NCBI GenBank assembly: GCA_017512985.1
Contig: JAFWEJ010000008.1
Coordinates: forward strand, 124,001 to 188,000
DNA: 64,000 nt
Direction of reading: 5' to 3'
From: Clostridia bacterium
GTDB lineage: Bacteria > Bacillota > Clostridia > Christensenellales > Aristaeellaceae
A model generated the notes under the pieces. That model ran no database searches. It worked only from the letters and a program-made list of their open reading frames with translations, and had not been told where the DNA came from. Both the position numbers and the translations under genes were made by a program. How positions within the stretch are numbered: the stretch's first letter is position 1; each line of letters begins with the position of its first letter. Positions 1 to 64,000 of this stretch are shown here, piece by piece.

Positions 1-316
1 TATCGTCATTGATATAGTCTTCCACATTGGTGGGCAGGCCGCGGCGGTCCAGCTGCTCCGCGTTCTGCAGGAAACGGAGCCAGCTGCCTTTCAGGCGGCG
101 GCCGACGAAACGGGCTTCCTGCCAGACGGGCTTGTCGAGCTGCTTGCCGGCATTCTGCTGCAGGCGGACAATCGCCCGGCGAAGGGAAGCGGTGGTCCGC
201 CACAGAGGGATCAGGCACTTGAACAGGCCGATCAGTGTGACAACCGCGATGGCACCGTATACAACATAATCGGCAAGATCCGGAAGGATCGCCGTAACTT
301 TAGACAGATCGGGCAA
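1..316 (-). CDS. N-terminal part of a membrane protein, possibly MotA/TolQ/ExbB (ZorA-like); cut by window edge
   Basis: About 105 codons are readable and the gene runs off the left edge. I chose the TTG at 316-314 because it sits 7 nt after a GGGAGG ribosome binding site; no ATG fits this frame. The protein has a short N-terminus, one clear membrane helix (about residues 18-40, VVYGAIAVVTLIGLFKCLIPL), then a basic amphipathic stretch and the phrase RFVGRRLKGSW...FLQNAEQLDRRG...VEDYINDD. From memory, this helix-plus-LWxxFLxNAE-plus-DYINDD layout resembles the N-terminus of clostridial MotA/TolQ/ExbB-family proteins annotated near ZorA, but the diagnostic proton-channel helices would lie outside the window. 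The assignment is therefore tentative. It could equally be an unrelated single-pass protein. It is transcribed away from cobB, which ends 134 nt upstream on the same strand. Confidence 0.55.
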   Translation of the reverse strand, partial: MPDLSKVTAILPDLADYVVYGAIAVVTLIGLFKCLIPLWRTTASLRRAIVRLQQNAGKQLDKPVWQEARFVGRRLKGSWLRFLQNAEQLDRRGLPTNVEDYINDD

Positions 317-386
317 GGTGTTCGCCTCCCTTTGAAAAAGGATACAGTAATCATATCATATTTGACACAATAATGAAACGATTGAT

Positions 387-419
387 TAACAAACAATGTT
401 CCCCATAAGAGGAACATTG
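387..419 (-). terminator. Probable terminator downstream of cobB
   Basis: A 9-bp perfect stem (CAATGTTCC / GGAACATTG at 394-402 and 411-419, 8-nt loop) lies 31 nt past the cobB stop. On the minus strand it is followed by a T-rich tract (TTGTTTGTTAATC). The tail is interrupted, so efficiency is uncertain. Confidence 0.6.
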
Positions 420-449
420 CTGAATGAAAAACAAATTATACCTACCTGT

Positions 450-1166
450 TTATGAGAGAGAGGAGAGGACCTCGCCGACCTTGTCGTGGATGACCAGGTC
501 GCACTGTCCGTCCATGGGGGTGGCGTCACGGTTGATCAGAACCAGGTGCTTTCCGCGGAAATAGCGGACAAGTCCGGCAGCCGGATAAACGGTCAGGCTG
601 GTGCCGGCAATGATCAGCAGATCGGCTTTTGCGATGGCATTGACCGCTCCGGAGATCACATCATTGTCCAGTCCTTCCTCATAAAGCACCACATCCGGTT
701 TGATCCGCCCGCCGCAGGTGCACACCGGGATCTCATCCCTGCTGTCCCGGATATATTCCGGCGGATAGAATTTGCCGCATTTCATGCAGTAGTTCCGGTG
801 TACGCTGCCATGGAGCTCGTAGACATTTTTGCTGCCCGCGGCCTGATGCAGTCCATCGATGTTCTGCGTCACGACGGCCAGCAGCTTTCCTTCCTTTTCC
901 CATTCCGCAAGCTTCAGGTGCGCTTTGTTGGGCTTTGCGTCCAGGGGCAGCATCTTGTCCCGGTAAAACCGGAAGAAAGCTTCCGGCTTTTTCATGAAAA
1001 AAGTATGGGAAAGGATGGTCTCGGGCGGCCAGTCATACTTCTGGTTGTACAGGCCGTCTACGCTGCGGAAATCCGGGATGCCGCTCTCCGTGGACACGCC
1101 GGCGCCGCCGAAAAAGACGATACGTTCGCTCTCGTCCACCATGCGCTGCAGTTCTTCGTATGCCAT
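450..1166 (-). CDS. cobB: NAD-dependent protein deacylase, SIR2 family (sirtuin)
   Basis: This 238-residue sirtuin removes acyl groups from protein lysines, using NAD and releasing nicotinamide and O-acyl-ADP-ribose. The Rossmann NAD motif GGAGVSTESGIPDFR is at 20-34, NIDGLH at 102-107, and the catalytic His is in ELHGS (H119). A structural zinc site is formed by CMKC (127-130) and CTC (149-151); the second pair is C-x-C. It lacks the A-x-x-Y...R signature I would expect of a strict desuccinylase, although this was judged by eye. The ATG at 1166 follows AGGAGGGCAGCCCG; an upstream in-frame extension would overlap the preceding gene and has no ribosome binding site. It lies 13 nt after the DUF308 gene and is probably co-transcribed with it. 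Confidence 0.93.
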   Translation of the reverse strand: MAYEELQRMVDESERIVFFGGAGVSTESGIPDFRSVDGLYNQKYDWPPETILSHTFFMKKPEAFFRFYRDKMLPLDAKPNKAHLKLAEWEKEGKLLAVVTQNIDGLHQAAGSKNVYELHGSVHRNYCMKCGKFYPPEYIRDSRDEIPVCTCGGRIKPDVVLYEEGLDNDVISGAVNAIAKADLLIIAGTSLTVYPAAGLVRYFRGKHLVLINRDATPMDGQCDLVIHDKVGEVLSSLS

Positions 1167-1179
1167 CGGGCTGCCCTCC

Positions 1180-1872
1180 TTATGTTTCTGCTTCAGGCAG
1201 AGGCTCTTCGGGTGCCTGCTGTTCAGCCGAGTCCTGGTGCGGCTCGGGCGTACTCTCAGGCTTGTGCGGCGCCTCACTGCGTTTGCGAATCTTTCTTTTC
1301 AGCAGCAGGAATACCGTAATATCCAGCACCGCTTCGGACAGCAGCAGGATACCGATTACCAGTTTCTGTTTCTCCCCGAGGAAAGCGGGGTTCAGCAGGG
1401 AAATCACGCCGATTACAATGGAAAACGCCGCCAGGATCAGCAGGATCCACCATTTTTCCGCTCCAAGCGATTTGCGGTCAAAAGCGTACTGGATCTTCAG
1501 GAAACCGCCGAAAAGCAGCGCCAGTCCCCATGCGTACTGCAGGAGACTGCCAAGTGCTTCAGGATTGAAAGCAAGCATTCCTCCTGTGACCAGCAGGATC
1601 AGGCCGATCGCAAGCCTGGACTCAACGATGCGCACGATCGGTTCTGACCGGATATATTCAATCAGGAACCAGACGCCCAGGAAGATCAGGCAGGCGGCGA
1701 GCACATATCCGGTGATCATCAGCGCCAGGTCTTCCAGAAGGATCAGCAGAATCCCGCTGATCAGGCAGAAAAAGATCGGAAGAAGCATCGGCCGTCCGAT
1801 CCGTTCTTTTCCCGGGACGGTTTCCTGATTGCCGGAAACAGGTTCAGGTTCATTGCGTTTTTTCAGTTTCAT
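1180..1872 (-). CDS. DUF308 (HdeD-like) integral membrane protein
   Basis: This is a 230-residue protein with about six hydrophobic helices between residues 28 and 190, arranged as pairs of Gly-rich helices in the HdeD/DUF308 style (GILLILLED..., LIEYIRSEP, ILGxxxLLNP). The N-terminal 25 residues are charged, and the C-terminal 40 residues are Pro/Glu-rich and predicted cytoplasmic. HdeD proteins are linked to acid resistance in enterobacteria, but in Clostridia the role is unknown. The start is the ATG at 1872, which follows GGAGGAAAAGACAT. It is divergent from asd and upstream of cobB in a likely two-gene operon. Confidence 0.8.
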   Translation of the reverse strand: MKLKKRNEPEPVSGNQETVPGKERIGRPMLLPIFFCLISGILLILLEDLALMITGYVLAACLIFLGVWFLIEYIRSEPIVRIVESRLAIGLILLVTGGMLAFNPEALGSLLQYAWGLALLFGGFLKIQYAFDRKSLGAEKWWILLILAAFSIVIGVISLLNPAFLGEKQKLVIGILLLSEAVLDITVFLLLKRKIRKRSEAPHKPESTPEPHQDSAEQQAPEEPLPEAET

Positions 1873-1967
1873 ATGTCTTTTCCTCCGTTTTCCATGTGTA
1901 TTTCATTTCAACAGCCGGATCCCTGATTCCTTCCTTGTTCTTCGCGTGTTCAGGCATCCCAAATCGG

Positions 1968-1996
1968 TTGACATACGGAGGTGCGCATGGTAATAT
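1968..1996 (+). promoter_or_regulatory. Sigma-A-type promoter of asd
   Basis: TTGACA (1968-1973), a 17-nt spacer, then TAATAT (1991-1996). This lies 52 nt upstream of the asd start in the divergent region between the DUF308 gene and asd. Confidence 0.8.
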
Positions 1997-2048
1997 GCTT
2001 TGTAATCACGGGCAGCGCCCGGTTTTTTGCTACATGGAGGGTATCGCA

Positions 2049-3143
2049 ATGAATCAGTATCGCGTCGGAATCATCGGGGCCACCGGTATGGTGGGACAGC
2101 GTTTTATCTCCTTGCTGAAGGATCATCCCTGGTTCAAAGTGACCTGCCTGGCAGCGTCTGCCCGCAGCGCCGGAAAGACCTACCGTGAAGCGGTCGGCGA
2201 GCGCTGGGCCTTTGACTGGCCGATCCCGGACTATGCCGCGGATATGACTATTGTGGACGCTTCCGATATCGAAACGGTCGGTGCGAAAGTGGACTTCTGT
2301 TTCTGCGCTGTGGACATGAAAAAGGATGAGATCCGCGCGCTGGAAGAGAACTACGCAAAGCACGAGATCCCGATCGTCAGCAACAACAGCGCCTGCCGCG
2401 GCATTGAGGACGTACCCATGGTGGTGCCGGAGATTAACGCTGCGCATCTGGCGGTTATCGATACCCAGCGGAAACGGCTGGGCAGCAAGTACGGCTTTAT
2501 CGCTGTGAAGCCCAACTGCTCCATCCAGAGTTATGTGCCCGCGCTGACGCCGCTGCTGGACTTTGAACCCACGCAGGTAAGCGTATGCACCTACCAGGCG
2601 ATCAGCGGCGCCGGAAAGACCTTCAAATCCTGGCCCGAAATGGTGGACAACGTGATTCCCTATATCGGCGGGGAAGACGAGAAGAGCGAGAATGAACCCC
2701 TGAAGCTGTGGGGCCGCCTGGAAGACAAGGGAAACGGACCGGTGATCGTGAACGCCGCGGAACCCGTAATCAGCGCCCAGTGCCTGCGCGTCGCCTGCAG
2801 CGACGGCCATATGGCCGCGGTATCCGTAAACTTCCGCAAAAAGGTGACAAAGGAGGAGATCCTGGAACGGTGGGCAAACTATGAGACAGAAGCCCAGCGG
2901 CTGGAGCTGCCGAGCGCGCCCAAGCCTTTCCTCCAGTACTTTGAGGATCCGTCCCGTCCCCAGACCCGCCTGGACCGGGATTTCCAGAACGGCTTCGGCG
3001 TAAGCATCGGACGGCTGCGCGAGGATAAGATCTTCGACTGGCGGTTTGTGTGCCTGAGCCACAATACAATCCGCGGCGCCGCAGGCGGCGGCATCCTGAC
3101 GGCTGAACTGCTGTGCAGGAAAGGATATATCCGGGCAAAATAA
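2049..3143 (+). CDS. asd: Aspartate-semialdehyde dehydrogenase, archaeal/fungal-type
   Basis: This 364-residue enzyme reduces aspartyl phosphate to aspartate semialdehyde with NADPH, the branch point to lysine/diaminopimelate, threonine and methionine. The nucleotide-binding loop GATGMVGQRF is at 10-19. The catalytic Cys is C157 in KPNCSIQ, and the acid/base His is H254 in SDGHMAA. The sequence around the Cys and the overall length fit the archaeal/fungal-like subgroup rather than the classic bacterial enzyme (about 330-340 residues). The ATG at 2049 is preceded by GGAGGGTATCGCA. It has its own near-consensus promoter and appears monocistronic. Confidence 0.94.
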   Translation: MNQYRVGIIGATGMVGQRFISLLKDHPWFKVTCLAASARSAGKTYREAVGERWAFDWPIPDYAADMTIVDASDIETVGAKVDFCFCAVDMKKDEIRALEENYAKHEIPIVSNNSACRGIEDVPMVVPEINAAHLAVIDTQRKRLGSKYGFIAVKPNCSIQSYVPALTPLLDFEPTQVSVCTYQAISGAGKTFKSWPEMVDNVIPYIGGEDEKSENEPLKLWGRLEDKGNGPVIVNAAEPVISAQCLRVACSDGHMAAVSVNFRKKVTKEEILERWANYETEAQRLELPSAPKPFLQYFEDPSRPQTRLDRDFQNGFGVSIGRLREDKIFDWRFVCLSHNTIRGAAGGGILTAELLCRKGYIRAK

Positions 3144-3215
3144 TACAAGCATTGCGATCGCCGTTACCAAAGAACCGTTCGTCTTCATCTCCGGTTCTCT
3201 GACGGCTGCAGCATG

Positions 3216-3249
3216 GGAGCCATGAGCCGTGCCAGGCACGGATGGCTCC
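3216..3249 (+). other. Strong hairpin between asd and the riboswitch
   Basis: GGAGCCAT (3216-3223) pairs with ATGGCTCC (3242-3249), enclosing CCGTG/CACGG. There is no U-tract after it, so it is not a standard intrinsic terminator. It may be a processing or stabilising structure at the asd 3' end. The rest of 3144-3263 shows nothing else I recognise. Confidence 0.5.
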
Positions 3250-3263
3250 GCAGGATTCGCTGG

Positions 3264-3360
3264 GCAGAGTAGTGTTTTCCGCGTAAAGTGTTCATGAACG
3301 GGGAGTTGTCATGAAACGAAACGGCAGAAGCCGTGCGGTGGAGAATGCGCATCCCGCTGC
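3264..3360 (+). promoter_or_regulatory. Tetrahydrofolate (THF) riboswitch aptamer upstream of folT
   Basis: The 97-nt segment matches, in order, the conserved blocks I remember from the THF riboswitch class: GAGTAG just inside P1 (3266-3271), CGCGTAAAGTG (3280-3290), GGGGAGTTGTC, ACGAAAC, GTGCGGTG, and the closing GCATCCCGCTGC (3349-3360). P1 is GCAG (3264-3267) with CTGC (3357-3360). It sits 66 nt upstream of a FolT-like transporter gene, the typical target. Downstream, AGCCTC (3374-3379) can pair with GAGGCT (3415-3420), which overlaps the ribosome binding site and is followed by TTTTT. Ligand binding could therefore hide the ribosome binding site or end transcription. Confidence 0.9.
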
Positions 3361-3426
3361 TATTTACAGCAAGAGCCTCTGCGAATCACAAGAACAGTTT
3401 CTGTGAATCGAAAGGAGGCTTTTTCT

Positions 3427-4521
3427 ATGGAAAAAAAAGTGAACGGCAACGGTTTATTCAGAACCCCTTTCAGCAAAGACTACTGGAAAGCAGCTTTGGG
3501 GGAGTTCAGGGATCTTAAGATGCTGCTGTTTGCAGCGCTGATGATAGCGGTGCGGGTGCTGCTGAAAGGACTTAAAATCCCGATTGCTCCCAGTATTGAG
3601 ATCAATACGGCTTTTGTCGCAAACGCCTTTGGCGCGATGATTTACGGTCCCCTGGTAGCGCTGGCCGGAGCTGTTGTATCAGACACCCTGGGATGTATAT
3701 TGTTTCCGAGCGGCCCCTATTTTTTCCCTTTCGTTTTTACGGAAATGGCGAGTTCGCTGGTGTTTGCGCTGTTCCTGTACCGGACGGAAGTTTCAACAAC
3801 CCGGCTGACACTGGCCAGATTCTGCATCTGCCTTTTCGTAAACATTCTTATGTCTGAACCCATATTTATATGGTATTACAACTGGCTGCACAATCCTTAC
3901 ACACCTTTCCAGATCCTGCGCATTGTTAAAAACCTGGTCATGTTTCCCATCGAATCCGTCGTGCTGACCATTTTATTCCGGTACCTGATTCCGCCGTTTA
4001 AAAAGCAGGGTTATGTACAGACCGGGGTCAGCAGGCTGAAGTTCACGAAGAAGCATATTGCAGTACTGGTTTCCCTTGTTGTTATCGGAACCGGAGCCAC
4101 TCTGGGTTATCTCGCATGGTTCTATAACACAAAGACCATCAGTTCCACATATACTGCGGAAGACCGTCAGACCAAAAACCTGGCAATGAACGAATGGATT
4201 AATGAAACCTATCCGGATCAGGATCACGAAGACCAGGTTACAGTTATAGAAAGCGCAACCTCAAAGCTGTTTGATCCTGAAGTCCGGTACGTCCTGGCTG
4301 TATACAGAATTGACAAAGCCAAATTCGGAGAACAGGCACTGAGCAATCCCGAATACAGCCTGGAAACGATCTATCAGTATTCCAAAAGCCCGGCCAGGAA
4401 AGACGAAGCCCTGATCAGGATCGGGGAAGGAAACGCTGTAACGGGCAAATTTGACAACAAACAGATCAGTATTGAAATTAACTGGCTGGATACGACAGAG
4501 AAAGAGAATCCTGAAACATGA
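3427..4521 (+). CDS. folT: Folate-family ECF transporter S component (FolT-like) with C-terminal extracellular extension
   Basis: The N-terminal half (about residues 30-195) is a six-helix S component that captures the vitamin for an ECF transporter. It shows the family features PIAPSIEINTAFVANAFGAMIYGP and the following A-x-V-x-D helix. Folate specificity is inferred mainly from the THF riboswitch directly upstream. At 364 residues the protein is twice the usual size (about 170-190). After the S component come a basic loop, a seventh hydrophobic helix (about 211-233), and about 130 polar residues expected outside the cell. The start is the ATG at 3427 after AAAGGAGGCTTTTTCT; the ATG at 3403 precedes that ribosome binding site and is rejected. 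It shares ATGA with nth. The energizing module is encoded at 19.4-21.9 kb. Confidence 0.85.
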   Translation: MEKKVNGNGLFRTPFSKDYWKAALGEFRDLKMLLFAALMIAVRVLLKGLKIPIAPSIEINTAFVANAFGAMIYGPLVALAGAVVSDTLGCILFPSGPYFFPFVFTEMASSLVFALFLYRTEVSTTRLTLARFCICLFVNILMSEPIFIWYYNWLHNPYTPFQILRIVKNLVMFPIESVVLTILFRYLIPPFKKQGYVQTGVSRLKFTKKHIAVLVSLVVIGTGATLGYLAWFYNTKTISSTYTAEDRQTKNLAMNEWINETYPDQDHEDQVTVIESATSKLFDPEVRYVLAVYRIDKAKFGEQALSNPEYSLETIYQYSKSPARKDEALIRIGEGNAVTGKFDNKQISIEINWLDTTEKENPET

Positions 4522-5138
4522 CAAAGCAACGCAAAACAGAGATTCTTGACAGGCTGGAGGAAATGTATCCGGACGCGAAGGCGGAACTGGTCTTTTCCAA
4601 TCCTTACGAGATGCTTGTGGCGACGATACTGTCCGCCCAGTGTACCGACAAGCAGGTGAACAAGGTCACGCCCGCTGTATTCAGCCGCTGGCCGGACGCA
4701 AACGCCATGGCGGGCGCTGAAGTGGAAGAGCTTTTTCCGCTTGTGAAAAGCTGCGGATTCAAAAGCAAGGCAGGGAACATCATTGCAGCCTGCCGGATCA
4801 TCAAAGAGAAACACGGGGGACAGGTACCGGATACGATGGAAGCGCTGACCGCGCTGCCCGGCGTCGGCCGGAAGACCGCGAATGTCGTGCTTTCCAACGC
4901 TTTCGGAATTCCCGCTTTCGCGGTCGATACGCATGTGTTCAGGGTCAGCAACCGGCTGGGGCTTTGCAAAGCGGATACGGTTGAAGAGACAGAAAGGCAG
5001 ATGACAAAGCTGATTCCCAGGGAGAAATGGGGCTTGGCGCATCACTGGCTGATCTGGCACGGGCGCAGGCTGTGCAAAGCGCAGCGGCCGCTGTGCGATG
5101 AATGCGCACTGAAAGAACTGTGTCCTTTTGTGAAATGA
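4518..5138 (+). CDS. nth: Endonuclease III, DNA glycosylase/AP lyase
   Basis: This 206-residue base-excision repair enzyme cuts oxidised pyrimidines from DNA and nicks at the abasic site. The helix-hairpin-helix LPGVGRKTA is at 113-121, the catalytic Lys is K119, and the catalytic Asp is D137 in AVDTHVFRV. A [4Fe-4S] cluster motif C-x6-C-x2-C-x5-C (C186, C193, C196, C202) closes the protein. The length is typical. The start overlaps the folT stop by 4 nt, so translation is probably coupled and nth falls under the same THF riboswitch transcript. Confidence 0.96.
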   Translation: MTKQRKTEILDRLEEMYPDAKAELVFSNPYEMLVATILSAQCTDKQVNKVTPAVFSRWPDANAMAGAEVEELFPLVKSCGFKSKAGNIIAACRIIKEKHGGQVPDTMEALTALPGVGRKTANVVLSNAFGIPAFAVDTHVFRVSNRLGLCKADTVEETERQMTKLIPREKWGLAHHWLIWHGRRLCKAQRPLCDECALKELCPFVK

Positions 5139-5142
5139 ACAG

Positions 5143-5175
5143 AAAAAACCAGGACGTCCGGCAATCCGGACGCCC
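5143..5175 (-). terminator. Intrinsic terminator between convergent genes
   Basis: A 10-bp stem (5152-5161 with 5166-5175, loop CAAT) is followed on the minus strand by TGGTTTTTT. It best fits the end of the minus-strand secreted-protein transcript, but the hairpin also lies 13 nt past the nth stop and may serve both directions. Confidence 0.75.
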
Positions 5176-5192
5176 TGAATGTTTATACGGTA

Positions 5193-6785
5193 TTAATCGA
5201 AGAACAGATAATCAAATCCGGGGTAGGAGAGATTCTCTTCTTCAGACAGGATCGAATGGGGACCGGTGCACACGCCGTACAGTTTTACTTTGACGCCGGC
5301 GGTCAGACCGGGGTCCTCATCGGCCATGTAGACCAGATAATTGGAATACTTGCCGCGGTTCAGTTTCTGGGCGGCAACAATCATCCACTGATCTCCGACC
5401 TGCTTTACCTCTGTGATATACACATCAAAAGAGATCGTATGTCCGACATAGGAATCAAGCTTCTTTACCAGCTGGTTATAGTTGACTTTTTCGGCCTTGC
5501 CGGCGGTGCGGGAATTCTGATCCGCAACAGACAGTTTCCGTGTTGCTTTCCAGGTTTCCCTTTCGGAATTCAAGCCCTTTTTGGCAAAGGAAAGGACGAT
5601 TTCGTATTCTCCTTCCTGCTCTGTGGGAACAGTGAATGAGAAGTTGCCGGATCCGTTGGTTTTAACCGTATCACGGGGCTTGATCTGAAGGGGACTGCCG
5701 CCGTCTACCGTAACGATGCACTGGATCTCAACGTTTTTGACGGTGGTGCCGGAAATGACCAGTTTATCCGTGCTCAGTTCCTTCGGTATCTCTGCGTTCA
5801 GCGTATAGGGCAGAAGCGTCGTGGAATAAGTAACTGTGTTCAGGACGGCGTCCGCCAGGGTGACATCGTTGTAACACATGTTGACGGTGATCTGATACAG
5901 GCCTTCGTTCGGCAGGGTGACCTTGACCGAGAATTTTCCGTTCTTGCCCGCGGTGGTCTGGAACCGGGAAGATGAACCGGCCCAGCGCATTGCGACGACA
6001 ATGATCTCGGAACCGGGATAAGCGTTGCCTTCCACCGTAAAGATGCCGTCATTTGTCTTGGCAGGCGGATTGGCGGTAACAACCAGCGTGTTGCCGGCCC
6101 CTGCCGGAACATCGGCAGTACCCGCGCTTTCGGGGGATTCCTGGCCTGTTACGGCATCTGCCGGCACAGCGGCCTTGTCGATTGTGATATCGTTCAGGAT
6201 TCGCGTGCATCTGTCCCTGTCGGTTTTGGAAACGGAACGGTCATAGGCCTGATAGTCAACGGAAAAAGTATATCCGTTCCGGACGATCGTGGCATATATA
6301 CCACGGTAAGAGCCGCCGTCACCGTTATGAAGGTATTCCAGTTCAATGAAATAGCCGACCTTGGTGCGCTTTTTCGGATGCGGTTCAAAAACTGTGTAAC
6401 CCCGGGATTTAAGTTTCTGGACTATCTCGTTTTTATATTCCACCCGTTCGGCATTCGTATGTTCATTTGTATCATAGTACCTAGCAGAAGAGTCATCCTT
6501 GATGATGATCACTTCAACAACCGTCTTTTTATTGCCCTTTCCCCATGCCTGCAGGACCACGCCGCGTTCAGCCCAGTCGGCCTGAAGCTCTTCAGCCGTT
6601 TTGCCCATGGAGGAAAGCAGATCCGGGTGCTCTGACAGGTTGCGGGGAGTCAGCACAACATAGAGATCCTCATTAAACAGCATTTTGCCGGAAATGGTAT
6701 CCAGGGGGTATTCAGTGGCAGCGACCGCACAGGCACAGAACGCCGTAAGCAGCAGTATGAGGATCAGCAGGAACGATTTCCGCAC
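5193..6785 (-). CDS. Secreted protein with Ig-like beta domains, function unknown
   Basis: The 530-residue product starts with a signal peptide (about residues 1-22, ending CACAVAA). I chose the GTG at 6785 because it directly precedes the typical VRKSFLLILILLL signal sequence and has GGTGAT upstream; an in-frame ATG at 6845 would add 20 atypical residues. After a mixed alpha/beta N-terminal part (about 25-190) come two beta-sandwich repeats (about 215-310 and 320-420) with Ig-like phrases such as VEGNAYPGSEIIV and ISGTTVKNVEIQC...DGGSP, each followed by G-x-F-S-x-x-V. The last 95 residues form a compact OB- or NTF2-like piece (VKLYGVCTG). Cell-surface location is inferred; no catalytic motif is visible. 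It has its own promoter. Confidence 0.75.
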   Translation of the reverse strand: MRKSFLLILILLLTAFCACAVAATEYPLDTISGKMLFNEDLYVVLTPRNLSEHPDLLSSMGKTAEELQADWAERGVVLQAWGKGNKKTVVEVIIIKDDSSARYYDTNEHTNAERVEYKNEIVQKLKSRGYTVFEPHPKKRTKVGYFIELEYLHNGDGGSYRGIYATIVRNGYTFSVDYQAYDRSVSKTDRDRCTRILNDITIDKAAVPADAVTGQESPESAGTADVPAGAGNTLVVTANPPAKTNDGIFTVEGNAYPGSEIIVVAMRWAGSSSRFQTTAGKNGKFSVKVTLPNEGLYQITVNMCYNDVTLADAVLNTVTYSTTLLPYTLNAEIPKELSTDKLVISGTTVKNVEIQCIVTVDGGSPLQIKPRDTVKTNGSGNFSFTVPTEQEGEYEIVLSFAKKGLNSERETWKATRKLSVADQNSRTAGKAEKVNYNQLVKKLDSYVGHTISFDVYITEVKQVGDQWMIVAAQKLNRGKYSNYLVYMADEDPGLTAGVKVKLYGVCTGPHSILSEEENLSYPGFDYLFFD

Positions 6786-6850
6786 GGGATCACCGTCTTT
6801 CTTAGAATGGTCGTTTGGATGAGCTGATAAATGGTGGAACATCAAAAAAT

Positions 6851-6880
6851 ATTATATCATAAACCGGGAATCAATGGCAA
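6851..6880 (-). promoter_or_regulatory. Probable promoter of the secreted Ig-like protein gene
   Basis: On the minus strand: TTGCCA (6880-6875), 18-nt spacer, TATAAT (6856-6851), 65 nt before the chosen GTG start. The -35 overlaps the last codons of the DUF951 gene. Confidence 0.65.
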
Positions 6881-7086
6881 GATTCCGGCTGTTCCGGAGC
6901 GCGTGAGATTACAGCCTTGCGGCGGCGAAGAAAACTGTCCCGGTCCAGCATCACAATCCGGCCGCATCCGCTGCAGCGGATCTTTATATCCGCGCCGGTG
7001 CGGATAACAGTCCACTCGTCTGAGCCGCAGGGATGGGGTTTCCGTGTGGTGATTACGTCGCCGAGGAGGATTTCATCTGAATTCAT
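6871..7086 (-). CDS. DUF951 family small protein
   Basis: This 71-residue protein carries the DUF951 core LLGDVITTRKPHPCGSDEW...IRCSGCGRIVMLDR. The conserved phrase KKPHPCGSNxW and the CxGCGR pair suggest a small beta-barrel that may bind metal or nucleic acid; its cellular role is not established. The C-terminal tail (about 20 residues) is longer than usual. The start is unusual: both candidate ATGs (7086 and 7107) lie inside an AT-rich repeat and neither has a ribosome binding site. I took the nearer one because family members begin close to the LGDVV motif. Confidence 0.8.
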   Translation of the reverse strand: MNSDEILLGDVITTRKPHPCGSDEWTVIRTGADIKIRCSGCGRIVMLDRDSFLRRRKAVISRAPEQPESCH

Positions 7087-7115
7087 AATTCTCAATTCAC
7101 AATTCATAATTAATT
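7080..7115. repeat. AT-rich dispersed repeat (TTCATAATTCA family), copy 1
   Basis: Two AATTCATAATT blocks separated by CTCAATTCAC. Related segments occur at 10375, 38161, 40046, 45302 and 56451. This copy supplies the start codon of the DUF951 gene. Confidence 0.6.
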
Positions 7116-7200
7116 GTCTTTGTACAAATCATAATGAAATGAAGACCGTTGAATTGTTCAATGATTATGATAATTCAGAGGGACGGAAAAATCAACGATG

Positions 7201-7229
7201 TTTACAGAAGGGGAAGTCTTTGGTAAAAT
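7201..7229 (+). promoter_or_regulatory. Promoter of murI
   Basis: TTTACA (7201-7206), 17-nt spacer, TAAAAT (7224-7229), 36 nt upstream of the chosen murI ATG. Confidence 0.65.
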
Positions 7230-7265
7230 AGCATGAAATCAGGACCAGACCAAAGAGGAACGAAG

Positions 7266-8030
7266 ATGAACCAGAAACGCGATCCGATCGGGGTTTTTGA
7301 CAGCGGGGTTGGCGGTATCAGCACCCTGCGGGAAATGATCCGCGAGCTTCCGGATGAGCGTTTCATTTATTTTGGCGACGCCGCAAACGCTCCCTACGGC
7401 ACCAAGAGCACACAGGAGGTCATCGCCTGTGTACGGGGCGTTGTGGAACACCTGATGAAGAAAGAAATCAAGGCGCTGGTGATTGCATGCAACACCGCTA
7501 CCGGCGCGGCTGCCGCAACATTGCGGAAAGAACTGAGTATTCCCGTTATCGGGATGGAACCGGCGTTGAAACCCGCTTCCCAGGTGCGAAAGCACGGCAG
7601 CGTGCTGGTGCTGGCCACGCCGCTGACCCTTCACCAGGAGAAATTCGAAAACCTGATGAAGCAATACGGCCAGGGAGCTGTGAAGGTGCCATGCCCGGGC
7701 CTGATGGAGATTGTGGAAAAGGACGACAACGCCGGGGCGCTGCATTACCTTCAGGAGCTGTTTTCCCGATTCGACCTGGACCGGGTGGACGCGGTTGTGC
7801 TGGGATGCACCCACTATGTGTTCCTGAAGGATATGATCCGGGATCTGCTGCCGGAAAGGATCGCCATCACCGACGGCAACGCGGGAACAGCCCGGCAGCT
7901 GAAGAGGGTTCTCGCAAAGGCGGATCTGCTGAACGGGGAAGGGCCCGGAAGCGTGGAATTTGAGACCAGCGGGACGCAAACAGATCTTGACCTGATGAAA
8001 AAACTGGCTGATTTCCGGACTGCCGGATAA
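7266..8030 (+). CDS. murI: Glutamate racemase
   Basis: This 254-residue cofactor-independent racemase makes D-glutamate for peptidoglycan. The two catalytic cysteines are C75 in ACNTATG and C181 in LGCTHY; the family N-terminal motif IGVFDSGVGG contains D12. The length is typical. The start is the ATG at 7266, preceded by GAGGAACGAAG; the in-frame ATG at 7233 lies too close to the promoter and has no ribosome binding site. It is a single gene with its own promoter. Confidence 0.95.
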   Translation: MNQKRDPIGVFDSGVGGISTLREMIRELPDERFIYFGDAANAPYGTKSTQEVIACVRGVVEHLMKKEIKALVIACNTATGAAAATLRKELSIPVIGMEPALKPASQVRKHGSVLVLATPLTLHQEKFENLMKQYGQGAVKVPCPGLMEIVEKDDNAGALHYLQELFSRFDLDRVDAVVLGCTHYVFLKDMIRDLLPERIAITDGNAGTARQLKRVLAKADLLNGEGPGSVEFETSGTQTDLDLMKKLADFRTAG

Positions 8031-8143
8031 CAGCCGGTGTTCAGGCGCCGGATACAAATACGCGGGGTCCTGTCGATAAATGTATCGTTATGGTATATAT
8101 GTGACCGAAAAAGCAATTTTAGCTTTCTTTTTGCCATTCAATA

Positions 8144-8152
8144 TGGTATAAT
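8144..8152 (+). promoter_or_regulatory. Extended -10 promoter of the EF-G-like gene
   Basis: TGGTATAAT, an extended -10 element with TATAAT at 8147-8152. There is no good -35 at 17 nt. It lies 87 nt upstream of the start codon. The remaining part of 8031-8239 shows only a small CGATAAATGTATCG hairpin at about 8074. Confidence 0.55.
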
Positions 8153-8239
8153 TTCTTTCAGCTTTTGATTCCCGCTTCTCGCGAATTCGGAAAGCGGGAT
8201 GATCTTCGTTGTGAAGAAAAATGAGGAGGAATGACAACC

Positions 8240-10327
8240 ATGGCTGAATTCGCAACCGGAAACATTCGCAATATCGCCCTCATGGGGCATGGCAGCGAGG
8301 GCAAAACCACGCTGACCGAGGCAATGCTCTTCGCTGCCGGCATGACTGACCGTCAGGGCAAGGTGGAAGACGGCACCACCGTTTCCGACTTTGATCCGGA
8401 GGAGAAAAAGCGCGGCTTTTCCATCAGCGCTTCCTACGCTCCGATCCCCTGGGCGGGAAAAGTGATCAATGTGATCGACGTTCCCGGATATTTTGACTTC
8501 ATCGGCGAACAGATGGGGCCCCTGCGCGTGATCGAGACCGCGGTGATCGTGGTCGGCGGCGTGAACGGCCTGAGCGTCGGCGCTGAAAAGGCCTGGGACA
8601 ACGCGGGCAAAGCCGGCCTGGGCCGGATGTTCATCGTGAACCAGATGGACCGCGAGCACGCGAACTTTGAAAAGGTCGTTGCCCAGCTGCGGGAAAAGTA
8701 CGGCCCCAGCGTGGTGCCGATCCTGCTGCCCTTGGGACAGGGCGCCGGTTTCAAGGGCGTCGTGAACGTCCTGGAAAAGAAAGCCTATGAAGGCTCCTAC
8801 AAGAAGAGCACGGAAGTGCCCATGCCCGCCGACCTGGAAGGCGAAGTCAATGATGCTTATGAAGCCCTGACTGAGCAGGCGGCTTCCGCGGACGAAGAAC
8901 TGATGGAAAAGTACTTCGAAAACGGCGAACTGAGCCATGAAGACGTTATGACCGGCTTTATCAAGGGCATGAAAGACGGCAGCATCGTTCCCGTAGTGGC
9001 CTGCTCCGCCCTGACCGGCGTGGGCATCGCCCGCACGCTGGACCTGATCGCCAAGTATCTTCCTTCTCCCGGCCACGAAGGCCTGACCCAGAAGGGCAAG
9101 AACCCGAAGACCGGCGAAGAAGTCGAACGTGCCTGCAAGGACGACCAGCCCTTCTCCGCGCTGGTATTCAAGACCATCGCTGACCCGTTCGTCGGCAAGC
9201 TGAGCCTGTTCCGGATCTTCTCCGGCGTGCTCACTCCCGCCACCCCCCTGTATAACGCCAACAAGGAAAAAGCTGAAAAGGCCGGCGGCCTGTTCACCCT
9301 GAAGGGCAACAAGCAGACCAACGTGGACAAGCTGCACGCGGGCGATATCGGCGCCCTGGCGAAGCTGCAGATCACCTCCACCGGCGATACGCTGTGCGAC
9401 CCGAACAACCCGGTCATCTATCCCGAGATCGAGTTCCCGGCTCCCTGCATCTCCAAGGCTGTGTTCGCTGCGAAGCAGGGCGAGGAAGACAAGGTCTTCA
9501 GCGGCCTGAACCGCCTGGCGGAAGAAGATCCTTCCATTAAGATCGAAAAGAACGCCGAGACCACCGAGACCGAGCTGAGCGGCCAGGGTGAAATGCACCT
9601 GGAAGTCATCAAGAACAAGCTGGCCTCCAAGTTCGGCGCCAACGCCGTGCTGCAGGATCCCAAGATCCCGTACCGTGAGACCATCCGCAAGACCGTGAAG
9701 GTCCAGGGCCGCCACAAGAAGCAGACCGGCGGTCACGGCCAGTTCGGCGACGTGTGGATCGAGTTCAGCCCCATTACCGACAGCGACGCGGAATTCGAGT
9801 TTGAAGACGCGGTCGTCGGCGGCGTGGTGCCGAGGAACTTCATCCCCAGCGTTGAAAAGGGACTGCGTGAGAACATCGTGAAGGGCGTTCTCGCCGGATA
9901 TCCGATGGTTCACCTGCACGCGAAGCTGTATGACGGATCCTACCATCCGGTCGACTCCTCCGAAATGGCCTTCAAGACGGCTGCCCGTATCGCCTACAAG
10001 AAGGGCTGCATGGACGCCAGCCCCGTCCTGCTCGAGCCGATCATGCACGTTGAAGTGCTGGTTCCCAACGAGTACATGGGCGACATCATGGGCGACATGA
10101 ACAAGCGCCGCGGCCGGATCATGGGTATGAACCAGGTGAACGGCATGCAGCAGCTGGAAGCGGAAGCGCCCCTGGCTGAAATGTTCAAATACGCCACCGA
10201 CCTGCGGTCCATGACACAGGCGAGGGGATCCTTCTCCATGAAGTTTGAACGCTATGAAGAAGTGCCCCAGGCTGAAGCCCAGAAGATCATTGCCAACGCG
10301 AAGATCGAAGAGGACGAGGAAGAATAA
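8240..10327 (+). CDS. Elongation factor G-like translational GTPase (EF-G paralogue)
   Basis: The 695-residue protein has the five-domain layout of EF-G. The G1 P-loop is GHGSEGKT (about 18-25) instead of the AHIDAGKT of canonical FusA; G3 is DVPGYFDF and G4 is NQMD. Domain IV (GGHGQFGDVWIEF) and the C-terminal domain (HVEVLVPNEYMGDIMGDMNKRRGRI) are present. This divergent P-loop marks the EF-G2 / FusA-like group found beside the real EF-G in many Firmicutes and actinobacteria; its role in translation is not settled. It stands alone, without rpsL, rpsG or tuf, as expected for a paralogue. I chose the ATG at 8240, 10 nt after GGAGG; the ATG at 8231 is only 2 nt after it. A perfect terminator follows. 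Confidence 0.9.
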   Translation: MAEFATGNIRNIALMGHGSEGKTTLTEAMLFAAGMTDRQGKVEDGTTVSDFDPEEKKRGFSISASYAPIPWAGKVINVIDVPGYFDFIGEQMGPLRVIETAVIVVGGVNGLSVGAEKAWDNAGKAGLGRMFIVNQMDREHANFEKVVAQLREKYGPSVVPILLPLGQGAGFKGVVNVLEKKAYEGSYKKSTEVPMPADLEGEVNDAYEALTEQAASADEELMEKYFENGELSHEDVMTGFIKGMKDGSIVPVVACSALTGVGIARTLDLIAKYLPSPGHEGLTQKGKNPKTGEEVERACKDDQPFSALVFKTIADPFVGKLSLFRIFSGVLTPATPLYNANKEKAEKAGGLFTLKGNKQTNVDKLHAGDIGALAKLQITSTGDTLCDPNNPVIYPEIEFPAPCISKAVFAAKQGEEDKVFSGLNRLAEEDPSIKIEKNAETTETELSGQGEMHLEVIKNKLASKFGANAVLQDPKIPYRETIRKTVKVQGRHKKQTGGHGQFGDVWIEFSPITDSDAEFEFEDAVVGGVVPRNFIPSVEKGLRENIVKGVLAGYPMVHLHAKLYDGSYHPVDSSEMAFKTAARIAYKKGCMDASPVLLEPIMHVEVLVPNEYMGDIMGDMNKRRGRIMGMNQVNGMQQLEAEAPLAEMFKYATDLRSMTQARGSFSMKFERYEEVPQAEAQKIIANAKIEEDEEE

Positions 10328-10336
10328 TACGCAATC

Positions 10337-10369
10337 AAAAATGCCGCTGCTTAAGCAGCGGCATTTTTG
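10337..10369 (+). terminator. Intrinsic terminator of the EF-G-like gene
   Basis: The stem ATGCCGCTGCT / AGCAGCGGCAT (10341-10364) is flanked by AAAAA and TTTTTG, so it can work in both directions. It starts 10 nt past the stop codon. Confidence 0.9.
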
Positions 10370-10374
10370 ATTGC

Positions 10375-10407
10375 AATGAATAATGAATAATGAACAATGA
10401 ATATTGA
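10375..10407. repeat. AT-rich dispersed repeat, copy 2
   Basis: Tandem AATGAATAATGAA units, the reverse complement of an ATTCATTATTCA series and related to the TTCATAATTCA copies elsewhere. It lies between two terminators of convergent genes. Confidence 0.5.
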
Positions 10408-10427
10408 TTTGTTACGGAGGGCATGAG

Positions 10428-10455
10428 AAAAGCCCCGCTGCCGAAGCAGCGGGGC
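10428..10455 (-). terminator. Intrinsic terminator of the FMN/FAD reductase gene
   Basis: A 10-bp GC-rich stem (GCCCCGCTGC / GCAGCGGGGC, 10432-10455) with TTCG loop on the minus strand is followed by TTTTCTC. It begins 28 nt past the stop. Confidence 0.9.
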
Positions 10456-10483
10456 GAGGAAACGATGGATGGTATGATTGCTG

Positions 10484-12994
10484 TTATTCAGCTTCCTTGG
10501 CGATGGTGTTCGCGGCGGTACGGCCGGAAACGAAGATCTCAACGATCGCGTTGCCGCCCAGACGGTTACCGCCGTGGATACCGCCGGTGACTTCGCCCGC
10601 GGCGTAGAGGCCGGGGATGATGTTGCCTTCCGCATCCAGCACATGGCGTTCTGTATCAACAACGATACCGCCCATGGTGTGGTGGGTGGATGGAGCCATC
10701 AGGCGGACGAACACTTCGGTGTTGTCCAGGTCATAGGTTTCGGGCAGGTACTTGCCGTTATCATCCTTTTGGGTGGTGCCGATCGGATAGTCACAGATGT
10801 TCTTACCCACTTCGCCGAAGTCGAAAGGTTCGTTGTTGGCCTTCGCGATAGCAGCCTGGTCATAGGCCCTGACGGTCTCCAGCATGGTGGCAGCATCGAC
10901 CTGCACGTTCGCGAATTCGGGCTTCGCAAGCACTTTGCTCAACTCTTCTTCATTGCACTTGATCTTGTAGTAGCGGCCTTCAAACTCATTCTGGGTCAGC
11001 TGCGCGGTGGGCGGGCCTGGAATGTGCTGGTCAGCACGGAAGATCTCGATGAAGACGCCGGGAGTGCCATTCAGTTCCATACCGTTACGGAACTCAGCCA
11101 GGGACAGCACGTCACGCTCGGAACCTTCGTCCACGAAGCGCTTGCCGGTGATGGGGCTGATCCAGCAGGCATAGGTGCCGCTGCCGAAGGCCAGGTTGCC
11201 GTTGTCAACCCAGGAGATGGGCATCAGCTGGGTGAAGCCCAGGCCCGTTGTGGCGGCGCCGGCTTTTTCAGCCATAGCGATACCGTCGCCCATCTGGGAA
11301 GAACGGTTGGTGGTCTTGGTGGACTTGGTCAGGTATTGGGTGTCCCAATAGATATTGTTTTCCAGAACCATATCGATGTTGGCCGCATAACCGCCGGTCG
11401 CCAGCACGACGCCCTTGGTGGCATGAGCGGTCACTTCAGTGCCGTCAAACTTCACGGCCTTCACGCCGGTGACTTTGCCGTCCTCGATGATCAGGTCGGT
11501 GGCGGTGGTGCGCAGCATGATATCGTTGCCTTCCTTGGCCAGGATGGTCGCCTTGGGTCCAACGAAATAGGTGCCCCAGTTGCCGTCCTGCGGCAGGTAC
11601 TCATTTTCACGATACCACAGCGCGCCGATCAGGGTGTTCTGCTGATCTTCAAGGAAGTGAGCGCCCTGGTCTTCCAGCCACTCCTTCAGACCCTGACCGC
11701 CTTCGATGAAGTTAGTAGCCAGAGCGCGGTCGCTGTAGATCCACTGGGTCTTGTCCGCGCTCTGGCGCAGGCCGCCGTAGTAGGTCTGGAAGATATGCAG
11801 GTTAATGGTGGAGAAGAGGGTTAGCTCGGATTCCGGAATGCCGTCATCCAGCTTGGGCTGCGCCCAGGCCAGGTATGCCTCGATCTCTTTCTTCAGCGCC
11901 TGCAGCACGGGCAGGTATTCAGCGTGCACGCCGTGCTTTGCCAGCTCCTTATCGTCGCCGGCAACGAATTCGTTGGTCTTGTAGTACTCTTCATCGAAGG
12001 GCGCTTCGTTCCAGCTCAGGATGTTCTTCAGAACGTCAATGCAGCCCGGCCGGGACATATACTTGTTGTAGGTTTCGCCGTTGTACTTATAGATGCCGGT
12101 CGTGGCATCCGGATTCTCCGGCTCCCAGACCAGGTAAGGCATCACGGACTGGTACTGACCGCCGGAAACAAGCGTGTTGCCGCCGACTTCAGCGTTCTTT
12201 TCGATCACGAGCACGGAGTTGCCGTTCTGGGTGGCCTGGGCGGCCGCGGCAATACCGGCACCGCCGGCACCGACGACGACGACATCGGCGGTCACTTCGA
12301 TGGGTTCGCCGGCCTTGTGCTCAACTTTGTTGGCCTTGAAGGCGTCGAGGTTGGTGCAGCCGGCCTGCTCCGCGGCATCGTTCACGATGGCCTTCAGGGC
12401 ACGGCTGGTGAAGGTGGCACCGGAAACCATGTCCACGCCGGAGCCATTGGCTTCGAGCATCTCGGGGATCATGATGTCATAGGCAAGGTCGCCCACATGA
12501 GCGGTTTCAACGGAGGCAACTTTCTCGATACCCGTGAGGGCGGTTTCGGAGAAGGTGACCTTCATGGTGACGTTTCCGTTGTAGCCATATGCTGTGGCCT
12601 CATACTCACCAGCGGTAAAAGCCAGGGGAGCGTCTGCTGCGGGAGCAACTTCAGCGCCGGAAGCAAGTTCAAGCGCTTTGGCAGCGGCTTCCTTTACGGC
12701 GTTGCTTGTCAGGGTAGCGCCTGATACGCCATCGATCTCAGCGGACTGCTTTTCCTTGATCTGGGCAGCCAGAGTCTCAAGCGCAGCGCCGCCGATGGTG
12801 GGCGTTTCATTGTCGCCGGTGATAACGACATCAGTAATGGCGCTGTCATCCACGGTGATCACAACTTTGACGTCCGGGCCATAGCCTTGGGCCGATGCAT
12901 CGTATGTACCGGGAGTATAGCCGTCCGCGGACGCGAAGGCCATGCAGCCGAGAACCAGGCAAAGGCTCAGGAGAAGGGAAACAAGTTTCTTCAT
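10484..12994 (-). CDS. Secreted flavoprotein reductase with two FMN-binding domains and a FAD_binding_2 fumarate-reductase-like domain
   Basis: The 836-residue product has a signal peptide (1-23; ASA-DG looks like a signal peptidase I site, although VLGC at 14-17 could be a weak lipobox). Two FMN_bind domains follow, each with the ApbE flavinylation motif D-x-x-S-G-A-T (T94 and T194 are the predicted FMN-linked residues). From about residue 236 there is a FAD_binding_2 domain (VVVVGAGGAGIAAAA). Catalytic residues of the fumarate reductase family are recognisable: THHTMGG near the C-terminus, HGGNRLGGNA, and SERD, which matches the proton-relay Arg region. The protein would pass electrons from membrane carriers through two covalent FMNs to FAD and then to an external acceptor such as fumarate or a related enoate; the substrate cannot be told from sequence. 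The start follows GGAGGAACCCT. ApbE is encoded 0.9 kb away. Confidence 0.92.
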   Translation of the reverse strand: MKKLVSLLLSLCLVLGCMAFASADGYTPGTYDASAQGYGPDVKVVITVDDSAITDVVITGDNETPTIGGAALETLAAQIKEKQSAEIDGVSGATLTSNAVKEAAAKALELASGAEVAPAADAPLAFTAGEYEATAYGYNGNVTMKVTFSETALTGIEKVASVETAHVGDLAYDIMIPEMLEANGSGVDMVSGATFTSRALKAIVNDAAEQAGCTNLDAFKANKVEHKAGEPIEVTADVVVVGAGGAGIAAAAQATQNGNSVLVIEKNAEVGGNTLVSGGQYQSVMPYLVWEPENPDATTGIYKYNGETYNKYMSRPGCIDVLKNILSWNEAPFDEEYYKTNEFVAGDDKELAKHGVHAEYLPVLQALKKEIEAYLAWAQPKLDDGIPESELTLFSTINLHIFQTYYGGLRQSADKTQWIYSDRALATNFIEGGQGLKEWLEDQGAHFLEDQQNTLIGALWYRENEYLPQDGNWGTYFVGPKATILAKEGNDIMLRTTATDLIIEDGKVTGVKAVKFDGTEVTAHATKGVVLATGGYAANIDMVLENNIYWDTQYLTKSTKTTNRSSQMGDGIAMAEKAGAATTGLGFTQLMPISWVDNGNLAFGSGTYACWISPITGKRFVDEGSERDVLSLAEFRNGMELNGTPGVFIEIFRADQHIPGPPTAQLTQNEFEGRYYKIKCNEEELSKVLAKPEFANVQVDAATMLETVRAYDQAAIAKANNEPFDFGEVGKNICDYPIGTTQKDDNGKYLPETYDLDNTEVFVRLMAPSTHHTMGGIVVDTERHVLDAEGNIIPGLYAAGEVTGGIHGGNRLGGNAIVEIFVSGRTAANTIAKEAE

Positions 12995-13070
12995 AGGGTT
13001 CCTCCATCCTTTCCAATGTATATAATTGGGTGCTGCAAATACAAAGATCTGCAACAGATATACTACTCCC

Positions 13071-13085
13071 GCGGAAACGTTTGCG
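13071..13085. promoter_or_regulatory. Palindromic operator-like site, cre/LacI-family type
   Basis: GCGGAAACGTTTGCG is an imperfect palindrome centred on AAACGTTT, resembling CcpA cre or other LacI-family sites. It lies between the reductase gene and the divergent Gx-apbE operon, 77 nt upstream of the reductase start. A half-similar CGGAAACGATAC follows at 13091. Confidence 0.3.
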
Positions 13086-13163
13086 TCAATCGGAAACGAT
13101 ACCAATTTCATGCTGTTTTTTGCAATTTTTCTTTCTGTACGTACAGGATCGTTTGCCATCAGG

Positions 13164-13192
13164 TTGCCTGAAAACAGTGAAACGGATATAAT
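13164..13192 (+). promoter_or_regulatory. Promoter of the Gx-apbE-NusG_II operon
   Basis: TTGCCT (13164-13169), 17-nt spacer, perfect TATAAT (13187-13192), 37 nt before the GTG start. Confidence 0.8.
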
Positions 13193-13229
13193 AAGTTGGT
13201 CATAAACCGAAGGAAGAGGAGGGGAGCCC

Positions 13230-13925
13230 GTGAACGCCACGACGCAGAAAATCGCCCGGTTCGGCCTGCTGACAGCGCTGGCGCTGGTCCTGGGACTGAT
13301 GGACAGGGCAATTCCCCTGTCTGTGCTGCTGGGCGGTGCGCTTCCCGGGATCAAACTGGGCCTGGCGAACACGGTTCTTCTGTATGCAGTTTATCTGATG
13401 GACTGGAAAAGCAGCATTCTGCTGATGCTGACAAAGGTGCTGCTTTCCGGACTGATTTACGGTTCCCTGTCCGCGATTATGTTCAGCCTGGCGGGCGGAG
13501 CCCTGAGCCTGGCTGTCATGCTCCTGGTCCGGAAGAATCCGGTGGGCGGCGCGCTTGGCATGGGTATACTGGCCATTACTGCGGACGCTGTCCTGCTGGG
13601 GACTCATCCGAATCCGAAGGGACAGGTCCTGCTGTTTGTGATCCTGATCGCCCTGGGCGCCGCGGCCTGCTTTGTTCTCTGTTTCCTCATGAAACGCGGA
13701 ACGCTCTGCAGAATACAGGGCACCTCTGTGGCCGGCGCGGCGGCGCATAACGTGGGGCAGGTTGCCGCAGCATTCTTCATTGTCCGCACACCGATGCTCC
13801 TGAATACGTACCTCCCGGCGCTGATCGGCGTCGGTATCATTGTCGGATGCCTGACAGGCATTGTTACGGAACGGGTGCTGAAAGCGCTGAAACTGAAACC
13901 CACGAACGGGGATATACAGATATGA
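13230..13925 (+). CDS. Gx transporter / heptaprenyl diphosphate synthase component I family membrane protein (EetB-like)
   Basis: This is a 231-residue polytopic membrane protein with about six helices. It belongs by eye to the Hpre_diP_synt_I family, whose S-component-like fold has the phrase GALPGIKLGLANTVLL near residue 36. In Listeria a protein of this family (EetB, as I recall) belongs to the flavin-based extracellular electron transfer locus. Here it is the first gene of an operon with apbE and a NusG-II protein and faces a secreted FMN/FAD reductase, so a role in moving electrons or a quinone-like carrier at the membrane is inferred. The start is GTG after AGGAGGGGAGCCC. Its last codons overlap apbE by 4 nt. 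Confidence 0.82.
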   Translation: MNATTQKIARFGLLTALALVLGLMDRAIPLSVLLGGALPGIKLGLANTVLLYAVYLMDWKSSILLMLTKVLLSGLIYGSLSAIMFSLAGGALSLAVMLLVRKNPVGGALGMGILAITADAVLLGTHPNPKGQVLLFVILIALGAAACFVLCFLMKRGTLCRIQGTSVAGAAAHNVGQVAAAFFIVRTPMLLNTYLPALIGVGIIVGCLTGIVTERVLKALKLKPTNGDIQI

Positions 13926-14908
13926 AGAAAAAGAAACTGGCCGGTATCCTGCTGGCACTCCTGCTGCTTTGCGGCGGATGCGCGGTAAAAAAAGATCTTC
14001 CGAAACTTTCCGAAATCGGATTCTATCTGGATACAGTTATTACACTGACCGCATATGTTGAGGACGGGCAGATTCTGAAGGACGCACTGGAAGAATGCGG
14101 ACGGTATGAACAGAAGCTGTCCCGGACGATTGAGGGCAGCGACGTCTGGAAGATCAACCACGCGGAAGGGCAGCCTGTGGAAGTGTCAGACGATACGGTC
14201 GCGATCCTGCAGTGCGCGGGGAAGATCAGCGGCATGACAGGCGGAGCCTTTGACGTGACGATCGCCCCGGTTTCCACAATCTGGGATTTCACCTCCGGCA
14301 AGGCAGAACTGCCGGACGCGGAAGCAATCGCCCGGGCCGTCGAACTGGTGGACTACACAAAGATTACGCTGAACGGAAACACCGTTGCCCTGCCGGAAGG
14401 AATGATGATCGACCTGGGCGGTATTGCCAAAGGATACATTGCCGACAGGATTAAAGAATACCTGGAAAAGAGAGGCGTAAAACACGCAATCCTTTCCTTC
14501 GGCGGCAATGTCGTGGCAATCGGCGACAAACCTGACGGGACCGCATGGAAGGTCGGGATCCAGGATATCGACGGCAAGACGGGCGACTATATGATGGTTT
14601 CCCGGAACAGCGACGGATCTTCCGTGACCAGCGGGATCTATGAACGCGGGTTTGACCTGGACGGCGTCCGGTATCATCACCTGCTCTCCACGGAAAACGG
14701 GTGGCCGGTTCAGAACGAGCTTGCCGCGGTCACGATTTTCTCGAAAAGCTCCATGGAGGGCGACGCGCTGTCCACCGCTGCTTTTGTGCTGGGAACAGAG
14801 GAAGGCCGGAAGCTGATCAACAGCCTGGACGGAATTGAGGCCGTGTTTATTTCCAGGGACCGGGCTGTAACGTACTCCGCCGGTGCGGAAGCATACATCA
14901 TAAAGTGA
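13922..14908 (+). CDS. apbE: FAD:protein FMN transferase ApbE (lipoprotein)
   Basis: This 328-residue enzyme transfers FMN from FAD to a Thr in SGAT motifs of exported proteins. A lipoprotein signal ends in LLCGGC, giving C20 as the lipidated residue, so it acts on the outer face of the membrane. ApbE signatures include FYLDTVITL, GGAFDVTIAPV, MIDLGGIAKGYIAD, ILSFGGNVVAIG and the metal-site region STAAFVLG near the C-terminus. It sits in an operon with the Gx-family gene (ATGA overlap) and the NusG-II gene (10-nt gap). Its obvious client is the divergent reductase, which has two target Thr sites. Confidence 0.95.
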   Translation: MKKKKLAGILLALLLLCGGCAVKKDLPKLSEIGFYLDTVITLTAYVEDGQILKDALEECGRYEQKLSRTIEGSDVWKINHAEGQPVEVSDDTVAILQCAGKISGMTGGAFDVTIAPVSTIWDFTSGKAELPDAEAIARAVELVDYTKITLNGNTVALPEGMMIDLGGIAKGYIADRIKEYLEKRGVKHAILSFGGNVVAIGDKPDGTAWKVGIQDIDGKTGDYMMVSRNSDGSSVTSGIYERGFDLDGVRYHHLLSTENGWPVQNELAAVTIFSKSSMEGDALSTAAFVLGTEEGRKLINSLDGIEAVFISRDRAVTYSAGAEAYIIK

Positions 14909-14918
14909 GCGATAAAGC

Positions 14919-15509
14919 ATGAAATTCAGGAAGAAATGGATGATATTGATTGCCGTGCTTGCGGTAATCGCAGTTGTTCTCTGGTTCCTGCCGGATCTGA
15001 TCGGACAGGGAAACCGTCATCAGGCTGTTTCTGAACGGGCCGGATCGAAAAAAGAAGAGCCGGCCGCCCGTCCCGAAGGGACGGATAAACCGGGAAAAAT
15101 GGCTGAACCGGACGGGAACGACGCTTCGGGCAAAGATGAAACAACACAGGAACAGCCATTCCTGGTTCAGATCACAGACGACGATCCGTCCATCGCCTAT
15201 GTCCTGGTAAGGATGCAGAATGCTGCCGGCCTGCTGCCGCTTCCTTTGGAAGGAGAGTATACCAGGACAATCCGACAGAAAATGGCAGACGGATCAGAGG
15301 CGGTCAACGTGCTGCACCTGACGTCAAACGGTGTGTGGATGGAAGAATCCAACTGCGAAGGACATGACTGTATCAACGAGGGAGAGGTTACGCTGGAGAA
15401 CAGGGAAGAACGCGTTCTCTGGAACATGATCATCTGCCTGCCGCATCAGCTGTCCCTGGAACTGATTACCAGGGAGGAAGCGCTTCAGATGATAGGGCAG
15501 AAAAAATAA
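14919..15509 (+). CDS. NusG domain II-containing membrane-anchored protein (EetA-like)
   Basis: The 196-residue protein has an N-terminal membrane helix (about 7-24), a low-complexity charged linker (30-85) and a C-terminal NusG_II domain (about 105-190). The domain is recognised by GLLPLPLEGEYTRTI, NVLHLTSNGVWMEESNCEGHDC and NMIICLPHQLSLEL. The two Cys in C-x4-C are conserved in this family. Despite the name it is not a transcription factor: it is extracytoplasmic and usually partners Gx-family and ApbE genes, as EetA does in electron transfer loci. No FMN-binding motif is present in the protein itself. Confidence 0.85.
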   Translation: MKFRKKWMILIAVLAVIAVVLWFLPDLIGQGNRHQAVSERAGSKKEEPAARPEGTDKPGKMAEPDGNDASGKDETTQEQPFLVQITDDDPSIAYVLVRMQNAAGLLPLPLEGEYTRTIRQKMADGSEAVNVLHLTSNGVWMEESNCEGHDCINEGEVTLENREERVLWNMIICLPHQLSLELITREEALQMIGQKK

Positions 15510-15573
15510 TTTTCATGAAAAACTGAATTATTCAGCTTCCTGATTCGTCTAATACTCCGGGAGGAGATAGAAA

Positions 15574-16977
15574 ATGAAGAAAATACTTGTGCTTGTCCTG
15601 TTGGCTGCCTGTCTGCTGTATACTGCCGCAGGCGCGTCGCCTGCCATCACGGACGGTGAAACGACCGGCTGGATCGGAGAGAGCAATTTTCTGTTCCTGC
15701 AGAATTCCGGCGGAATGACAGCGCAGCTGTCCATGGAGATTAACGATGTGCTCCTGTTCACGGAAGACGAGCTTCTTTGCCTGGCGGGAAACCGGCAGAT
15801 CATTGCGGTGAAGAAGAACGGATCCGGCAGCAGGATTGTTGAGAACGCGGATCTCAGCCTGCTGAACGAACAGCAGCTGACGCCGGAAGACGGGGTGCTG
15901 AGCCTGCAGGGCCGGCAGATTTCCACGTCAGCATGCGCGGCGGCGACTGACGGCAAGTATATATACTATGTGGAGCAGAACGGCCCGGAGTCTTTTGTTC
16001 TGCGTACGGCAACCGTCCAGGAGCATGCCGGAACAGTCATGCCCCGGAGCAGAGATGAGTATGCGCTGGCGTGTTCGGGCAGATATGTTGCGGAACCGCT
16101 GAGCATGACAGTAACCCGTGAAGCGCTTGTACTAACCGGGAAGAACCACCAGGTTACGGTTATGAACCTGCTGACCGGAGAAAGCACCGTCTGCCACGCC
16201 ACCAGCGAACAGACAGCGGCAGCGTGCATGCAGGGCGGCGTGCTTTACCGCTATCAGATAACCGAAGACCAGCGTTACATCCTGGAATCGGCAACGGCCC
16301 TGGCGGCACCCACTCCGGTTCCCACACAGACTCCCTCGCCGACTCCCGCGCCCAGGCCGACGCCAACTCCGCACAGATATACGGATGACGACGGGACGAT
16401 CCATTACGGCGCATACGGAAGGACAGTCCGGAAGATCCAACAGAGGCTGCAGGATCTCGGCTATCCGATCACCAGGATTGATGGAAAATACGGTGATGAG
16501 ACCCAGCTGGCAATCAATCTGTTCTGTGACGCAATCCGGGTCAGGGAGCATAATTACATTACGAAGAGAGTGCAGAACAAGCTGTTTGCCAAGAACGCAC
16601 CGAATTATGATCCGTATCTCCCGCTGAAAGTGGGCGACCGGGGCGTAAGTGTTCTGTATATGCAGGCAAGGCTGAAAGAACTGGGATACAATCCGGGAAA
16701 GCTTGACGGCGTCTACGGCAAAAACACAGTTGCCGCGGTTGCGCTTTTCCAGAAAGACTTCGGCATAAAAATCGGGAAGAAGGAGAAACCCGGCGAAGTG
16801 GCTTCCCATGAGATGCTGGAGCTGCTGTATTCGCCTGATCCCAAGCCTTATCCCACAGTTACACCCACCGCGACTCCGACGGCGACTCCGACGGCAACGC
16901 CGACTCCGACGGCGACTCCGACGGCAACGCCGACTCCGACGCCGACTGTGCCGCCCGCGTCGCAGACCGATCTGTGA
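15574..16977 (+). CDS. Secreted protein with two peptidoglycan-binding domains and Thr-Pro repeats
   Basis: The 467-residue product has a signal peptide (1-22), a beta-rich N-terminal domain (about 25-245) that resembles a small propeller-type sensor, and a Pro-rich linker (TPVPTQTPSPTPAP). Two PG_binding_1 domains follow: GRTVRKIQQRLQDLGYP...DGKYGDET and RGVSVLYMQARLKELGYNPGKLDGVYGKNT. The C-terminus is TPTATPTAT repeats, likely a wall-spanning or glycosylated stretch. The start follows GGAGGAGATAGAAA. No hydrolase domain is visible, so it probably only binds the wall. Confidence 0.85.
   Translation: MKKILVLVLLAACLLYTAAGASPAITDGETTGWIGESNFLFLQNSGGMTAQLSMEINDVLLFTEDELLCLAGNRQIIAVKKNGSGSRIVENADLSLLNEQQLTPEDGVLSLQGRQISTSACAAATDGKYIYYVEQNGPESFVLRTATVQEHAGTVMPRSRDEYALACSGRYVAEPLSMTVTREALVLTGKNHQVTVMNLLTGESTVCHATSEQTAAACMQGGVLYRYQITEDQRYILESATALAAPTPVPTQTPSPTPAPRPTPTPHRYTDDDGTIHYGAYGRTVRKIQQRLQDLGYPITRIDGKYGDETQLAINLFCDAIRVREHNYITKRVQNKLFAKNAPNYDPYLPLKVGDRGVSVLYMQARLKELGYNPGKLDGVYGKNTVAAVALFQKDFGIKIGKKEKPGEVASHEMLELLYSPDPKPYPTVTPTATPTATPTATPTPTATPTATPTPTPTVPPASQTDL
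16866..16951 (+). repeat. Coding repeat of ACTCCGACGGC/ACGCCG units
   Basis: Near-perfect 6-12-bp units encode Thr-Pro-Thr-Ala at the C-terminus of the peptidoglycan-binding protein. Slippage would change length in steps of two residues and keep the frame. Confidence 0.7.
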
Positions 16978-16985
16978 TAAAACTC

Positions 16986-17021
16986 AAACAGCGGCTTCTT
17001 TCATTACAGAAGCCGCTGTTT
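16986..17021. terminator. Bidirectional terminator between convergent genes
   Basis: The stem AAACAGCGGCTTCT / AGAAGCCGCTGTTT (16986-16999 and 17008-17021) is followed on the plus strand by TTTCT. Its 8-nt loop contains the stop codon of the minus-strand FAD-dependent dehydrogenase gene. Confidence 0.85.
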
Positions 17022-18608
17022 TTCTATTGCCCTGAGAGCCGCGGTGATGCCGTCTGCAGCCGCTGAAACGATGCCGCCTGCATAACCGGCGCCTTCTCCG
17101 ACAGGATACAGTCCGCGTATGTCCTCTGCTTCCCCGAGCGCGTTGCGGAGAATACGGACGGGGGAAGATGAACGGGTTTCAGGACCGGTCAGGACAGCTT
17201 CCGGATCCGCGAATCCGGTCAGCTGGGCGTTCATTGCCCGAATGCCCTTCTTCAGGTCTTCGATGATCCAGGCAGGAAGCACCGCGCGCAGGTCTGCCGG
17301 AACCACGCCGGGCCGGTAAGAGGGAAGGATTTCCCCGAAAGCGGAAGATCCGCGGCCTTCCAGAAAATCACCGACTCGCTGCGCCGGGGCGATAAAACCG
17401 CCGCCGCCTGCCCGGAAAGCAGCCTTTTCAATGCTTCGCTGAAGAATAAAGCCGGCCAGCGGATGCTCGTCACCGAAATCTTCCGGCCTGACTCCGACCA
17501 GCAAGGCGGAATTGCTGTTCCATCCGTCCCTGGCGTGGAAACTCATGCCATTGGTGACAATTCCGCCCGGCTGGGACGCAGCGGCAATCACTTCACCGCC
17601 GGGGCACATACAGAATGTGTAGACACCCCGCCCGTCCGGAGTGTGGCAGATGAGTTTATAGGAAGCCGCGCCCAGCGCGGGATGGCCGGCAAAGGCACCG
17701 TACTGGGACCGGTCAATGAAAGCCCGCGTATGTTCGATCCGCACGCCCATGGCAAACGGTTTCTGTTCCATGCGAAGCCCCTGGCTGAACAGGGACTGCA
17801 CTGTATCCCTCGCGGAATGACCGATGCAGAGCAGGATCGTATCCGTCAGGAATTCCCGGCGGGTTCCTTTACAGGAGAGGACAGCGCCTTCGATATGGCC
17901 GCCCCGGAGAATCAGTTCTTCCAGCCGGGTTTCAAAAAGGACAGTACCGCCAAGGCTTATGATTTCATTCCGGATGGATGAGACGACGCCTTTCAGGCGG
18001 TCGGTACCGATATGCGGTTTCTGGTCAATGAGGATTTCTTCCGGGGCTCCGTGAGCCACAAAAGTTTCCAGAATATGCCTGACATGCGGGCTTTTGATGC
18101 CGCAGGTCAGCTTGCCGTCCGAGAACGCGCCTGCGCCGCCTTCCCCAAACTGGACATTTGAATCCGGATCCAGCCTGCCGCTTTCCTGCAGTGCAGAGAC
18201 ATCCTGCGTGCGGGCATCCACGGTTTTTCCGCGGTCAATGAGTACCGGGTTTGCGCCGGCCCGCGCAAGGGTAAGCGCCGCAAACAGGCCGGCGGGCCCC
18301 ATTCCCACCACGAGGGGCGGCCGGCCCGATTCAGGATTCGCAATGCGTGGCTCATAACTGTTTTTTTGATTATCAGAGACGCGTGAAAGATTCCTGTTAT
18401 GGCGTAAAGCTGAGTTTTCGTCTTTCAGGGAAAGATCCACAGACAGGACAAAATGGACGTTCTGCTTATCGCGGGCGTCAACGCTGCGGCGGGAGATACG
18501 GAAAAAAAACAGCTGATCGGGCGCCAGCCGGAGTTTTTTCAGCAGAACGGAACGGAGGGAGTCCTCCGTGTAATCCAGGGGCACATTCAGGTTGATCAGT
18601 CGGAGCAT
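17004..18608 (-). CDS. FAD-dependent dehydrogenase, uncharacterised family (K07137-like)
   Basis: The 534-residue cytoplasmic protein starts with a small alpha/beta domain (about 1-95, with RRSVDARDKQNVHFV) and continues with a dinucleotide-binding domain, PLVVGMGPAGLFAALTLARAG. The family motifs NVQFGEGGAGAFSDGKL, GVRIEHTRAFID and the C-terminal GEGAGYAGGIVSAAADG are clear. The reaction is not known; a role as an NAD(P)/FAD oxidoreductase is inferred. Its start overlaps truA by 13 nt and it ends the ecf operon. A shorter relative is encoded at 52493-53866. Confidence 0.85.
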   Translation of the reverse strand: MLRLINLNVPLDYTEDSLRSVLLKKLRLAPDQLFFFRISRRSVDARDKQNVHFVLSVDLSLKDENSALRHNRNLSRVSDNQKNSYEPRIANPESGRPPLVVGMGPAGLFAALTLARAGANPVLIDRGKTVDARTQDVSALQESGRLDPDSNVQFGEGGAGAFSDGKLTCGIKSPHVRHILETFVAHGAPEEILIDQKPHIGTDRLKGVVSSIRNEIISLGGTVLFETRLEELILRGGHIEGAVLSCKGTRREFLTDTILLCIGHSARDTVQSLFSQGLRMEQKPFAMGVRIEHTRAFIDRSQYGAFAGHPALGAASYKLICHTPDGRGVYTFCMCPGGEVIAAASQPGGIVTNGMSFHARDGWNSNSALLVGVRPEDFGDEHPLAGFILQRSIEKAAFRAGGGGFIAPAQRVGDFLEGRGSSAFGEILPSYRPGVVPADLRAVLPAWIIEDLKKGIRAMNAQLTGFADPEAVLTGPETRSSSPVRILRNALGEAEDIRGLYPVGEGAGYAGGIVSAAADGITAALRAIEKQRLL

Positions 18609-19396
18609 GTCGTTTCTTCCTCATGCCAGCGTAAAGACGCGGGATCAGTGAACGCCTGATCGGGATAAAAGACTTTGGTCAGTTCAAGGCCGTGGGCAGG
18701 AGCGGTCATGCCGAGGGCAAGCCGGTCAAGCGTATCAAAAGCCCTTGTGAAAGCATCCGGGCAGAGTCTGCCCAGGCCGATCTCCGCAACGGTGCCGGCA
18801 ATGATCCGGACCATGTTGTACAGGAACGCGTCGCCGCTGACCGTCAGGGTCCATTCATTTCCGCTGACAGAAAGCTCCGCGGAACGAAGGGTGCGGACCG
18901 TGGTCTTCGCGGTGCCGCCGGCGGCCTGAAACGCCGCGAAATCATGGCTGCCGGGCAGGGTCAGCAGGGCCTCACGCACAGGCTTCTCATCCAGAGGGAC
19001 AGGGATATGCCAATGTGTGTTCCTGCGCATCGCGCTGCCATGACGGGCATTCCAGATCCTGTAGGTATAGATCTTGCCGGAGGTCAGGAAACGCGCGTGG
19101 AAACTTTCGGGGACCTCCCTGCCTTCCAGCACCCGGATATCCGGCGGGAGCATGGTGTTCAGCACAAAGGGATATTTATCCGGCGGGATCGGGCAGTCCG
19201 TATCAAAATGAACCTTCTGGTCCAGCGCGTGGACGCCGGCGTCGGTCCGTGAAGCACCGGTCACAGAGACCGGATGGCCGCAGGCAGAAGAAAGCGCCTC
19301 CTCCAGCACCTGCTGGACAGCCAGGCCGTTAATCTGGCGCTGCCAGCCGGCATAGGCGGTGCCGTCATATTCCACTGTCAGCAGGATCCGCTTCAA
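18596..19396 (-). CDS. truA: tRNA pseudouridine(38-40) synthase
   Basis: This 266-residue enzyme converts uridines 38-40 in the tRNA anticodon arm to pseudouridine. The catalytic Asp is D52 in GASRTDAGVHA; FHARF and the C-terminal FLYNMVRIIAGT are also present. The length is typical (about 245-270). It begins with a 4-nt ATGA overlap on ecfT, an arrangement that is common in Firmicutes where truA follows the ecf genes. Confidence 0.95.
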   Translation of the reverse strand: MKRILLTVEYDGTAYAGWQRQINGLAVQQVLEEALSSACGHPVSVTGASRTDAGVHALDQKVHFDTDCPIPPDKYPFVLNTMLPPDIRVLEGREVPESFHARFLTSGKIYTYRIWNARHGSAMRRNTHWHIPVPLDEKPVREALLTLPGSHDFAAFQAAGGTAKTTVRTLRSAELSVSGNEWTLTVSGDAFLYNMVRIIAGTVAEIGLGRLCPDAFTRAFDTLDRLALGMTAPAHGLELTKVFYPDQAFTDPASLRWHEEETTCSD

Positions 19397-20196
19397 AGGA
19401 ATATTCCCTCCAGTATGATCAGCGCGAGCAGCGCAGCCATAACGCCGCAGGCGATCCAGTCGTTCTTTGTGATTTTCAGGACGCGCAGACGCGTCCGGCC
19501 GTCCCCGCCGTGATAGCAGCGGCTTTCCATGGCCATGGCAAGGTCTCCCGCACGGCGGAACGCGCTGACAAACAGCGGGACCAGGAGCGGCACCATCGCT
19601 TTCGCGCGGGAGATCAGGTTTCCGCTTTCAAAATCTGCGCCGCGAGCCATCTGGGCTTTCATGATCTTATCCGTTTCCTCCAGCAGCGTCGGAATGAAAC
19701 GGAGGGCAATGGTCATCATCATGGCGAGCTCATGGGCAGGGAAATGGATTTTTTTCAGCGGTGTGAGCAGCAGCTCAATGCCGTCGGACAGGGAGACCGG
19801 GGAGGTGGTCAGGGTCAGCAGACTTGTGCCGATGACCAGGAAGACCAGCCGCAGGGAATAGAAGGCAGCCTGCAGGAAGCCTTCTTTCGTGATGCGTATG
19901 ATCCAGAATTCCACCCAGAGCGTGTCGCCGGCGGTGAAGAACAGATTCAGCAGGAAGGTCAGGATGATGATCAGGCGAAGCGGTTTCAGGCCGCGCAGCA
20001 GCATCCGGAAAGGCACATTGGCCAGCCGGGATGTCAGCCAGACGAAGCCCAGGATGAGCGCGTAACCGGCAAAGGTTTTCGCCATGAACACCGCGACGAT
20101 GAAAACGATCGTGAGGATCAGCTTGATCCGGGGATCCAGGCGGTGGACGCGGCTGTCCACGGGATAATACTGGCCCATGGTGATGTTGTTCAGCAC
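19393..20196 (-). CDS. ecfT: ECF transporter transmembrane component EcfT
   Basis: This 267-residue scaffold protein couples ATP hydrolysis by EcfA1/A2 to S components such as FolT. Several membrane helices are visible between residues 25 and 125, followed by a cytoplasmic coupling region with the two X-R-X motifs QMARGADF and MESRCYHGG that dock into the ATPases. A last helix ends the protein. The GTG at 20196 is chosen because it follows GGAGGGATCCGC; upstream residues in frame are not family-like. It overlaps ecfA2 by 7 nt. Confidence 0.93.
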   Translation of the reverse strand: MLNNITMGQYYPVDSRVHRLDPRIKLILTIVFIVAVFMAKTFAGYALILGFVWLTSRLANVPFRMLLRGLKPLRLIIILTFLLNLFFTAGDTLWVEFWIIRITKEGFLQAAFYSLRLVFLVIGTSLLTLTTSPVSLSDGIELLLTPLKKIHFPAHELAMMMTIALRFIPTLLEETDKIMKAQMARGADFESGNLISRAKAMVPLLVPLFVSAFRRAGDLAMAMESRCYHGGDGRTRLRVLKITKNDWIACGVMAALLALIILEGIFL

Positions 20197-21053
20197 GCGG
20201 ATCCCTCCTTCCAGAGGCGGAGCAGCTGTTCCTTCAGCTCTTCCGGCCTGAACAGGTCGGCGGGCAGATCGTAGCCTTTCGCGCGCAGACAGGCGCACAG
20301 ACGTGCGGCGTCCGGTACATCCAGCCCGATGGACGTCATCATATCCTCCCGGGAGAAAATATCCCTGGGCGTTCCTTCCGCGACGATCTTTCCTTCGCTC
20401 ATCACGACCAGGCGTGTGGCGAGGCGCGCCATATCATCCATACTGTGGGAGACCATGAGGATAGTGACATGCTCCCGGCCATGCAGTTCCTCCAGCATGG
20501 TGAGGATCTTGTCACGGCCCCGGGGATCCAGGCCGGCAGTGGGCTCGTCCAGAATCAGGACGGAGGGGCGCATGGCGAGGACGCCGGCGATGGCGACGCG
20601 GCGCATCTGGCCGCCGGAGAGCTCAAAGGGGCTCCGTTCGGCATATTTGTCATAGTCGAGATGAACGCAGTCCATTGCGTAGCGGACCCGCTCCTTGATA
20701 TCGTCTGCGGAGAGTCCCTGGTTTTTCGGACCGAAGGCGATGTCTTTCGCAACGGTTTCCTCAAAAAGCTGGTATTCAGGATACTGGAAGACCAGTCCGA
20801 TCCGCTGGCGCAGCGCGCGGCGGTTTACATGTTCGCCGTTCAGGTCTTCTCCGTCGATAAAGACCTGGCCGGATGTGGGTTTGAGGAGGCCGTTCAGATG
20901 CTGAACAAGGGTGGATTTTCCGCTGCCGGTATGGCCGATGATGCCGACAAACTCGCCGTCCTCAATGCGGAAGGAAACGTCGTCCAGGGCGACGGTGCGC
21001 AGGGCGCTGCCCTCGGAATAGCAATGCGTCAGGTGGCTTACTTCAATGGGCAC
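20190..21053 (-). CDS. ecfA2: ECF transporter ATP-binding protein EcfA2
   Basis: This 287-residue ATPase has Walker A GHTGSGKST (40-48), Q-loop VFQYPEYQLFE, signature ELSGGQMRR and Walker B VLILDEPTAGLDP. The phrase YPEYQLFEETV marks the A2 type. It pairs with EcfA1 below EcfT. Its start overlaps the end of ecfA1 by 16 nt. Confidence 0.93.
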   Translation of the reverse strand: MPIEVSHLTHCYSEGSALRTVALDDVSFRIEDGEFVGIIGHTGSGKSTLVQHLNGLLKPTSGQVFIDGEDLNGEHVNRRALRQRIGLVFQYPEYQLFEETVAKDIAFGPKNQGLSADDIKERVRYAMDCVHLDYDKYAERSPFELSGGQMRRVAIAGVLAMRPSVLILDEPTAGLDPRGRDKILTMLEELHGREHVTILMVSHSMDDMARLATRLVVMSEGKIVAEGTPRDIFSREDMMTSIGLDVPDAARLCACLRAKGYDLPADLFRPEELKEQLLRLWKEGSAC

Positions 21054-21883
21054 AGATTTTCCACCTCCTCCGCAAGTTCCTCCACGGTCAGGATTCCCGG
21101 GCGCAGCGGCATGCCGGCTTCGCGAAGTTCACCCGCAAGGGCTGTCATATGGGGAACGTCCAGGTGCATCTCCCGCATCTCGTCCACACGGTCAAAGACT
21201 TCAGCCGGCGTGCCGGAAAGGCGGATAACGCCGTCTGTGACGACAAGCACCCGGTCCGCAAGCGCCGCTTCTTCCATAAAATGCGTGATCCAGACGACTG
21301 TGATGCCTTTCTGCCGGTTCAGGGAACGAATCGTTTCAAGGACTTCTTTCCGTCCGGAGGGATCCAGCATGGCGGTCGCCTCATCCGCGATGATCACGGA
21401 TGGTTCCATGGCCAGGATTCCGGCGATCGCAACACGCTGTTTCTGGCCGCCGGACAGCATATGAGGCGCCTTATCCGCACAGGCGCTCATGCGGACGGCA
21501 GAAAGAGCGCTTTCAATGCGCGGGATCATCTCTTCCGTGGGAACCCCCAGGTTTTCCAGTCCGAAGGCAACGTCTTCCTTAACGACGGTCGCGACGATCT
21601 GATTGTCCGGATTCTGGAAAATCATACCGGCACGACGGCGGATTTCCCAGACGAGCTTCTCTTCCCGGGTGTTGTATCCGCAGACGACGACATTGCCTTC
21701 TGTCGGGATATACAGCGCGTTCAGCAGTTTTGCCAGGGTTGATTTTCCGGAACCGTTGTGGCCGAGCACAGCGACAAATTCGCCGGGCTGAATGACAGCG
21801 GATACGCCGGAAAGAGCAGGCGACGCCTGCTCTTCGTAGGAATAAGATACATTGTTCAGCTGAACGCGGGAATCAGAACGCAT
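21038..21883 (-). CDS. ecfA1: ECF transporter ATP-binding protein EcfA1
   Basis: This 281-residue ATPase has Walker A GHNGSGKST (41-49), Q-loop IFQNPDNQIVATVV (the A1 type), signature LSGGQKQR and Walker B VIIADEATAMLDP. The ATG at 21883 is preceded by GGAGGTTTCATATTA; its A is also the last base of the preceding TAA stop (TAATG). It is the shared energizing ATPase for all vitamin S components in the cell, including the FolT at 3.4 kb. Confidence 0.93.
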   Translation of the reverse strand: MRSDSRVQLNNVSYSYEEQASPALSGVSAVIQPGEFVAVLGHNGSGKSTLAKLLNALYIPTEGNVVVCGYNTREEKLVWEIRRRAGMIFQNPDNQIVATVVKEDVAFGLENLGVPTEEMIPRIESALSAVRMSACADKAPHMLSGGQKQRVAIAGILAMEPSVIIADEATAMLDPSGRKEVLETIRSLNRQKGITVVWITHFMEEAALADRVLVVTDGVIRLSGTPAEVFDRVDEMREMHLDVPHMTALAGELREAGMPLRPGILTVEELAEEVENLCPLK

Positions 21884-22821
21884 TAATATGAAACCTCCAT
21901 GTAATGGATCTGGGGGGAACAGAAGAGGCGGCCGGGCCAGACAGATGTCCCGACGCCCCGGGAAATGAGCAGGTCCACGCGGTTCTCCTTCAGCCATCCG
22001 CTCCTGTAGCGGTCAGGGACATCTTCATCCAGGCCGAGCAGGGGAGAGAAGAAGAGCATCTGGCCTCCGTGGGTGTGACCGAAAAGGCCCAGGTCGAACC
22101 AACCCAGGTTGCCGGACGCATCCGTTGCCAGCTGGGCATCAGGAATGATGGAAGGATTATGGCTGAGAAAAATGACATAATCCTTTGAAGAAACAGCGCG
22201 GGAGACCGCTTTCACGTCCGGATTGCCGGTCTGCAGGTCATCCACACCGGCAATATAGATCTGCCGGGCGCCGATGTGCACGGTCTGGGTTTTGTTTACC
22301 AGCGGGGTCACGCCTGCGTTGGCCATGGCGTCCGTCAGCTGGGTACAGGTGAAGTCTGAATCCCCGCGGTCCGTTTCCCCGATGACGCCGAATATCCCGT
22401 AGCGGGAGTGCAGCGTTCCCTTTTTCTGCAAAGACTGGAAAAAAGCGATCGCTGACTGGTTGTCTGTGGCATAATCGCCGCCGAAGAGGATCAGGTCCGG
22501 ACGGAGGTTGTTGATTCTTGCGACCAGGCGGCTGAGATCCCCGTCTGAGAACCAGAAGCCGTAGTGGATGTCGCTCAGGTAAACAATGCGGAGATTGTTG
22601 GCTTCGGCAGGGAGATCGTCCGCTTTCAGCTTTACTTTTTCTGTCTGGAGCAGGCGCGCCTCGATGAAAGGATAGCAGAAGAGCAGGACAGCCAGAACAG
22701 CCAGAACAATTATGCCGAGCCTGCGGCGGCGGTTTTTCACCTGGTGCTTTCCGCGGCGGAAGGAAGAAGAGGAGGACTGCCACGAAGCGGACGAAACATG
22801 TTTGCCGCGGTAGGTATTCAT
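21883..22821 (-). CDS. Membrane-anchored metallophosphoesterase (YkuE-like)
   Basis: The 312-residue product has a Ser/Arg-rich cytoplasmic N-terminus, one membrane helix (about 38-56) and a calcineurin-like phosphoesterase domain outside. Metal-binding motifs are YLSDIHYG, FGGDYATDN, FLSHNPS and FGHTHGGQ. The usual GNHD motif is replaced by GETDRGDS, so the acid/base His after GN is missing or shifted and activity should not be assumed. The start is the ATG at 22821 after AAGGAGATGGCAGCGA. It leads the ecf-truA operon; a link in function is not obvious. Confidence 0.85.
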   Translation of the reverse strand: MNTYRGKHVSSASWQSSSSSFRRGKHQVKNRRRRLGIIVLAVLAVLLFCYPFIEARLLQTEKVKLKADDLPAEANNLRIVYLSDIHYGFWFSDGDLSRLVARINNLRPDLILFGGDYATDNQSAIAFFQSLQKKGTLHSRYGIFGVIGETDRGDSDFTCTQLTDAMANAGVTPLVNKTQTVHIGARQIYIAGVDDLQTGNPDVKAVSRAVSSKDYVIFLSHNPSIIPDAQLATDASGNLGWFDLGLFGHTHGGQMLFFSPLLGLDEDVPDRYRSGWLKENRVDLLISRGVGTSVWPGRLFCSPQIHYMEVSY

Positions 22822-22875
22822 TCGCTGCCATCTCCTTCCTGAATAATCGTCAGCAATTGACTGCACAACAGAAAT

Positions 22876-22903
22876 ATTATACACTAAATCCGTGATTCTT
22901 CAA
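22876..22903 (-). promoter_or_regulatory. Promoter of the phosphoesterase-ecf-truA operon
   Basis: On the minus strand: TTGAAG (22903-22898), 16-nt spacer, TATAAT (22881-22876), 54 nt before the start codon. It lies in the 98-nt divergent gap. Confidence 0.7.
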
Positions 22904-22919
22904 GGACTGGAGCGAGAAT

Positions 22920-23534
22920 ATGAGTAAGCCTGAATACACCATGCTTCCCCCTTCCACCCTGCTGTGCCCGACCCCGGTCGTACTGGTCAGCAGCGCTGAT
23001 CCGAAACAACCGGAAAAGCCTGACATGGTTACGGTCGCCTGGGCCGGGACTGTCAATTCAGAACCGCCGATGGTTTCCGTCAGCCTGCGGAAGGACCGCT
23101 GGTCCCACGGCCTGATCACGGCTTCCGGAGAATTTGTCGTGAACCTGGCGGATGAAAAGATTGCAAGAGCCCTGGATTTCTGCGGTGTGCGCAGCGGCAG
23201 GGATACAGACAAGGCGAAGGAAACCGGGCTGGACTATATACCTGCGGACGAGCTTGAAACAGCTCCCGCGGTCGCGGGCGCTCCGCTGAGCCTGTGCTGC
23301 AAGGTGCGCCGGATTCTGGAGCTCGGCAGCCATGACATGTTCATCGGCGAGGTCGTTTCCGTGATGGTGCGGAAAGACCTGCTGGACGCGGACGGAAAAC
23401 TGCATATGGAAAAAGCCGGGCTGATCGCTTACAGCCACGGCCTGTATCAGAAGCTTGGAGACGTGATCGGGTTTTTCGGATGGTCAGTCGCCAGGGAGGA
23501 CGTTTTTGAGCGGCGGATGAGAGACTACCGCTGA
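22920..23534 (+). CDS. Flavin reductase family protein (FMN-binding split barrel)
   Basis: The 204-residue protein has the flavin-reductase-like split barrel: PTPVVLVSS, NMVTVAWAGTV-like (DMVTVAWAG), PPMVSVSLRK, SGEFVVNLAD and HDMFIGEVV. Such proteins bind FMN without covalent attachment and either reduce it or act as small FMN oxidoreductases. The start follows GGAGCGAGAAT. Its last 10 nt overlap the convergent acetyltransferase gene. Confidence 0.88.
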   Translation: MSKPEYTMLPPSTLLCPTPVVLVSSADPKQPEKPDMVTVAWAGTVNSEPPMVSVSLRKDRWSHGLITASGEFVVNLADEKIARALDFCGVRSGRDTDKAKETGLDYIPADELETAPAVAGAPLSLCCKVRRILELGSHDMFIGEVVSVMVRKDLLDADGKLHMEKAGLIAYSHGLYQKLGDVIGFFGWSVAREDVFERRMRDYR

Positions 23535-24157
23535 TCTTTCTCCCAGTCAGAACGGAGCAGCGCGTAAAGCGCTGTGTCCACAAATTCTCCTTTGTTCAGA
23601 ATGCGGCTCCGCAGGATTCCCTCCTTCCGGAAGCCGCTTTTTTCCATAACCCGTCCGCTGGCAGGGTTGCGCACGTCATGCTGCGCCTCCAGGCGGTTGA
23701 CCGGCAGGGAGCGAAAGACGGCGCCTGTCACGGCCTGAAGCGCCTGGGTCGCATATCCGTGATTCCAGTATTCGCGCGAATAACTGTAACCCAGTTCTGC
23801 GGAACGGTTTTCATCGGAATACCATATGAAACCGACCGTCCCGATGACAGTGCCGGTTTCTTTCAGTGTGACGACCCACGAGGAAGGATATCCCGCGCGG
23901 ATCCGGCTGCGCAGAAAGCGGACAAATGATTTTGTTTCCGCAAGGCTGCGGTGAGGTTCCCAGAGGACATACCGCGCCACTTCAGGATCGGAAGCGTAAC
24001 GGAAAATATCCTTCGCATCCTTCATAACCGGTTTGCGGAGAATGAGATCTGCCGTTTCCAGGGTTGGCAGGCGGTAAAAAAAGACAGGCGGGGACATCAT
24101 GCCTTCCCGGCTGTCCGGTTCCGATAAGGACAGAAAGCGATCCCGGAAAAAACTCAT
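23525..24157 (-). CDS. GNAT family N-acetyltransferase (RimJ/RimL type)
   Basis: The 210-residue protein shows the Acetyltransf_3 pattern: LETADLILRKPVMKDAKDIFRYASDPEVARYVLW, GTVGFIW, SAELGYSYSREYWNHGYATQAL (acetyl-CoA binding) and NPASGRVMEKSGFRKEGILR. It probably acetylates a protein N-terminus or a small amine; the substrate is unknown. I chose the ATG at 24157, 10 nt after GGGAGGG; an internal ATG at residue 20 would also fit the family start. Confidence 0.88.
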   Translation of the reverse strand: MSFFRDRFLSLSEPDSREGMMSPPVFFYRLPTLETADLILRKPVMKDAKDIFRYASDPEVARYVLWEPHRSLAETKSFVRFLRSRIRAGYPSSWVVTLKETGTVIGTVGFIWYSDENRSAELGYSYSREYWNHGYATQALQAVTGAVFRSLPVNRLEAQHDVRNPASGRVMEKSGFRKEGILRSRILNKGEFVDTALYALLRSDWEKDQR

Positions 24158-24181
24158 ACAGAACAAACCCTCCCGGGAATG

Positions 24182-24206
24182 AAACGGGCAAAACGCCCGT
24201 TTTTAT
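24182..24206 (+). terminator. Terminator-like hairpin upstream of the SH3b protein gene
   Basis: AAACGGGC / GCCCGTTT (24182-24189 and 24195-24202) is followed by TTATG. It lies in the leader between divergent genes, so on the plus strand it can only stop read-through from the flavin reductase gene. On the minus strand it sits just upstream of the acetyltransferase ribosome binding site. Confidence 0.5.
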
Positions 24207-24278
24207 GATTGATCACGTTTCATCCATTTCGACAGTGCGCGGATGTTTTTCCTTCCGGGAAGCTGAAGCGCAGATCCG

Positions 24279-24307
24279 TTGACAGGAGAGCATGGCAGCG
24301 GTACAAT
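24279..24307 (+). promoter_or_regulatory. Promoter of the large SH3b protein gene
   Basis: TTGACA (24279-24284), 17-nt spacer, TACAAT (24302-24307), 50 nt before the ATG. Confidence 0.85.
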
Positions 24308-24357
24308 ATATAGGAATTTATTTCCAGCACTCATACAAGATTTAGGAGGACCGGATT

Positions 24358-27300
24358 ATGAAGAACAGGCATTCGTGGATCCTGAAGAAAACAGCCGCAC
24401 TGATGATTGCACTTGCGATGCTGTTTTCTGTTCTGCCTGCAGCTATGGCTGTGACCCCCGACTGGGATCAGATGGTGATCACAGTGAGCTGGTACGACAA
24501 CTCGGGAGAACTGCGCAGCGCGACGGCTGCTCCGGTGAGGGAGGCAGAAGGCAATTTCTGGGCCATGATCCCCCCGGACGCACCGCTTGACAGACTGACA
24601 ATCTCCATAATCTATCCGAACCATGATGGTTATGTCATCTACCCGTCGAACGGGGAAACCCTGTTCAACGTAGCAGACGCAGGGGACGCGCTGGACGGGA
24701 TGAATAATGTTTCTGTTACTGTCACGGATCCGAATACAGGAGATACGGATCTGTATTTCCTGTATATCTCCACGGTCACCGCCCAGCCGAAAACCGGAAC
24801 ATCCGGACCGGCGGAAGATCCGGAGGAAGCTGCCCGGAAGGCAGCCGCCGAAGAAGAAGCCCGCCGCCAGGCCGAGGCTGAGGAAGCCGCCCGGAAGGCA
24901 GCCGCCGAAGAGGAAGCCCGCCGCCAGGCCGAGGCAGAGGAGGCCGCCCGGAAAGCAGCCGCCGAAGAGGAAGCCCGCCGCCAGGCCGAGGCTGAGGAAG
25001 CCGCCCGGAAGGCAGCCGCCGAAGAGGAAGCCCGCCGCCAGGCCGAGGCAGAGGAAGCCGCCCGGAAGGCAGCCAAGGAAGAAGAGGCCCGCCGCCAGGA
25101 AGAGGCGGAAGAAGCCGCCCGGAAGGCAGCCGAGGAAGAAGAGGCGCGCCGCCAGGCAGAGGCAGAGGAAGCCGCCCGGAAGGCAGCCAAGGAAGAAGAG
25201 GCCCGCCGCCAGGAAGAGGCGGAGGAAGCCGCCCGGAAGGCTGAAGAAGAAAGAATAGAGCGCACAATCAGGGAAGGCGAGGAAATCAACCGTTACGGCA
25301 AAACCAATGCCGGCAAGCTTGCTTTCCGTGATCAGCCGAGCACCAGCGGAAATGTTATCGAAAGGCTGGACGCAAATGTATATGTTTATCTGCTGTATGC
25401 CGATTTCAACGACGCCGGTGAAAGCTGGACCTATGTTGAAGTAAACGGCAGGCGGGGATATATCAAGACTGAATTCCTTGATCTTCTGACAAAAGAAGAA
25501 AGCGACGCGTATAACAACGCGCAGGCGACGCCGGCTCCGGTCTTCTCAAAGGCTGAAGAAGAGGCCCGGCGCCAGGCTGAAGCGGAGGAAGCCGCCCGGA
25601 AGGCAGCCGAGGAAGAAGAGGCCCGCCGCCAGGCTGAAGCGGAGGAAGCCGCCCGGAAGGCAGCCGAGGAAGAAGAGGCCCGCCGCCAGGCTGAAGCGGA
25701 GGAAGCCGCCCGGAAGGCAACCGAGGAAGAAGAGGCCCGCCGCCAGGCTGAGGCAGAGGAAGCCGCCCGGAAGGCAGCCGAGGAGGAAGAGACCCGCCGC
25801 CAGGCTGAAGCGGAAGAAGCTGCCCGGAAGGCAGCCGAGGAGGAAGAGGCCCGCCGCCAGGCTGAAGCGGAGGAAGCCGCCCGGAAGGCAGCCGAGGAAG
25901 AAGAGGCCCGCCGTAAGGCCGAGGCGGAGGAAGCTGCCCGGAAGGCAGCTGAAGAAGAAGGCCAGCGCCAGGATGGAAACGGGACGCCGGACGAGACACA
26001 GACCGATGGATCCGAAACCGAACCGACGCCCAGTCCTGAACCCACGGACGCACCAGTGATCAGCGAAGGCGTGATGCTCAACCGTTACGGCAAAACCAAC
26101 GCCGGCAAGCTGGCTTTCCGTGAACAGCCTGACGCGGACGGCAGGCTGATTACAAGGCTGGATAAAGAGACTTATGTCTATCTGCTGCGGGCGGAACTCA
26201 ACGATGCAGGCGACAGCTGGACATATGTCGAGATCAACGGCCAGCGCGGGTATATCAAGACTGAATTCCTGGATATGCTGACCGCGGAAGACAGCGACCT
26301 GTACAACAGCACGCTGGCGTCTCCCGCTCCGGTCTATTCGGAACAGGAAGTATTCCCGACGCCCGCGCCGACGGAAGAACCCACACCCACAGAAGCGCCC
26401 ACGGAAGAACCGACACCCACCGAGACGCCTACCCAGGTGCCTACAGATACACCTGCCCCGGAAATTCCGGTGGGAGAGATGATCAACCGTTACGGAAAGA
26501 CCAACAGCAACGTCAACTTCCGTACAGAAGCCAGCACCAATTCCAAGAATAAGGGCAACCTGAAAAAGAATACCAACGTCTATCTGATTTATACGCTGGA
26601 GAACGAACTCGGCGAAACCTGGACCTATGCGATGGTCAACGGCAAGACCGGGTATATCATGACCAATTACCTTGACTTGCTGACTGCAGAAGACAGCGCA
26701 GCACTGGAGGCAAAGGCTTCTCCCGTTCCGACATTTACCCTGGAAGATATTTTCCCGACGGCTGAGCCAACAGAGGTTGTGACGATCGAAGCCACCGATG
26801 AACCTACGGTGCCCCCGACAGAGACACCGACTGAAGCACCGGAAGAGACACCGACCGAAGCGCCTGAGGAGACGCCGACCGAGGAACCTGAGGCGACTCC
26901 GACTGAAACGCCCGAAGCTACTCCTACAGAGACCTCGACTGAGACGCCGACCGAAGCGCCGACAGAGACTCCGACAGAAACTCCGACCGAAGCGCCGACA
27001 GAGACTCCGACAGAAACTCCGACCGAAGCGCCGACAGAGACGCCGACACAGGCACCTACGGATACTCCGACACAGGTTCCTACCGATACGCCGGTTCCTA
27101 CTCCGACAGAAGAACCTTATCAGCGGGTCGGATATGCCATCACCATCGGCGACGGGGTTCCGGTCCGCGAATGGCCGACAACTGCCAGCGCGATCCGTGA
27201 TGAACTGGCTGCCAACAAGATCGTTTATGTGACCGGACAGATCTATATTGACGGCGTTGCATGGTCCGTTGCCGAGTATGACGGAAAGTGGGGTTATGTC

Positions 27301-28551
27301 CGCGCAGACCTGCTCCGGATGATTCCGGATGCTGAGATGGAGGCATATATCAACCTGATCCGGAACACGACCACACCGGCCCCGGACGTTACGCCTGTCC
27401 CGTATGTCTATGACTCGGATGAACTGAGCTGCTACGGCTATGTGACAGCGGACGCCGTAAACTTCCGTGAGGAAGCAAGCGCCAGCTCCGGACGGATCCA
27501 GCAGATGAAGAAGTACGCGCTCTTCATTGTATACGGATCCGAACAGGTGAACGGGCAGACCTGGTACAGGGTGTCCTACAACAACCGGCTGGGATATGTG
27601 AGCGGCAAATATTTCAAACAGATGACTGTCGGCGAAGCAGAAGAATTCCTGGCATCTTCCAAATACCGGGAGGGCCTGGCCAACAATGCCGTCCAGTCTT
27701 CCGACAGCAGTTCTTCCCCGGTCACGACCGGCAGCCCCACAGGCATTGTATCCGCAGAGGACCAGAAGGTCAGCGAATGGCAGAATCCGGCCACCGGATC
27801 AACAATCAGCTACGAGCCCTTTGATCCCTTTGCCACACCTGAACCGCTGCCTGAGAATGAACTGGAGAAGAGCGAGTTCATCAATTCCGTAATCAAGCAG
27901 CTTTCTTCCGGCGAACTGAAGCAGGAAGACCTGAAGACCGAACTGGAGAAATTCTACAAGGACGCCAAGAATCCGGAAGAATCCGTGAAAAAGGCGCTGA
28001 CCTACATTCAGGACAAACTGGGCATTAAGGAAGAAACTGCCACGGCAACGCCCACGGAGCAGGTTACCGAAGCAGCGCCTGAGTATCCGCAGGAGAAGAC
28101 TTCCGGAGGCGCGGCAGGATGGATTATCGCGCTGGTGCTGCTTGTGGCGGCAGGCGGCGGAGGATATTTCTGGTATATCCGGAAACAGCAGAAACGGGAA
28201 GCCGCGCAGCGGATGGCCAAGCAGAAGGCTGCCAGCCAGCGCAGGGCTGCCGCCGGAAAAGACGGCGCTGCAAGGCCTTCCGACCCGGTGTCCGCCCAGA
28301 ATGCGGCCAGAGTCAGGACCGGTAACTATACGGGGACAGGCGCCTCAAAACCCAAAGCGACTCCGTCCACACCTTCCGGAGAGCAAAGCGGGAAGTCCTT
28401 CAGAACCGGTTCCGGCAATCCGTACGGACGCTACTCCGCTTCAGACGCAGACGGGGACGATTCCTATACGGCAAGCTTCAGGCCAAACGCCGGAAAGGAT
28501 AAAACCGCTCCGGGAAACAGGGAAGACGACAACGAAAGCCCTGAAGAATAA
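24358..28551 (+). CDS. Large surface protein with five SH3b-like modules, two coiled-coil repeat arrays and a C-terminal membrane anchor
   Basis: The 1397-residue product has a signal peptide (1-31, ending AAMA), a beta domain (about 32-145), coiled coil 1 (156-305), SH3b-1 (about 308-375), coiled coil 2 (399-540), SH3b-2 (574-641), SH3b-3 (707-775), a Thr-Pro-Glu linker of TPTEAPTE units (about 820-915), SH3b-4 (923-990), SH3b-5 (1023-1090), a helical part, one membrane helix (1250-1272) and a basic cytoplasmic tail of 125 residues. The SH3b modules share NRYGKTN...NFR...GESWTYVEVNG..GYI. Bacterial SH3b domains usually bind peptidoglycan, so the protein may tie membrane to wall; the coiled coils resemble TolA-type spacers. 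The start follows AGGAGGACCGGATT. No enzyme domain is visible. Confidence 0.88.
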   Translation: MKNRHSWILKKTAALMIALAMLFSVLPAAMAVTPDWDQMVITVSWYDNSGELRSATAAPVREAEGNFWAMIPPDAPLDRLTISIIYPNHDGYVIYPSNGETLFNVADAGDALDGMNNVSVTVTDPNTGDTDLYFLYISTVTAQPKTGTSGPAEDPEEAARKAAAEEEARRQAEAEEAARKAAAEEEARRQAEAEEAARKAAAEEEARRQAEAEEAARKAAAEEEARRQAEAEEAARKAAKEEEARRQEEAEEAARKAAEEEEARRQAEAEEAARKAAKEEEARRQEEAEEAARKAEEERIERTIREGEEINRYGKTNAGKLAFRDQPSTSGNVIERLDANVYVYLLYADFNDAGESWTYVEVNGRRGYIKTEFLDLLTKEESDAYNNAQATPAPVFSKAEEEARRQAEAEEAARKAAEEEEARRQAEAEEAARKAAEEEEARRQAEAEEAARKATEEEEARRQAEAEEAARKAAEEEETRRQAEAEEAARKAAEEEEARRQAEAEEAARKAAEEEEARRKAEAEEAARKAAEEEGQRQDGNGTPDETQTDGSETEPTPSPEPTDAPVISEGVMLNRYGKTNAGKLAFREQPDADGRLITRLDKETYVYLLRAELNDAGDSWTYVEINGQRGYIKTEFLDMLTAEDSDLYNSTLASPAPVYSEQEVFPTPAPTEEPTPTEAPTEEPTPTETPTQVPTDTPAPEIPVGEMINRYGKTNSNVNFRTEASTNSKNKGNLKKNTNVYLIYTLENELGETWTYAMVNGKTGYIMTNYLDLLTAEDSAALEAKASPVPTFTLEDIFPTAEPTEVVTIEATDEPTVPPTETPTEAPEETPTEAPEETPTEEPEATPTETPEATPTETSTETPTEAPTETPTETPTEAPTETPTETPTEAPTETPTQAPTDTPTQVPTDTPVPTPTEEPYQRVGYAITIGDGVPVREWPTTASAIRDELAANKIVYVTGQIYIDGVAWSVAEYDGKWGYVRADLLRMIPDAEMEAYINLIRNTTTPAPDVTPVPYVYDSDELSCYGYVTADAVNFREEASASSGRIQQMKKYALFIVYGSEQVNGQTWYRVSYNNRLGYVSGKYFKQMTVGEAEEFLASSKYREGLANNAVQSSDSSSSPVTTGSPTGIVSAEDQKVSEWQNPATGSTISYEPFDPFATPEPLPENELEKSEFINSVIKQLSSGELKQEDLKTELEKFYKDAKNPEESVKKALTYIQDKLGIKEETATATPTEQVTEAAPEYPQEKTSGGAAGWIIALVLLVAAGGGGYFWYIRKQQKREAAQRMAKQKAASQRRAAAGKDGAARPSDPVSAQNAARVRTGNYTGTGASKPKATPSTPSGEQSGKSFRTGSGNPYGRYSASDADGDDSYTASFRPNAGKDKTAPGNREDDNESPEE
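24823..25245 (+). repeat. 57-bp tandem coding repeats, array 1 (seven units plus part)
   Basis: Each unit encodes 19 residues beginning EEAARKAA and ending with an EEEARRQAE-type helix. Neighbouring units are almost identical in DNA, with third-base and A/K/E changes. Stable alpha-helical coiled coil is expected. Confidence 0.9.
25552..25968 (+). repeat. 57-bp tandem coding repeats, array 2 (about seven units)
   Basis: The same 19-residue unit as array 1, with EARRQAEAEEAARKAAEEE as the common form. The two arrays are separated by SH3b-1 and can recombine with each other, which would delete that module. Confidence 0.9.
26818..27110 (+). repeat. Coding Thr-Pro-Thr-Glu linker repeats
   Basis: Irregular 12- to 24-bp units (ACTCCGACAGAAACTCCGACC and variants) encode TPTEAPTETPTE, a stiff extended linker between SH3b-3 and SH3b-4. 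Confidence 0.75.
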
Positions 28552-28589
28552 ATAACCGCGAAGCTCATCGTCCGCGATGAAAAACAGCA

Positions 28590-28622
28590 GAGGAGACCGC
28601 CTGAAAGCGGTCTCCTCTTTGC
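28590..28622 (+). terminator. Intrinsic terminator of the SH3b protein gene
   Basis: The stem AGAGGAGACCGC / GCGGTCTCCTCT (28590-28601 and 28608-28619) with loop TGAAA is followed by a short TT tail. It lies 38 nt past the stop. Confidence 0.8.
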
Positions 28623-28646
28623 AATTTGAGACTGCCATGCTATAAT
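28619..28646 (+). promoter_or_regulatory. Promoter of the small membrane peptide / capA-like operon
   Basis: TTGCAA (28619-28624), 16-nt spacer, TATAAT (28641-28646). The -35 touches the foot of the preceding terminator. Confidence 0.65.
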
Positions 28647-28683
28647 TCATGTCAATGCCGATAAAGTAAAGGGGTGCGGAAAG

Positions 28684-28779
28684 ATGAACGAAAAGAAAAA
28701 GACGATGGCCAGGATCCTGGCGCTTGTGATCGCAGGCATCATGACACTGTCTGTGGTTCTTGCAATTCTTCTGAAATAA
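28684..28779 (+). CDS. 31-residue single-pass membrane peptide
   Basis: This short reading frame runs from ATG (28684) to TAA (28779). It encodes a basic N-terminus (MNEKKKTMAR) followed by one hydrophobic helix of about 20 residues and a final Lys. A GGGGTGCGGAAAG ribosome binding site and a good promoter precede it. It resembles DUF4044-type tiny membrane proteins in layout, but I cannot assign a family. It is 37 nt upstream of the CapA-like gene and probably in one transcript with it. Confidence 0.65.
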   Translation: MNEKKKTMARILALVIAGIMTLSVVLAILLK

Positions 28780-28816
28780 GGAGTAAAGGAACTTTTTCGG
28801 GAAAGGAGGGCCAAAA

Positions 28817-30139
28817 ATGAAGAACGGACATCAACCGGGACGGAGAAGGCTGTCCGCCGGCACCGTCGTCATGCTCGTACTGCTCGCCGCGGTACTGGGC
28901 GGATCCGTTCTTGTGCTGGGCAGGCTCTCCTCCGGCGCGTCAGTGGATCTGAGCAAACTGAACATGAGCCTGCTGGACCTGCAGGAGGACGGGCAGCGGA
29001 ACCTGCAGGACACAGAGGAAGCACCAGCGGAAATAACGGCGGAAGCGATACCGCAGGCCGCACGCAAACAGGAAACGCAGGCTGCCGAAACAACGGACAG
29101 AAAGAACAAAGAAGGCTTTACCCTGACAGTCGGCGGCAGTATTTCCCTGTCCGGAGAGGTGCGCAAGAACAGCCAGAGCACGGACACAAAAACAGCCGAT
29201 TACGCCGATGTGATGATGCTGCTGGCACCGCAGATCAACAGCGACGTGAACGCCGTTTTCCTGGAAAACATCCTGAGCGACCGGCAAAAGGCGAACGACA
29301 ATATTGCTCCGGAGAAGGCCGTGACACTTCTGAAAGAAGCCGGTTTCGATACCGCTGCCTGCGGCTTTTCCCAGGCTTACAGCAGCGGCAGGGATGGCGT
29401 TGAGGCGACGCTGATGACGCTGGACAGGCAGGGAATCAGCGCGCTCGGAATCCGCTACGCAGATGATCCGGGAGAGCCGCAGATCAGAACCGTCAACGGT
29501 GTAAAGGCGGCGTTTCTCCAGTATTCCGCCACCGTGCCCGTAAAGACCCGGAACAGTATGGTGAAAGACGGAACGGACGGTATGATTCCGGAGGCGGATA
29601 TCGGGCTGATTACAAAGGATATAGACCTTGCCCGGCAGAAAGGCGCGGAAGCGGTTATTATCCTGCTTAACTGGGGAAAGGTCGGCAAAGACCAGGACAA
29701 AAAGCAGCGGGAGCTTGCTGAAGGAATCGCAGCCGCCGGCGCTGACCTGATCATCGGCAACGGCAGCCACCTGCCGCAGACAGCGGAATACCTTAACGGT
29801 AAAGACAGCAGGCAGGTACTCTGCATATGGAGCCTCGGCGCATTGCTGTGCGGAGACCGCAACAGCGTCAAGCGTATGTCCGGCTACCTGCTGCATGTTA
29901 CAGTGCGCAGCGACGGGCAGGGCGGCGCCCTGATCCTCGATCCGGAATATACGCCCGTCTATGCCTGGAAATATAAACAGGACAGCCGCTTCTACTACCG
30001 CTGTATTGTTTCGGACGGAGAAGCGCCTGACGGAATGGACAGCGAACAGCGAAAAACCATGACCAGGACAGCGGAAACTGTCGCAAACGTGCTGAAGGGC
30101 TCGCCTTTGAACGAAAGGGGACGGACAGATGGTCCGTAA
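28817..30139 (+). CDS. CapA family protein (PGA_cap metallophosphatase-like), membrane anchored
   Basis: The 440-residue protein has one N-terminal membrane helix (about 14-36), a polar linker (40-100) and a CapA/PgsA-type domain. Family features include the start LTVGGSISLSGEV, the segment NAVFLENILSD, the middle KAVTLLKEAGFDTAACGFSQAY, and VIILLNWGK followed by GADLIIGNGSHLPQTAEYL. In classical members the motifs are GDxxL, NxET and GHPHVxQ; here GSI, NIL and GSHLPQ replace them, so some metal ligands are altered and activity is doubtful. The start follows AAAGGAGGGCCAAAA. The last 11 nt overlap the next gene. Confidence 0.85.
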   Translation: MKNGHQPGRRRLSAGTVVMLVLLAAVLGGSVLVLGRLSSGASVDLSKLNMSLLDLQEDGQRNLQDTEEAPAEITAEAIPQAARKQETQAAETTDRKNKEGFTLTVGGSISLSGEVRKNSQSTDTKTADYADVMMLLAPQINSDVNAVFLENILSDRQKANDNIAPEKAVTLLKEAGFDTAACGFSQAYSSGRDGVEATLMTLDRQGISALGIRYADDPGEPQIRTVNGVKAAFLQYSATVPVKTRNSMVKDGTDGMIPEADIGLITKDIDLARQKGAEAVIILLNWGKVGKDQDKKQRELAEGIAAAGADLIIGNGSHLPQTAEYLNGKDSRQVLCIWSLGALLCGDRNSVKRMSGYLLHVTVRSDGQGGALILDPEYTPVYAWKYKQDSRFYYRCIVSDGEAPDGMDSEQRKTMTRTAETVANVLKGSPLNERGRTDGP

Positions 30140-30605
30140 CGCGCTGAGGAAAGAACTGGCCGCGATGCTGAAATCTCCCGCGGGGAACAGAACGCCTGTG
30201 ATCCGGCGCAGCCTACGGGAAGAATGGATCTATGCCACGGATCTTCCTGCCCTGTATGGAGGAGGCGTTCCGGAAACGGTCCGGCAGGAACTGGACAGCG
30301 CAGGCTGGGAATACGCGCCGGACGGAGAGTGGCTTCAGCTGAGAAAGGCTGCGGAAGAACCGCCGGAAGACTGGTACAGGGGGATTTTCGGAACGGAAGC
30401 CGTCTGCTGCCTGAGCCTTCTCCAACGGCACGCGGTATCCGAAAAAACGCCTTCGGACGCCGCACAGCGGATGCTGATCAAGGCGGGCGAGGAAGGCAGT
30501 GAAGCCTACGAAAAAGCCTGCGCCGCCATTCACCGGAAATGGGCGGAATACCTCAGGCAGGGAAGCGGCATACCGGCCATCAGCCGCCGCTATTTCGGAA
30601 AGTGA
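30129..30605 (+). CDS. Hypothetical protein, 158 residues
   Basis: I do not recognise a family. The protein is soluble and alpha-helical with a hydrophobic patch around GTEAVCCLSLLQRHAV. It contains EEWIYATDLPALYGG, which looks like a winged-helix or DNA-replication-like turn, and an EEGSEAYEKACAAIHRKWAEYLR helix. It overlaps the capA-like gene by 11 nt and precedes the metallohydrolase gene by 12 nt, so the three are surely co-transcribed. Codon use matches its neighbours. Confidence 0.75.
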   Translation: MVRNALRKELAAMLKSPAGNRTPVIRRSLREEWIYATDLPALYGGGVPETVRQELDSAGWEYAPDGEWLQLRKAAEEPPEDWYRGIFGTEAVCCLSLLQRHAVSEKTPSDAAQRMLIKAGEEGSEAYEKACAAIHRKWAEYLRQGSGIPAISRRYFGK

Positions 30606-30617
30606 AAGGAAAGGGCC

Positions 30618-31262
30618 ATGCTGATCAAACATATCGGACACGCGGAATTCCTGATTGAAACGGAAAGCGGCATGCGGATCGTGACAGATCCGTATGACGC
30701 GGGATGCGGATATCCCCTGCGGAAAGTCACAGCGGACGTTGCGCTGGTTTCCCATCATCATCATGACCATGACGCAGTTGAGACCCTGAAGGGCGAGCCG
30801 AGGATCATCGATGCCGCCGGCTGTTACACCCCGGAAAGCGGCGTTAAAATCACGGCGATCCGCGGTTTTCATGATGACGCGGGCGGAAGCAGGCGGGGCG
30901 GGACGCTGCTGTTCCTGATTGAAACGGAAGACCTGCGGATTGTTCACCTGGGCGACCTGGGCTGCCCGCTGAATGCTGAACAGACGGAGATCCTGAGAGC
31001 ACCGGATGTGCTGATGGTTCCGGTCGGGGGTTTCTATACCATTGACGCGGAACAGGCCCGGGAGACAGCGGCAAAGCTCGGCGCGAAGGTTATTCTTCCG
31101 ATGCACTACAGGACCGCATACAACAGCGACTGGCCGATCTCTGATCCGGAAGCATTTCTGTCGCTCTATGACCAGGCGGCGGTCTGCAGGAATGCGGAAG
31201 CCCTCCGGATCACGGCGGCGGATATGGTGTGCCAGCCGAAGATTGTCGTTTTTATTCAATAA
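30618..31262 (+). CDS. Metallo-beta-lactamase-fold hydrolase (UlaG/UPF0173-like)
   Basis: The 214-residue protein has the metal-binding motif SHHHHDHD (residues about 50-57), the start LIKHIGHAEFLIET, GFHDDAGGSRRGG and HLGDLG, and the final ILPMHYRT. These fit the COG2220 group (UlaG-like Zn-dependent hydrolases). The substrate is unknown. The start follows GAAAGGAAAGGGCC. It is the last gene of the capA-like operon and is followed by a terminator. Confidence 0.9.
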   Translation: MLIKHIGHAEFLIETESGMRIVTDPYDAGCGYPLRKVTADVALVSHHHHDHDAVETLKGEPRIIDAAGCYTPESGVKITAIRGFHDDAGGSRRGGTLLFLIETEDLRIVHLGDLGCPLNAEQTEILRAPDVLMVPVGGFYTIDAEQARETAAKLGAKVILPMHYRTAYNSDWPISDPEAFLSLYDQAAVCRNAEALRITAADMVCQPKIVVFIQ

Positions 31263-31274
31263 TTTCCGGAGCAC

Positions 31275-31306
31275 AAAAACGGACACCGCAACGCGGTGCC
31301 CGTTTT
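31275..31306. terminator. Bidirectional terminator between convergent genes
   Basis: AAAACGGACACCGC (31276-31289) pairs with GCGGTGCCCGTTTT (31293-31306), with one mismatch and an AAC loop. T-runs occur on both strands (TTTTAAAT plus, TTTTTGTG minus). Confidence 0.85.
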
Positions 31307-31324
31307 AAATATATTCGAACAGGT

Positions 31325-33640
31325 TTACAGGCTGTCTCTCCGCTTCAGGGGGACAAAGATCCGCCGCAGGAGATACCGCAGGCGGGCAGGCTTGCTGAGT
31401 TCTCCCTTCAGGAGAATGGAGGTATCCCGGAGCAGGCAGATATCTGTTTCCGCTGCCTGGGCGCGGGAGTAGCGGATCAGGGAGACGCATTCGCCGACAG
31501 GACTGAGCGCGACTGAGAACTGTGAGTTCCTGTCCACCCTGCGGCCGAAGGCCATCGGGGATTCCCCTTTTGACCGGGTCAGGTTCTCCGCATACAGCAG
31601 GTCCGTGACCTCCTGCGACCAGACATTGAAGACGGCGTCACCGGTTTTTGCGCGGCGTGCCCGGAAGGAAGGAGAAGTTAACCAGATCCGTAGCAGGAGC
31701 GCTGCAAGAAGCAGAAGCAGCAGAAGCCAGAGCCACGGGAAGGAACCAGGCCGAACCGGTTCATCAGGCGGAACGGTTTCATGATCCGGCTGCGGGGAAG
31801 GAGACGCGTTATCGGGATTATCCGACGGGACCGGCGATTCTTCAGGCTCCGGTTCCGGAGTGGGTTCCGGCGTGGGGTCGGGCGACGGTTCGATGGAGAC
31901 TGCATCCGGAGTCGGTTCGTCTTCCGTTCCTTCCGGTTCGGGAGAAGGCGTCGGCTCGGGCGGTTCGGGAGAAGGGGAGGGTGAAGGCGAAGGTTCCGGG
32001 TTCGATCCGTTCGCAGACCTGCCTCCGGATTTGGGCGTGGCATCAAAGGTCAGCCAGCCGAATCCCCTGAAATACACTTCAGTCCAGGCGTGAGCAGACA
32101 GACCGGTAACAAGCGCATTCCCGTTTTCATCCGGTTCGGCAATATATCCTTCGACATACCGCGCAGGCAGGCCGGCCATCCTGCAGAGAACCGTCATGGC
32201 AGAGGCAAAATGCGTACAGTAGCCTTCGCGTGTATCCAGCAGGAAGCATGTGACAAAGTCGAGGTTTCCGGGCTGGTCCTCCACATCCAGCGTATAACGG
32301 AAGCTGCGGCTCAGCCACGACTGGATTGCCAGCGCCTGGTCATATGGCGCGGAGGCAACGGAAGCGGCCTCCCGGGCCAGGGCATAGACCGGTTCTTCCA
32401 GATGGCCGGGCAGGGAAGTGTATGTATCAACCACCTGATCGTACCGGCTGTCTTCCAGGGTGGAACAGACTTCAATCAGCGTGCCGAGCCCCGGATCCCC
32501 GGCATGGAAGATCGGAGCGGATACGCTGTATGTATCGCCCGCACGGAGGTTGCGGGTTACAAACAGTTCGGAAGAATTGGAAAAGTAAGGGACCAGATCA
32601 CCGCCCGGCGCCAGGTCGCGGACACGCTGCGGAACGAAAAGCGTGGACGCGCTGTCGCTGAGCATCCGGACAGAAACGGTTGCGGGATCGCACAAAGCAT
32701 TGCGTACGGTCAGGGACGGCAGATCCTCGTCAAACAGCGCGGCGCGCTTTGTAAGCAGCCGCGGCGACTGGCGCAGGTAACGGCGCCCGCCTGTGGTGTT
32801 GCGCCAGCTGCGACCGGTATATTCATTGAGGACAACGCCCCGGAGATAGACAGTCCGGGGAGCGGAAACCTGCATGACAGGCGCGTCATCCGGATCCGGT
32901 TTTCCCCCCAGCTGTTCCTGCCCCTGGGGATAGTATCCCTCTGACGACAGGGAAAACACATCGCGCGGTTCAGTAAAGAAAAGACGGTCCAGAACTGCCT
33001 GGCGCAGTTCGTCCGCCCTGTCCCGAAGCGGATTGGATCCGACACCGCCGGAGGTCAGCAGGAAAGAGCCTGCAGCCAGCAGCACGGCAACGGGCAGCAG
33101 CGGCAGAAGAGGCGTTTCCGGAAAACGGTCGGTCAGCAGGATCAGGAGAAACGCAATGAGCGCCGGGAGGAACCAGGGCACCATCTCTTTGGCGCCGGAA
33201 AGATAGATCAGCAGGATCATCGCGAAACACAGCAGCGCGCACGGCAGGACAGAGGCGCCGCGAAGACAGGCAAAGCAGCTGACCAGCGTGACCAGGACAG
33301 TGAGCATGACTGTTGCCTGGAAGGCGACAAGCGGCAGGGCAGTCCGGATACCGGAAAAGCGCAGGGCAACCGCGAGCGCCACATCGGAAACGGTGATCAT
33401 GCCGCCCGCCGCAAGCATCCAGACCAGGAGCAGAATTATTCCCGCACAGGCGGAAACAATCGCGGCGACGCGGTTAAAGGCTGCCAGCTCAAAGAGTACG
33501 ATGACACCTACGCACCAGAGCAGAAGCGAAGGAGAAAGAAAGGAAGGCTCCAGGATGCCCATCAGCGGCAGCAACAGACCGGCGGCCAGCAGCATGGACA
33601 GGAGGGCGTGGGTCAGGCGGGACCTGACAGATTCGCTCAT
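31325..33640 (-). CDS. Membrane protein with transglutaminase-like protease domain (TgpA-like)
   Basis: The 771-residue protein has about six N-terminal membrane helices (to residue 195), an extracytoplasmic part with a transglutaminase-like core and a Pro/Ser/Glu-rich linker (PSPSPSPEPPEP), another membrane helix (WLWLLLLLLLAALLL) and a cytoplasmic DUF4129-like tail. The catalytic triad is visible: C475 in REGYCTHFASAM, His in LSAHAWTEVYF and Asp in LTFDATP. It is the third gene of a MoxR-DUF58-transglutaminase set, which in other bacteria works in envelope or surface-protein assembly; this link is by gene order. The start follows AAGGAGGTTTACCCGG. Confidence 0.9.
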   Translation of the reverse strand: MSESVRSRLTHALLSMLLAAGLLLPLMGILEPSFLSPSLLLWCVGVIVLFELAAFNRVAAIVSACAGIILLLVWMLAAGGMITVSDVALAVALRFSGIRTALPLVAFQATVMLTVLVTLVSCFACLRGASVLPCALLCFAMILLIYLSGAKEMVPWFLPALIAFLLILLTDRFPETPLLPLLPVAVLLAAGSFLLTSGGVGSNPLRDRADELRQAVLDRLFFTEPRDVFSLSSEGYYPQGQEQLGGKPDPDDAPVMQVSAPRTVYLRGVVLNEYTGRSWRNTTGGRRYLRQSPRLLTKRAALFDEDLPSLTVRNALCDPATVSVRMLSDSASTLFVPQRVRDLAPGGDLVPYFSNSSELFVTRNLRAGDTYSVSAPIFHAGDPGLGTLIEVCSTLEDSRYDQVVDTYTSLPGHLEEPVYALAREAASVASAPYDQALAIQSWLSRSFRYTLDVEDQPGNLDFVTCFLLDTREGYCTHFASAMTVLCRMAGLPARYVEGYIAEPDENGNALVTGLSAHAWTEVYFRGFGWLTFDATPKSGGRSANGSNPEPSPSPSPSPEPPEPTPSPEPEGTEDEPTPDAVSIEPSPDPTPEPTPEPEPEESPVPSDNPDNASPSPQPDHETVPPDEPVRPGSFPWLWLLLLLLLAALLLRIWLTSPSFRARRAKTGDAVFNVWSQEVTDLLYAENLTRSKGESPMAFGRRVDRNSQFSVALSPVGECVSLIRYSRAQAAETDICLLRDTSILLKGELSKPARLRYLLRRIFVPLKRRDSL

Positions 33641-33679
33641 CCGGGTAAACCTCCTTTCTTCATAAATGGATTGTCAGGT

Positions 33680-34837
33680 TTATTGATTCAATTCCGGGGT
33701 AACGTAGGAAACTTCGATGCCGGACTGTTTCAGGCGGGCGATAAGAGGGAGTACATTTTCATCCTCCGGCGCGAAAGTGACCAGGTAGAGCCGGATGTTC
33801 GGGCCGGTGCGGTGCATACGGACCATGATGTCCACCATGAGAATGTTCAGCCGCGCGGCCACAACAACCACGCAGCCGACCTTGCGCAGGCGGCGGCTTT
33901 CCATGGCCAGCACCCGTTCAAAACGGTCCGTTTCGGAAAAATCCACCCGGGAAAGATAATCAAGCGCTATGGGCAGGCCCATCCGCTTGTCCACGTCCAC
34001 GGGATGCGCGCCGAGAAGCGGCAGGCGGATCTGATGGTCCGTGGCAGTCTGGGCAGTGAGTACGGAGGCAGTGGTTTCCAGCAGCGCGTCCCGCAGATCA
34101 GCTTCGGCCTGGGGATGGCCCCAGGACGGAGGACGGGAACAATCCATCAGGATCAGCACGTCCTGCAGGATGGGTTCGTCAAACTTCCTGACCATCAGTT
34201 CTCCCTTTCGCATGGAGAGTTTCCAGTGGATCTTCTTCATGGCGTCACCCTGCTGGTAGGAACGGATATCTGACGGCGCGTTCAGGTCTTCCGTTGCGCG
34301 GGCCATCAGTTCGCTTCCCGGATCGCCGGGGGCCAGCTTCAGCGGGTCCACACTGAAGGTCTGGGGAAGGACAAGGAGTTCAAAAAAAGTCTGTTTCAGC
34401 AGGACCTTTTTCCGGACAAGGCCGAGCAGATCCTCCACGGTGCAGGTGCGCAGGCCGACGGAAAAAACGCCGACATGGGAAGTGTGTATGGGCAGCCTGA
34501 AGTTCTGGAGCCGGAAAGGCATGTTTTTCAGCCGGATATCCCGGTCCCTGTTCCCCGCGGGATCGGAAAGCTCCAGCAACAGCGGCGCGATCGGAAGCAG
34601 TCCCCGGTGGCGCATACACAGGAAGAGCGTAACATCCTCGCCGCGGCGGACCGTTTCTGCAGAAAGTTCCCCTTCCGCTTCCAGCGTCGCTGCCGCCCAG
34701 AGCACCGCGGATATGGCGCCGGCGATGATCAGCAGGATCAAGACGGAAAGCAGTAAAAAAAGCTGACTGCCGGTAGACAGGGCCACCGTCAGCAGCATCA
34801 GAAAAACGGCAATGGGAAGCGTCAGTTTCAGTTTCAT
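33680..34837 (-). CDS. DUF58 domain membrane protein
   Basis: The 385-residue protein has two N-terminal membrane helices (about 8-50), a beta domain and the DUF58 core with IRSYQQGDAMKKIHWKLSMRKGELMVRKFDEP, a degenerate von Willebrand A fold (VLILMDCSRPPSWG). Such proteins act with MoxR ATPases, as here: the start overlaps moxR by 4 nt (ATGA). The transglutaminase gene follows after 39 nt. Confidence 0.92.
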   Translation of the reverse strand: MKLKLTLPIAVFLMLLTVALSTGSQLFLLLSVLILLIIAGAISAVLWAAATLEAEGELSAETVRRGEDVTLFLCMRHRGLLPIAPLLLELSDPAGNRDRDIRLKNMPFRLQNFRLPIHTSHVGVFSVGLRTCTVEDLLGLVRKKVLLKQTFFELLVLPQTFSVDPLKLAPGDPGSELMARATEDLNAPSDIRSYQQGDAMKKIHWKLSMRKGELMVRKFDEPILQDVLILMDCSRPPSWGHPQAEADLRDALLETTASVLTAQTATDHQIRLPLLGAHPVDVDKRMGLPIALDYLSRVDFSETDRFERVLAMESRRLRKVGCVVVVAARLNILMVDIMVRMHRTGPNIRLYLVTFAPEDENVLPLIARLKQSGIEVSYVTPELNQ

Positions 34838-35778
34838 AATTTAACGGGGACGGTGGTGTTCTGCAGGATAGTAAGCAGGAACTGCTCAGCAGGAATGCCC
34901 TTCATTTTGGCTTCCGGGGAGAGAATCATCCTGTGGGCCATGACCGGCAGGAACATATGCTGTACGTCTTCGGGCAGGACAAAATCCCGGTCGTCAAGCA
35001 TGGCGCAGGCCTGCGCGCCGCGAATCAGCGCGATCGCTGCACGGGTGGACGCACCGAGCGAGAAGGCCGGGTCGTTCCGGGTCGCCGCGGCAAGCGAGGC
35101 GACGTAGTTGCGGACCTCGGGAGAGCAGTATACAGTCGTGACCTGCTCCTGCATCGCGAGAACATCCTGGGCGGAGCAGATGGGCTCAATCGTAGCCATG
35201 GGCACCACGGAACCGCTGTAGCGGTCCAATACGTCCATTTCCTGTTCTATGGTGGGATAGCCGATAGAGATCCGCAGGAAGAAACGATCGACCTGCGCCT
35301 CCGGAAGCGGATAGGTGCCGACAAATTCTCCCGGGTTCTGGGTCGCGAGCACGATGAACGGCTGGGGGACCGGATGGGTCACGCCGTCCACGGTCACCTG
35401 GTGTTCTTCCATGACCTCAAGCAGGGCAGACTGGGTTTTCGGGCTGGTACGGTTGATCTCGTCTGCGAGCACGATCTGGGCCATAACGGAGCCCTCTTTA
35501 TATTCCATTTCTCCGGTCTTGAAATTGACCAGCGTAAATCCGGTCACATCGGAGGGCATCAGGTCCGGGGTGAACTGAATGCGGCGGAAGGAACAGTCCA
35601 GCGAACGGGCCAGCGCGCTGGCAAGCGTCGTTTTTCCGACTCCCGGGACATCTTCGATCAGTACATGGCCTTTGCAGAGCAGGGCGATCAGCGCATATTC
35701 GATCGCTTCTTCCTTTCCGACGACGGCTTTACTGATGTTCTGCTGCAGGGCAAGGATCATTCTGCCGGGATTGATCAT
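34834..35778 (-). CDS. MoxR family AAA+ ATPase
   Basis: This 314-residue AAA+ chaperone has Walker A EDVPGVGKTT, Walker B VLADEINRTSPKTQSALLEVMEE, sensor VLATQNP and the arginine region PLPEAQVDRF. MoxR proteins are thought to remodel or insert metal into partner proteins carrying von Willebrand A domains, here the DUF58 protein. The ATG at 35778 follows GGAGGTGTACC. It is first in its operon. Confidence 0.94.
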   Translation of the reverse strand: MINPGRMILALQQNISKAVVGKEEAIEYALIALLCKGHVLIEDVPGVGKTTLASALARSLDCSFRRIQFTPDLMPSDVTGFTLVNFKTGEMEYKEGSVMAQIVLADEINRTSPKTQSALLEVMEEHQVTVDGVTHPVPQPFIVLATQNPGEFVGTYPLPEAQVDRFFLRISIGYPTIEQEMDVLDRYSGSVVPMATIEPICSAQDVLAMQEQVTTVYCSPEVRNYVASLAAATRNDPAFSLGASTRAAIALIRGAQACAMLDDRDFVLPEDVQHMFLPVMAHRMILSPEAKMKGIPAEQFLLTILQNTTVPVKL

Positions 35779-35817
35779 GGTACACCTCCGGAGCATGTAG
35801 TGGATTTACTTCAAAAT

Positions 35818-35846
35818 ATTATACCTTTATTTGAAGAAAACCGCAA
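35818..35846 (-). promoter_or_regulatory. Promoter of the moxR operon
   Basis: On the minus strand: TTGCGG (35846-35841), 17-nt spacer, TATAAT (35823-35818), 39 nt before the start. It interlocks with the acpS promoter. Confidence 0.7.
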
Positions 35847-35859
35847 GGTGTGGTATGAT
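35831..35859 (+). promoter_or_regulatory. Promoter of acpS
   Basis: TTGAAG (35831-35836), 17-nt spacer, TATGAT (35854-35859), 73 nt before the ATG. Confidence 0.7.
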
Positions 35860-35932
35860 GCGGGCATAACAACCACGGGATGCGGTATATAACGGCCGTA
35901 TGGCCTCAAACGGAAGAGGAAGGAGCAGAAGC

Positions 35933-36298
35933 ATGATCAGGGGACTCGGGCTGGATGTGTGCGAAATCAGCAGAATGGAAAAACTGGCCGGCAACGAACG
36001 GTTCCTGAAACGGTATTTCAGTGAAAATGAAATCAGCTATATCCGGACAAAGGGCGGGACCGCCGCCCAGACGATGGCCGGAATCTATGCCGCCAAAGAA
36101 GCTTTTTCCAAAGCGCTGGGCACCGGAATCACATTTGATCTCAGGGAGATCGGCGTCTTCCACGACGAAGCGGGCATGCCTGCATATTCCCTGTCCGGAA
36201 AAGCCGAAGAGCTGGGAGGGGGAGACCGTTTCCTGCTGTCCATCACACATGACGGCGGGATTGCCGCGGCAGTCTGCGTCAGGGAGGACAGCCATTAA
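35933..36298 (+). CDS. acpS: Holo-[acyl-carrier-protein] synthase
   Basis: This 121-residue enzyme attaches 4'-phosphopantetheine from CoA to acyl carrier protein for fatty acid synthesis. Motifs: GLGLDVCEISRME (Asp binds metal), FSENEISY, AGIYAAKEAFSKALGTG (Glu and Lys of the W/F-x-x-KEA motif) and LLSITHDGGIAAA. The length is standard. The start is the ATG at 35933 after AGGAGCAGAAGC. An in-frame ATG at 35900 has no ribosome binding site. Confidence 0.95.
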   Translation: MIRGLGLDVCEISRMEKLAGNERFLKRYFSENEISYIRTKGGTAAQTMAGIYAAKEAFSKALGTGITFDLREIGVFHDEAGMPAYSLSGKAEELGGGDRFLLSITHDGGIAAAVCVREDSH

Positions 36299-36341
36299 AC
36301 GAAACGGGGCTGTTTTTCCTTCCTGCGCTTTCCGTTCCGGC

Positions 36342-36370
36342 TTGTCAAAAAAGGCGAAAAAAACTATAAT
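36342..36370 (+). promoter_or_regulatory. Promoter of the phosphohexomutase gene
   Basis: TTGTCA (36342-36347), 17-nt A-rich spacer, TATAAT (36365-36370), 71 nt before the ATG. Confidence 0.8.
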
Positions 36371-36441
36371 TAACATGCGGATTTTTCCGTGTATACGGCA
36401 TTCAGGCTGACCGGACCAGACGACAGAAAGGCGGTAAAAAT

Positions 36442-38160
36442 ATGACGATTCGGGAAAACTATGAACAATGGCTGAAGGATTTCGCCGGCGACGAGGAAAC
36501 AGTACGCGATCTTGAAGCGATCCGGAACGACGAAAAGGAAATGGAAGACCGTTTCTATACCGAGCTGAGCTTCGGTACCGCGGGAATGCGCGGCGTGCTC
36601 GGAGCTGGTATGAACCGGATGAATAAATACAACGTCCGCCGCGCGACAAAAGGCCTGGCGGGTTATCTTCTGGAAAAACCGGAAGAAGCGAAGCGCGGGG
36701 TTGTGATCGCCTACGACAGCCGCCGCTGCAGTGCGGAATTCGCAAAGGATACCGCACTGGTGCTGTGCGCAGAAGGCGTCCCCGCGTTCCTGTTTGACGC
36801 GCTGCGCCCCGTGCCGGTGCTGAGTTACGCCGTGCGCCACCTGAACGCGGCGGCCGGCGTGGTCATCACAGCGAGCCACAATCCTCCGCAGTACAACGGT
36901 TACAAGGTTTACGGCGAAGACGGGGCACAGGTCGGGCCGGAAGCGGCGGAAGGAATCACCCGCGTGATCCGCACCACGAAATATACAGACTGTGTACTGA
37001 TGGACGAGCAGGAAGCCCTGGACAAAGGCCTGCTGAAGATTATCGGCAACAAGGAAGTGGATGACGATTATATTGCAGCGGTCAAGACGCTGAGCATCAA
37101 CCCGGATCTGCTGCGGACAGAAGGCTCCAAGCTCCATATTGTCTATACGCCCCTGCACGGGAGCGGCAATGTGCCGGTAAGGCGCCTGCTGAAAGAAATC
37201 GGCCTGACCAACGTCGCGGTCGTAAAAGAACAGGAAATGCCGGATCCGAACTTCAGTACGATCAAGGTTCCGAATCCGGAAGATCCCGGCGCCTATGAAA
37301 TGGCTTTCAGACTGGCCGCTGAAGTGGACGCGAACGTTATTTTCGCGACAGATCCGGACTGTGACCGGCTGGGAGTTGCCGTAAAGGACGGAAAGGGCGA
37401 ATGGCATCTGCTGAGCGGCAACGACATCGGATGCGTACTGCTGCACTATATCCTGTCCAGCAAAAAGAAGGCCGGAAACCTTCCCGCGGACGGCGCGGCC
37501 GTGAAGAGCATCGTTTCCACCAGCCTGGCGAACAGGATCTGCGAGAGCTTCGGTGTATCGATTTATGAGACGCTGACCGGTTTCAAGTTTATCGGTGAAA
37601 AGATCCAGCAGTTCATGGACAGGGGAGACCATACGTTCCTGTTCGGCTTTGAAGAGAGCTACGGTTTTCTTTCCAGCACCTTTGTGCGGGATAAGGACGG
37701 CGTGAACGCAAGCCTGCTCGTCAGTGAAGTTGCCTGCGCGTGCATGGCGGAGGGGATTACCTTCTATGACCGGATGCAGCAGATCTTCAGTGAATACGGT
37801 TATTATATCGAGAACGTGGTTTCCACTACGCTGCCCGGTAAGGACGGCCTGACCCGCATGAAGGAGATCATGGGCAGCCTCCGTACACAGCCGCCGAAGG
37901 AGATCGCGGGCCTGAAGGTGACCGCTGTGCGGGATTATCTCAGCGGCGTTCGCACAGAGAACGGAAAAACGGAACCGACCGGGCTGCCGAAATCCGACGT
38001 ACTGTATTTTGAACTGGAGGGAGGCTGCTGGGTCTGCGTACGGCCGTCCGGCACCGAACCCAAAATCAAACTGTATGTGAACAGCAACGCCGGGGACAAA
38101 GAAAGCGCAGAGGCGCTGAACGCCGCACTGTGCGAAGCAAGCAAGGCGCTGATGGCGTAA
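36442..38160 (+). CDS. Phospho-sugar mutase (alpha-phosphoglucomutase type)
   Basis: This 572-residue enzyme belongs to the alpha-D-phosphohexomutase superfamily; it probably interconverts glucose 1- and 6-phosphate, although mannose or deoxyribose phosphates are also possible. All four active-site loops are seen: phosphoserine loop TASHNPP (S145), metal loop DPDCDR (304-309), sugar loop GFEES, and phosphate loop RPSGTEPK near the C-terminus. The length and the N-terminal LSFGTAGMRG fit the large clostridial form. The start follows AAAGGCGGTAAAAAT. Confidence 0.93.
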   Translation: MTIRENYEQWLKDFAGDEETVRDLEAIRNDEKEMEDRFYTELSFGTAGMRGVLGAGMNRMNKYNVRRATKGLAGYLLEKPEEAKRGVVIAYDSRRCSAEFAKDTALVLCAEGVPAFLFDALRPVPVLSYAVRHLNAAAGVVITASHNPPQYNGYKVYGEDGAQVGPEAAEGITRVIRTTKYTDCVLMDEQEALDKGLLKIIGNKEVDDDYIAAVKTLSINPDLLRTEGSKLHIVYTPLHGSGNVPVRRLLKEIGLTNVAVVKEQEMPDPNFSTIKVPNPEDPGAYEMAFRLAAEVDANVIFATDPDCDRLGVAVKDGKGEWHLLSGNDIGCVLLHYILSSKKKAGNLPADGAAVKSIVSTSLANRICESFGVSIYETLTGFKFIGEKIQQFMDRGDHTFLFGFEESYGFLSSTFVRDKDGVNASLLVSEVACACMAEGITFYDRMQQIFSEYGYYIENVVSTTLPGKDGLTRMKEIMGSLRTQPPKEIAGLKVTAVRDYLSGVRTENGKTEPTGLPKSDVLYFELEGGCWVCVRPSGTEPKIKLYVNSNAGDKESAEALNAALCEASKALMA

Positions 38161-38191
38161 TCATTTATCATTCACACTTCATAATTCATCT
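38161..38191. repeat. AT-rich dispersed repeat, copy 3
   Basis: TCATTTATCATTCAC followed by ACTTCATAATTCATC, immediately after the mutase stop codon. Confidence 0.55.
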
Positions 38192-38253
38192 TTATGAGGC
38201 GTGAAAAGAACCAACAGGGGACTAAAAAATCACAGGATCAGGGAGAATGAACC

Positions 38254-39291
38254 ATGTTCGGGAGAATGATGAACAACTACTATTACGGGAAAAGCGGGAA
38301 AGGCGATTTCCGTAAAGAAGACCTGCCCCATAACCGCCGGGAACTTTTCCGGGACACCCTGAAGACCCGCCTGAGCAGTTTGTGCCGGATCAACCTGCTG
38401 TATATGCTCATCTTCCTGCCGACGATGATCGTTATGATGCTTTTCTGTTTCAACTTTTTATCCGTGACCGACAGGGCTATGCTGATCAGTGAAAACGATT
38501 ATGCCGGATATGTGGAAAAGCTCTCCGGGGCAGAAGAGGAAACCACGCTTACAGAGGAACAGTACAACCAGGCCAAGGCAGAGCTCGGCGAGTTTGACTA
38601 TGGCGGATATGCAAGAAGTATCCTGTATCAGATGCTGGCCTGGCTGGTTCCCTGCATCGCGATTACGGGGCCGTTTACCGCAGGACTCAGCTATGTGACA
38701 CGAAACTGGGCGCGTGACGAACATGCCTTTATCTGGACGGACTTCAAGGACGCGGTCAAGGCGAACTGGAAGCAGTCCCTGATCCTCTCCGCGATCACTT
38801 CGGTTATGCCGCTGATCGCTTATACCGGCTGGGAAGTTTACGGGCAGATGGCGAAAAACAGCGTGATCATGATGATTCCGCAGGTGCTGGTCGTGCTGGT
38901 TGTGATTATCTGGTCGCTCAGCATCACTTATATGCATCCGATGGCTGTTTCCTATGACCTGAAAACAAAGGATCTGATCCGGAACGGCCTGCTTCTGGGC
39001 GTTGCACGGCTGCCGATGAGCGTCGCAATCCGGCTGCTGCACTGCGTACCGTTTGTGATCGGCGGATTGCTGATGTACTTCTGGAATCCCTGGTACGGCG
39101 CCATGATCCTGTTCGGCTACTATCTGCTGATCGGATTCTCCCTCAGCCGGTTTGTCACAGCCAGCTATACCAACGCGGTTTTCGACCGCTTCATCAATCC
39201 GCGGATTGAAGGCGCAAAAGTCAACCAGGGCCTGCATAAGGACGAGGATGAAGAAGACGACGAAACCGGAGAAGGGGAAACGGAAAACTGA
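38254..39291 (+). CDS. DUF624 (YesL-like) membrane protein
   Basis: The 345-residue protein has about six membrane helices (first at about 47-70). The DUF624 core is ITGPFTAGLSYVTRNWARDEHAFIWTDFKDAVKANWKQS. A hydrophilic insert (about 80-118) follows the first helix and the acidic C-terminus (DEDEEDDETGEGE) is cytoplasmic. YesL-like proteins often lie with sugar transport genes, but here the partner is a methyltransferase gene 2 nt downstream. Function unknown. Confidence 0.85.
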   Translation: MFGRMMNNYYYGKSGKGDFRKEDLPHNRRELFRDTLKTRLSSLCRINLLYMLIFLPTMIVMMLFCFNFLSVTDRAMLISENDYAGYVEKLSGAEEETTLTEEQYNQAKAELGEFDYGGYARSILYQMLAWLVPCIAITGPFTAGLSYVTRNWARDEHAFIWTDFKDAVKANWKQSLILSAITSVMPLIAYTGWEVYGQMAKNSVIMMIPQVLVVLVVIIWSLSITYMHPMAVSYDLKTKDLIRNGLLLGVARLPMSVAIRLLHCVPFVIGGLLMYFWNPWYGAMILFGYYLLIGFSLSRFVTASYTNAVFDRFINPRIEGAKVNQGLHKDEDEEDDETGEGETEN

Positions 39292-39293
39292 CC

Positions 39294-40043
39294 ATGTACC
39301 AGGCATTTGCTGAGATTTATGACGAACTGATGAACGACGTCAATTATGAAAGCTGGGCGGATTATTATTCCCGCCTGCTTTCGATTTATGGCGTCCGCGG
39401 AGGCAAGGTATGCGAGTGCGCCTGCGGTACCGGCGGGCTGACGCTGCCGCTGCAGAAGCGGGGATACCAGATGACAGGGGTTGACCTGAGCCGCGAGATG
39501 CTCTGGCAGGCGGCGCAGAAAGCCAGAAAACACGGGATGGCCATTCCCTTTGTTCAGCAGGACATGAGGAGCCTGAACCTCCACAAGCCGGTGGACGCTG
39601 TTCTGGCAACCTGTGACGGCGCCAATTACCTGCTGACGGAGGAAGACCTCCTGAGCTTTTTCCGCGCGGCCAAACGTTCCATCCTGCCAGGCGGCGCACT
39701 GATCTTTGATGTTTCAACGCCCTACAAACTGAAGAATATCCTCTGTTCGGGACTGATGTGCGAAGACAGGGAGGATGTGACCTATCTGTGGCAGAACACG
39801 TGGCACGAGCGTTCGCAGACAGTCAGCCTGGACCTGTGCTTTTTCATTAAAGAGAATGACGGCAGATACCGCCGCATGGAAGAGCATCAGCAGCAGCGCG
39901 CCTGGGACGCGGAGACGCTGAAAGAGATCCTGTGGAAGGCCGGTTTCCGGGCTGTGTGCCTGTATTCAGAGGCAACGCTGAATGCCGCGCAGGAGAAGGA
40001 CCAGAGATGGCATATCGCCGCGACCAATCCGGTGAAACCATAA
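39294..40043 (+). CDS. Class I SAM-dependent methyltransferase
   Basis: This 249-residue enzyme has the SAM motif I VCECACGTGGLTLPL, motif II GVDLSREML, QQDMRSL and PGGALIFDVSTPYK. The N-terminal FAEIYDELMNDVNYESW is typical of the YodH/Methyltransf_25 subgroup. The substrate is unknown. It starts 2 nt after the DUF624 stop with no separate ribosome binding site, so translation is coupled. Confidence 0.9.
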   Translation: MYQAFAEIYDELMNDVNYESWADYYSRLLSIYGVRGGKVCECACGTGGLTLPLQKRGYQMTGVDLSREMLWQAAQKARKHGMAIPFVQQDMRSLNLHKPVDAVLATCDGANYLLTEEDLLSFFRAAKRSILPGGALIFDVSTPYKLKNILCSGLMCEDREDVTYLWQNTWHERSQTVSLDLCFFIKENDGRYRRMEEHQQQRAWDAETLKEILWKAGFRAVCLYSEATLNAAQEKDQRWHIAATNPVKP

Positions 40044-40045
40044 GC

Positions 40046-40074
40046 CAATTCATAATTCAGGATTCAAAATTTAT
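40046..40074. repeat. AT-rich dispersed repeat, copy 4
   Basis: CCAATTCATAATTCAGGATTC then an AAAATTTATTTTATT tract, starting 2 nt after the methyltransferase stop. Confidence 0.6.
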
Positions 40075-40123
40075 TTTATTGTTATTACTGTGTTCGCATT
40101 GCATTGACGGGTGAGAGACAGAA

Positions 40124-41035
40124 ATGAAAGAAAATAAAAAAATCAAGGAAATGAATCATACTGACGAGATGCTGCAGATTGATCTGTGCGGCGGGCAGGC
40201 GCGGGTGATGCTGTGTGAAACCACACAGACCGTACAGCAATGCGCGGATATCCACGGTTCCACCCCGGTCTGTACGGCAGCCCTGGGCCGGCTGATGACC
40301 GGCACCGCGATGCTCGGCGTGATGATGAAGGGTGAAGACGAATCCGTGACCGTGACGATCAAGGGAGACGGCCCGATGGGCACGCTGGTCGCGGTAGCAG
40401 ACCATGGAAAGATCCGTGCGTGCGCGGACGACCCAAAGGTGGAACTGCCGCTCCGGGAAGACGGGAAGCTCGACGTGGGCGGAGCTGTCGGCCGCAATGG
40501 CCGGATGAGCGTGATCAAGGATCTTGCGCTGAGAAAGAATTATATCGGACAGAGCGAACTGGTCAGCGGTGAAATTGCCATGGACTTTGCCCAGTATTTT
40601 ACCGTATCCGAGCAGCAACCTTCGCTGGTGGCGCTTGGCGTCCTGGTCAGCGGCCAGACGGTCCTGAAAGCCGGCGGCCTGCTGATCCAGCCGCTGCCCG
40701 GATGCCCGGACGAGATCATAGACCAGCTGGAGCTGAGGAGCCCCATGTTCGCGGACATCAGCCGGGAAATGACATTTGCGCCGATCGAACAGCTCTGTAC
40801 GGACTGGTTCCGCGGCCTGGATCCGAAGATCCTGGAGCGGACGCCCATATCCTATACCTGTACCTGCAGCCGGGAACGGATGGAAAAAGCACTGATTTCC
40901 ATGGGAGCCAAAGACCTTCAGTCCCTGATTGACGACGATGAAGGGGCGGAGCTGGTCTGCCATTTCTGCCACGGGAAATACTTCTTTACGACGGAGCAGC
41001 TGAAGGCCCTGAAAGAGGAGGCGCAGAAGAAATGA
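40124..41035 (+). CDS. hslO: Hsp33 redox-regulated chaperone
   Basis: This 303-residue holdase is activated when oxidants release its zinc. The four zinc cysteines are C246-x-C248 (YTCTCS) and C279-x2-C282 (VCHFC). Other Hsp33 motifs include ALGRLMTGTAMLGVMMKG, IKGDGPMGTLVAVAD and LVSGEIAMDFAQYFTVSEQ. The start is taken at the ATG at 40124; the ATG at 40151 with AAGGAA just before it is also possible. It overlaps the next gene by 4 nt. Confidence 0.95.
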   Translation: MKENKKIKEMNHTDEMLQIDLCGGQARVMLCETTQTVQQCADIHGSTPVCTAALGRLMTGTAMLGVMMKGEDESVTVTIKGDGPMGTLVAVADHGKIRACADDPKVELPLREDGKLDVGGAVGRNGRMSVIKDLALRKNYIGQSELVSGEIAMDFAQYFTVSEQQPSLVALGVLVSGQTVLKAGGLLIQPLPGCPDEIIDQLELRSPMFADISREMTFAPIEQLCTDWFRGLDPKILERTPISYTCTCSRERMEKALISMGAKDLQSLIDDDEGAELVCHFCHGKYFFTTEQLKALKEEAQKK

Positions 41036-41868
41036 AAATGCCGATCATCAATTTTGACGAACATTTTGCGGAATTCATGTCTGAATGGATGACCGCCCAT
41101 CAGGACCAGTACGCGAATTTTGACGAGATGGAAGAGGATATGCCCAGGATCTATATGGCTTTCCTGAACAAACGGGCCAAATGGCTTGGCAATGTAACTC
41201 CCGGAGCTTATTTCACACAGTTTGAAGATCCGAAGGTGCTGGTGGACTGGCTGATTCAGTACTGCGAAGACGGCGTTCCGGTGCCTGACCTGCTGCTTGA
41301 ACAGATTACGACGGTCGGCCGGCCGTGTGAAAAGCGCCTGCTGGAACTGCTCAAGGACGACGAAGCGCCGGAGGAAGCCCGGATGATCGCGGTGAACCTG
41401 CTTCGTGAAATGGAAAGTACGCTTCCGAAAATGCTGTATATCCACTGGCAGCTGGACCGGGACGGGCAGGATGAACTGAAGGATAACGCGCTGGAAGGAC
41501 TCACAGAGATGGGTGAGTGCGTGGTTCAGCCGATCCTGCAGGAACTTCCCAAGGCAAACGCAGCCGGTGAGGAAGCGCTGCTGGAAGTGCTTTCCCATTT
41601 TCCGGGAAATGAGCAGATCTTTAAACTGGCACTGCGCCTTTTCCGTGAACGCAGGGAAAGAAGGGCGCTCTTTGCGGGCTACCTCGCGAAGCTGGGAGAC
41701 GACCGGGCCCTGCCGGAGCTGATTGAGGCGGCAAATGAGGAAAAACTGCCTTACCTGACGTTTATTGAGATCCGTAACGCGATTGAGGCGCTTGGAGGCG
41801 TCTGCCCGGAACGGAGTTATGAAGACGATCCCGAGTATGAGGCGCTGCGGGATATGGACCTGACCTGA
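41032..41868 (+). CDS. HEAT-like repeat protein, function unknown
   Basis: The 278-residue, acidic, all-helical protein has HEAT-like pairs from about residue 85 (EARMIAVNLLREM, DELKDNALEGLTEMGE, LLEVLSHFPGN, YLAKLGDDRALPELIEAANE). The N-terminal part (FDEHFAEFMSEWMTAHQDQYANFDEMEEDMPRIY) is well structured but not recognised. The ATGA overlap with hslO suggests a fixed stoichiometry, perhaps a partner in protein quality control; this is inference only. A second ATG at 41038 is an alternative start. Confidence 0.75.
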   Translation: MKMPIINFDEHFAEFMSEWMTAHQDQYANFDEMEEDMPRIYMAFLNKRAKWLGNVTPGAYFTQFEDPKVLVDWLIQYCEDGVPVPDLLLEQITTVGRPCEKRLLELLKDDEAPEEARMIAVNLLREMESTLPKMLYIHWQLDRDGQDELKDNALEGLTEMGECVVQPILQELPKANAAGEEALLEVLSHFPGNEQIFKLALRLFRERRERRALFAGYLAKLGDDRALPELIEAANEEKLPYLTFIEIRNAIEALGGVCPERSYEDDPEYEALRDMDLT

Positions 41869-41902
41869 AATCTACGACCATACGGAAAGGAGGCGGCCGG
41901 CT

Positions 41903-43840
41903 ATGCTGTGTCCCGGATGCGGATACTATACGGACAGGGAAGATACTGTCTGCCCGAAATGCGGGGAAATCCTGAACGCGAGCGCCGGCGGGCCGACGGG
42001 CGGAGCGGAAGCGATCCGGCAGGGAAGGCGGGCCAGGCAGGCGATCCATGACGCCGCCGAGAAACAATCCAGCGAGGCAAAAAGAAGACGCCGCAGCGGC
42101 GCGAGCCATGCCACCGTTGAAATGCCTGTGATCCGGGACGAACAGGAAGACTATATTCCCGCGTTTACGGTGTCCGAGAGGGACGTGATCGACGACGAAG
42201 AGGACGGAGATACGGTCTTTGAGCGCAGACGCCGGTCTGTATACGACGAGGATGCTGCGCTGGAGGAACAGGCAAAAGCGTATATCGAATGGATTGAAAA
42301 AGGCGGCAATCCGCACCTGAAAATGGTCAACTGGATGAAGATCTCGGTCGTTATTGTCATTCTGCTGATCCTTGTCGTTGCCGGCGGATGGCTGTTCCTG
42401 AAAAAAACGGACGAGGGGCAGAAACTGATGGCGCGGCTCGGACGGGAAGCAACTTCCTCCGCACTGTGGGCGGTCGGCGAGGAACTGATGAACACAGGAG
42501 ACATGGAAGGCGCCATCACCAATTTTTTAAAGGCAAAGGAGCAGGATGAAGAAGCAGGCCTGATTGACCCGGACGGCCTGCTGATGCTTGCCAACGCATA
42601 TGAAGCCGCCGGCAGGACGGACGACGCCGCGACACTTTATGAAAAAATCTATACAGACACGCCTTCAAGAACGGAAGCATACGTTAATCATATCCGGATC
42701 CTGCGCAGCAGCGGGAAGCCGGGAGACCTGGCCAAAGCGGGCGAGCTGATGAAAACAGCCTATCAGATGACCGGCGAGTCAAGCTTTGAGACCCAGCGCC
42801 GGGATCTGCTGCCCGCACCGCCGGAAGTGGACCTGACCGCCGGATACTATGAAGCGAAAAAATATATCGCAATCACGTCGTACCAGGGCTACGACGTTTA
42901 CTGGACATTCGATGAAAATGCGGAGCTGCCTTCCGGCGGCACGCTCTGGACGGAACGCGTCTTCCTGGATGAAGGAATCTGGAACCTGCGGGCCGTGGCG
43001 GTGAACGGTGAACTCGTTTCGGACGAGCTGAAGGGCACATACAAGATTATTATGCCGTCACCCCAGACGCCGCGGTGCAACCTGGCCCCGGGGGCTTACA
43101 AAACCCGGCAGAAGGTGCGGCTCAAGCCCGGGATTGAAAACGAGAACGACGACGATATTGTGATCTATTATACCGTTGACGGATCCGTTCCGGACGCGGA
43201 CTGCCCGATCTATACCGGAGAGCCGGTCCAGCTTCCAAGCGGACATACCGTGACCATCAAAGCGGTGGCAGTGAACAAATACAAAAAAGTGTCCAACATG
43301 CTGGAGGTCAGCTACAAGATCGAGGCGAAGCCGTACCCGCTGACCGCATGGGAACTGAAGGAAACGATCGGAGGCCTTGAGCTGAACAAGACCACGATGG
43401 CTGATTTCCAGTCCAGATACGGAGAAGGCACTCTGGTCGAGATGGAGCAGAACGGCGATTTTGAGACGGAATGCAGGAAATATGAATATTCCTGGGGCTA
43501 TGCTGTGATGAACATGGCCAAGAGGAACTGGGTACTGGTGGAACTGTATTTCAAAGACGGATCGACGTTCAAGGCTCCCCGCGGAACCAGCGTCGGAGAC
43601 CCGATGGATTTTGTCGTCGGGAAATACAAGGATCTCGGACAGCTCAAGAGCGCCAGCGGGAACCGGGGCCTGTATGCGCTTGACAGCGGAAGCGACGGAA
43701 AAATCTGGAAACAGGAAGAAAAGACCGGAAAGCAGATTGTCCGCTACCGCATCAGGAATGAAGGCCATTATTATGTGCTGGACTACCATGTGGATCAGAA
43801 CGGGACTGTCACTGCAGTTGACTGGTGGTACAAGCCGTAA
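41903..43840 (+). CDS. Zinc-ribbon membrane protein with TPR-like and chitobiase-C-terminal-like domains
   Basis: The 645-residue protein begins with a cytoplasmic zinc ribbon (LCPGCGYYTDREDTVCPKCGE; C3, C6, C17, C20), a long charged segment, a membrane helix (about 149-171, VVIVILLILVVAGGWLFL), then two or three TPR-like repeats (MNTGDMEGAITNFLKAKEQ, ANAYEAAGRTDDAATLYEKI). Two beta-sandwich domains of CHB_HEX_C type follow, the second with VIYYTVDGSVPDADCPIYTGEPVQL. A C-terminal domain ends in YYVLDYHVDQNGTVTAVDWW. The outside part is probably a surface or wall contact. The start follows AAAGGAGGCGGCCGGCT. A relative in architecture is at 49283-51091. Confidence 0.82.
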   Translation: MLCPGCGYYTDREDTVCPKCGEILNASAGGPTGGAEAIRQGRRARQAIHDAAEKQSSEAKRRRRSGASHATVEMPVIRDEQEDYIPAFTVSERDVIDDEEDGDTVFERRRRSVYDEDAALEEQAKAYIEWIEKGGNPHLKMVNWMKISVVIVILLILVVAGGWLFLKKTDEGQKLMARLGREATSSALWAVGEELMNTGDMEGAITNFLKAKEQDEEAGLIDPDGLLMLANAYEAAGRTDDAATLYEKIYTDTPSRTEAYVNHIRILRSSGKPGDLAKAGELMKTAYQMTGESSFETQRRDLLPAPPEVDLTAGYYEAKKYIAITSYQGYDVYWTFDENAELPSGGTLWTERVFLDEGIWNLRAVAVNGELVSDELKGTYKIIMPSPQTPRCNLAPGAYKTRQKVRLKPGIENENDDDIVIYYTVDGSVPDADCPIYTGEPVQLPSGHTVTIKAVAVNKYKKVSNMLEVSYKIEAKPYPLTAWELKETIGGLELNKTTMADFQSRYGEGTLVEMEQNGDFETECRKYEYSWGYAVMNMAKRNWVLVELYFKDGSTFKAPRGTSVGDPMDFVVGKYKDLGQLKSASGNRGLYALDSGSDGKIWKQEEKTGKQIVRYRIRNEGHYYVLDYHVDQNGTVTAVDWWYKP

Positions 43841-43846
43841 GGAACG

Positions 43847-43885
43847 AAAAAAACGGACACGGGTAACGTCCCGTGTCCGTTTTTT
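43847..43885. terminator. Bidirectional terminator between convergent genes
   Basis: A 10-bp perfect stem (CGGACACGGG / CCCGTGTCCG, 43854-43863 and 43870-43879) is extended by A/T pairs, with TTTTTT on both strands. Confidence 0.92.
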
Positions 43886-43894
43886 CGGCAGAAT

Positions 43895-44095
43895 TCAGTC
43901 AAACAATGTGCAGCCCATGGCCTTGAACTCCCTGATCTTGATCCGGAGGATCTCTTCTGTCAGCTCAAAATGGTCTGCAAGGCATGAAATGCAGAAGAAC
44001 GTTTCCGTGCCCCGGTTTACCATCTTTCGGGTGAGCGCGATATCGTCCTTTTCCAGGACAGCGCCGCAGCGGGCGCAGCGAACCGGCTCAGTCAC
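43895..44095 (-). CDS. Small zinc-ribbon protein, 66 residues
   Basis: Two C-x2-C pairs (CARC at 7-10, CISC at 35-38) form a likely zinc ribbon, followed by a helix (FELTEEILRIKIREFKAMGC). It resembles small treble-clef or TFIIB-like ribbons, but I cannot name a family. Its first 8 nt overlap the end of the alpha-galactosidase gene, so it is translated from the same mRNA. Confidence 0.7.
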   Translation of the reverse strand: MTEPVRCARCGAVLEKDDIALTRKMVNRGTETFFCISCLADHFELTEEILRIKIREFKAMGCTLFD

Positions 44096-45278
44096 GGACG
44101 GGAACCATCCTGCACAGATACAGTTTCATGTCATGACCGGCAACCTTCGGGTTGAAATAGTCTGCCTTCGCGCCAAGCAATTCGCCCATAAAGGCGTCCC
44201 GCAGCTCCAACGCGAATCCGGAGGAAACCGGCAGGCCCAGGTCAACCAGTTCACAGTGCATCAGCGTTTCTGCCTCGGACATATTTACAAAGGCCAGGGC
44301 GAATTCCCCGCCGGAAAGATGGCGGAACAACGTATAGGAAGTATCCGGCAGTTCGCGCCAGGGCATTTCGCCTTCCTTCGGATCCGGATTGGATGTGAAG
44401 ACAGATCCTTTCCTGATCAGGAAGGGCGGTCTGCATTCCTCATCGCGGTCGATCCTGAGCAGGTTGCTGTTCTGCATCAGGGAAACATATTCGGGTTTCA
44501 GGGAACGCAGGTCCGCGCCCAGCATCAGCGGAACGCCGCAGAGGCACCAGAGGGCAAACTGCATGCGGTATTCTTCATAGGAGCAGACTTTTCCGAAGCC
44601 AACGTTTCCCTTGCCGCACATGCCGACGGTCAGCATGTCCATATCGTTGAAACAGCCTATGCCGCTCATGCAGAGGTTTTCCAGCTGGGATTTGAAGATG
44701 TCCGTGAAGGAAATGTAGTTGTCCATGATATCACCGGTGGAACGGTACATATGGGCGCCGATGCTCCTCATCCATTTCCACGGGTCATGCCGCCCCCAGT
44801 TGCAGGCGGAAAACAGGATTTCCCGGCCGGAGGCTTTCAGCGCCATGGACATGGTCTGATAGCGGTTCCGGCAGTCTCCGGATTCCGGAAAGTTGCAGAA
44901 ATCGTATTTCAGGAAATCCACGCCCCAGGAAGCGAAGGTTTTTGCGTCCACATACTCATGATCGTAACTGGAAGGGTAGGAAGCGCAGGTCATTACGCCC
45001 GCGCAGGAATACATGCCGAACTTCAGGCCTTTTGAGTGGACGTAATCCGCAAGATCCTTCATGCCGTGCGGAAACTTTTCCGGATCCGGCACGAGCAGGC
45101 CGTTTTCATCCCGGTCACGAAGGGACCAGCAGTCATCGATCACCAGATATTCGTATCCGGCGTCAAGCCAGCCTCCCTCAACCATATAATCCGCCATTTC
45201 GCGGATCAGGGCATCGCTGATGTGCTCTCCGAATGTGTTCCATGAATTCCAACCGAGCGGGGGACGATCTGCTAACAT
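44088..45278 (-). CDS. Alpha-galactosidase, glycoside hydrolase family 27
   Basis: This 396-residue enzyme releases terminal alpha-galactose from oligosaccharides such as melibiose or raffinose. It starts directly with the family motif PPLGWNSWNTFG. The catalytic nucleophile is D126 in DFLKYDFCN and the acid/base is D183 in YRSTGDI. YLVIDDCWS and GCFNDMDML are also conserved. There is no signal peptide, so it acts in the cytoplasm on imported sugars. No transporter or regulator lies next to it. The start follows AAGGAGCGATGAAAC. A beta-L-arabinopyranosidase activity cannot be excluded in this family. Confidence 0.93.
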   Translation of the reverse strand: MLADRPPLGWNSWNTFGEHISDALIREMADYMVEGGWLDAGYEYLVIDDCWSLRDRDENGLLVPDPEKFPHGMKDLADYVHSKGLKFGMYSCAGVMTCASYPSSYDHEYVDAKTFASWGVDFLKYDFCNFPESGDCRNRYQTMSMALKASGREILFSACNWGRHDPWKWMRSIGAHMYRSTGDIMDNYISFTDIFKSQLENLCMSGIGCFNDMDMLTVGMCGKGNVGFGKVCSYEEYRMQFALWCLCGVPLMLGADLRSLKPEYVSLMQNSNLLRIDRDEECRPPFLIRKGSVFTSNPDPKEGEMPWRELPDTSYTLFRHLSGGEFALAFVNMSEAETLMHCELVDLGLPVSSGFALELRDAFMGELLGAKADYFNPKVAGHDMKLYLCRMVPVRD

Positions 45279-45301
45279 GTTTCATCGCTCCTTATCATTT
45301 T

Positions 45302-45339
45302 ATTCATCATTCACAATTCATAATTCAAAATGATTCATC
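45302..45339. repeat. AT-rich dispersed repeat, copy 5
   Basis: ATTCATCATTCACAATTCATAATTC followed by AAAATGATTCAT, the fullest copy, in the 66-nt gap between rluA-like and alpha-galactosidase genes. Confidence 0.65.
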
Positions 45340-45344
45340 TGATT

Positions 45345-46226
45345 TCAGAACGGGGGATCGATTGTGAAGGTTTTACCATCCAGAGCGGGAAGGCAGCCGC
45401 CGGTATCCAGCTTCAGGGAAACGGCGCAGAGCTTCAGCGTACGGGCTTTCTCCCTCCGGTTGAAATCACGGTCGCCGTAAAGATCATCGCCGAGTACAGG
45501 ATGTCCCAGCGCTGCCAGATGTGCCCGGATCTGATGCGTGCGTCCGGTGATCAGGTGGACACGCAGCCGTGAGACCGGACCGTTTTCCAGTGCCTCATAA
45601 CCTGTTTCTATCGGCTTCGCGTCCGGTTCCGGCCGGTCCGTAACGCGAACGACGGCGCGGCGCGCATCCTTGACAAGCCATGCGCGGCACACTGCGGACG
45701 GGGGCTTCATGACGCCCCGGACCAGGCAGATATAATACTTTTCCAGTTTCCGGCAGCGAAACACATCCTGGAGGATTTCCAGTGCCTGCGGAGTTTTCGC
45801 AAAAAGGCAGAGGCCGCATGTGCGGTTATCCAGCCGGTGGCAGGCTGCGGGCGGGAAAGCGTCCGGAGACTGCTGTAAAACGTGCGCGGCACACAGATCC
45901 GTAAGGGTTGTTCCCCCGTGCGCGTCCGATTCCACACTGATTCCCGCACGCTTATTCACCAGCAGCACGTCGCTGTCTTCATAAACGACGGAAAGCGAAG
46001 CATCCTGCGAATCCGTATCCGGTAAAACGGGAACCCATATCCGAAGAACCTGGCCCGCGCGGACTGTCTGTTCCCGGGGAACGCGGATTCCGTCGAGCTT
46101 TACATCGCGCGCGGCAAAAACCCGGCGGATCACACTTTCCTGCAGTTCCGGCATCACTTCACGCACACAGTCTGAAACGCGCTTTCCTTCGCTTTCCGCG
46201 GATACGGTCCATTCTCTCTGCGGCAT
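45345..46226 (-). CDS. RluA family pseudouridine synthase
   Basis: The 293-residue protein has an N-terminal S4-like RNA-binding domain (RVSDCVREVMPELQESVIRRVFAARDVKLDG) and the catalytic domain with HRLDNRTCG (D133 catalytic), LEKYYICLVRG, TGRTHQIRAHLAALGHPVLGD and LYGD. In most RluA members the motif is HRLDxxTSG; here Cys replaces Ser. The target could be 23S rRNA or tRNA. It begins 1 nt after the upstream gene, with no clear ribosome binding site, so translational coupling is likely. Confidence 0.9.
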   Translation of the reverse strand: MPQREWTVSAESEGKRVSDCVREVMPELQESVIRRVFAARDVKLDGIRVPREQTVRAGQVLRIWVPVLPDTDSQDASLSVVYEDSDVLLVNKRAGISVESDAHGGTTLTDLCAAHVLQQSPDAFPPAACHRLDNRTCGLCLFAKTPQALEILQDVFRCRKLEKYYICLVRGVMKPPSAVCRAWLVKDARRAVVRVTDRPEPDAKPIETGYEALENGPVSRLRVHLITGRTHQIRAHLAALGHPVLGDDLYGDRDFNRREKARTLKLCAVSLKLDTGGCLPALDGKTFTIDPPF

Positions 46227-46227
46227 A

Positions 46228-47274
46228 TCACTGTACCCGGGAAGTGCTTAGGCTCAGCCAGCGCGGAACCCGGTTGCTCAGCTCTTTCAGCGCGGCGCGC
46301 ATCTCCGGGGTGGGCTGACAGATCAGCAGGGAAGAAAGCACTTCCACCATATCATTCCAGGGGACTTCCTGTTTGGCCAGGATGATCAGGTCCTCGACGG
46401 CGTCCTCCGGCGTAATCTCGGGCCGGGTCACATCGATCAGGAGGCCGAGCATTCTTTCATAGAGCGGGGATTCCAGGTCGTTTATACTGTCTGACGCCTT
46501 GCTGAGCGCCTCGGGATTCATCTCCGCAGTGCCGATTCCCATCATCCGTTCCGGATCGGCAAGGCCGGGATGAATCAGGAGCAGGCTTCCGCCGCGGTCA
46601 TAGACGTAATCGTAGCCTGCCAGAAGAAAACGGTCAATCAGTACGGGACAGCCCTCGGCACAGGTGCCCTTCAGCAGGGACGCAAGATGGCGTGCCGGGC
46701 CGGCAGCCTGGGCCGCACCCAGAAGATACAGCGTATTCTCAATGCTTTCGTGCACCTGTTCCACGATATTCCGAACCGCCTTATGACTGTCCCCGGCAAG
46801 CAGCAGGAGCGCGGACGCGCACAGCTGGTGCGGCATGATGAGGACTGATTTCTCACCTGTACCCTCCACGCGGCACCAGAGACGGCGTGCCAGCGCGCGG
46901 GCGGGGAGGAGCTCATTCCAGTCGGTCAGGAGCGTACGACCGCCGAACAGCACCGCGCGTACCAGCAGATCATGCTCTTCCACGGAGAGGAGCGCACATT
47001 CCTGCACAAAGGTGTGCAGTACACGGTTGCGCAGCTGCTCCACCGTGTGGAGCGCCGGACGGAGCACACGGCCGGAGGACTTTCGGTCTTCTTCTGCAAA
47101 AAAGGAGAGTTCGTACAGTTTTTCCGCGTCTATGTTGCTGCATTCCGGCTCAAAAAGGCAACGGGAAGGAAGGCCTGCGAGATATTTCTCGCAGGCCTCC
47201 AGCTGATCTGCCCGCATGACGCTCATCGTCTTGTCTGCCCAGTGGAGGGGGCGGGTATCGCGTTGCCTGAGCAT
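46228..47274 (-). CDS. Uncharacterised protein, 348 residues
   Basis: I do not recognise a family. It is a soluble, helix-rich protein with many Cys and Leu residues and no membrane helix. A feature is the middle segment LLLLAGDSHKAVRNIVEQVHESIENTLYLLGAAQ, followed by GCPVLIDRFLLAGYDYVYDRGGSLLLIHPGLADPERMMG; the second half reads like a set of helical repeats. The start follows GAGGAATCCGG. It is tightly coupled to the RluA-type gene. Confidence 0.7.
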   Translation of the reverse strand: MLRQRDTRPLHWADKTMSVMRADQLEACEKYLAGLPSRCLFEPECSNIDAEKLYELSFFAEEDRKSSGRVLRPALHTVEQLRNRVLHTFVQECALLSVEEHDLLVRAVLFGGRTLLTDWNELLPARALARRLWCRVEGTGEKSVLIMPHQLCASALLLLAGDSHKAVRNIVEQVHESIENTLYLLGAAQAAGPARHLASLLKGTCAEGCPVLIDRFLLAGYDYVYDRGGSLLLIHPGLADPERMMGIGTAEMNPEALSKASDSINDLESPLYERMLGLLIDVTRPEITPEDAVEDLIILAKQEVPWNDMVEVLSSLLICQPTPEMRAALKELSNRVPRWLSLSTSRVQ

Positions 47275-47287
47275 CCGGATTCCTCAC

Positions 47288-47332
47288 AAAAAACACTAAT
47301 CGGGCCGGGGAGACATCTCCCGGCCCGATTAT
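47288..47332 (-). terminator. Intrinsic terminator of ilvE
   Basis: The stem TAATCGGGCCGGGGA / TCCCGGCCCGATTA (47297-47332) is followed on the minus strand by GTGTTTTTTG. It stops ilvE transcription just before the next gene start at 47274. Confidence 0.88.
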
Positions 47333-47341
47333 TATATCATA

Positions 47342-48409
47342 TTACAGTTTTACGATCCAGCCGAATTTATCTTCCAGACGGCCGTACTGGATACCGGTGA
47401 GGGTATCGTAGAGGCTCTGGGCAACTTTGCCGATGCCGCCGTCGCCGATGGTGACCTTTTCATCTTCCATGGCCAGGGTGCCGACGGGACTGATAACAGC
47501 GGCAGTACCGGTGCCAAAGGCCTCGGTCAGCCTGCCGGATTTCGCGTCGGCAAAGATCTCGTTGATATCAAGACGGGCTTCCTCCGCTTCGTAACCCATA
47601 CTGCGGGCAAGCTTCAGCACGCTGTCACGGGTAATGCCGGGGAGGATGGAACCATTGAGCTTCGGCGTCACGATTTTGCTGCCATAGGCGAACATCATGT
47701 TCATGGAGCCGACTTCCTCAACATATTTCTGCTCCACGCCGTCCAGCCAGAGCACCTGGGAGAAGCCTTTCTGTTCCGCCACGTTTCCGGCCAGGATGGA
47801 CGCGGCATAGTTGCCGGCGCATTTGGTAAAGCCGACGCCGCCGCGGACCGCGCGGACGTATTTGTCTTCGACATAGATGCTGACGGGCTTCAGGCCTTCT
47901 TTGTAGTAGGCGCCGACGGGGCTCAGGATGATGAAGAAGAGGTATTTTTTGGAAGCGTGCACACCGAGACCGACGTCCATGGAGATCATGGTCGGACGGA
48001 TATACAGGGAAGTGCCTTCACGGTGCGGAACCCAGGCTTCTTCAATCCGGATCAGCTGTTTGAGGCCTTCCAGGGCGGATTCTTCGTCCAGGGCGGGCAT
48101 GCCCATGCGCTCTGCGCTGCGGCTCATGCGGGCAAGATTGTCCTGCGGCCGGAAGAGCTGCAGCCCGCCGTCAGCGCGGCGGTAGCATTTGGAGCCTTCG
48201 AAGATCGCCTGGCCGTAATGGAGAACCATCGCAGCGGGATCCATCGCGAAATCGCCGTAGGGAACAATGCGGGCGTTTTTCCAGCCTTCTCCTTTTTCAT
48301 AGTCCATCAGGAACATATGGTCGGTGAAGATCCGGCCGAATCCGAGAGCGGATTCATCCGAAGGCTTCTGCTTCAGGTTCTGTGAAAGGGTGACTTTGAT
48401 ATCCAGCAT
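47342..48409 (-). CDS. ilvE: Branched-chain amino acid aminotransferase
   Basis: This 355-residue PLP enzyme (fold type IV) catalyses the last step of leucine, isoleucine and valine synthesis, or the first of their breakdown. PLP binds K196 in GFTKCAGNYAAS; YGQAIFEGSKCY, SLYIRPT, VGSMNMMF and LTEAFGTGTAAVISP are family motifs. The length is typical of the group II, eukaryote-like subfamily. The start follows GAGGGAACCGCC. A TATAAT box on the minus strand (48451-48446) precedes it, without a good -35. It is monocistronic. Confidence 0.95.
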   Translation of the reverse strand: MLDIKVTLSQNLKQKPSDESALGFGRIFTDHMFLMDYEKGEGWKNARIVPYGDFAMDPAAMVLHYGQAIFEGSKCYRRADGGLQLFRPQDNLARMSRSAERMGMPALDEESALEGLKQLIRIEEAWVPHREGTSLYIRPTMISMDVGLGVHASKKYLFFIILSPVGAYYKEGLKPVSIYVEDKYVRAVRGGVGFTKCAGNYAASILAGNVAEQKGFSQVLWLDGVEQKYVEEVGSMNMMFAYGSKIVTPKLNGSILPGITRDSVLKLARSMGYEAEEARLDINEIFADAKSGRLTEAFGTGTAAVISPVGTLAMEDEKVTIGDGGIGKVAQSLYDTLTGIQYGRLEDKFGWIVKL

Positions 48410-48501
48410 GGCGGTTCCCTCTTTCCCGATAAAATGATTGTGGTCATTATACGCCTGTTCGGGCGAAAATGCATGGACTTTTTCTGTATTCTTCCAGTTT
48501 G

Positions 48502-49260
48502 TTACAGTTCGTCGAGAATGTCCTCGATCGAAATCGGGAAGACCAGGAGTTCCGTGCCTTCCGGGACGCCGTCAGGGTATACGTCGGAAGGCTGGAGATA
48601 GAAGACAGGATCTCCGTTCTGATCCAGATAGAAATGCTCCTCCGGGAAAAAGATGTTAGCCAGGTCTTCTTCCGTCAGGCCGTTATAGTCCGTTCCTTCT
48701 TCGTTTTCTTCAATCATATCCCATACCATTTCCCGGATGAGGGTGTCTGCTTTTTCGGTCTGATAATCCTGCTTCCACTCTTCGCTCTCATCAGGATCGA
48801 GTATTCCAAGCAGTTTCGGGAGGGAAAAAGACTTTCCGCCGGCACCGTGCCTGCGGGAAAAAACATTTCCGGTCCAGAAAACGCGGGACATATCGGGATT
48901 GTGTGATTCCGTCCTGAGCAGAACGGAAAAATAATCGTCATTGCTGCATGTGACCGTATAGGTGATCACGGTGGAACTGTCGTATCCCTCAAAGGCGTCC
49001 CGGGCCATTTCAAGATAGAACTCCTGCTCGTATATCAGAGAGGAATAGAACTCGTTGATATTGGCGGCGCCTTCCGCTTCCTCATCCGCATGGGGATAGC
49101 GCCAGCTGTACAGGAAAGTGCCTGCGGAAGGATCGTCCTCATCATACTGTATGGAGATTTCTTCAGCATAGTCCTCAAGCAGCGCAAGCGAATCAGCCAG
49201 CGCAGGGAAGGGAACGGCGAACAGGGAGAGAACCAGAAGGAAAGAGAGAAATCTTTTCAT
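48502..49260 (-). CDS. Secreted DUF3298/RsiV-like protein
   Basis: The 252-residue product has a signal peptide (1-22, ending FPALADS). The mature part has the RsiV/DUF3298 pattern: ISIQYDEDDPSAGTFLYSWRYPH, INEFYSSLI, YDSSTVITYTVTCSNDDYFSVLLRTE, SLPKLLGI and a last segment with FYLQPSDVYPDGVPEGTELLVFPI. RsiV-type domains bind lysozyme in Bacillus; here the role is unknown. The ATG at 49260 follows AAGGAGCCTGCAGCGCC. It is the third gene of the LCP operon. Confidence 0.8.
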   Translation of the reverse strand: MKRFLSFLLVLSLFAVPFPALADSLALLEDYAEEISIQYDEDDPSAGTFLYSWRYPHADEEAEGAANINEFYSSLIYEQEFYLEMARDAFEGYDSSTVITYTVTCSNDDYFSVLLRTESHNPDMSRVFWTGNVFSRRHGAGGKSFSLPKLLGILDPDESEEWKQDYQTEKADTLIREMVWDMIEENEEGTDYNGLTEEDLANIFFPEEHFYLDQNGDPVFYLQPSDVYPDGVPEGTELLVFPISIEDILDEL

Positions 49261-49282
49261 GGCGCTGCAGGCTCCTTTGGGA

Positions 49283-51091
49283 TCACTTTGTGTATGAATA
49301 CCTGGCGTTAAGCCACGGCATGCTGTTGTAGGAAGAGGCCGCATCCGCGTAAATCCGGTAGTACTTGCCGACCTCCCAGTGCATCTTGGTAAAGTTCTCG
49401 ACCAGGACAGGCTGGGATTTGCCGTCCTCGCTGGTGTTGATGATCACGCGCTGCGGCTTGTCTGAGACAGAAGACTGGACAATGCCTTTAACCACATAAA
49501 CCTGGTTCCTGGCAATGCGGACCTGAAGGTTGTTGAGCAGTTCGCTGTAGCCTTCCGCGGTCAGGGGCCACGCTTTCCGTGTATACTCATCAGCCGGCGG
49601 AAGGTAATAGACCTCGAGATTGACAATGGACGGTTTTCTGTCCCCGTAGGAGGCTTTGATAGTGATTGTGTTGTAGCCGATCTTGTCAAGGATTGCGTAG
49701 AAGGAAAATTTTCCGGTGGTGTCCAGCTCAGTGATATTCAGGTCGGTATGGTGCGTGAGGACTTCCACATAGGCGCCGGCCAGCGTCGTGGCGTTTACCT
49801 TCATGTCTTTCCGGTCAGTGGTGCCGTAGGTGCCGGGGGCCAGGTCAAGCGGAACCTGCTGCGGTTCCCTGTAAAGGATCACCGTAATGGAGTTTTCGCG
49901 GCAGTACGGGGAACGGACCGAAATGTTGTAGATGTTATCGCCTATCGGATGAACGGTCGCGTTTTTGGTCATCTCGCCGGTTTCGGAGTTGACCGTATCG
50001 CTGCAGTCCTCATTATTGACCATGACGCGGGAACCGGGCCGCACGGTGATTTTGATCGCGTACATGGTGGTGGATACGGTGGTACGGAGCGCTTCGGGAG
50101 ATTCCAGGGTGATCGGGCTGAGCGGGATCGTGATCTGGTAGGATATGATATCCAGCGGCGTCTGCCTGCCGGAGGCTGTTTTCAGGAAGGGCGTCAGGGT
50201 AACGTCCATGGTCTCGTCCAGGGCGCCTTCCAGATTGTCATACCAGGTATGGTCCGCCACTTCTATCGTGGCAAAACCGTCCGATGTTACGATATAACTT
50301 GCGTGCAGTTCACGGATGTAAATTGAGGTACCTTCCTCTCCGGGGATCAGGATCGTGTGCGAAGGCAGGCCGTTTGTAATGGAGGCGGTGACGACAGCGT
50401 CCTTGTTGGTTTTCGCCTTTTCGCTGCCTTTAATATACGGATATCCGAACCAGACGCCGGCGCCGGTCACGGCCAGCAGTACAACAATCAGGAGAATCCT
50501 CGGGAGAAGGTGCTTGCGTTCCGGCGGGGGAGCGACCTGTTTGCCGAGCGGCCCGGCAAGATGCCAGGATCCGGTTCCCTGCGTATAGGTTCCCTTTGGC
50601 GCGGGATCATAAGTCCGGCTTTCGGCGAACGCGCCGTTTTCATCCATGAAACGGACACGGTGCCAGATTTCCGATTCCTCCCGTCGCGTCTGGTCATTCC
50701 GGGTGGAAGGCTGTACGCGCACGGCGGTCTGGGGAACATCGTCGTGCCTTGATTTTCCGGTACGGATCGAAGAAGCGGGTTCTTCCGTTACGACAACTTC
50801 GGAGGAGGCGCGTTCGCGGCTCTTTTCACTCAGGCGGCTCTGGCGTTCGGCGCCTTCCCGTTTGCGCTTTTTCAGGTCCTGCATTTCACCGGCAAGCGAA
50901 TCACGGGCGTCCGGCGTGGCGTCCACCTGGCCGAATTCATCCGCACGAAGATAAGCAGTGGAAGGTCCGCCGTCTTTCAGCTTATCTTTCCACTGCTGGC
51001 GTGAGGCTTCGTCGATATTCAGCGGCGCACCGCACTGGATACAGTGAGGCATGGACGCGCGGTTCCACTGACCGCATTCAGGACATTTCAT
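49283..51091 (-). CDS. Zinc-ribbon membrane protein with extracellular beta domains
   Basis: The 602-residue protein begins KCPECGQWNRASMPHCIQCGAPL (zinc ribbon C3, C6, C17, C20). A charged, disordered cytoplasmic region follows, then one membrane helix (about 199-220, RILLIVVLLAVTGAGVWFGY) and several extracellular beta-sandwich domains (about 235-600) including PGTYGTTDRKDMKVNATTLAGAYVEV. The C-terminus has an OB-like part (VYVVKGIVQSSVSDKPQRVIINTSEDGKSQP). Located between LCP and DUF3298-like genes, it may act in wall-polymer attachment. No catalytic motif seen. Confidence 0.8.
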   Translation of the reverse strand: MKCPECGQWNRASMPHCIQCGAPLNIDEASRQQWKDKLKDGGPSTAYLRADEFGQVDATPDARDSLAGEMQDLKKRKREGAERQSRLSEKSRERASSEVVVTEEPASSIRTGKSRHDDVPQTAVRVQPSTRNDQTRREESEIWHRVRFMDENGAFAESRTYDPAPKGTYTQGTGSWHLAGPLGKQVAPPPERKHLLPRILLIVVLLAVTGAGVWFGYPYIKGSEKAKTNKDAVVTASITNGLPSHTILIPGEEGTSIYIRELHASYIVTSDGFATIEVADHTWYDNLEGALDETMDVTLTPFLKTASGRQTPLDIISYQITIPLSPITLESPEALRTTVSTTMYAIKITVRPGSRVMVNNEDCSDTVNSETGEMTKNATVHPIGDNIYNISVRSPYCRENSITVILYREPQQVPLDLAPGTYGTTDRKDMKVNATTLAGAYVEVLTHHTDLNITELDTTGKFSFYAILDKIGYNTITIKASYGDRKPSIVNLEVYYLPPADEYTRKAWPLTAEGYSELLNNLQVRIARNQVYVVKGIVQSSVSDKPQRVIINTSEDGKSQPVLVENFTKMHWEVGKYYRIYADAASSYNSMPWLNARYSYTK

Positions 51092-51110
51092 CTTCCGGCC
51101 CCTTTATTCA

Positions 51111-52283
51111 TCAAAAGTCATCGTCGTCCTCGTCGTCCGCAACAAGGAAACTGTTCTGCAGATAGTCAGCCATCTGCTCCCGGCAGTAGGCCCAGTTGAT
51201 CTCCTGTGTGGCCATGCCGGCATAATGATGGGAACGGACAGCGCCTTCTACGGGGATGCGCAGTTCCTCAATGGTACATTCACGCAGATCGAAAGCATAT
51301 TTTGCGGCCTGGAGAACATCGTCCGGGTTCAGATTGGTCTGGTTGTTGTTCTCAAGGACGCTGTTGGCAAGCGACTGCGCGTCGTCCCAGGTCATCTCGC
51401 GGCATTTGTCCGCAAGCAGGCTCAGCACTTTCCGGGCACGGGCGGTCCGCATAAAATCCCCGCCGCCGCCGAATTTGCGGATGCGCATATAGAGTACGGC
51501 GGAGCATCCGCCGGTTCTCTTGACGACTTTGGAAGGATCATCCTTCTGGTTTTCCGCGGTCGTCACGTTCTTTTTGGCGGCCCATTCTGTGGTCCTGAAG
51601 GTATACAGCCCGGAAGGGGCATGGTTCGCGTCAAGGATATCATGACCCTGGGCATCGGTGACGGTGCCTTTGAGCACGGTGTACTGCAGCGCGTTGACTT
51701 CCGCGTTGGTCAGTTCAATCTCAACGCCGCCCAGATGGTCTACGATGTTCGCGACCTGTTTGAATGTGAAGAGAATATATTTTTCAATCCGGACGCCCAG
51801 GTGCTGGCTGATGATCCGGCACAGCGCCTCAGGACCGTAATCGTTATATACACGGTTGATCCGGCCGTATTTTTCATCCTGCGTATCCAGGTTCGTCTTG
51901 CGGATGAGCGCGTCACGGATGATGGATGTCAGCATGATGCGGTGGGCTCGCGTATCCAGGGTAAGGATCACGATGCCGTCAGTATTGCCGTAATTATCTT
52001 TCCGGCTGCCGTTGGCATAGGTGGGCATATCTATGCCGTCCGGGCGGGCGTTCCGCACCCACTGGTCAATACACAGCAGAAGATAGTGATGCTGGCCTTC
52101 AACCACCGGAGGCAGTTCGTCATAGGGGACGACTTCAAAATGAAGGGGATCATTTTCTCCGACAGATTGCTTTGCCCATTCTTCCAGGGACATTGTAGGC
52201 ACAGGCGAAACATCCTCCGCTCTGACCGTAAAAAGCGGAAGCAGCAAAAACATCGCAAGCATAAGGGCAAAGAGTTTCCGCAT
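51111..52283 (-). CDS. LytR-CpsA-Psr (LCP) family protein
   Basis: The 390-residue protein has a signal peptide (1-22) rather than the usual membrane anchor and the LCP core: YGNTDGIVILTLD, SIIRDALIRK, GRINRVYNDYGPEALCRIISQHLGVRIEKYILF, VANIVDHLGGVEIEL, and DFMRTARARKVLSLL, whose Arg is the conserved phosphate-binding site. LCP enzymes link teichoic-acid-like polymers or glycans to peptidoglycan. A Lys/Asp-rich insert (about 225-260) and the acidic tail DDEDDDDF are unusual. The start follows GAAGGAGTGTTGTACTC. First gene of a three-gene operon. Confidence 0.88.
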   Translation of the reverse strand: MRKLFALMLAMFLLLPLFTVRAEDVSPVPTMSLEEWAKQSVGENDPLHFEVVPYDELPPVVEGQHHYLLLCIDQWVRNARPDGIDMPTYANGSRKDNYGNTDGIVILTLDTRAHRIMLTSIIRDALIRKTNLDTQDEKYGRINRVYNDYGPEALCRIISQHLGVRIEKYILFTFKQVANIVDHLGGVEIELTNAEVNALQYTVLKGTVTDAQGHDILDANHAPSGLYTFRTTEWAAKKNVTTAENQKDDPSKVVKRTGGCSAVLYMRIRKFGGGGDFMRTARARKVLSLLADKCREMTWDDAQSLANSVLENNNQTNLNPDDVLQAAKYAFDLRECTIEELRIPVEGAVRSHHYAGMATQEINWAYCREQMADYLQNSFLVADDEDDDDF

Positions 52284-52325
52284 GAGTACAACACTCCTTC
52301 GGGAATTACTGAAGATTCAAATCTC

Positions 52326-52354
52326 ATTATACTCTAAATAATAAGAAGATGAAA
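52326..52354 (-). promoter_or_regulatory. Possible promoter of the LCP operon
   Basis: On the minus strand: TTTCAT (52354-52349), 17-nt spacer, perfect TATAAT (52331-52326), 42 nt before the start. The -35 is poor. Confidence 0.45.
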
Positions 52355-52492
52355 GAGGAAATACGCATTTCCGAAAAAAAGACGAAACATTTTTGAAAAG
52401 AACTGAGGAAATCATTTCTTTTTTGCTTTGCGGATGTTATAATTTCCGCGCCGGTGCAAAACCGGACAACATACAGAAAGACTGGACGAAAC

Positions 52493-53866
52493 ATGGATTA
52501 CGACGTGCTGATCATCGGGGCCGGCCCCGGCGGGATTTTTACTGCCTACGAACTGACAGAAAAAGCGGAAAAGCCCCTCCGGATCGCGGTGTTTGAGCTG
52601 GGCAGGGAACTGAACAAACGGAAATGCCCGATTGACGGGGACAAGGTGAAATCCTGCGTGCGGTGCAAAACCTGCTCGATCATGAGCGGATTCGGCGGCG
52701 CGGGCGCTTTTTCCGATGGGAAATACAATATCACCAACGATTTTGGCGGAAGCCTGCATGAGCATGTGGGAAAGGTGCGGGCGCTGGAACTGATGCGCTA
52801 TGTGGACGAAATCAACCTGAAGTACGGCGGGGAAGGAACAAAACTGTATTCCACAGCCAACACCTCCATCCGGAAGACCTGCCTGCAGAACGGCCTGCAC
52901 TTGCTGGACGCGCAGGTGCGCCACCTGGGAACGGACATCAATTATATTGTTCTGGAAAACCTGTATAACGACCTGAAGGAAAAGGCGGATTTCTTCTTTG
53001 AAACCGCAGTGGTATCTGTTTCCCGAGAAGGAAACGGATACAGGGTCGCACTGGACGACGGAAGAAGCTATACGGCGGAGCACTGTGTAATCTCCGTCGG
53101 CCGCAGCGGAAGCAAATGGATGGAGGGCGTCTGCCGGGAACTGGGGATCCCCACGCGGAGCAACCGCGTCGATATCGGCGTGCGGGTGGAACTGCCCGCC
53201 CAGGTATTCAGCCACCTGACGGACGAACTGTATGAGAGCAAGATCGTTTACCGGACCGAAAAGTTTGAGGATCTGGTAAGGACATTCTGCATGAACCCGC
53301 ACGGCGCGGTCGTCAGCGAGAACACAAACGGAATCGTCACGGTAAACGGCCACAGCTATGAAGACCCGAAAAAGCATACGGAAAACACAAACTTCGCGCT
53401 GCTTGTAAGCAAGCATTTTTCAGAGCCCTTCAAGGATTCGAACGGATACGGCGAATCCATCGCCCGGCTGAGCAACATGCTTGGCGGCGGCGTGATTGTA
53501 CAGCGCTTCGGCGACCTGGTCAGGGGACGCAGAAGCACGCCGTCCCGGATCGGCGATTCCTTTGTGACGCCGACCCTGGCCGCCACCCCCGGCGATCTGA
53601 GCCTGGTGATCCCGAAACGGATCCTTGACGGCATTATCGAGATGATCTACGCGCTGGACAAGATCGCGCCCGGAACAGCGAACGACGATACGCTGCTTTA
53701 CGGCGTGGAGGTCAAATTCTACAACATGGAAGTGGAACTGGACGAAAACCTCGAGACCGGTTATCCCGGACTGTATGTAATCGGGGACGGCAGCGGCGTG
53801 ACGCACAGCCTGTCGCACGCAAGCGCCAGCGGCGTCCATGTGGCCAGGAGAATCCTCGGGCAGTAA
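52493..53866 (+). CDS. FAD-dependent dehydrogenase with CxxC motif (K07137-like, shorter form)
   Basis: The 457-residue protein starts with the Rossmann motif MDYDVLIIGAGPGGIFTAYEL. A cysteine pair KSCVRCKTCSIMSGFGGAGAFSDGK (three Cys in C-x2-C-x2-C) is followed by the family motif GGAGAFSDGK, which also occurs in the 534-residue relative at 17004-18608. The C-terminus is GLYVIGDGSGVTHSLSHASASG. The extra N-terminal domain of that relative is absent, and the Cys cluster could bind a metal or be redox-active. The ATG at 52493 directly precedes the Rossmann motif; the ribosome binding site is weak (GGACG). Confidence 0.87.
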   Translation: MDYDVLIIGAGPGGIFTAYELTEKAEKPLRIAVFELGRELNKRKCPIDGDKVKSCVRCKTCSIMSGFGGAGAFSDGKYNITNDFGGSLHEHVGKVRALELMRYVDEINLKYGGEGTKLYSTANTSIRKTCLQNGLHLLDAQVRHLGTDINYIVLENLYNDLKEKADFFFETAVVSVSREGNGYRVALDDGRSYTAEHCVISVGRSGSKWMEGVCRELGIPTRSNRVDIGVRVELPAQVFSHLTDELYESKIVYRTEKFEDLVRTFCMNPHGAVVSENTNGIVTVNGHSYEDPKKHTENTNFALLVSKHFSEPFKDSNGYGESIARLSNMLGGGVIVQRFGDLVRGRRSTPSRIGDSFVTPTLAATPGDLSLVIPKRILDGIIEMIYALDKIAPGTANDDTLLYGVEVKFYNMEVELDENLETGYPGLYVIGDGSGVTHSLSHASASGVHVARRILGQ

Positions 53867-53870
53867 ACAC

Positions 53871-53904
53871 AAAAAAACCGGACGGAACTTCTTCTGCCCG
53901 GTTT
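53871..53904 (-). terminator. Possible terminator downstream of tmcAL
   Basis: AAACCGG (53875-53881) pairs with CCGGTTT (53898-53904) around a partly paired loop; on the minus strand it is followed by TTTTTTTG. The tmcAL stop codon overlaps its foot. Confidence 0.5.
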
Positions 53905-55075
53905 ATTCAACCGTAACAGTTTTCTCGGTAAAAGGCAGCGAGTCCGGCAGGCGGCAGCACTGCGCCCACAGGCGCCATGCGGCAAGATCGGCAGGATCCG
54001 CCGCCTTTTTCCATTCCGGAAAGGATGAAATCACCGGGAAGGAAGAGCTTTTCCAAAGGGCGGTCATCTCCGGACGCTTCCGGAGCCCGAGCAGCAGGGC
54101 GTTCTCCGGAAGGGGAACTCCTTCAAGACGCTCCTTTGTCAGGCCGAGCAGCGCACAGGCGCACAGACGGCTGACGCGCGCGGCCGGATAGCGCTTTCCC
54201 GAAAGGGAAGAGATGAGTTCCCGGCGTGAACGCATGGCGGCGGCCGCGGTCCGCAGGGCGTTCTCAAGCCCCTCGGACAGACCGGGCAGGGCAGCGTATT
54301 CGGATTCGTCCATGGAGCGGAGCTTTGAAAGCAGCAGGCTGTCCAGCACGCGTTCATCCGGAATGCGGCTGTCGAGGAAACGCCGGCGGATGATTGCCGC
54401 GGTGAATTCCGGAACGGCGGACGCGGCTTCCGCATAACTGCCGGAACGCAGCGCTTCCCGCAGCGCGGAGGCGGAAGGCGCGCACGGATCGACTGCGGCG
54501 GCATGATAACTGCCGGAGCGGGGAACTGCAACAGGCTCAAGGGACAATCCGAGGCGGCGGACAGCGCGAAGGTAGCTGACCGCGAGGATGTTGTTCGGCC
54601 GGTCCAGAAGGCCGTCCGCCTCAGGCAATGCGGAGGAGAGCGCCGCAGAAACGGCGGCCGGCCACCCCGCGCCGCCGGAGAGCCTGTCCTTCAGTCCGGA
54701 ACTGAAAGCGGCGGTCGGCGATTCAAGCTGATCCGCCGCCCGGGAAAGCAGATCCGGATCGGCAGTTTCCGCGCCGAAGGCGAGATGGGTTGCACCCAGG
54801 CGGGCCAACAGGGAGACAGCGCCCAGGGCGTAATGCTCCGCATCGCGGACTGTCCAGCATACCGGCAGGCTGAACACGGCGTCCGCTCCGGCCTTCAGCG
54901 CGCACCGCGCCCTGTCCGCCGGTGAGAGCAGAGACAGTTCTCCCCGCTGCTTCACGCAGGGGGAAAGCACGATCAGGGTCAGATCCGGAGAGACCTGTTT
55001 TTGGGCTTCCGTGAGGTGAAAAAGATGCCCGCGGTGGAACGGATCATATTCCGCGACGATCCCCAGGATCTTCAT
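53903..55075 (-). CDS. tmcAL: tRNA(Met) cytidine acetate ligase
   Basis: This 390-residue enzyme uses acetate and ATP to form N4-acetylcytidine at the wobble base of elongator tRNA-Met. The nucleotidyltransferase motif EYDPFHRGHLFHL is at 9-21, SPCVKQRGELSLL corresponds to the family QRG loop, and DRPNNILAVSYLRA is the second conserved block. The length matches family members (about 390-410). The start follows CAGGAGGGGTGCCCGC. It is divergent from ackA, a notable neighbour since both deal with acetate. Confidence 0.92.
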   Translation of the reverse strand: MKILGIVAEYDPFHRGHLFHLTEAQKQVSPDLTLIVLSPCVKQRGELSLLSPADRARCALKAGADAVFSLPVCWTVRDAEHYALGAVSLLARLGATHLAFGAETADPDLLSRAADQLESPTAAFSSGLKDRLSGGAGWPAAVSAALSSALPEADGLLDRPNNILAVSYLRAVRRLGLSLEPVAVPRSGSYHAAAVDPCAPSASALREALRSGSYAEAASAVPEFTAAIIRRRFLDSRIPDERVLDSLLLSKLRSMDESEYAALPGLSEGLENALRTAAAAMRSRRELISSLSGKRYPAARVSRLCACALLGLTKERLEGVPLPENALLLGLRKRPEMTALWKSSSFPVISSFPEWKKAADPADLAAWRLWAQCCRLPDSLPFTEKTVTVE

Positions 55076-55123
55076 GCGGGCACCCCTCCTGTAAATTCAG
55101 AATGATATGTACCGGACGTGATG

Positions 55124-55153
55124 AGTGTAGCATTTTTTGGGGTTTATTTTCAA
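55124..55153 (-). promoter_or_regulatory. Promoter of tmcAL
   Basis: On the minus strand: TTGAAA (55153-55148), 18-nt spacer, TACACT (55129-55124), 48 nt before the start. Confidence 0.55.
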
Positions 55154-55176
55154 GCGGAACGGGAGTATAATATAAT
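55147..55176 (+). promoter_or_regulatory. Promoter of ackA
   Basis: TTTTCA (55147-55152), 18-nt spacer, TATAAT (55171-55176); a second TATAAT overlaps at 55166-55171. The -35 coincides with that of tmcAL on the other strand. Confidence 0.55.
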
Positions 55177-55211
55177 TTGGTTGTCAAATAAACAAAGGAG
55201 TACGAAACGAT

Positions 55212-56450
55212 ATGAAAATTCTGGTTGTGAACGCGGGTTCCTCCTCCCTGAAATACCAGCTGATCGACATGGACGGCGAAAAAGAGCTGGCCAAGGGCCT
55301 GGTTGAACGCATCGGCATCGAAGGCAGCAGGCTGAAGCACAGCGCCGGCGAAAAGAAAACAGAAATCTCCCAGGAAATTCCGGACCATGAAGCAGCGGCC
55401 CAGCTGATGCTCAAGATCCTGCAGGATCCGGAGTTCGGCGTGATCAAAAGCACCGATGAGATCGGCGCGGTCGGACACCGGGTGCTGCACGGCGGCAGCG
55501 CGTTTACAGCTTCCGTTATCGTCAACGACGCGGCCAAGCAGGCGATCCGCGACTGCTTCCCCCTGGGACCGCTGCACAACCCCGCCAACCTGATGGGCAT
55601 TGAAGCCTGCGAAAAGGTCATGAAGGGCACACCCCAGGTCGCGGTGTTCGATACCGCGTTCCATCAGACCATGCCTCCCAAGGCCTATATGTACGGCGTG
55701 CCGAAGATGTATGAGGAAAAGCTGCATGTCCGCCGCTACGGCTTCCACGGAACCAGCCACCGCTATGTCAGCCGCCGGGTCTGCGAGTTCCTCGGCATCA
55801 GCCCCGTCGGCAAAAAAATCATCATCTGCCACCTGGGCAACGGCTCCAGCCTGAGCGCCGTGATGGACGGAAAGTGCCAGGACACCTCCATGGGCCTGAC
55901 GCCCCTGGAAGGCCTGCTGATGGGGACCCGCTGCGGCAGCTGCGATCCCGCTGTGGTGCAGTTCATTGCCAACAATCCCCTGAAGGACGACGGAACGCCC
56001 GTGGGCCATCCGATCAGCGTGGATGAAGTGCTTACCATGATGAACAAGAAGAGCGGCCTGCTGGGCATCAGCGGCAAGAGCAGCGACTGCCGGGATATTG
56101 ACGAGCTGGCGAACAACGGCGACGAGAACGCGAAGCTGGCCCAGGAGATGCTGATTTACGGCATCAAGAAGTATATTGGTTCCTACGCGGCCGCGATGGG
56201 CGGCGTCGACATCATCGTATTTACCGCCGGCATCGGCGAGAACAACGCGGACCTGCGCGCCCGCGTGATCGACGGCCTGGACTTCATGGGCGCGAAGATC
56301 GATCCGGAGAAAAACAAGACCCGCAAGGAAGCTGTGATTTCCTCCGACGACAGCCGCGTGACGGTCTGCGTGATCCCTACGAACGAAGAGATTATGATCG
56401 CCCGCGACACACTCGACCTGGTTACGACCGGCAAGGTCAGAGATAATTAA
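55212..56450 (+). CDS. ackA: Acetate kinase
   Basis: This 412-residue enzyme interconverts acetyl phosphate and acetate with ATP. It has the typical start KILVVNAGSSSLKYQL, GHRVLHGG, AVFDTAFHQTMP, RRYGFHGTSHRYVS, ICHLGNGSSLSAV, GLTPLEGLLMGTRCG and the final FTAGIGENNADLR. No phosphotransacetylase gene is adjacent. The start follows AAAGGAGTACGAAACGAT. It is the main route to acetate in fermenting Clostridia. Confidence 0.97.
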   Translation: MKILVVNAGSSSLKYQLIDMDGEKELAKGLVERIGIEGSRLKHSAGEKKTEISQEIPDHEAAAQLMLKILQDPEFGVIKSTDEIGAVGHRVLHGGSAFTASVIVNDAAKQAIRDCFPLGPLHNPANLMGIEACEKVMKGTPQVAVFDTAFHQTMPPKAYMYGVPKMYEEKLHVRRYGFHGTSHRYVSRRVCEFLGISPVGKKIIICHLGNGSSLSAVMDGKCQDTSMGLTPLEGLLMGTRCGSCDPAVVQFIANNPLKDDGTPVGHPISVDEVLTMMNKKSGLLGISGKSSDCRDIDELANNGDENAKLAQEMLIYGIKKYIGSYAAAMGGVDIIVFTAGIGENNADLRARVIDGLDFMGAKIDPEKNKTRKEAVISSDDSRVTVCVIPTNEEIMIARDTLDLVTTGKVRDN

Positions 56451-56482
56451 GAATTCACCATTCATAATTCAGAATGATCAAT
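56451..56482. repeat. AT-rich dispersed repeat, copy 6
   Basis: GAATTCACCATTCATAATTC then AGAATGATCAATG, starting at the ackA stop codon. Confidence 0.6.
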
Positions 56483-56549
56483 GGGTTCCGTATGCTGCGG
56501 GGGATGCAAAAGGGTTGCGCGGCATATCAAAAATCGCTGAAATCTTTTG

Positions 56550-56578
56550 TTGACAAACGATTTGCATCCTACTATAAT
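56550..56578 (+). promoter_or_regulatory. Consensus promoter of yceD-rpmF
   Basis: Perfect TTGACA (56550-56555), 17-nt spacer, perfect TATAAT (56573-56578), 28 nt before the yceD ATG. This is the best promoter in the window, as expected for a ribosomal protein operon. Confidence 0.92.
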
Positions 56579-56606
56579 ATCAACCGGTCACTTTTGAGGT
56601 GAGGAC

Positions 56607-57098
56607 ATGAAGCTTGACGTATCGGATGCTTTAGCCCATCCCGGCCAGGAGTACATTTTCTCAGGTTCGCAGGCCATTACGGACCAGGAGATCGGCGGCG
56701 ATACCGTCCGGATTGACGATTGCGCCGTTGAAGGTGAATTCCTGTCGGATGAAGATGGTAACATCTCGGTCAGAGGCAAGCTCAGGACCATTGCCCATGC
56801 TCCCTGCGCCAATTGCCTGGAGGACGCACAGGCCGAAGTCGAAAACGAGTTCGACGAGGTGTTCCGCCGGAACGGCGACATGGAAGACGATGAGATCTTT
56901 GCCTATCAAGGGCACGAGATCTTCCTGGACAAGCTGGTTATGTCATACGCCGTCATGGCTCTGCCGATCCGCTTTCTATGCAGAGAGGATTGTCCGGGCT
57001 TTGAATACAGGGACCCGGAAGCAGCCCCTTCCGAACCGGGTATCCAATATCCGTTCGCAGGACTGCAGCAATTGCTTCAAAAGAATGAGGAGGTGTGA
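56607..57098 (+). CDS. yceD: YceD/DUF177 family protein
   Basis: The 163-residue acidic protein has the DUF177 features HAPCANCLEDAQAEVENEFDEVF (C-x2-C) and LPIRFLCREDCPGF (C-x3-C), which may bind zinc. The family is tied to 23S rRNA and large-subunit assembly and almost always precedes rpmF, as here (3-nt gap). The start follows GAGGTGAGGAC. Confidence 0.92.
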   Translation: MKLDVSDALAHPGQEYIFSGSQAITDQEIGGDTVRIDDCAVEGEFLSDEDGNISVRGKLRTIAHAPCANCLEDAQAEVENEFDEVFRRNGDMEDDEIFAYQGHEIFLDKLVMSYAVMALPIRFLCREDCPGFEYRDPEAAPSEPGIQYPFAGLQQLLQKNEEV

Positions 57099-57101
57099 CT
57101 C

Positions 57102-57296
57102 ATGGCTCTTCCGAAAGGGAAAATCTCAAAGGCTCGCAAGCACAGCCGCCGCGCCAACTGGAAGCTGACCCTGCCGGGAATCGGCAAGTGCCCCCAGTGC
57201 GGACAGATGAAGCTGTCCCATCGCGTGTGCAAGAATTGCGGTTATTATAACGGCGTCCAGGTCATCGTCAACAAGGACGAAGAGAAGAACGCCTGA
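57102..57296 (+). CDS. rpmF: Ribosomal protein bL32
   Basis: This 64-residue protein of the large ribosomal subunit has the typical start [21 protein letters not shown] and a zinc ribbon C-x2-C...C-x2-C ([20 protein letters not shown]). All four Cys are present, so this is the zinc-binding (C+) form. Its ribosome binding site AATGAGGAGGTGTGACTC lies in the end of yceD. Confidence 0.97.
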
Positions 57297-57334
57297 TTGT
57301 CGACTGCTTTTTTGGCCAGGATGTAAAGAATTGC

Positions 57335-57366
57335 AGCTCCGCCCTTCAGGGGTCGGAGCTCTTTTA
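57335..57366 (+). terminator. Intrinsic terminator of yceD-rpmF
   Basis: AGCTCCG (57335-57341) pairs with CGGAGCT (57354-57360) around CCCTTCAGGGG, followed by CTTTTAG. The 112-nt gap before valS is too short for a T-box leader. Confidence 0.75.
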
Positions 57367-57408
57367 GTATTTTACAGCCGTGTACAGTGAAAAACGGGGA
57401 GGATCACC

Positions 57409-60063
57409 ATGGAAAAGAAAATGACCGGCGCCGATATGGCGACCCGATTCAGCCCGCAGGAGATTGAAGCGGACATTTATAAGGCATGGGAGGACGCCGG
57501 CGCGTTTACCGCGCACCGGGTGGAAGGGAAAAAGCCCTTCACCATCGTCATGCCGCCGCCCAACGTTACGGGACAGCTGCACATGGGCCATGCCATGGAC
57601 TGCATCATGCAGGACGCGCCCATCCGCTATCACCGGATGAAGGGTGATCCCACCCTGTGGCTGCCCGGTACGGACCACGCGGCGATCGCCACGGAGGTCA
57701 GGATCGTGGAGGCCATGCGCAAGGAAGGACTGACCAAGGAAGGTATCGGCCGGGATGCGTTCCTGGAGCGGGCATGGAACTGGAAGAAGGAATACGGCGG
57801 ACGCATCGTGCACCAGCAGCGGAAGATGGGCGTCAGCTGCGACTGGACCCGGGAACGTTTCACTATGGACGAGGGCTGCAGCCGCGCCGTGCGCGAAGTT
57901 TTTGTGCGTCTGTATGAAAAGGGCCTGATCTACCGCGGCCTGCGGATGGTCAACTGGTGCCCCGCCTGCCAGAGCGCGATCAGCGACGCGGAAGTTGTTT
58001 ACAAGGACGTGGCCAGCCACCTGTGGTATATCCGCTATCCGGGCGCCGACGGCAGCGAAGGCGTTGTGGTGGCGACCACCCGTCCGGAGACCATGCTGGG
58101 CGATACCGGCGTGGCCGTGAATCCCGATGACGAGCGATATACAGACCTGGTGGGCAAGAAGGTGATCCTGCCCATCATGAACCGGGAGATCCCGGTGGTC
58201 GCGGACTATTATGTGGAAAAAGAATTCGGCACCGGCGCGGTGAAGATGACGCCCGCCCACGACCCGAACGACTTTGAAGTCGCGCAGCGGCATGACCTGG
58301 AGATCATCACGGTGACCAACGACGACGGCACCATGAACGAGAACGCCGGCAAGTATGCCGGGATGGATCCCATGGAATGCCGGAAGGCTGTGGTGGAAGA
58401 ACTGGAGAAGCTCGGCCTGCTGGTGAAGATCGAAGATTACAGCCATAACGTGGGCTTCTGCTACCGCCACGGGGATACCCCCATCGAGCCCCGGCTGAGC
58501 GAACAGTGGTTCGTGAAAATGAAATCACTGGCAGAGCCGGCCATCGCCGCGGTGCGGGAAGGCAAAACGAAGTTTGTGCCGAACCGGTTCAGCAAGATGT
58601 ACTACAACTGGATGGAGAACATCCGCGACTGGTGCATCAGCCGCCAACTGTGGTGGGGACACCGGATCCCAGTCTGGTACTGTGACGACTGCGGTGAGAT
58701 GATCTGCAGCCGGGAAGACCCGACCGTGTGCCCGAAGTGCGGCGGAAAGCTGCGGCAGGACGAGGACGTGCTGGATACATGGTTCTCCTCCGCCCTGTGG
58801 CCCTTCTCCACGCTGGGCTGGCCGGACAATACCGAGGACCTGAAGTATTTCTATCCCACCAGCATGCTGGTGACCGGGTACGACATCATCACCTTCTGGG
58901 TGTCAAGGATGATCTTCTCCGGCATCGAGAACATGGGTGAGACGCCCTTTGAGACCGTGCTGATCCACGGCCTGGTGCGGGATGAGCTGGGCCGGAAGAT
59001 GTCCAAATCCCTGGGCAACGGCGTGGATCCGCTGGAGGTTGTCGAGGAATACGGCGCGGACGCGCTGCGCTTCAGCCTGGTGATGGGCGTGAGCCCCGGA
59101 AACGACACGCGCTACAGCAAGGACAAGGTGGAGGCCGCCCGCAACTTTGCCAACAAGGTGTGGAACGCCAGCCGCTTCGTGCTGATGAACGTGAACGAGC
59201 GGAAAGCCTTCGACCCGGCAAAGCTGGAGACGGCGGACAAATGGATCCTGACCCGGCTGCAGGAGGCTGTGAAGGATATCTCCGAACATATGGAAGACGG
59301 TGATTTCGGCCTGGCCGCCACCAAGATCTACGACTTCGCCTGGAGCGAGTTCTGCGACTGGTATATCGAGCTGAGCAAGTCCCGCCTGCTGGGCGAGGAC
59401 GGCGAGAGCAAGGAAACGGTGAAGGCCGTGCTCCTCTTCGTGCTGGAGAACCTGCTGAAGCTGCTGCATCCCTTCATGCCGTTCCTGACGGAACAGGTGT
59501 ACAAGTACCTGCCGGACAGCGAGGGCTTCCTGATGCTCCAGTCCTGGCCGGAATACCGGACGGACTATGTGTTCGCCGGGGACGAGCAGAAGATGCAGGG
59601 CGTGATGGAAATCATCCGCACGATCCGCAACCTGCGCAGCGAGATGAACGTGGCGCCTTCCAAGCGGACCCACCTGATGCTGCTTCCGGCCGAAGGCTGG
59701 GCGGATACGCTGCTGGGCGGCGAAGGCTACTTCAAAAAGCTGGCCGGCGCGGAGCAGGTGCAACTGATCAGAGACCGCAGCGACGTGACCGGAAAGAACG
59801 TTTCCGCGGTGGTGGCCGCCGGCGAACTGTTTATCCCGCTGGGAGACCTGGTGGACTTTGAGAAGGAAACCGCGCGGCTGACCAAGGAACTGGAAAACCT
59901 GCAGAAGGAAATGGCCCGCTCGAACGGCATGCTGAACAATCCCGGCTTCCTCGCCAAGGCGCCGGCGCAGCTGGTGCAGCAGGAGAAGGACAAGCTGGAA
60001 GCCGCGAAGGCGAAGGCCGCGGCGCTGGAAAACCGCATTGCGGAACTGAAGGAAAATCTGTAA
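57409..60063 (+). CDS. valS: Valyl-tRNA synthetase
   Basis: This 884-residue class I synthetase charges tRNA-Val. The ATP motifs are HMGH (58-61, the HIGH box) and KMSKS (530-534). The editing domain CP1 contains TTRPETMLGDTGVAVNP and the zinc-like motif CDDCGEMICS...CPKCGG. The C-terminal coiled-coil arm (FEKETARLTKELENL...ENRIAELKENL) is complete. The start follows GGGGAGGATCACC. Confidence 0.97.
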   Translation: MEKKMTGADMATRFSPQEIEADIYKAWEDAGAFTAHRVEGKKPFTIVMPPPNVTGQLHMGHAMDCIMQDAPIRYHRMKGDPTLWLPGTDHAAIATEVRIVEAMRKEGLTKEGIGRDAFLERAWNWKKEYGGRIVHQQRKMGVSCDWTRERFTMDEGCSRAVREVFVRLYEKGLIYRGLRMVNWCPACQSAISDAEVVYKDVASHLWYIRYPGADGSEGVVVATTRPETMLGDTGVAVNPDDERYTDLVGKKVILPIMNREIPVVADYYVEKEFGTGAVKMTPAHDPNDFEVAQRHDLEIITVTNDDGTMNENAGKYAGMDPMECRKAVVEELEKLGLLVKIEDYSHNVGFCYRHGDTPIEPRLSEQWFVKMKSLAEPAIAAVREGKTKFVPNRFSKMYYNWMENIRDWCISRQLWWGHRIPVWYCDDCGEMICSREDPTVCPKCGGKLRQDEDVLDTWFSSALWPFSTLGWPDNTEDLKYFYPTSMLVTGYDIITFWVSRMIFSGIENMGETPFETVLIHGLVRDELGRKMSKSLGNGVDPLEVVEEYGADALRFSLVMGVSPGNDTRYSKDKVEAARNFANKVWNASRFVLMNVNERKAFDPAKLETADKWILTRLQEAVKDISEHMEDGDFGLAATKIYDFAWSEFCDWYIELSKSRLLGEDGESKETVKAVLLFVLENLLKLLHPFMPFLTEQVYKYLPDSEGFLMLQSWPEYRTDYVFAGDEQKMQGVMEIIRTIRNLRSEMNVAPSKRTHLMLLPAEGWADTLLGGEGYFKKLAGAEQVQLIRDRSDVTGKNVSAVVAAGELFIPLGDLVDFEKETARLTKELENLQKEMARSNGMLNNPGFLAKAPAQLVQQEKDKLEAAKAKAAALENRIAELKENL

Positions 60064-60156
60064 ATATCCTTTTTCATCCGACGGGACGGAAACATGCAGG
60101 GGCTGCGGGATTCCGCGGCCCCTGTAAAGGAACTAAAGGGAAAGGAGCGGACGGCG

Positions 60157-61104
60157 ATGGAGTTCAGGCATGAACCCGTGCTGCTGCAGGAAGTGCTGCA
60201 ATGGATGAATGTCCGCAGCGGCGGCGTATACTGCGACGGCACCCTGGGCGGCGGCGGGCACAGCGAGGCCATCCTGAAAGCATCGGGCGGCACAGCGCGC
60301 CTGTACGGGATTGACCGGGACGAAAATGCCATCCGCGCCGCTTCGGAGCGCCTGAAGGAGTATCCGGGATTCACAGCGATCCGCGGCAACTTCCACGACG
60401 CGAAGGAACTGCTTGCAGCTGCCGGCGCAGATCCGCTGGACGGAGCGCTGCTCGATCTCGGCGTTTCCAGCCCGCAGCTGGACAACGCTGAACGCGGATT
60501 CAGCTATCATGAGGACGCACCGCTGGATATGCGCATGGACCGCAGCCAGGGCATAACCGCCGCGGAGCTCCTGAACACCGCGGACGAACGGGAACTGACG
60601 GCCATCATCCGGGATTACGGAGAGGAAAAATGGGCCGCGCGGATCGCCCGGATCATCTGTGAGCACCGGACTGAAAAGCCCTTTGAAACCACCTTTGACC
60701 TGGTCCACGCGGTGGACGCCGCGATTCCGAAAGCCGTCCGCCGGAAGGATGACGGACATCCCGCGCGGCGGACGTTCCAGGCGGTACGTATCGCCGTGAA
60801 CGATGAGCTGAAGCCCCTGGAGCAGGCGCTGAAAGACCTGACCGACTGCCTGAAGCCCGGCGGACGTATCTGTGTGATCACGTTCCATTCCCTGGAGGAC
60901 AGGATCGTGAAGCGCTGCTTCAAAACACTGGAGAATCCCTGCATCTGTCCCCCGAAAGCGCCGATCTGTACCTGCGGAAGAAAGCCGGTGGTGAAGGTGC
61001 TTGCCGGCGGCGCCGTAGCTCCCTCAGCGGAAGAAACGGAACGGAACCCGCGCTCGCGCAGCGCAAAACTGCGCGTCGCGGAAAAGAGAGAGACGGAGGT
61101 CTGA
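60157..61104 (+). CDS. rsmH: 16S rRNA (cytosine(1402)-N4)-methyltransferase
   Basis: This 315-residue SAM enzyme (formerly MraW) methylates C1402 in the ribosomal P site. Motifs: MEFRHEPVLLQEVL, DGTLGGGGHSEAIL, GALLDLGVSSPQLD, ERGFSYHEDAPLDMRMD and CVITFHSLEDRIVKR. The ATG at 60157 follows AAGGAGCGGACGGCG. It is usually in the division cluster; here it sits after valS and next to rsmI, which modifies the same nucleotide. Confidence 0.95.
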   Translation: MEFRHEPVLLQEVLQWMNVRSGGVYCDGTLGGGGHSEAILKASGGTARLYGIDRDENAIRAASERLKEYPGFTAIRGNFHDAKELLAAAGADPLDGALLDLGVSSPQLDNAERGFSYHEDAPLDMRMDRSQGITAAELLNTADERELTAIIRDYGEEKWAARIARIICEHRTEKPFETTFDLVHAVDAAIPKAVRRKDDGHPARRTFQAVRIAVNDELKPLEQALKDLTDCLKPGGRICVITFHSLEDRIVKRCFKTLENPCICPPKAPICTCGRKPVVKVLAGGAVAPSAEETERNPRSRSAKLRVAEKRETEV

Positions 61105-61106
61105 GC

Positions 61107-61961
61107 GTGGCGATTCTGTATATCGTGGCAACCCCGATCGGCAACCTGCAGGACCTTTCCCCGCGGGGAACGGAAACCCTGCGGAACGCGGACCTGATTA
61201 TTGCCGAGGATACCCGGGTGACGATGAAGCTGTGCCAGGTGTTCGGACTGAAGGCGCCCCTGGTCAGCTGCCACCGCCACAGCGAGGGCAGCAAGGCGCC
61301 GGGCCTGTCGCGGAAGATCCTGGAAGAAGATCTGAACGCCGCGCTGGTGACGGACGCCGGTACGCCCTGCATCTCCGATCCGGGGTGCGAGGTGGTCCGT
61401 GAATGCGCGGAAGCGGGCATTCCGGTGATCCCGGTGCCCGGCTGCTGCGCCGGAATCGCGGCGGTATCCGTCAGCGGATACGACGCCCGGGAGTTCGCGT
61501 TTTACGGTTTTCTTCCGCGGGAGAAGAAAGACCTGAAGGAAAAGCTTGCGGAGATTGCCGCAGGTGTGAAAGTGGCAATTCTGCATGAATCCCCGTTCCG
61601 GATTACGGAACTGACGGAAGCAATCGCGGAAACGCTGCCTGAAGCCCTGATGACGGTCTGCTGCGACCTGACGAAGCTGCACGAAAAAACACTGCGGGGG
61701 ACTCCGCAGGAAGTGCTGAAGGAACTGAAGACCAACGAAAAGACCGAAAAAGGGGAGTACTGCGTGGTACTCGACCTCCACGGCGTAAAACTGCCGGAAC
61801 CTGAGGCAGAGGCCGCCGAATGGCCCCCTGAAGCAAAACTGATTGAAGCGATGAAACAGGGCATGAGCCTGCGCGAAGCCCAGGAATCACTGATCGCCAA
61901 GGGAGAAAAAAAGAACGCGGTCAAACAGGCCGCACTGACGCTGAAGAAACTGTTTGAATAG
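61107..61961 (+). CDS. rsmI: 16S rRNA (cytidine(1402)-2'-O)-methyltransferase
   Basis: This 284-residue SAM enzyme adds the 2'-O-methyl to the same C1402. It shows LYIVATPIGNLQDLSPRG, ADLIIAEDTRVTMKL, LVTDAGTPCISDPG, AFYGFLPREKKD and VAILHESPFRI. The start is a GTG 2 nt after rsmH, with GGAGGTCTGAGC before it. The pairing of rsmH and rsmI in one operon makes functional sense. Confidence 0.94.
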   Translation: MAILYIVATPIGNLQDLSPRGTETLRNADLIIAEDTRVTMKLCQVFGLKAPLVSCHRHSEGSKAPGLSRKILEEDLNAALVTDAGTPCISDPGCEVVRECAEAGIPVIPVPGCCAGIAAVSVSGYDAREFAFYGFLPREKKDLKEKLAEIAAGVKVAILHESPFRITELTEAIAETLPEALMTVCCDLTKLHEKTLRGTPQEVLKELKTNEKTEKGEYCVVLDLHGVKLPEPEAEAAEWPPEAKLIEAMKQGMSLREAQESLIAKGEKKNAVKQAALTLKKLFE

Positions 61962-61983
61962 CCGGAACAGGGAGGATACGGAC

Positions 61984-63186
61984 ATGGCAAAGGAAAAAGC
62001 CGCAAAGAAAAAGCGGGTCAGGCTGCACGAGGCGTCCGCGGAAAACGATATCAAATACCGTGGACCGCTGTCCTACCAGCATTTCCAGTTTTTCGGCTGG
62101 CTGTGTATTGTGCTTTCCGTCGTGATGATTTTGCTGAAGCTCGGCAGCAAGGCGGACGAAGGCCTGGCCAGGGACGCCGCTGCCTTTGTGACGGTTCTGG
62201 AATACATTACCTCCCTGTCGCTGCCGTTCCTGCTGATCGCGAACTTTTCCAAAATCCTGAATAATTCGGAAGGATATAAAAAGCAGCTGATCCGCAACGG
62301 GGCGGCGGCTGCAGGGATCGGACTGGCTGCCTGGCTTTTCTTCAGCCGGTATGTGGTCGGTGCCGCCGGGAAGCTGGTGGAGGACCCGGAAAACGTACTG
62401 CCGGTGATGACCGCGCTTTTCCGCGGATTCAGCGGATCCGGGTTCATGGCGATCAACCTGTTTGTCGACCTGTTCCTGTGCACCCTGTTTATGTTTTTCC
62501 TGAACGCCCGGCCGAAACGCGTGTTCACGGGGAAAAAGGTTCTGATCCTGCGGGTGCTTGCCCTGCTGCCCATTGCCTATGAAATCGCATCAATCGTCAT
62601 CAAGTTCAAGGCCGCGATGGGGGAGATCACGCTCCCGATCTGGTCTTTCTCCCTGCTGACCGTGAAGCCGCCCATGACCTTTGTGGTGTTCGTGCTGCTG
62701 GCCACCCATATGAAAACCCGGGAGCTGCGATTCTGCCGGCACGGGCGGACGCATGAGGAATACCAGGCGTTCCTGCAGACCAACCGGAATTCAAGGCATT
62801 TTTCCGTTTACCTGGCGGTCGTGCTGGTGCTGGCCGCCGCTGTGGACTTCATCATGATGGTTGTGATGATGTTCCTGGCCGCCCCGAGTGTGGAAGCGCT
62901 GGCCAACGCGGGCACAGAGGGAATGATGCAATTCGCGCAGGTAGCCATGGACGTCGGGTTCGGCGGTTCCGTCATGCTGATTGTCGTGGCGCCGATCATG
63001 CTTCTGTATTCCTATACGCGGATTCCCAAAAACAAGATGATCAGCACACTGATTCCCGCGGCGGGAATTGTGCTGATCATCCTGATTGTGATCGAAGGGA
63101 TCTATCAGATGCTGGGATACCTGCCAGTTGAAAAGATCAACATCCGGCAGACGGTGGAGCTTCTGCAGCAGATTCCCCTTCAATAA
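61984..63186 (+). CDS. Multi-pass membrane protein, function unknown
   Basis: The 400-residue protein has a basic N-terminus (KEKAAKKKRVRLHEA) and about eight to nine hydrophobic helices; no known family is recognised. Features are GPLSYQHFQFFGWLCIVLSVVM in the first helix and a repeated Leu/Ile-rich pattern throughout. The ATG at 61984 follows GGGAGGATACGGAC; an ATG at 61954 would overlap the rsmI end without a good site. Its 3' end overlaps the next gene on the other strand by 50 nt. Confidence 0.75.
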   Translation: MAKEKAAKKKRVRLHEASAENDIKYRGPLSYQHFQFFGWLCIVLSVVMILLKLGSKADEGLARDAAAFVTVLEYITSLSLPFLLIANFSKILNNSEGYKKQLIRNGAAAAGIGLAAWLFFSRYVVGAAGKLVEDPENVLPVMTALFRGFSGSGFMAINLFVDLFLCTLFMFFLNARPKRVFTGKKVLILRVLALLPIAYEIASIVIKFKAAMGEITLPIWSFSLLTVKPPMTFVVFVLLATHMKTRELRFCRHGRTHEEYQAFLQTNRNSRHFSVYLAVVLVLAAAVDFIMMVVMMFLAAPSVEALANAGTEGMMQFAQVAMDVGFGGSVMLIVVAPIMLLYSYTRIPKNKMISTLIPAAGIVLIILIVIEGIYQMLGYLPVEKINIRQTVELLQQIPLQ

Positions 63187-64000
63187 CCGGAGAGCCGGAT
63201 GCTTCTTCGGTATCGGCGGTATTGCCGCCTTTTTTCATTTCCCCGTAGAAGTTGACGATGATCGATGTGATCAGGGCGACCACCACGATGCCATAGATGC
63301 CGAGGATCACGGAGAGGATCCGGCCGATGAGCGTTACTGCTGTGAAATCGCCGAAACCGATCGTGGTCACTATGGCGAAGCAGTACCAGACCGCGTCCCA
63401 GTAGCTGGTCAGGTTTTCTTCAAGAATGGTAAACAGATAGGAAAATGAAAAGATAAGAAGCAGCAGGCCAAAGATGATCTCCGCAGCGTAGGTTTTCCGG
63501 ATGATCCGGGTGAGGGTCTTCAGGTTGAGCCTGGAGAAGATATAGCGCATCAGGGAAGTGAATGCCCACAGCGCCATGGGGACGTAGATGAAGGTGGCGG
63601 TCATGGCGCAGACCACAAGCAGTCCGATCGTCAGGATGCCCGGTATGACACGGCGGACATAGTGGTTCCGGATCAGGGAAACTATGATCCCGGCTGAAAC
63701 TGCGCCTGCATACAGGAACGCGACAATGGCAAGCAGGGAAGTGCTGAATCCTGTAAAGAACGGAAGCACAGCGCAGAAGAGGAAGACCCCGCTCTGGCAG
63801 AGTGTGGTGACAAAGACCGCTTTTCCATCCTGCCGGTGGTTGAACGCATGGAAGAACCTGGCCAGCGCCAGCACAGTGAACAGGAAAAACAGGATCCACC
63901 CGGTTTTGTCATCAGCGGCTTCCTTCAGCGCGGCCATGGTCTGTTCGTCAAAGCCCTGCGCGGATATTTCTTCATTGTACATCAGCGCGATCTGATAGAG
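63137..64000 (-). CDS. Two-pore-helix potassium-channel-like protein, 5' end beyond window
   Basis: At least 281 residues are seen. Three to five N-terminal helices are followed by a classic Ion_trans_2 pore: YWDAVWYCFAIVTTIGFGDFTAV, with the selectivity filter TIGFGD and a last inner helix (VILGIYGIVVVALITSIIVNFYG). The short C-terminus is polar. The ATG at 63982 has no ribosome binding site and the frame continues without stop to the right edge (LYQIAL), so the true start is probably further right. It likely conducts K+; no regulatory RCK domain is seen. Confidence 0.85.
   Translation of the reverse strand, partial: LYQIALMYNEEISAQGFDEQTMAALKEAADDKTGWILFFLFTVLALARFFHAFNHRQDGKAVFVTTLCQSGVFLFCAVLPFFTGFSTSLLAIVAFLYAGAVSAGIIVSLIRNHYVRRVIPGILTIGLLVVCAMTATFIYVPMALWAFTSLMRYIFSRLNLKTLTRIIRKTYAAEIIFGLLLLIFSFSYLFTILEENLTSYWDAVWYCFAIVTTIGFGDFTAVTLIGRILSVILGIYGIVVVALITSIIVNFYGEMKKGGNTADTEEASGSPVIEGESAAEAPPSAGC

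Follow-up and report, generated by a model that had tools for sequence, protein, structure and literature searches.

Within the window, i.e. the whole 64,000-nucleotide stretch of DNA that was analysed, four genes lie just where the original prediction had placed them: a reductase gene on the minus strand and, divergent from it on the plus strand, genes for a PF07456 membrane protein, an ApbE protein and a NusG domain II (NusG_II) protein (Table 1).

Table 1 Genes and sequence features of the locus, in coordinates of the window.
Feature	Position	Strand	Basis
Secreted fumarate-reductase-like flavoenzyme, 836 aa from ATG	10484..12994	minus	Pfam, motifs, orthologs
Membrane protein of the EetB family (PF07456); predicted FAD exporter subunit of ECF-S type	13230..13925	plus	Pfam; function via parts of PMC9973259
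ApbE flavin transferase; N-terminal signal, possible lipobox by eye	13922..14908	plus	Pfam
NusG domain II protein (EetA-like); N-terminal hydrophobic stretch by eye	14919..15509	plus	Pfam
Promoter-like TTGCCT-17-TATAAT, eetB-apbE-eetA operon	13164..13192	plus	Site scan + aligned intergenic regions
Promoter-like TTGACG-18-TAGTAT, reductase	13060..13089	minus	Site scan + aligned intergenic regions
Terminator-like hairpin 3' of reductase	10331..10374	minus	Sequence scan
ecfT, ecfA2, ecfA1, adjoining truA	19393..21997	minus	Pfam (ecfT, ecfA2); ecfA1 by eye

The reductase has two FMN_bind domains (Pfam, 7e-28) and a FAD_binding_2 domain (9.7e-54), laid out as signal peptide, first FMN_bind domain (T94), second FMN_bind domain (T194) and FAD domain; a 962-residue reading frame beginning at a GTG is considered overlong because a signal-peptide-like start, MKKLVSLLLSLCLVLG, falls inside it (by eye). 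The two SGAT motifs place their threonines at exactly the positions predicted, T94 and T194, and the motifs SERD, HHTMGG and NRLGGN start at residues 625, 771 and 810. Since orthologs of at least 50% identity keep these motifs at 54 of the 55 loci examined (50 sequences once those at least 98% identical were removed), their presence is not a matter of chance. T194 is kept in all 50 non-redundant orthologs and T94 in 47, the other three having Ser (in one of these, L079, the first flavinylation motif is degenerate), so that the first FMN may be dispensable; the tally of N-terminal motifs used a strict regular expression, which misses some domains. Judged from these motifs, the enzyme is very probably doubly flavinylated, at T94 and T194, and probably three flavins are loaded on it. 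In the FAD domain a conserved region at about residues 285–412 is roughly 100 residues longer than in FccA or UrdA, and a search of PDB sequences with the 145-residue insertion region gave no matches at E values up to 10.

Aligned with FccA, residues R402, H504 and R544 correspond to R627, H771 and R811, meaning that the proton-donor Arg, hinge His and carboxylate-clamp Arg are all present, whereas H365, T377 and E378 (second carboxylate or proton path) are replaced by M591, F603 and G604, and the proton-path Arg381 falls in a gap (we take H365 and H504 to be the correct FccA labels). Relative to UrdA, Tyr373 becomes M591, Glu177 becomes Gln, and Asp388 and Arg390 lie in a gap; residue roles in both enzymes follow the parts of PMC7921117 drawn on here. 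Among the 50 non-redundant orthologs, with gaps set aside, conservation is 49/49 for R627, 47/47 for H771 and 46/46 for R811, as against 48/49 for M591, 47/49 for F603 and 49/49 for G604; in the 46 that are near full length the last three are found in 45 (with one gap), 45 and 46 cases.

That the protein might be a plain fumarate (or urocanate) reductase is suggested by its best PDB matches, UrdA and FccA, by its kept catalytic residues and by its best NCBIfam match, TIGR01813 (flavocytochrome c), though the score of 218 bits is under the cut-off of 285. However, HHTMGG, NRLGGN and SERD are common to UrdA as well as to fumarate reductases, the residues that would recognise fumarate or bind urocanate (Y373, D388) are lost, their replacements are conserved, and C10, another reductase of the same genome, does keep the fumarate set HP..TE..R (by eye). 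Such an identity is thus very improbable, and for fumarate itself it was rejected on the pocket residues; the earlier claim of a preserved fumarate-reductase active site holds for the motifs and catalytic residues but not for those that select the substrate, as the proposed comparison of the pocket with FccA and UrdA, done by alignment, makes clear. Going by these residues, the substrate is most likely an unsaturated carboxylate other than fumarate or urocanate. The further suggestion that the secreted enzyme could reduce an organic acceptor outside the membrane is strengthened by the conservation in orthologs of both the double FMN arrangement and the non-fumarate pocket. Gene neighbours at seven loci (L013, L014, L019, L022, L025, L029 and L033; ORF lists read by eye) included no common catabolic or transport gene.

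The three divergent genes are identified by Pfam matches (PF07456, 6.7e-28, as a split match in this copy; ApbE, 1.9e-85; NusG_II, 1.3e-8), and the PF07456 gene adjoins apbE, as expected of an EetB-type exporter gene. A search of the genome found a single copy of each, together with nine FMN_bind matches in six proteins (five besides the reductase, RnfG among them); in all 15 genomes tested the ApbE count is exactly one. The PF07456 profile found no match among PDB sequences. In Listeria, according to the parts of PMC9973259 drawn on here, EetB is a FAD-binding, FAD-exporting ECF-S subunit, and deletion of eetA gave no EET phenotype. Because EetB exports FAD and eetA is dispensable for EET there, maturation is the role best assigned to the divergent operon, its three products by analogy serving flavinylation and the EetB-like protein presumably exporting FAD, for which the ecfT, ecfA2 and ecfA1 products would be the candidate energising module.

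The original prediction had seen the four genes instead as a compact electron-transfer module. On that reading the PF07456 protein (termed Gx) and the NusG_II protein would pass electrons through the membrane to the reductase, and the four genes would be self-contained. They are indeed neighbours here, and in 20 of the 26 relatives' loci, which are bait-selected near relatives, reductase, PF07456 gene and ApbE occur together; a NusG_II match accompanies them in 19 of these 20 (L010 has none because its contig ends in ApbE, and L021 has only a small NusG_II gene). The six loci without the operon in the available sequence comprise L019, whose contig stops too soon (2.3 kb upstream) to be informative; three with 3.4, 6.1 and 3.3 kb of upstream sequence (L022, L029 and L035, the L035 reductase being a 30% paralog); and L025 and L033 (10 kb each). 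Across the family, a genome was counted as reductase-bearing if it had a match of 50% identity or more that extended over 250 residues or more, which applies to 35 of 150 genomes among the matches listed; short or weaker matches were dropped (at E 0.001 some match occurs in 135 of 150, mostly to other paralogs), and counts were made by hand from printed tables. On this basis PF07456 lies within about 5 kb of the reductase in at least 11 of the 35 (a lower bound because of contig breaks), ten of these in two genera, yet it is present in 102 of the 115 genomes without the reductase (status again among the matches listed). Conservation of the neighbours, on which the prediction had proposed to stand or fall, is therefore seen in two genera and largely lacking elsewhere. 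Set beside the functions reported for Listeria, the single-copy genes and the absence by Pfam of any redox-cofactor domain from the PF07456 or NusG_II gene, this makes the module reading highly improbable, and the idea of Gx and NusG_II as an electron conduit was discarded on published function and genome distribution. Nor is the set new in kind: in the portions of the two sources used, 3,328 genomes are recorded as having eetB together with eetA and 2,169 as having it together with apbE (PMC9973259), and 3,070 proteins combine FMN_bind with a fumarate-reductase-like domain (PMC8238504).

As to the source of electrons, the genome contains an Rnf cluster (RnfC-DG-E-A-B, with Pfam matches for RnfC and RnfD-G) whose operon includes a flavin/NrfA-like cytochrome protein; the description of the system as lacking cytochromes is thus correct for the four genes but not for the genome. 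No match to a UbiA-type quinone prenyltransferase was found in this genome, an absence that is provisional because the genome is 89.67% complete. Twelve of the 15 genomes tested lack such a match, the present one among them (controls 14/14); two others have one above the cut-off, of which G138 is reductase-bearing, and in the reductase-bearing G154 the match falls below it. Since no quinone-making prenyltransferase was found, Rnf is the likeliest source, and the reductase most likely draws its electrons from it without quinones. Relatives encode FMN-domain proteins with Rnf and, in two of 24 chosen Rnf loci, reductases as well: a fumarate-type fusion (L127) and a distant homolog 28% identical to the C10 reductase (L144), both being other paralogs outside the present subfamily. 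A fumarate-type reductase fused to NrfA sits inside the Rnf cluster of one congener; the reductase encoded within the Rnf cluster of congener G117 is 81% identical to C10. Co-occurrence as such was dropped as proof of coupling, the family base rate for RnfD being 133/150 (26/26 in the relatives' genomes; 33 of 35 reductase-bearing genomes versus 100 of 115 without, status among the matches listed). A different donor, such as a type II NADH dehydrogenase, a quinone or a soluble mediator, could be argued from G138 and from the flavinylated L. monocytogenes fumarate and S. oneidensis urocanate reductases, which the consulted text of PMC8238504 describes as thought to be fed by chain components encoded elsewhere; with Rnf present, reductases and FMN domains encoded beside it in relatives, and UbiA so often missing, we regard this as rather unlikely.

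The explanation that we favour, and hold to be reasonably probable as a whole, is of a secreted enoate reductase specific for neither fumarate nor urocanate, with its maturation operon alongside and Rnf as donor. NADH or ferredoxin would supply electrons through Rnf and RnfG-type FMN domains to the covalent FMNs on T94 and T194 and then to FAD, which would reduce the C=C bond of an alpha,beta-unsaturated carboxylate; the step from Rnf to the reductase is one that we infer. R627 would be the acid catalyst, H771 and R811 would hold the carboxylate, and the distal pocket would be neutral or apolar (Q280/M591/F603/G604; the placing of L459/W460 is tentative). The EcfT/A/A' set would drive the EetB-like protein in the export of FAD, from which ApbE would transfer FMN onto the threonines with help from the NusG_II protein, so maturing both the reductase and the cell's other flavinylated proteins.

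Of known systems, UrdA (Shewanella oneidensis, PDB 6t85–6t88) shares the extracytosolic FMN_bind plus FAD_binding_2 architecture and the three catalytic residues; the present enzyme differs from it in its two FMN domains, its longer 285–412 region and probably in having no quinone route. FccA of Shewanella and FrdA of Listeria monocytogenes are likewise secreted fumarate-reductase-type enzymes (with FMN_bind in that of Listeria), but the present enzyme lacks the pocket residues of FccA and has two FMN domains; FrdA was compared by description, the alignment having covered FccA and UrdA. Ndh2 is used in the Listeria path, whereas the four genes here come without it, a separate ECF-T or PplA; the predicted absence of PplA extends to the genome (89.67% complete), none of whose six FMN_bind proteins is a stand-alone PplA-like lipoprotein, all having other domains. 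The EetB-FmnA-EcfA-EcfA' exporter and FmnB (ApbE) of Listeria (parts of PMC9973259) resemble the present arrangement in that a PF07456 S subunit adjoins ApbE and a NusG_II gene and an EcfT/A/A' set is present in the window, though here about 4 kb away beside truA. The Listeria path uses demethylmenaquinone (same source), for which no UbiA-type prenyltransferase match was found here. Meheust et al. 2021 (PMC8238504) described multi-FMN proteins, fumarate-reductase-like domains and, in Christensenellales, RnfG carrying a multiheme domain; neither this reductase subfamily nor an Rnf-linked fusion of a fumarate-type reductase to NrfA appears in the consulted portions of its main text.

A wider picture may be offered tentatively, as something short of an even chance: Rnf would be, in a gut Clostridia family whose members mostly seem to lack quinones, a quinone-free respiratory hub whose FMN wires feed extracytosolic terminal reductases (an NrfA-like cytochrome c552 and the fumarate-type and double-FMN reductases), all served by one FAD-export/ApbE operon, with the double-FMN reductase acting on an enoate that is probably apolar, for instance a plant phenylpropenoate. 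If so, rumen and gut Clostridia taken for fermenters could respire organic acids through a quinone-free Rnf chain, and whatever this conserved reductase subfamily reduces would constitute a rumen electron sink that has gone unnoticed. A trap is also corrected, in that EetB/EetA/ApbE neighbours are to be taken as marking flavin export and attachment rather than an electron path.

Some observations on control of the locus may be added. A scan found five promoter-like sites in the region as against 2.4 in shuffles. In seven of seven aligned intergenic regions, from chosen near relatives, the TATAAT box and the TTGC of the first box of the operon promoter are invariant, as is GTCAA, which is complementary to all but a little of the reductase promoter's -35 box. 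An Rfam scan of positions 7000–22000 and a tRNA search across the window both gave no matches. Read by eye, a subset of the aligned intergenic sequences shows a LacI/CcpA-like operator close to the reductase promoter.

The original prediction described a reductase bearing two SGAT motifs and, divergent from it, genes for a Gx/EetB-like membrane protein, ApbE and a NusG-II/EetA-like protein; this was confirmed, in that the corresponding domains and motifs were all found in the window. The window covers 124001-188000 of contig 9 in a draft genome of 2.63 Mb, whose completeness is 89.67%. The motifs set T94 and T194 as candidate flavinylation sites. Promoter-like sites are present in both directions, with key positions invariant in seven of seven aligned intergenic regions from chosen near relatives, and terminator-like hairpins occur 3' of the reductase gene. 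The intergenic palindrome, which is LacI/CcpA operator-like, was seen in some but not all of the relatives' regions.

Features of the window and of other loci (L numbers) from its own genome (G000; C, contig) or from relatives
Feature	Location	Positions	Strand	Description
Reductase gene	window	10484-12994	minus	836 aa counted from ATG; signal-peptide-like start, two FMN_bind, FAD_binding_2
PF07456 (Gx/EetB family), ApbE, NusG_II genes	window	235 bases from reductase gene		divergent from reductase
Palindrome AAACGTTT	window	13068-13098		directly upstream of reductase -35 box (by eye)
EcfT/EcfA/EcfA' set	window	19393-21997		
ABC-type permease	L007 (G000:C17)	826-2280	minus	TGAT-motif FMN_bind between MacB-core and FtsX domains
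Second double-FMN reductase-like protein	L039 (G000:C16)	about 8900-11100		
Rnf cluster	L036 (G000:C10:44000-63999)	6865-17128		RnfC, RnfD-RnfG fusion, RnfE, RnfA, RnfB
FMN_bind + cytochrome c552 (NrfA) protein	L036	within the same stretch, downstream of RnfB		1024 aa; followed by ResB, CcsA
FMN_bind + FAD_binding_2 + NrfA-like fusion	L127 (congener G117)	3764-6688	minus	974 aa; inside Rnf cluster
Long reading frame	L033 (near-duplicate: L087)	6866-11878		1,671 aa

Orthologs with at least 50% identity to the window reductase were found in 54 of the 55 reductase loci examined (26 bait-selected, 29 from a family-wide survey), or 50 once near-duplicates were removed. T194 is conserved in all 50 and T94 in 47, the other three having Ser, in one case (L079) within a degenerate motif. 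By a strict pattern, 45 of the 54 orthologs have two N-terminal flavinylation motifs, six have one and three have three, but since this pattern misses some domains the true variation in flavin number may be smaller than such a split implies. The long frame at L033 contains one reductase-like unit (33% identical) together with most of a window-reductase ortholog, the end of which lies in another frame.

The roles of the active-site residues in the Shewanella fumarate and urocanate reductases, FccA and UrdA, are described in PMC7921117. When the window reductase is mapped onto both by profile alignment, the proton donor Arg402/411 (FccA/UrdA) corresponds to R627, the hinge His504/520 to H771 and the carboxylate-clamp Arg544/560 to R811, all three being conserved in every ortholog where aligned. 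At the distal end of the pocket the residues are not the same: M591 stands in place of FccA H365 (UrdA Y373), F603 in place of T377 and G604 in place of E378; of the UrdA residues, Glu177 is replaced by Q280, and Asp388 and Arg390 align to a gap. (The FccA numbers H365, H504 and R544 match chain positions in the alignment.) With catalytic residues conserved and the distal pocket changed, the chemistry looks like hydride transfer to an α,β-unsaturated carboxylate, the distal group of which is predicted to be neither carboxylate nor imidazole and may be apolar or aromatic. In the stretch bounded by profile positions 278 and about 392-413, the FccA structure has 14 residues and the UrdA structure 26, so that the subfamily carries roughly 100 extra residues here; across orthologs residues 285-412 average 73% identity to the window reductase, as against 44% for the first FMN domain, and the region gave no match to PDB sequences. 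In the L039 protein, STCGGLEV stands (by eye) where HHTMGG is expected, so that the hinge His appears lost; this protein would appear to have some other chemistry, or not to be a carboxylate reductase.

Proteins combining FMN_bind with a fumarate-reductase-like domain are already in print (3,070 in PMC8238504), and multi-flavinylated proteins and eetB-apbE operons are likewise published classes. In the open-access literature searched, no description was found of the window reductase subfamily or its substrate, nor of a reductase-NrfA fusion with Rnf.

Among the 26 bait-selected loci, PF07456 and ApbE genes accompany the reductase in 20, and a NusG_II match is also present in all but one of the 20; the arrangement is divergent in 19 (L014 having 3.2 kb between the genes) and tandem in L013. 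In an even draw of 150 Aristaeellaceae genomes the reductase, counted at ≥50% identity over ≥250 residues, occurs in 35 genomes and PF07456 in 135 (33 of the 35 reductase bearers, as against 102 of the other 115), and the two lie within about 5 kb of each other in at least 11 of the 35, contig breaks making this a lower bound. Five of these 11 genomes belong to the window's genus (seven surveyed, two lacking the reductase), five to a second genus and one elsewhere, and the arrangement looks lineage-specific. A second, small NusG_II match lies between the reductase and PF07456 genes in 11 of the 26 bait-selected loci (L015, L017, L021, L023, L024, L027, L028, L030, L031, L032, L034) and also in L126; L122 (genome G052) has PF07456 and the small match, with no reductase or ApbE within the 16 kb examined.

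In Listeria, ApbE is supplied with FAD by an ECF-type exporter whose S subunit, EetB, binds the cofactor; deletion of eetA left EET unchanged, an earlier transposon effect being put down to possible polarity. The same work counted 3,328 genomes in which eetB accompanies eetA and 2,169 in which it accompanies apbE, and suggested an EetA-EetB functional link from their synteny (PMC9973259). On this analogy the divergent operon is best read as a predicted system for FAD export and FMN attachment. It probably serves the cell at large, given that the window's genome has a single gene each matching PF07456, ApbE and NusG_II (ApbE being single in 15 of 15 genomes tested) and nine FMN_bind matches across six proteins: three FAD_binding_2 reductases (that of the window among them), an RnfD-RnfG fusion, a cytochrome protein with several FMN domains and an FtsX/MacB-like permease. 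The words FtsX and MacB are absent from the main texts of two published flavinylation papers.

As to the electron donor, a quinone pool is unlikely in the window's genome, which is among the 12 of 15 tested that lack a UbiA-family match (14 of 14 controls were positive). The same does not hold for every reductase bearer, as two of the 15 genomes scored above the cut-off and one below, and G138 (above) and G154 (below) both carry the reductase. Rnf is the likeliest donor for the extracytosolic reductases of the window's genome: an Rnf cluster is present, no UbiA match is found, and reductases are encoded at two Rnf loci of relatives, namely the L127 fusion, which retains the fumarate set HP, TE and R (by eye) and adjoins a protein of 493 aa in which FMN_bind occurs four times, and a distant homolog upstream of RnfC in L144. 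The presence of Rnf is uninformative on its own, because RnfD occurs in 133 of the 150 family genomes. Rnf carrying a multi-flavin, multiheme RnfG in Christensenellales has been proposed as a possible second electron outlet (Meheust et al., PMC8238504). In L036 the 1024-aa protein has one CXXCK and four CXXCH motifs in its NrfA-like part, together with FMN_bind-like repeats (by eye), and the cluster could possibly form an NADH/ferredoxin-to-nitrite route. NrfA-like sequence occurs in 17 of 24 picked Rnf loci, two of the other seven being cut by a contig end; it follows RnfB in 16 and precedes RnfC in one.
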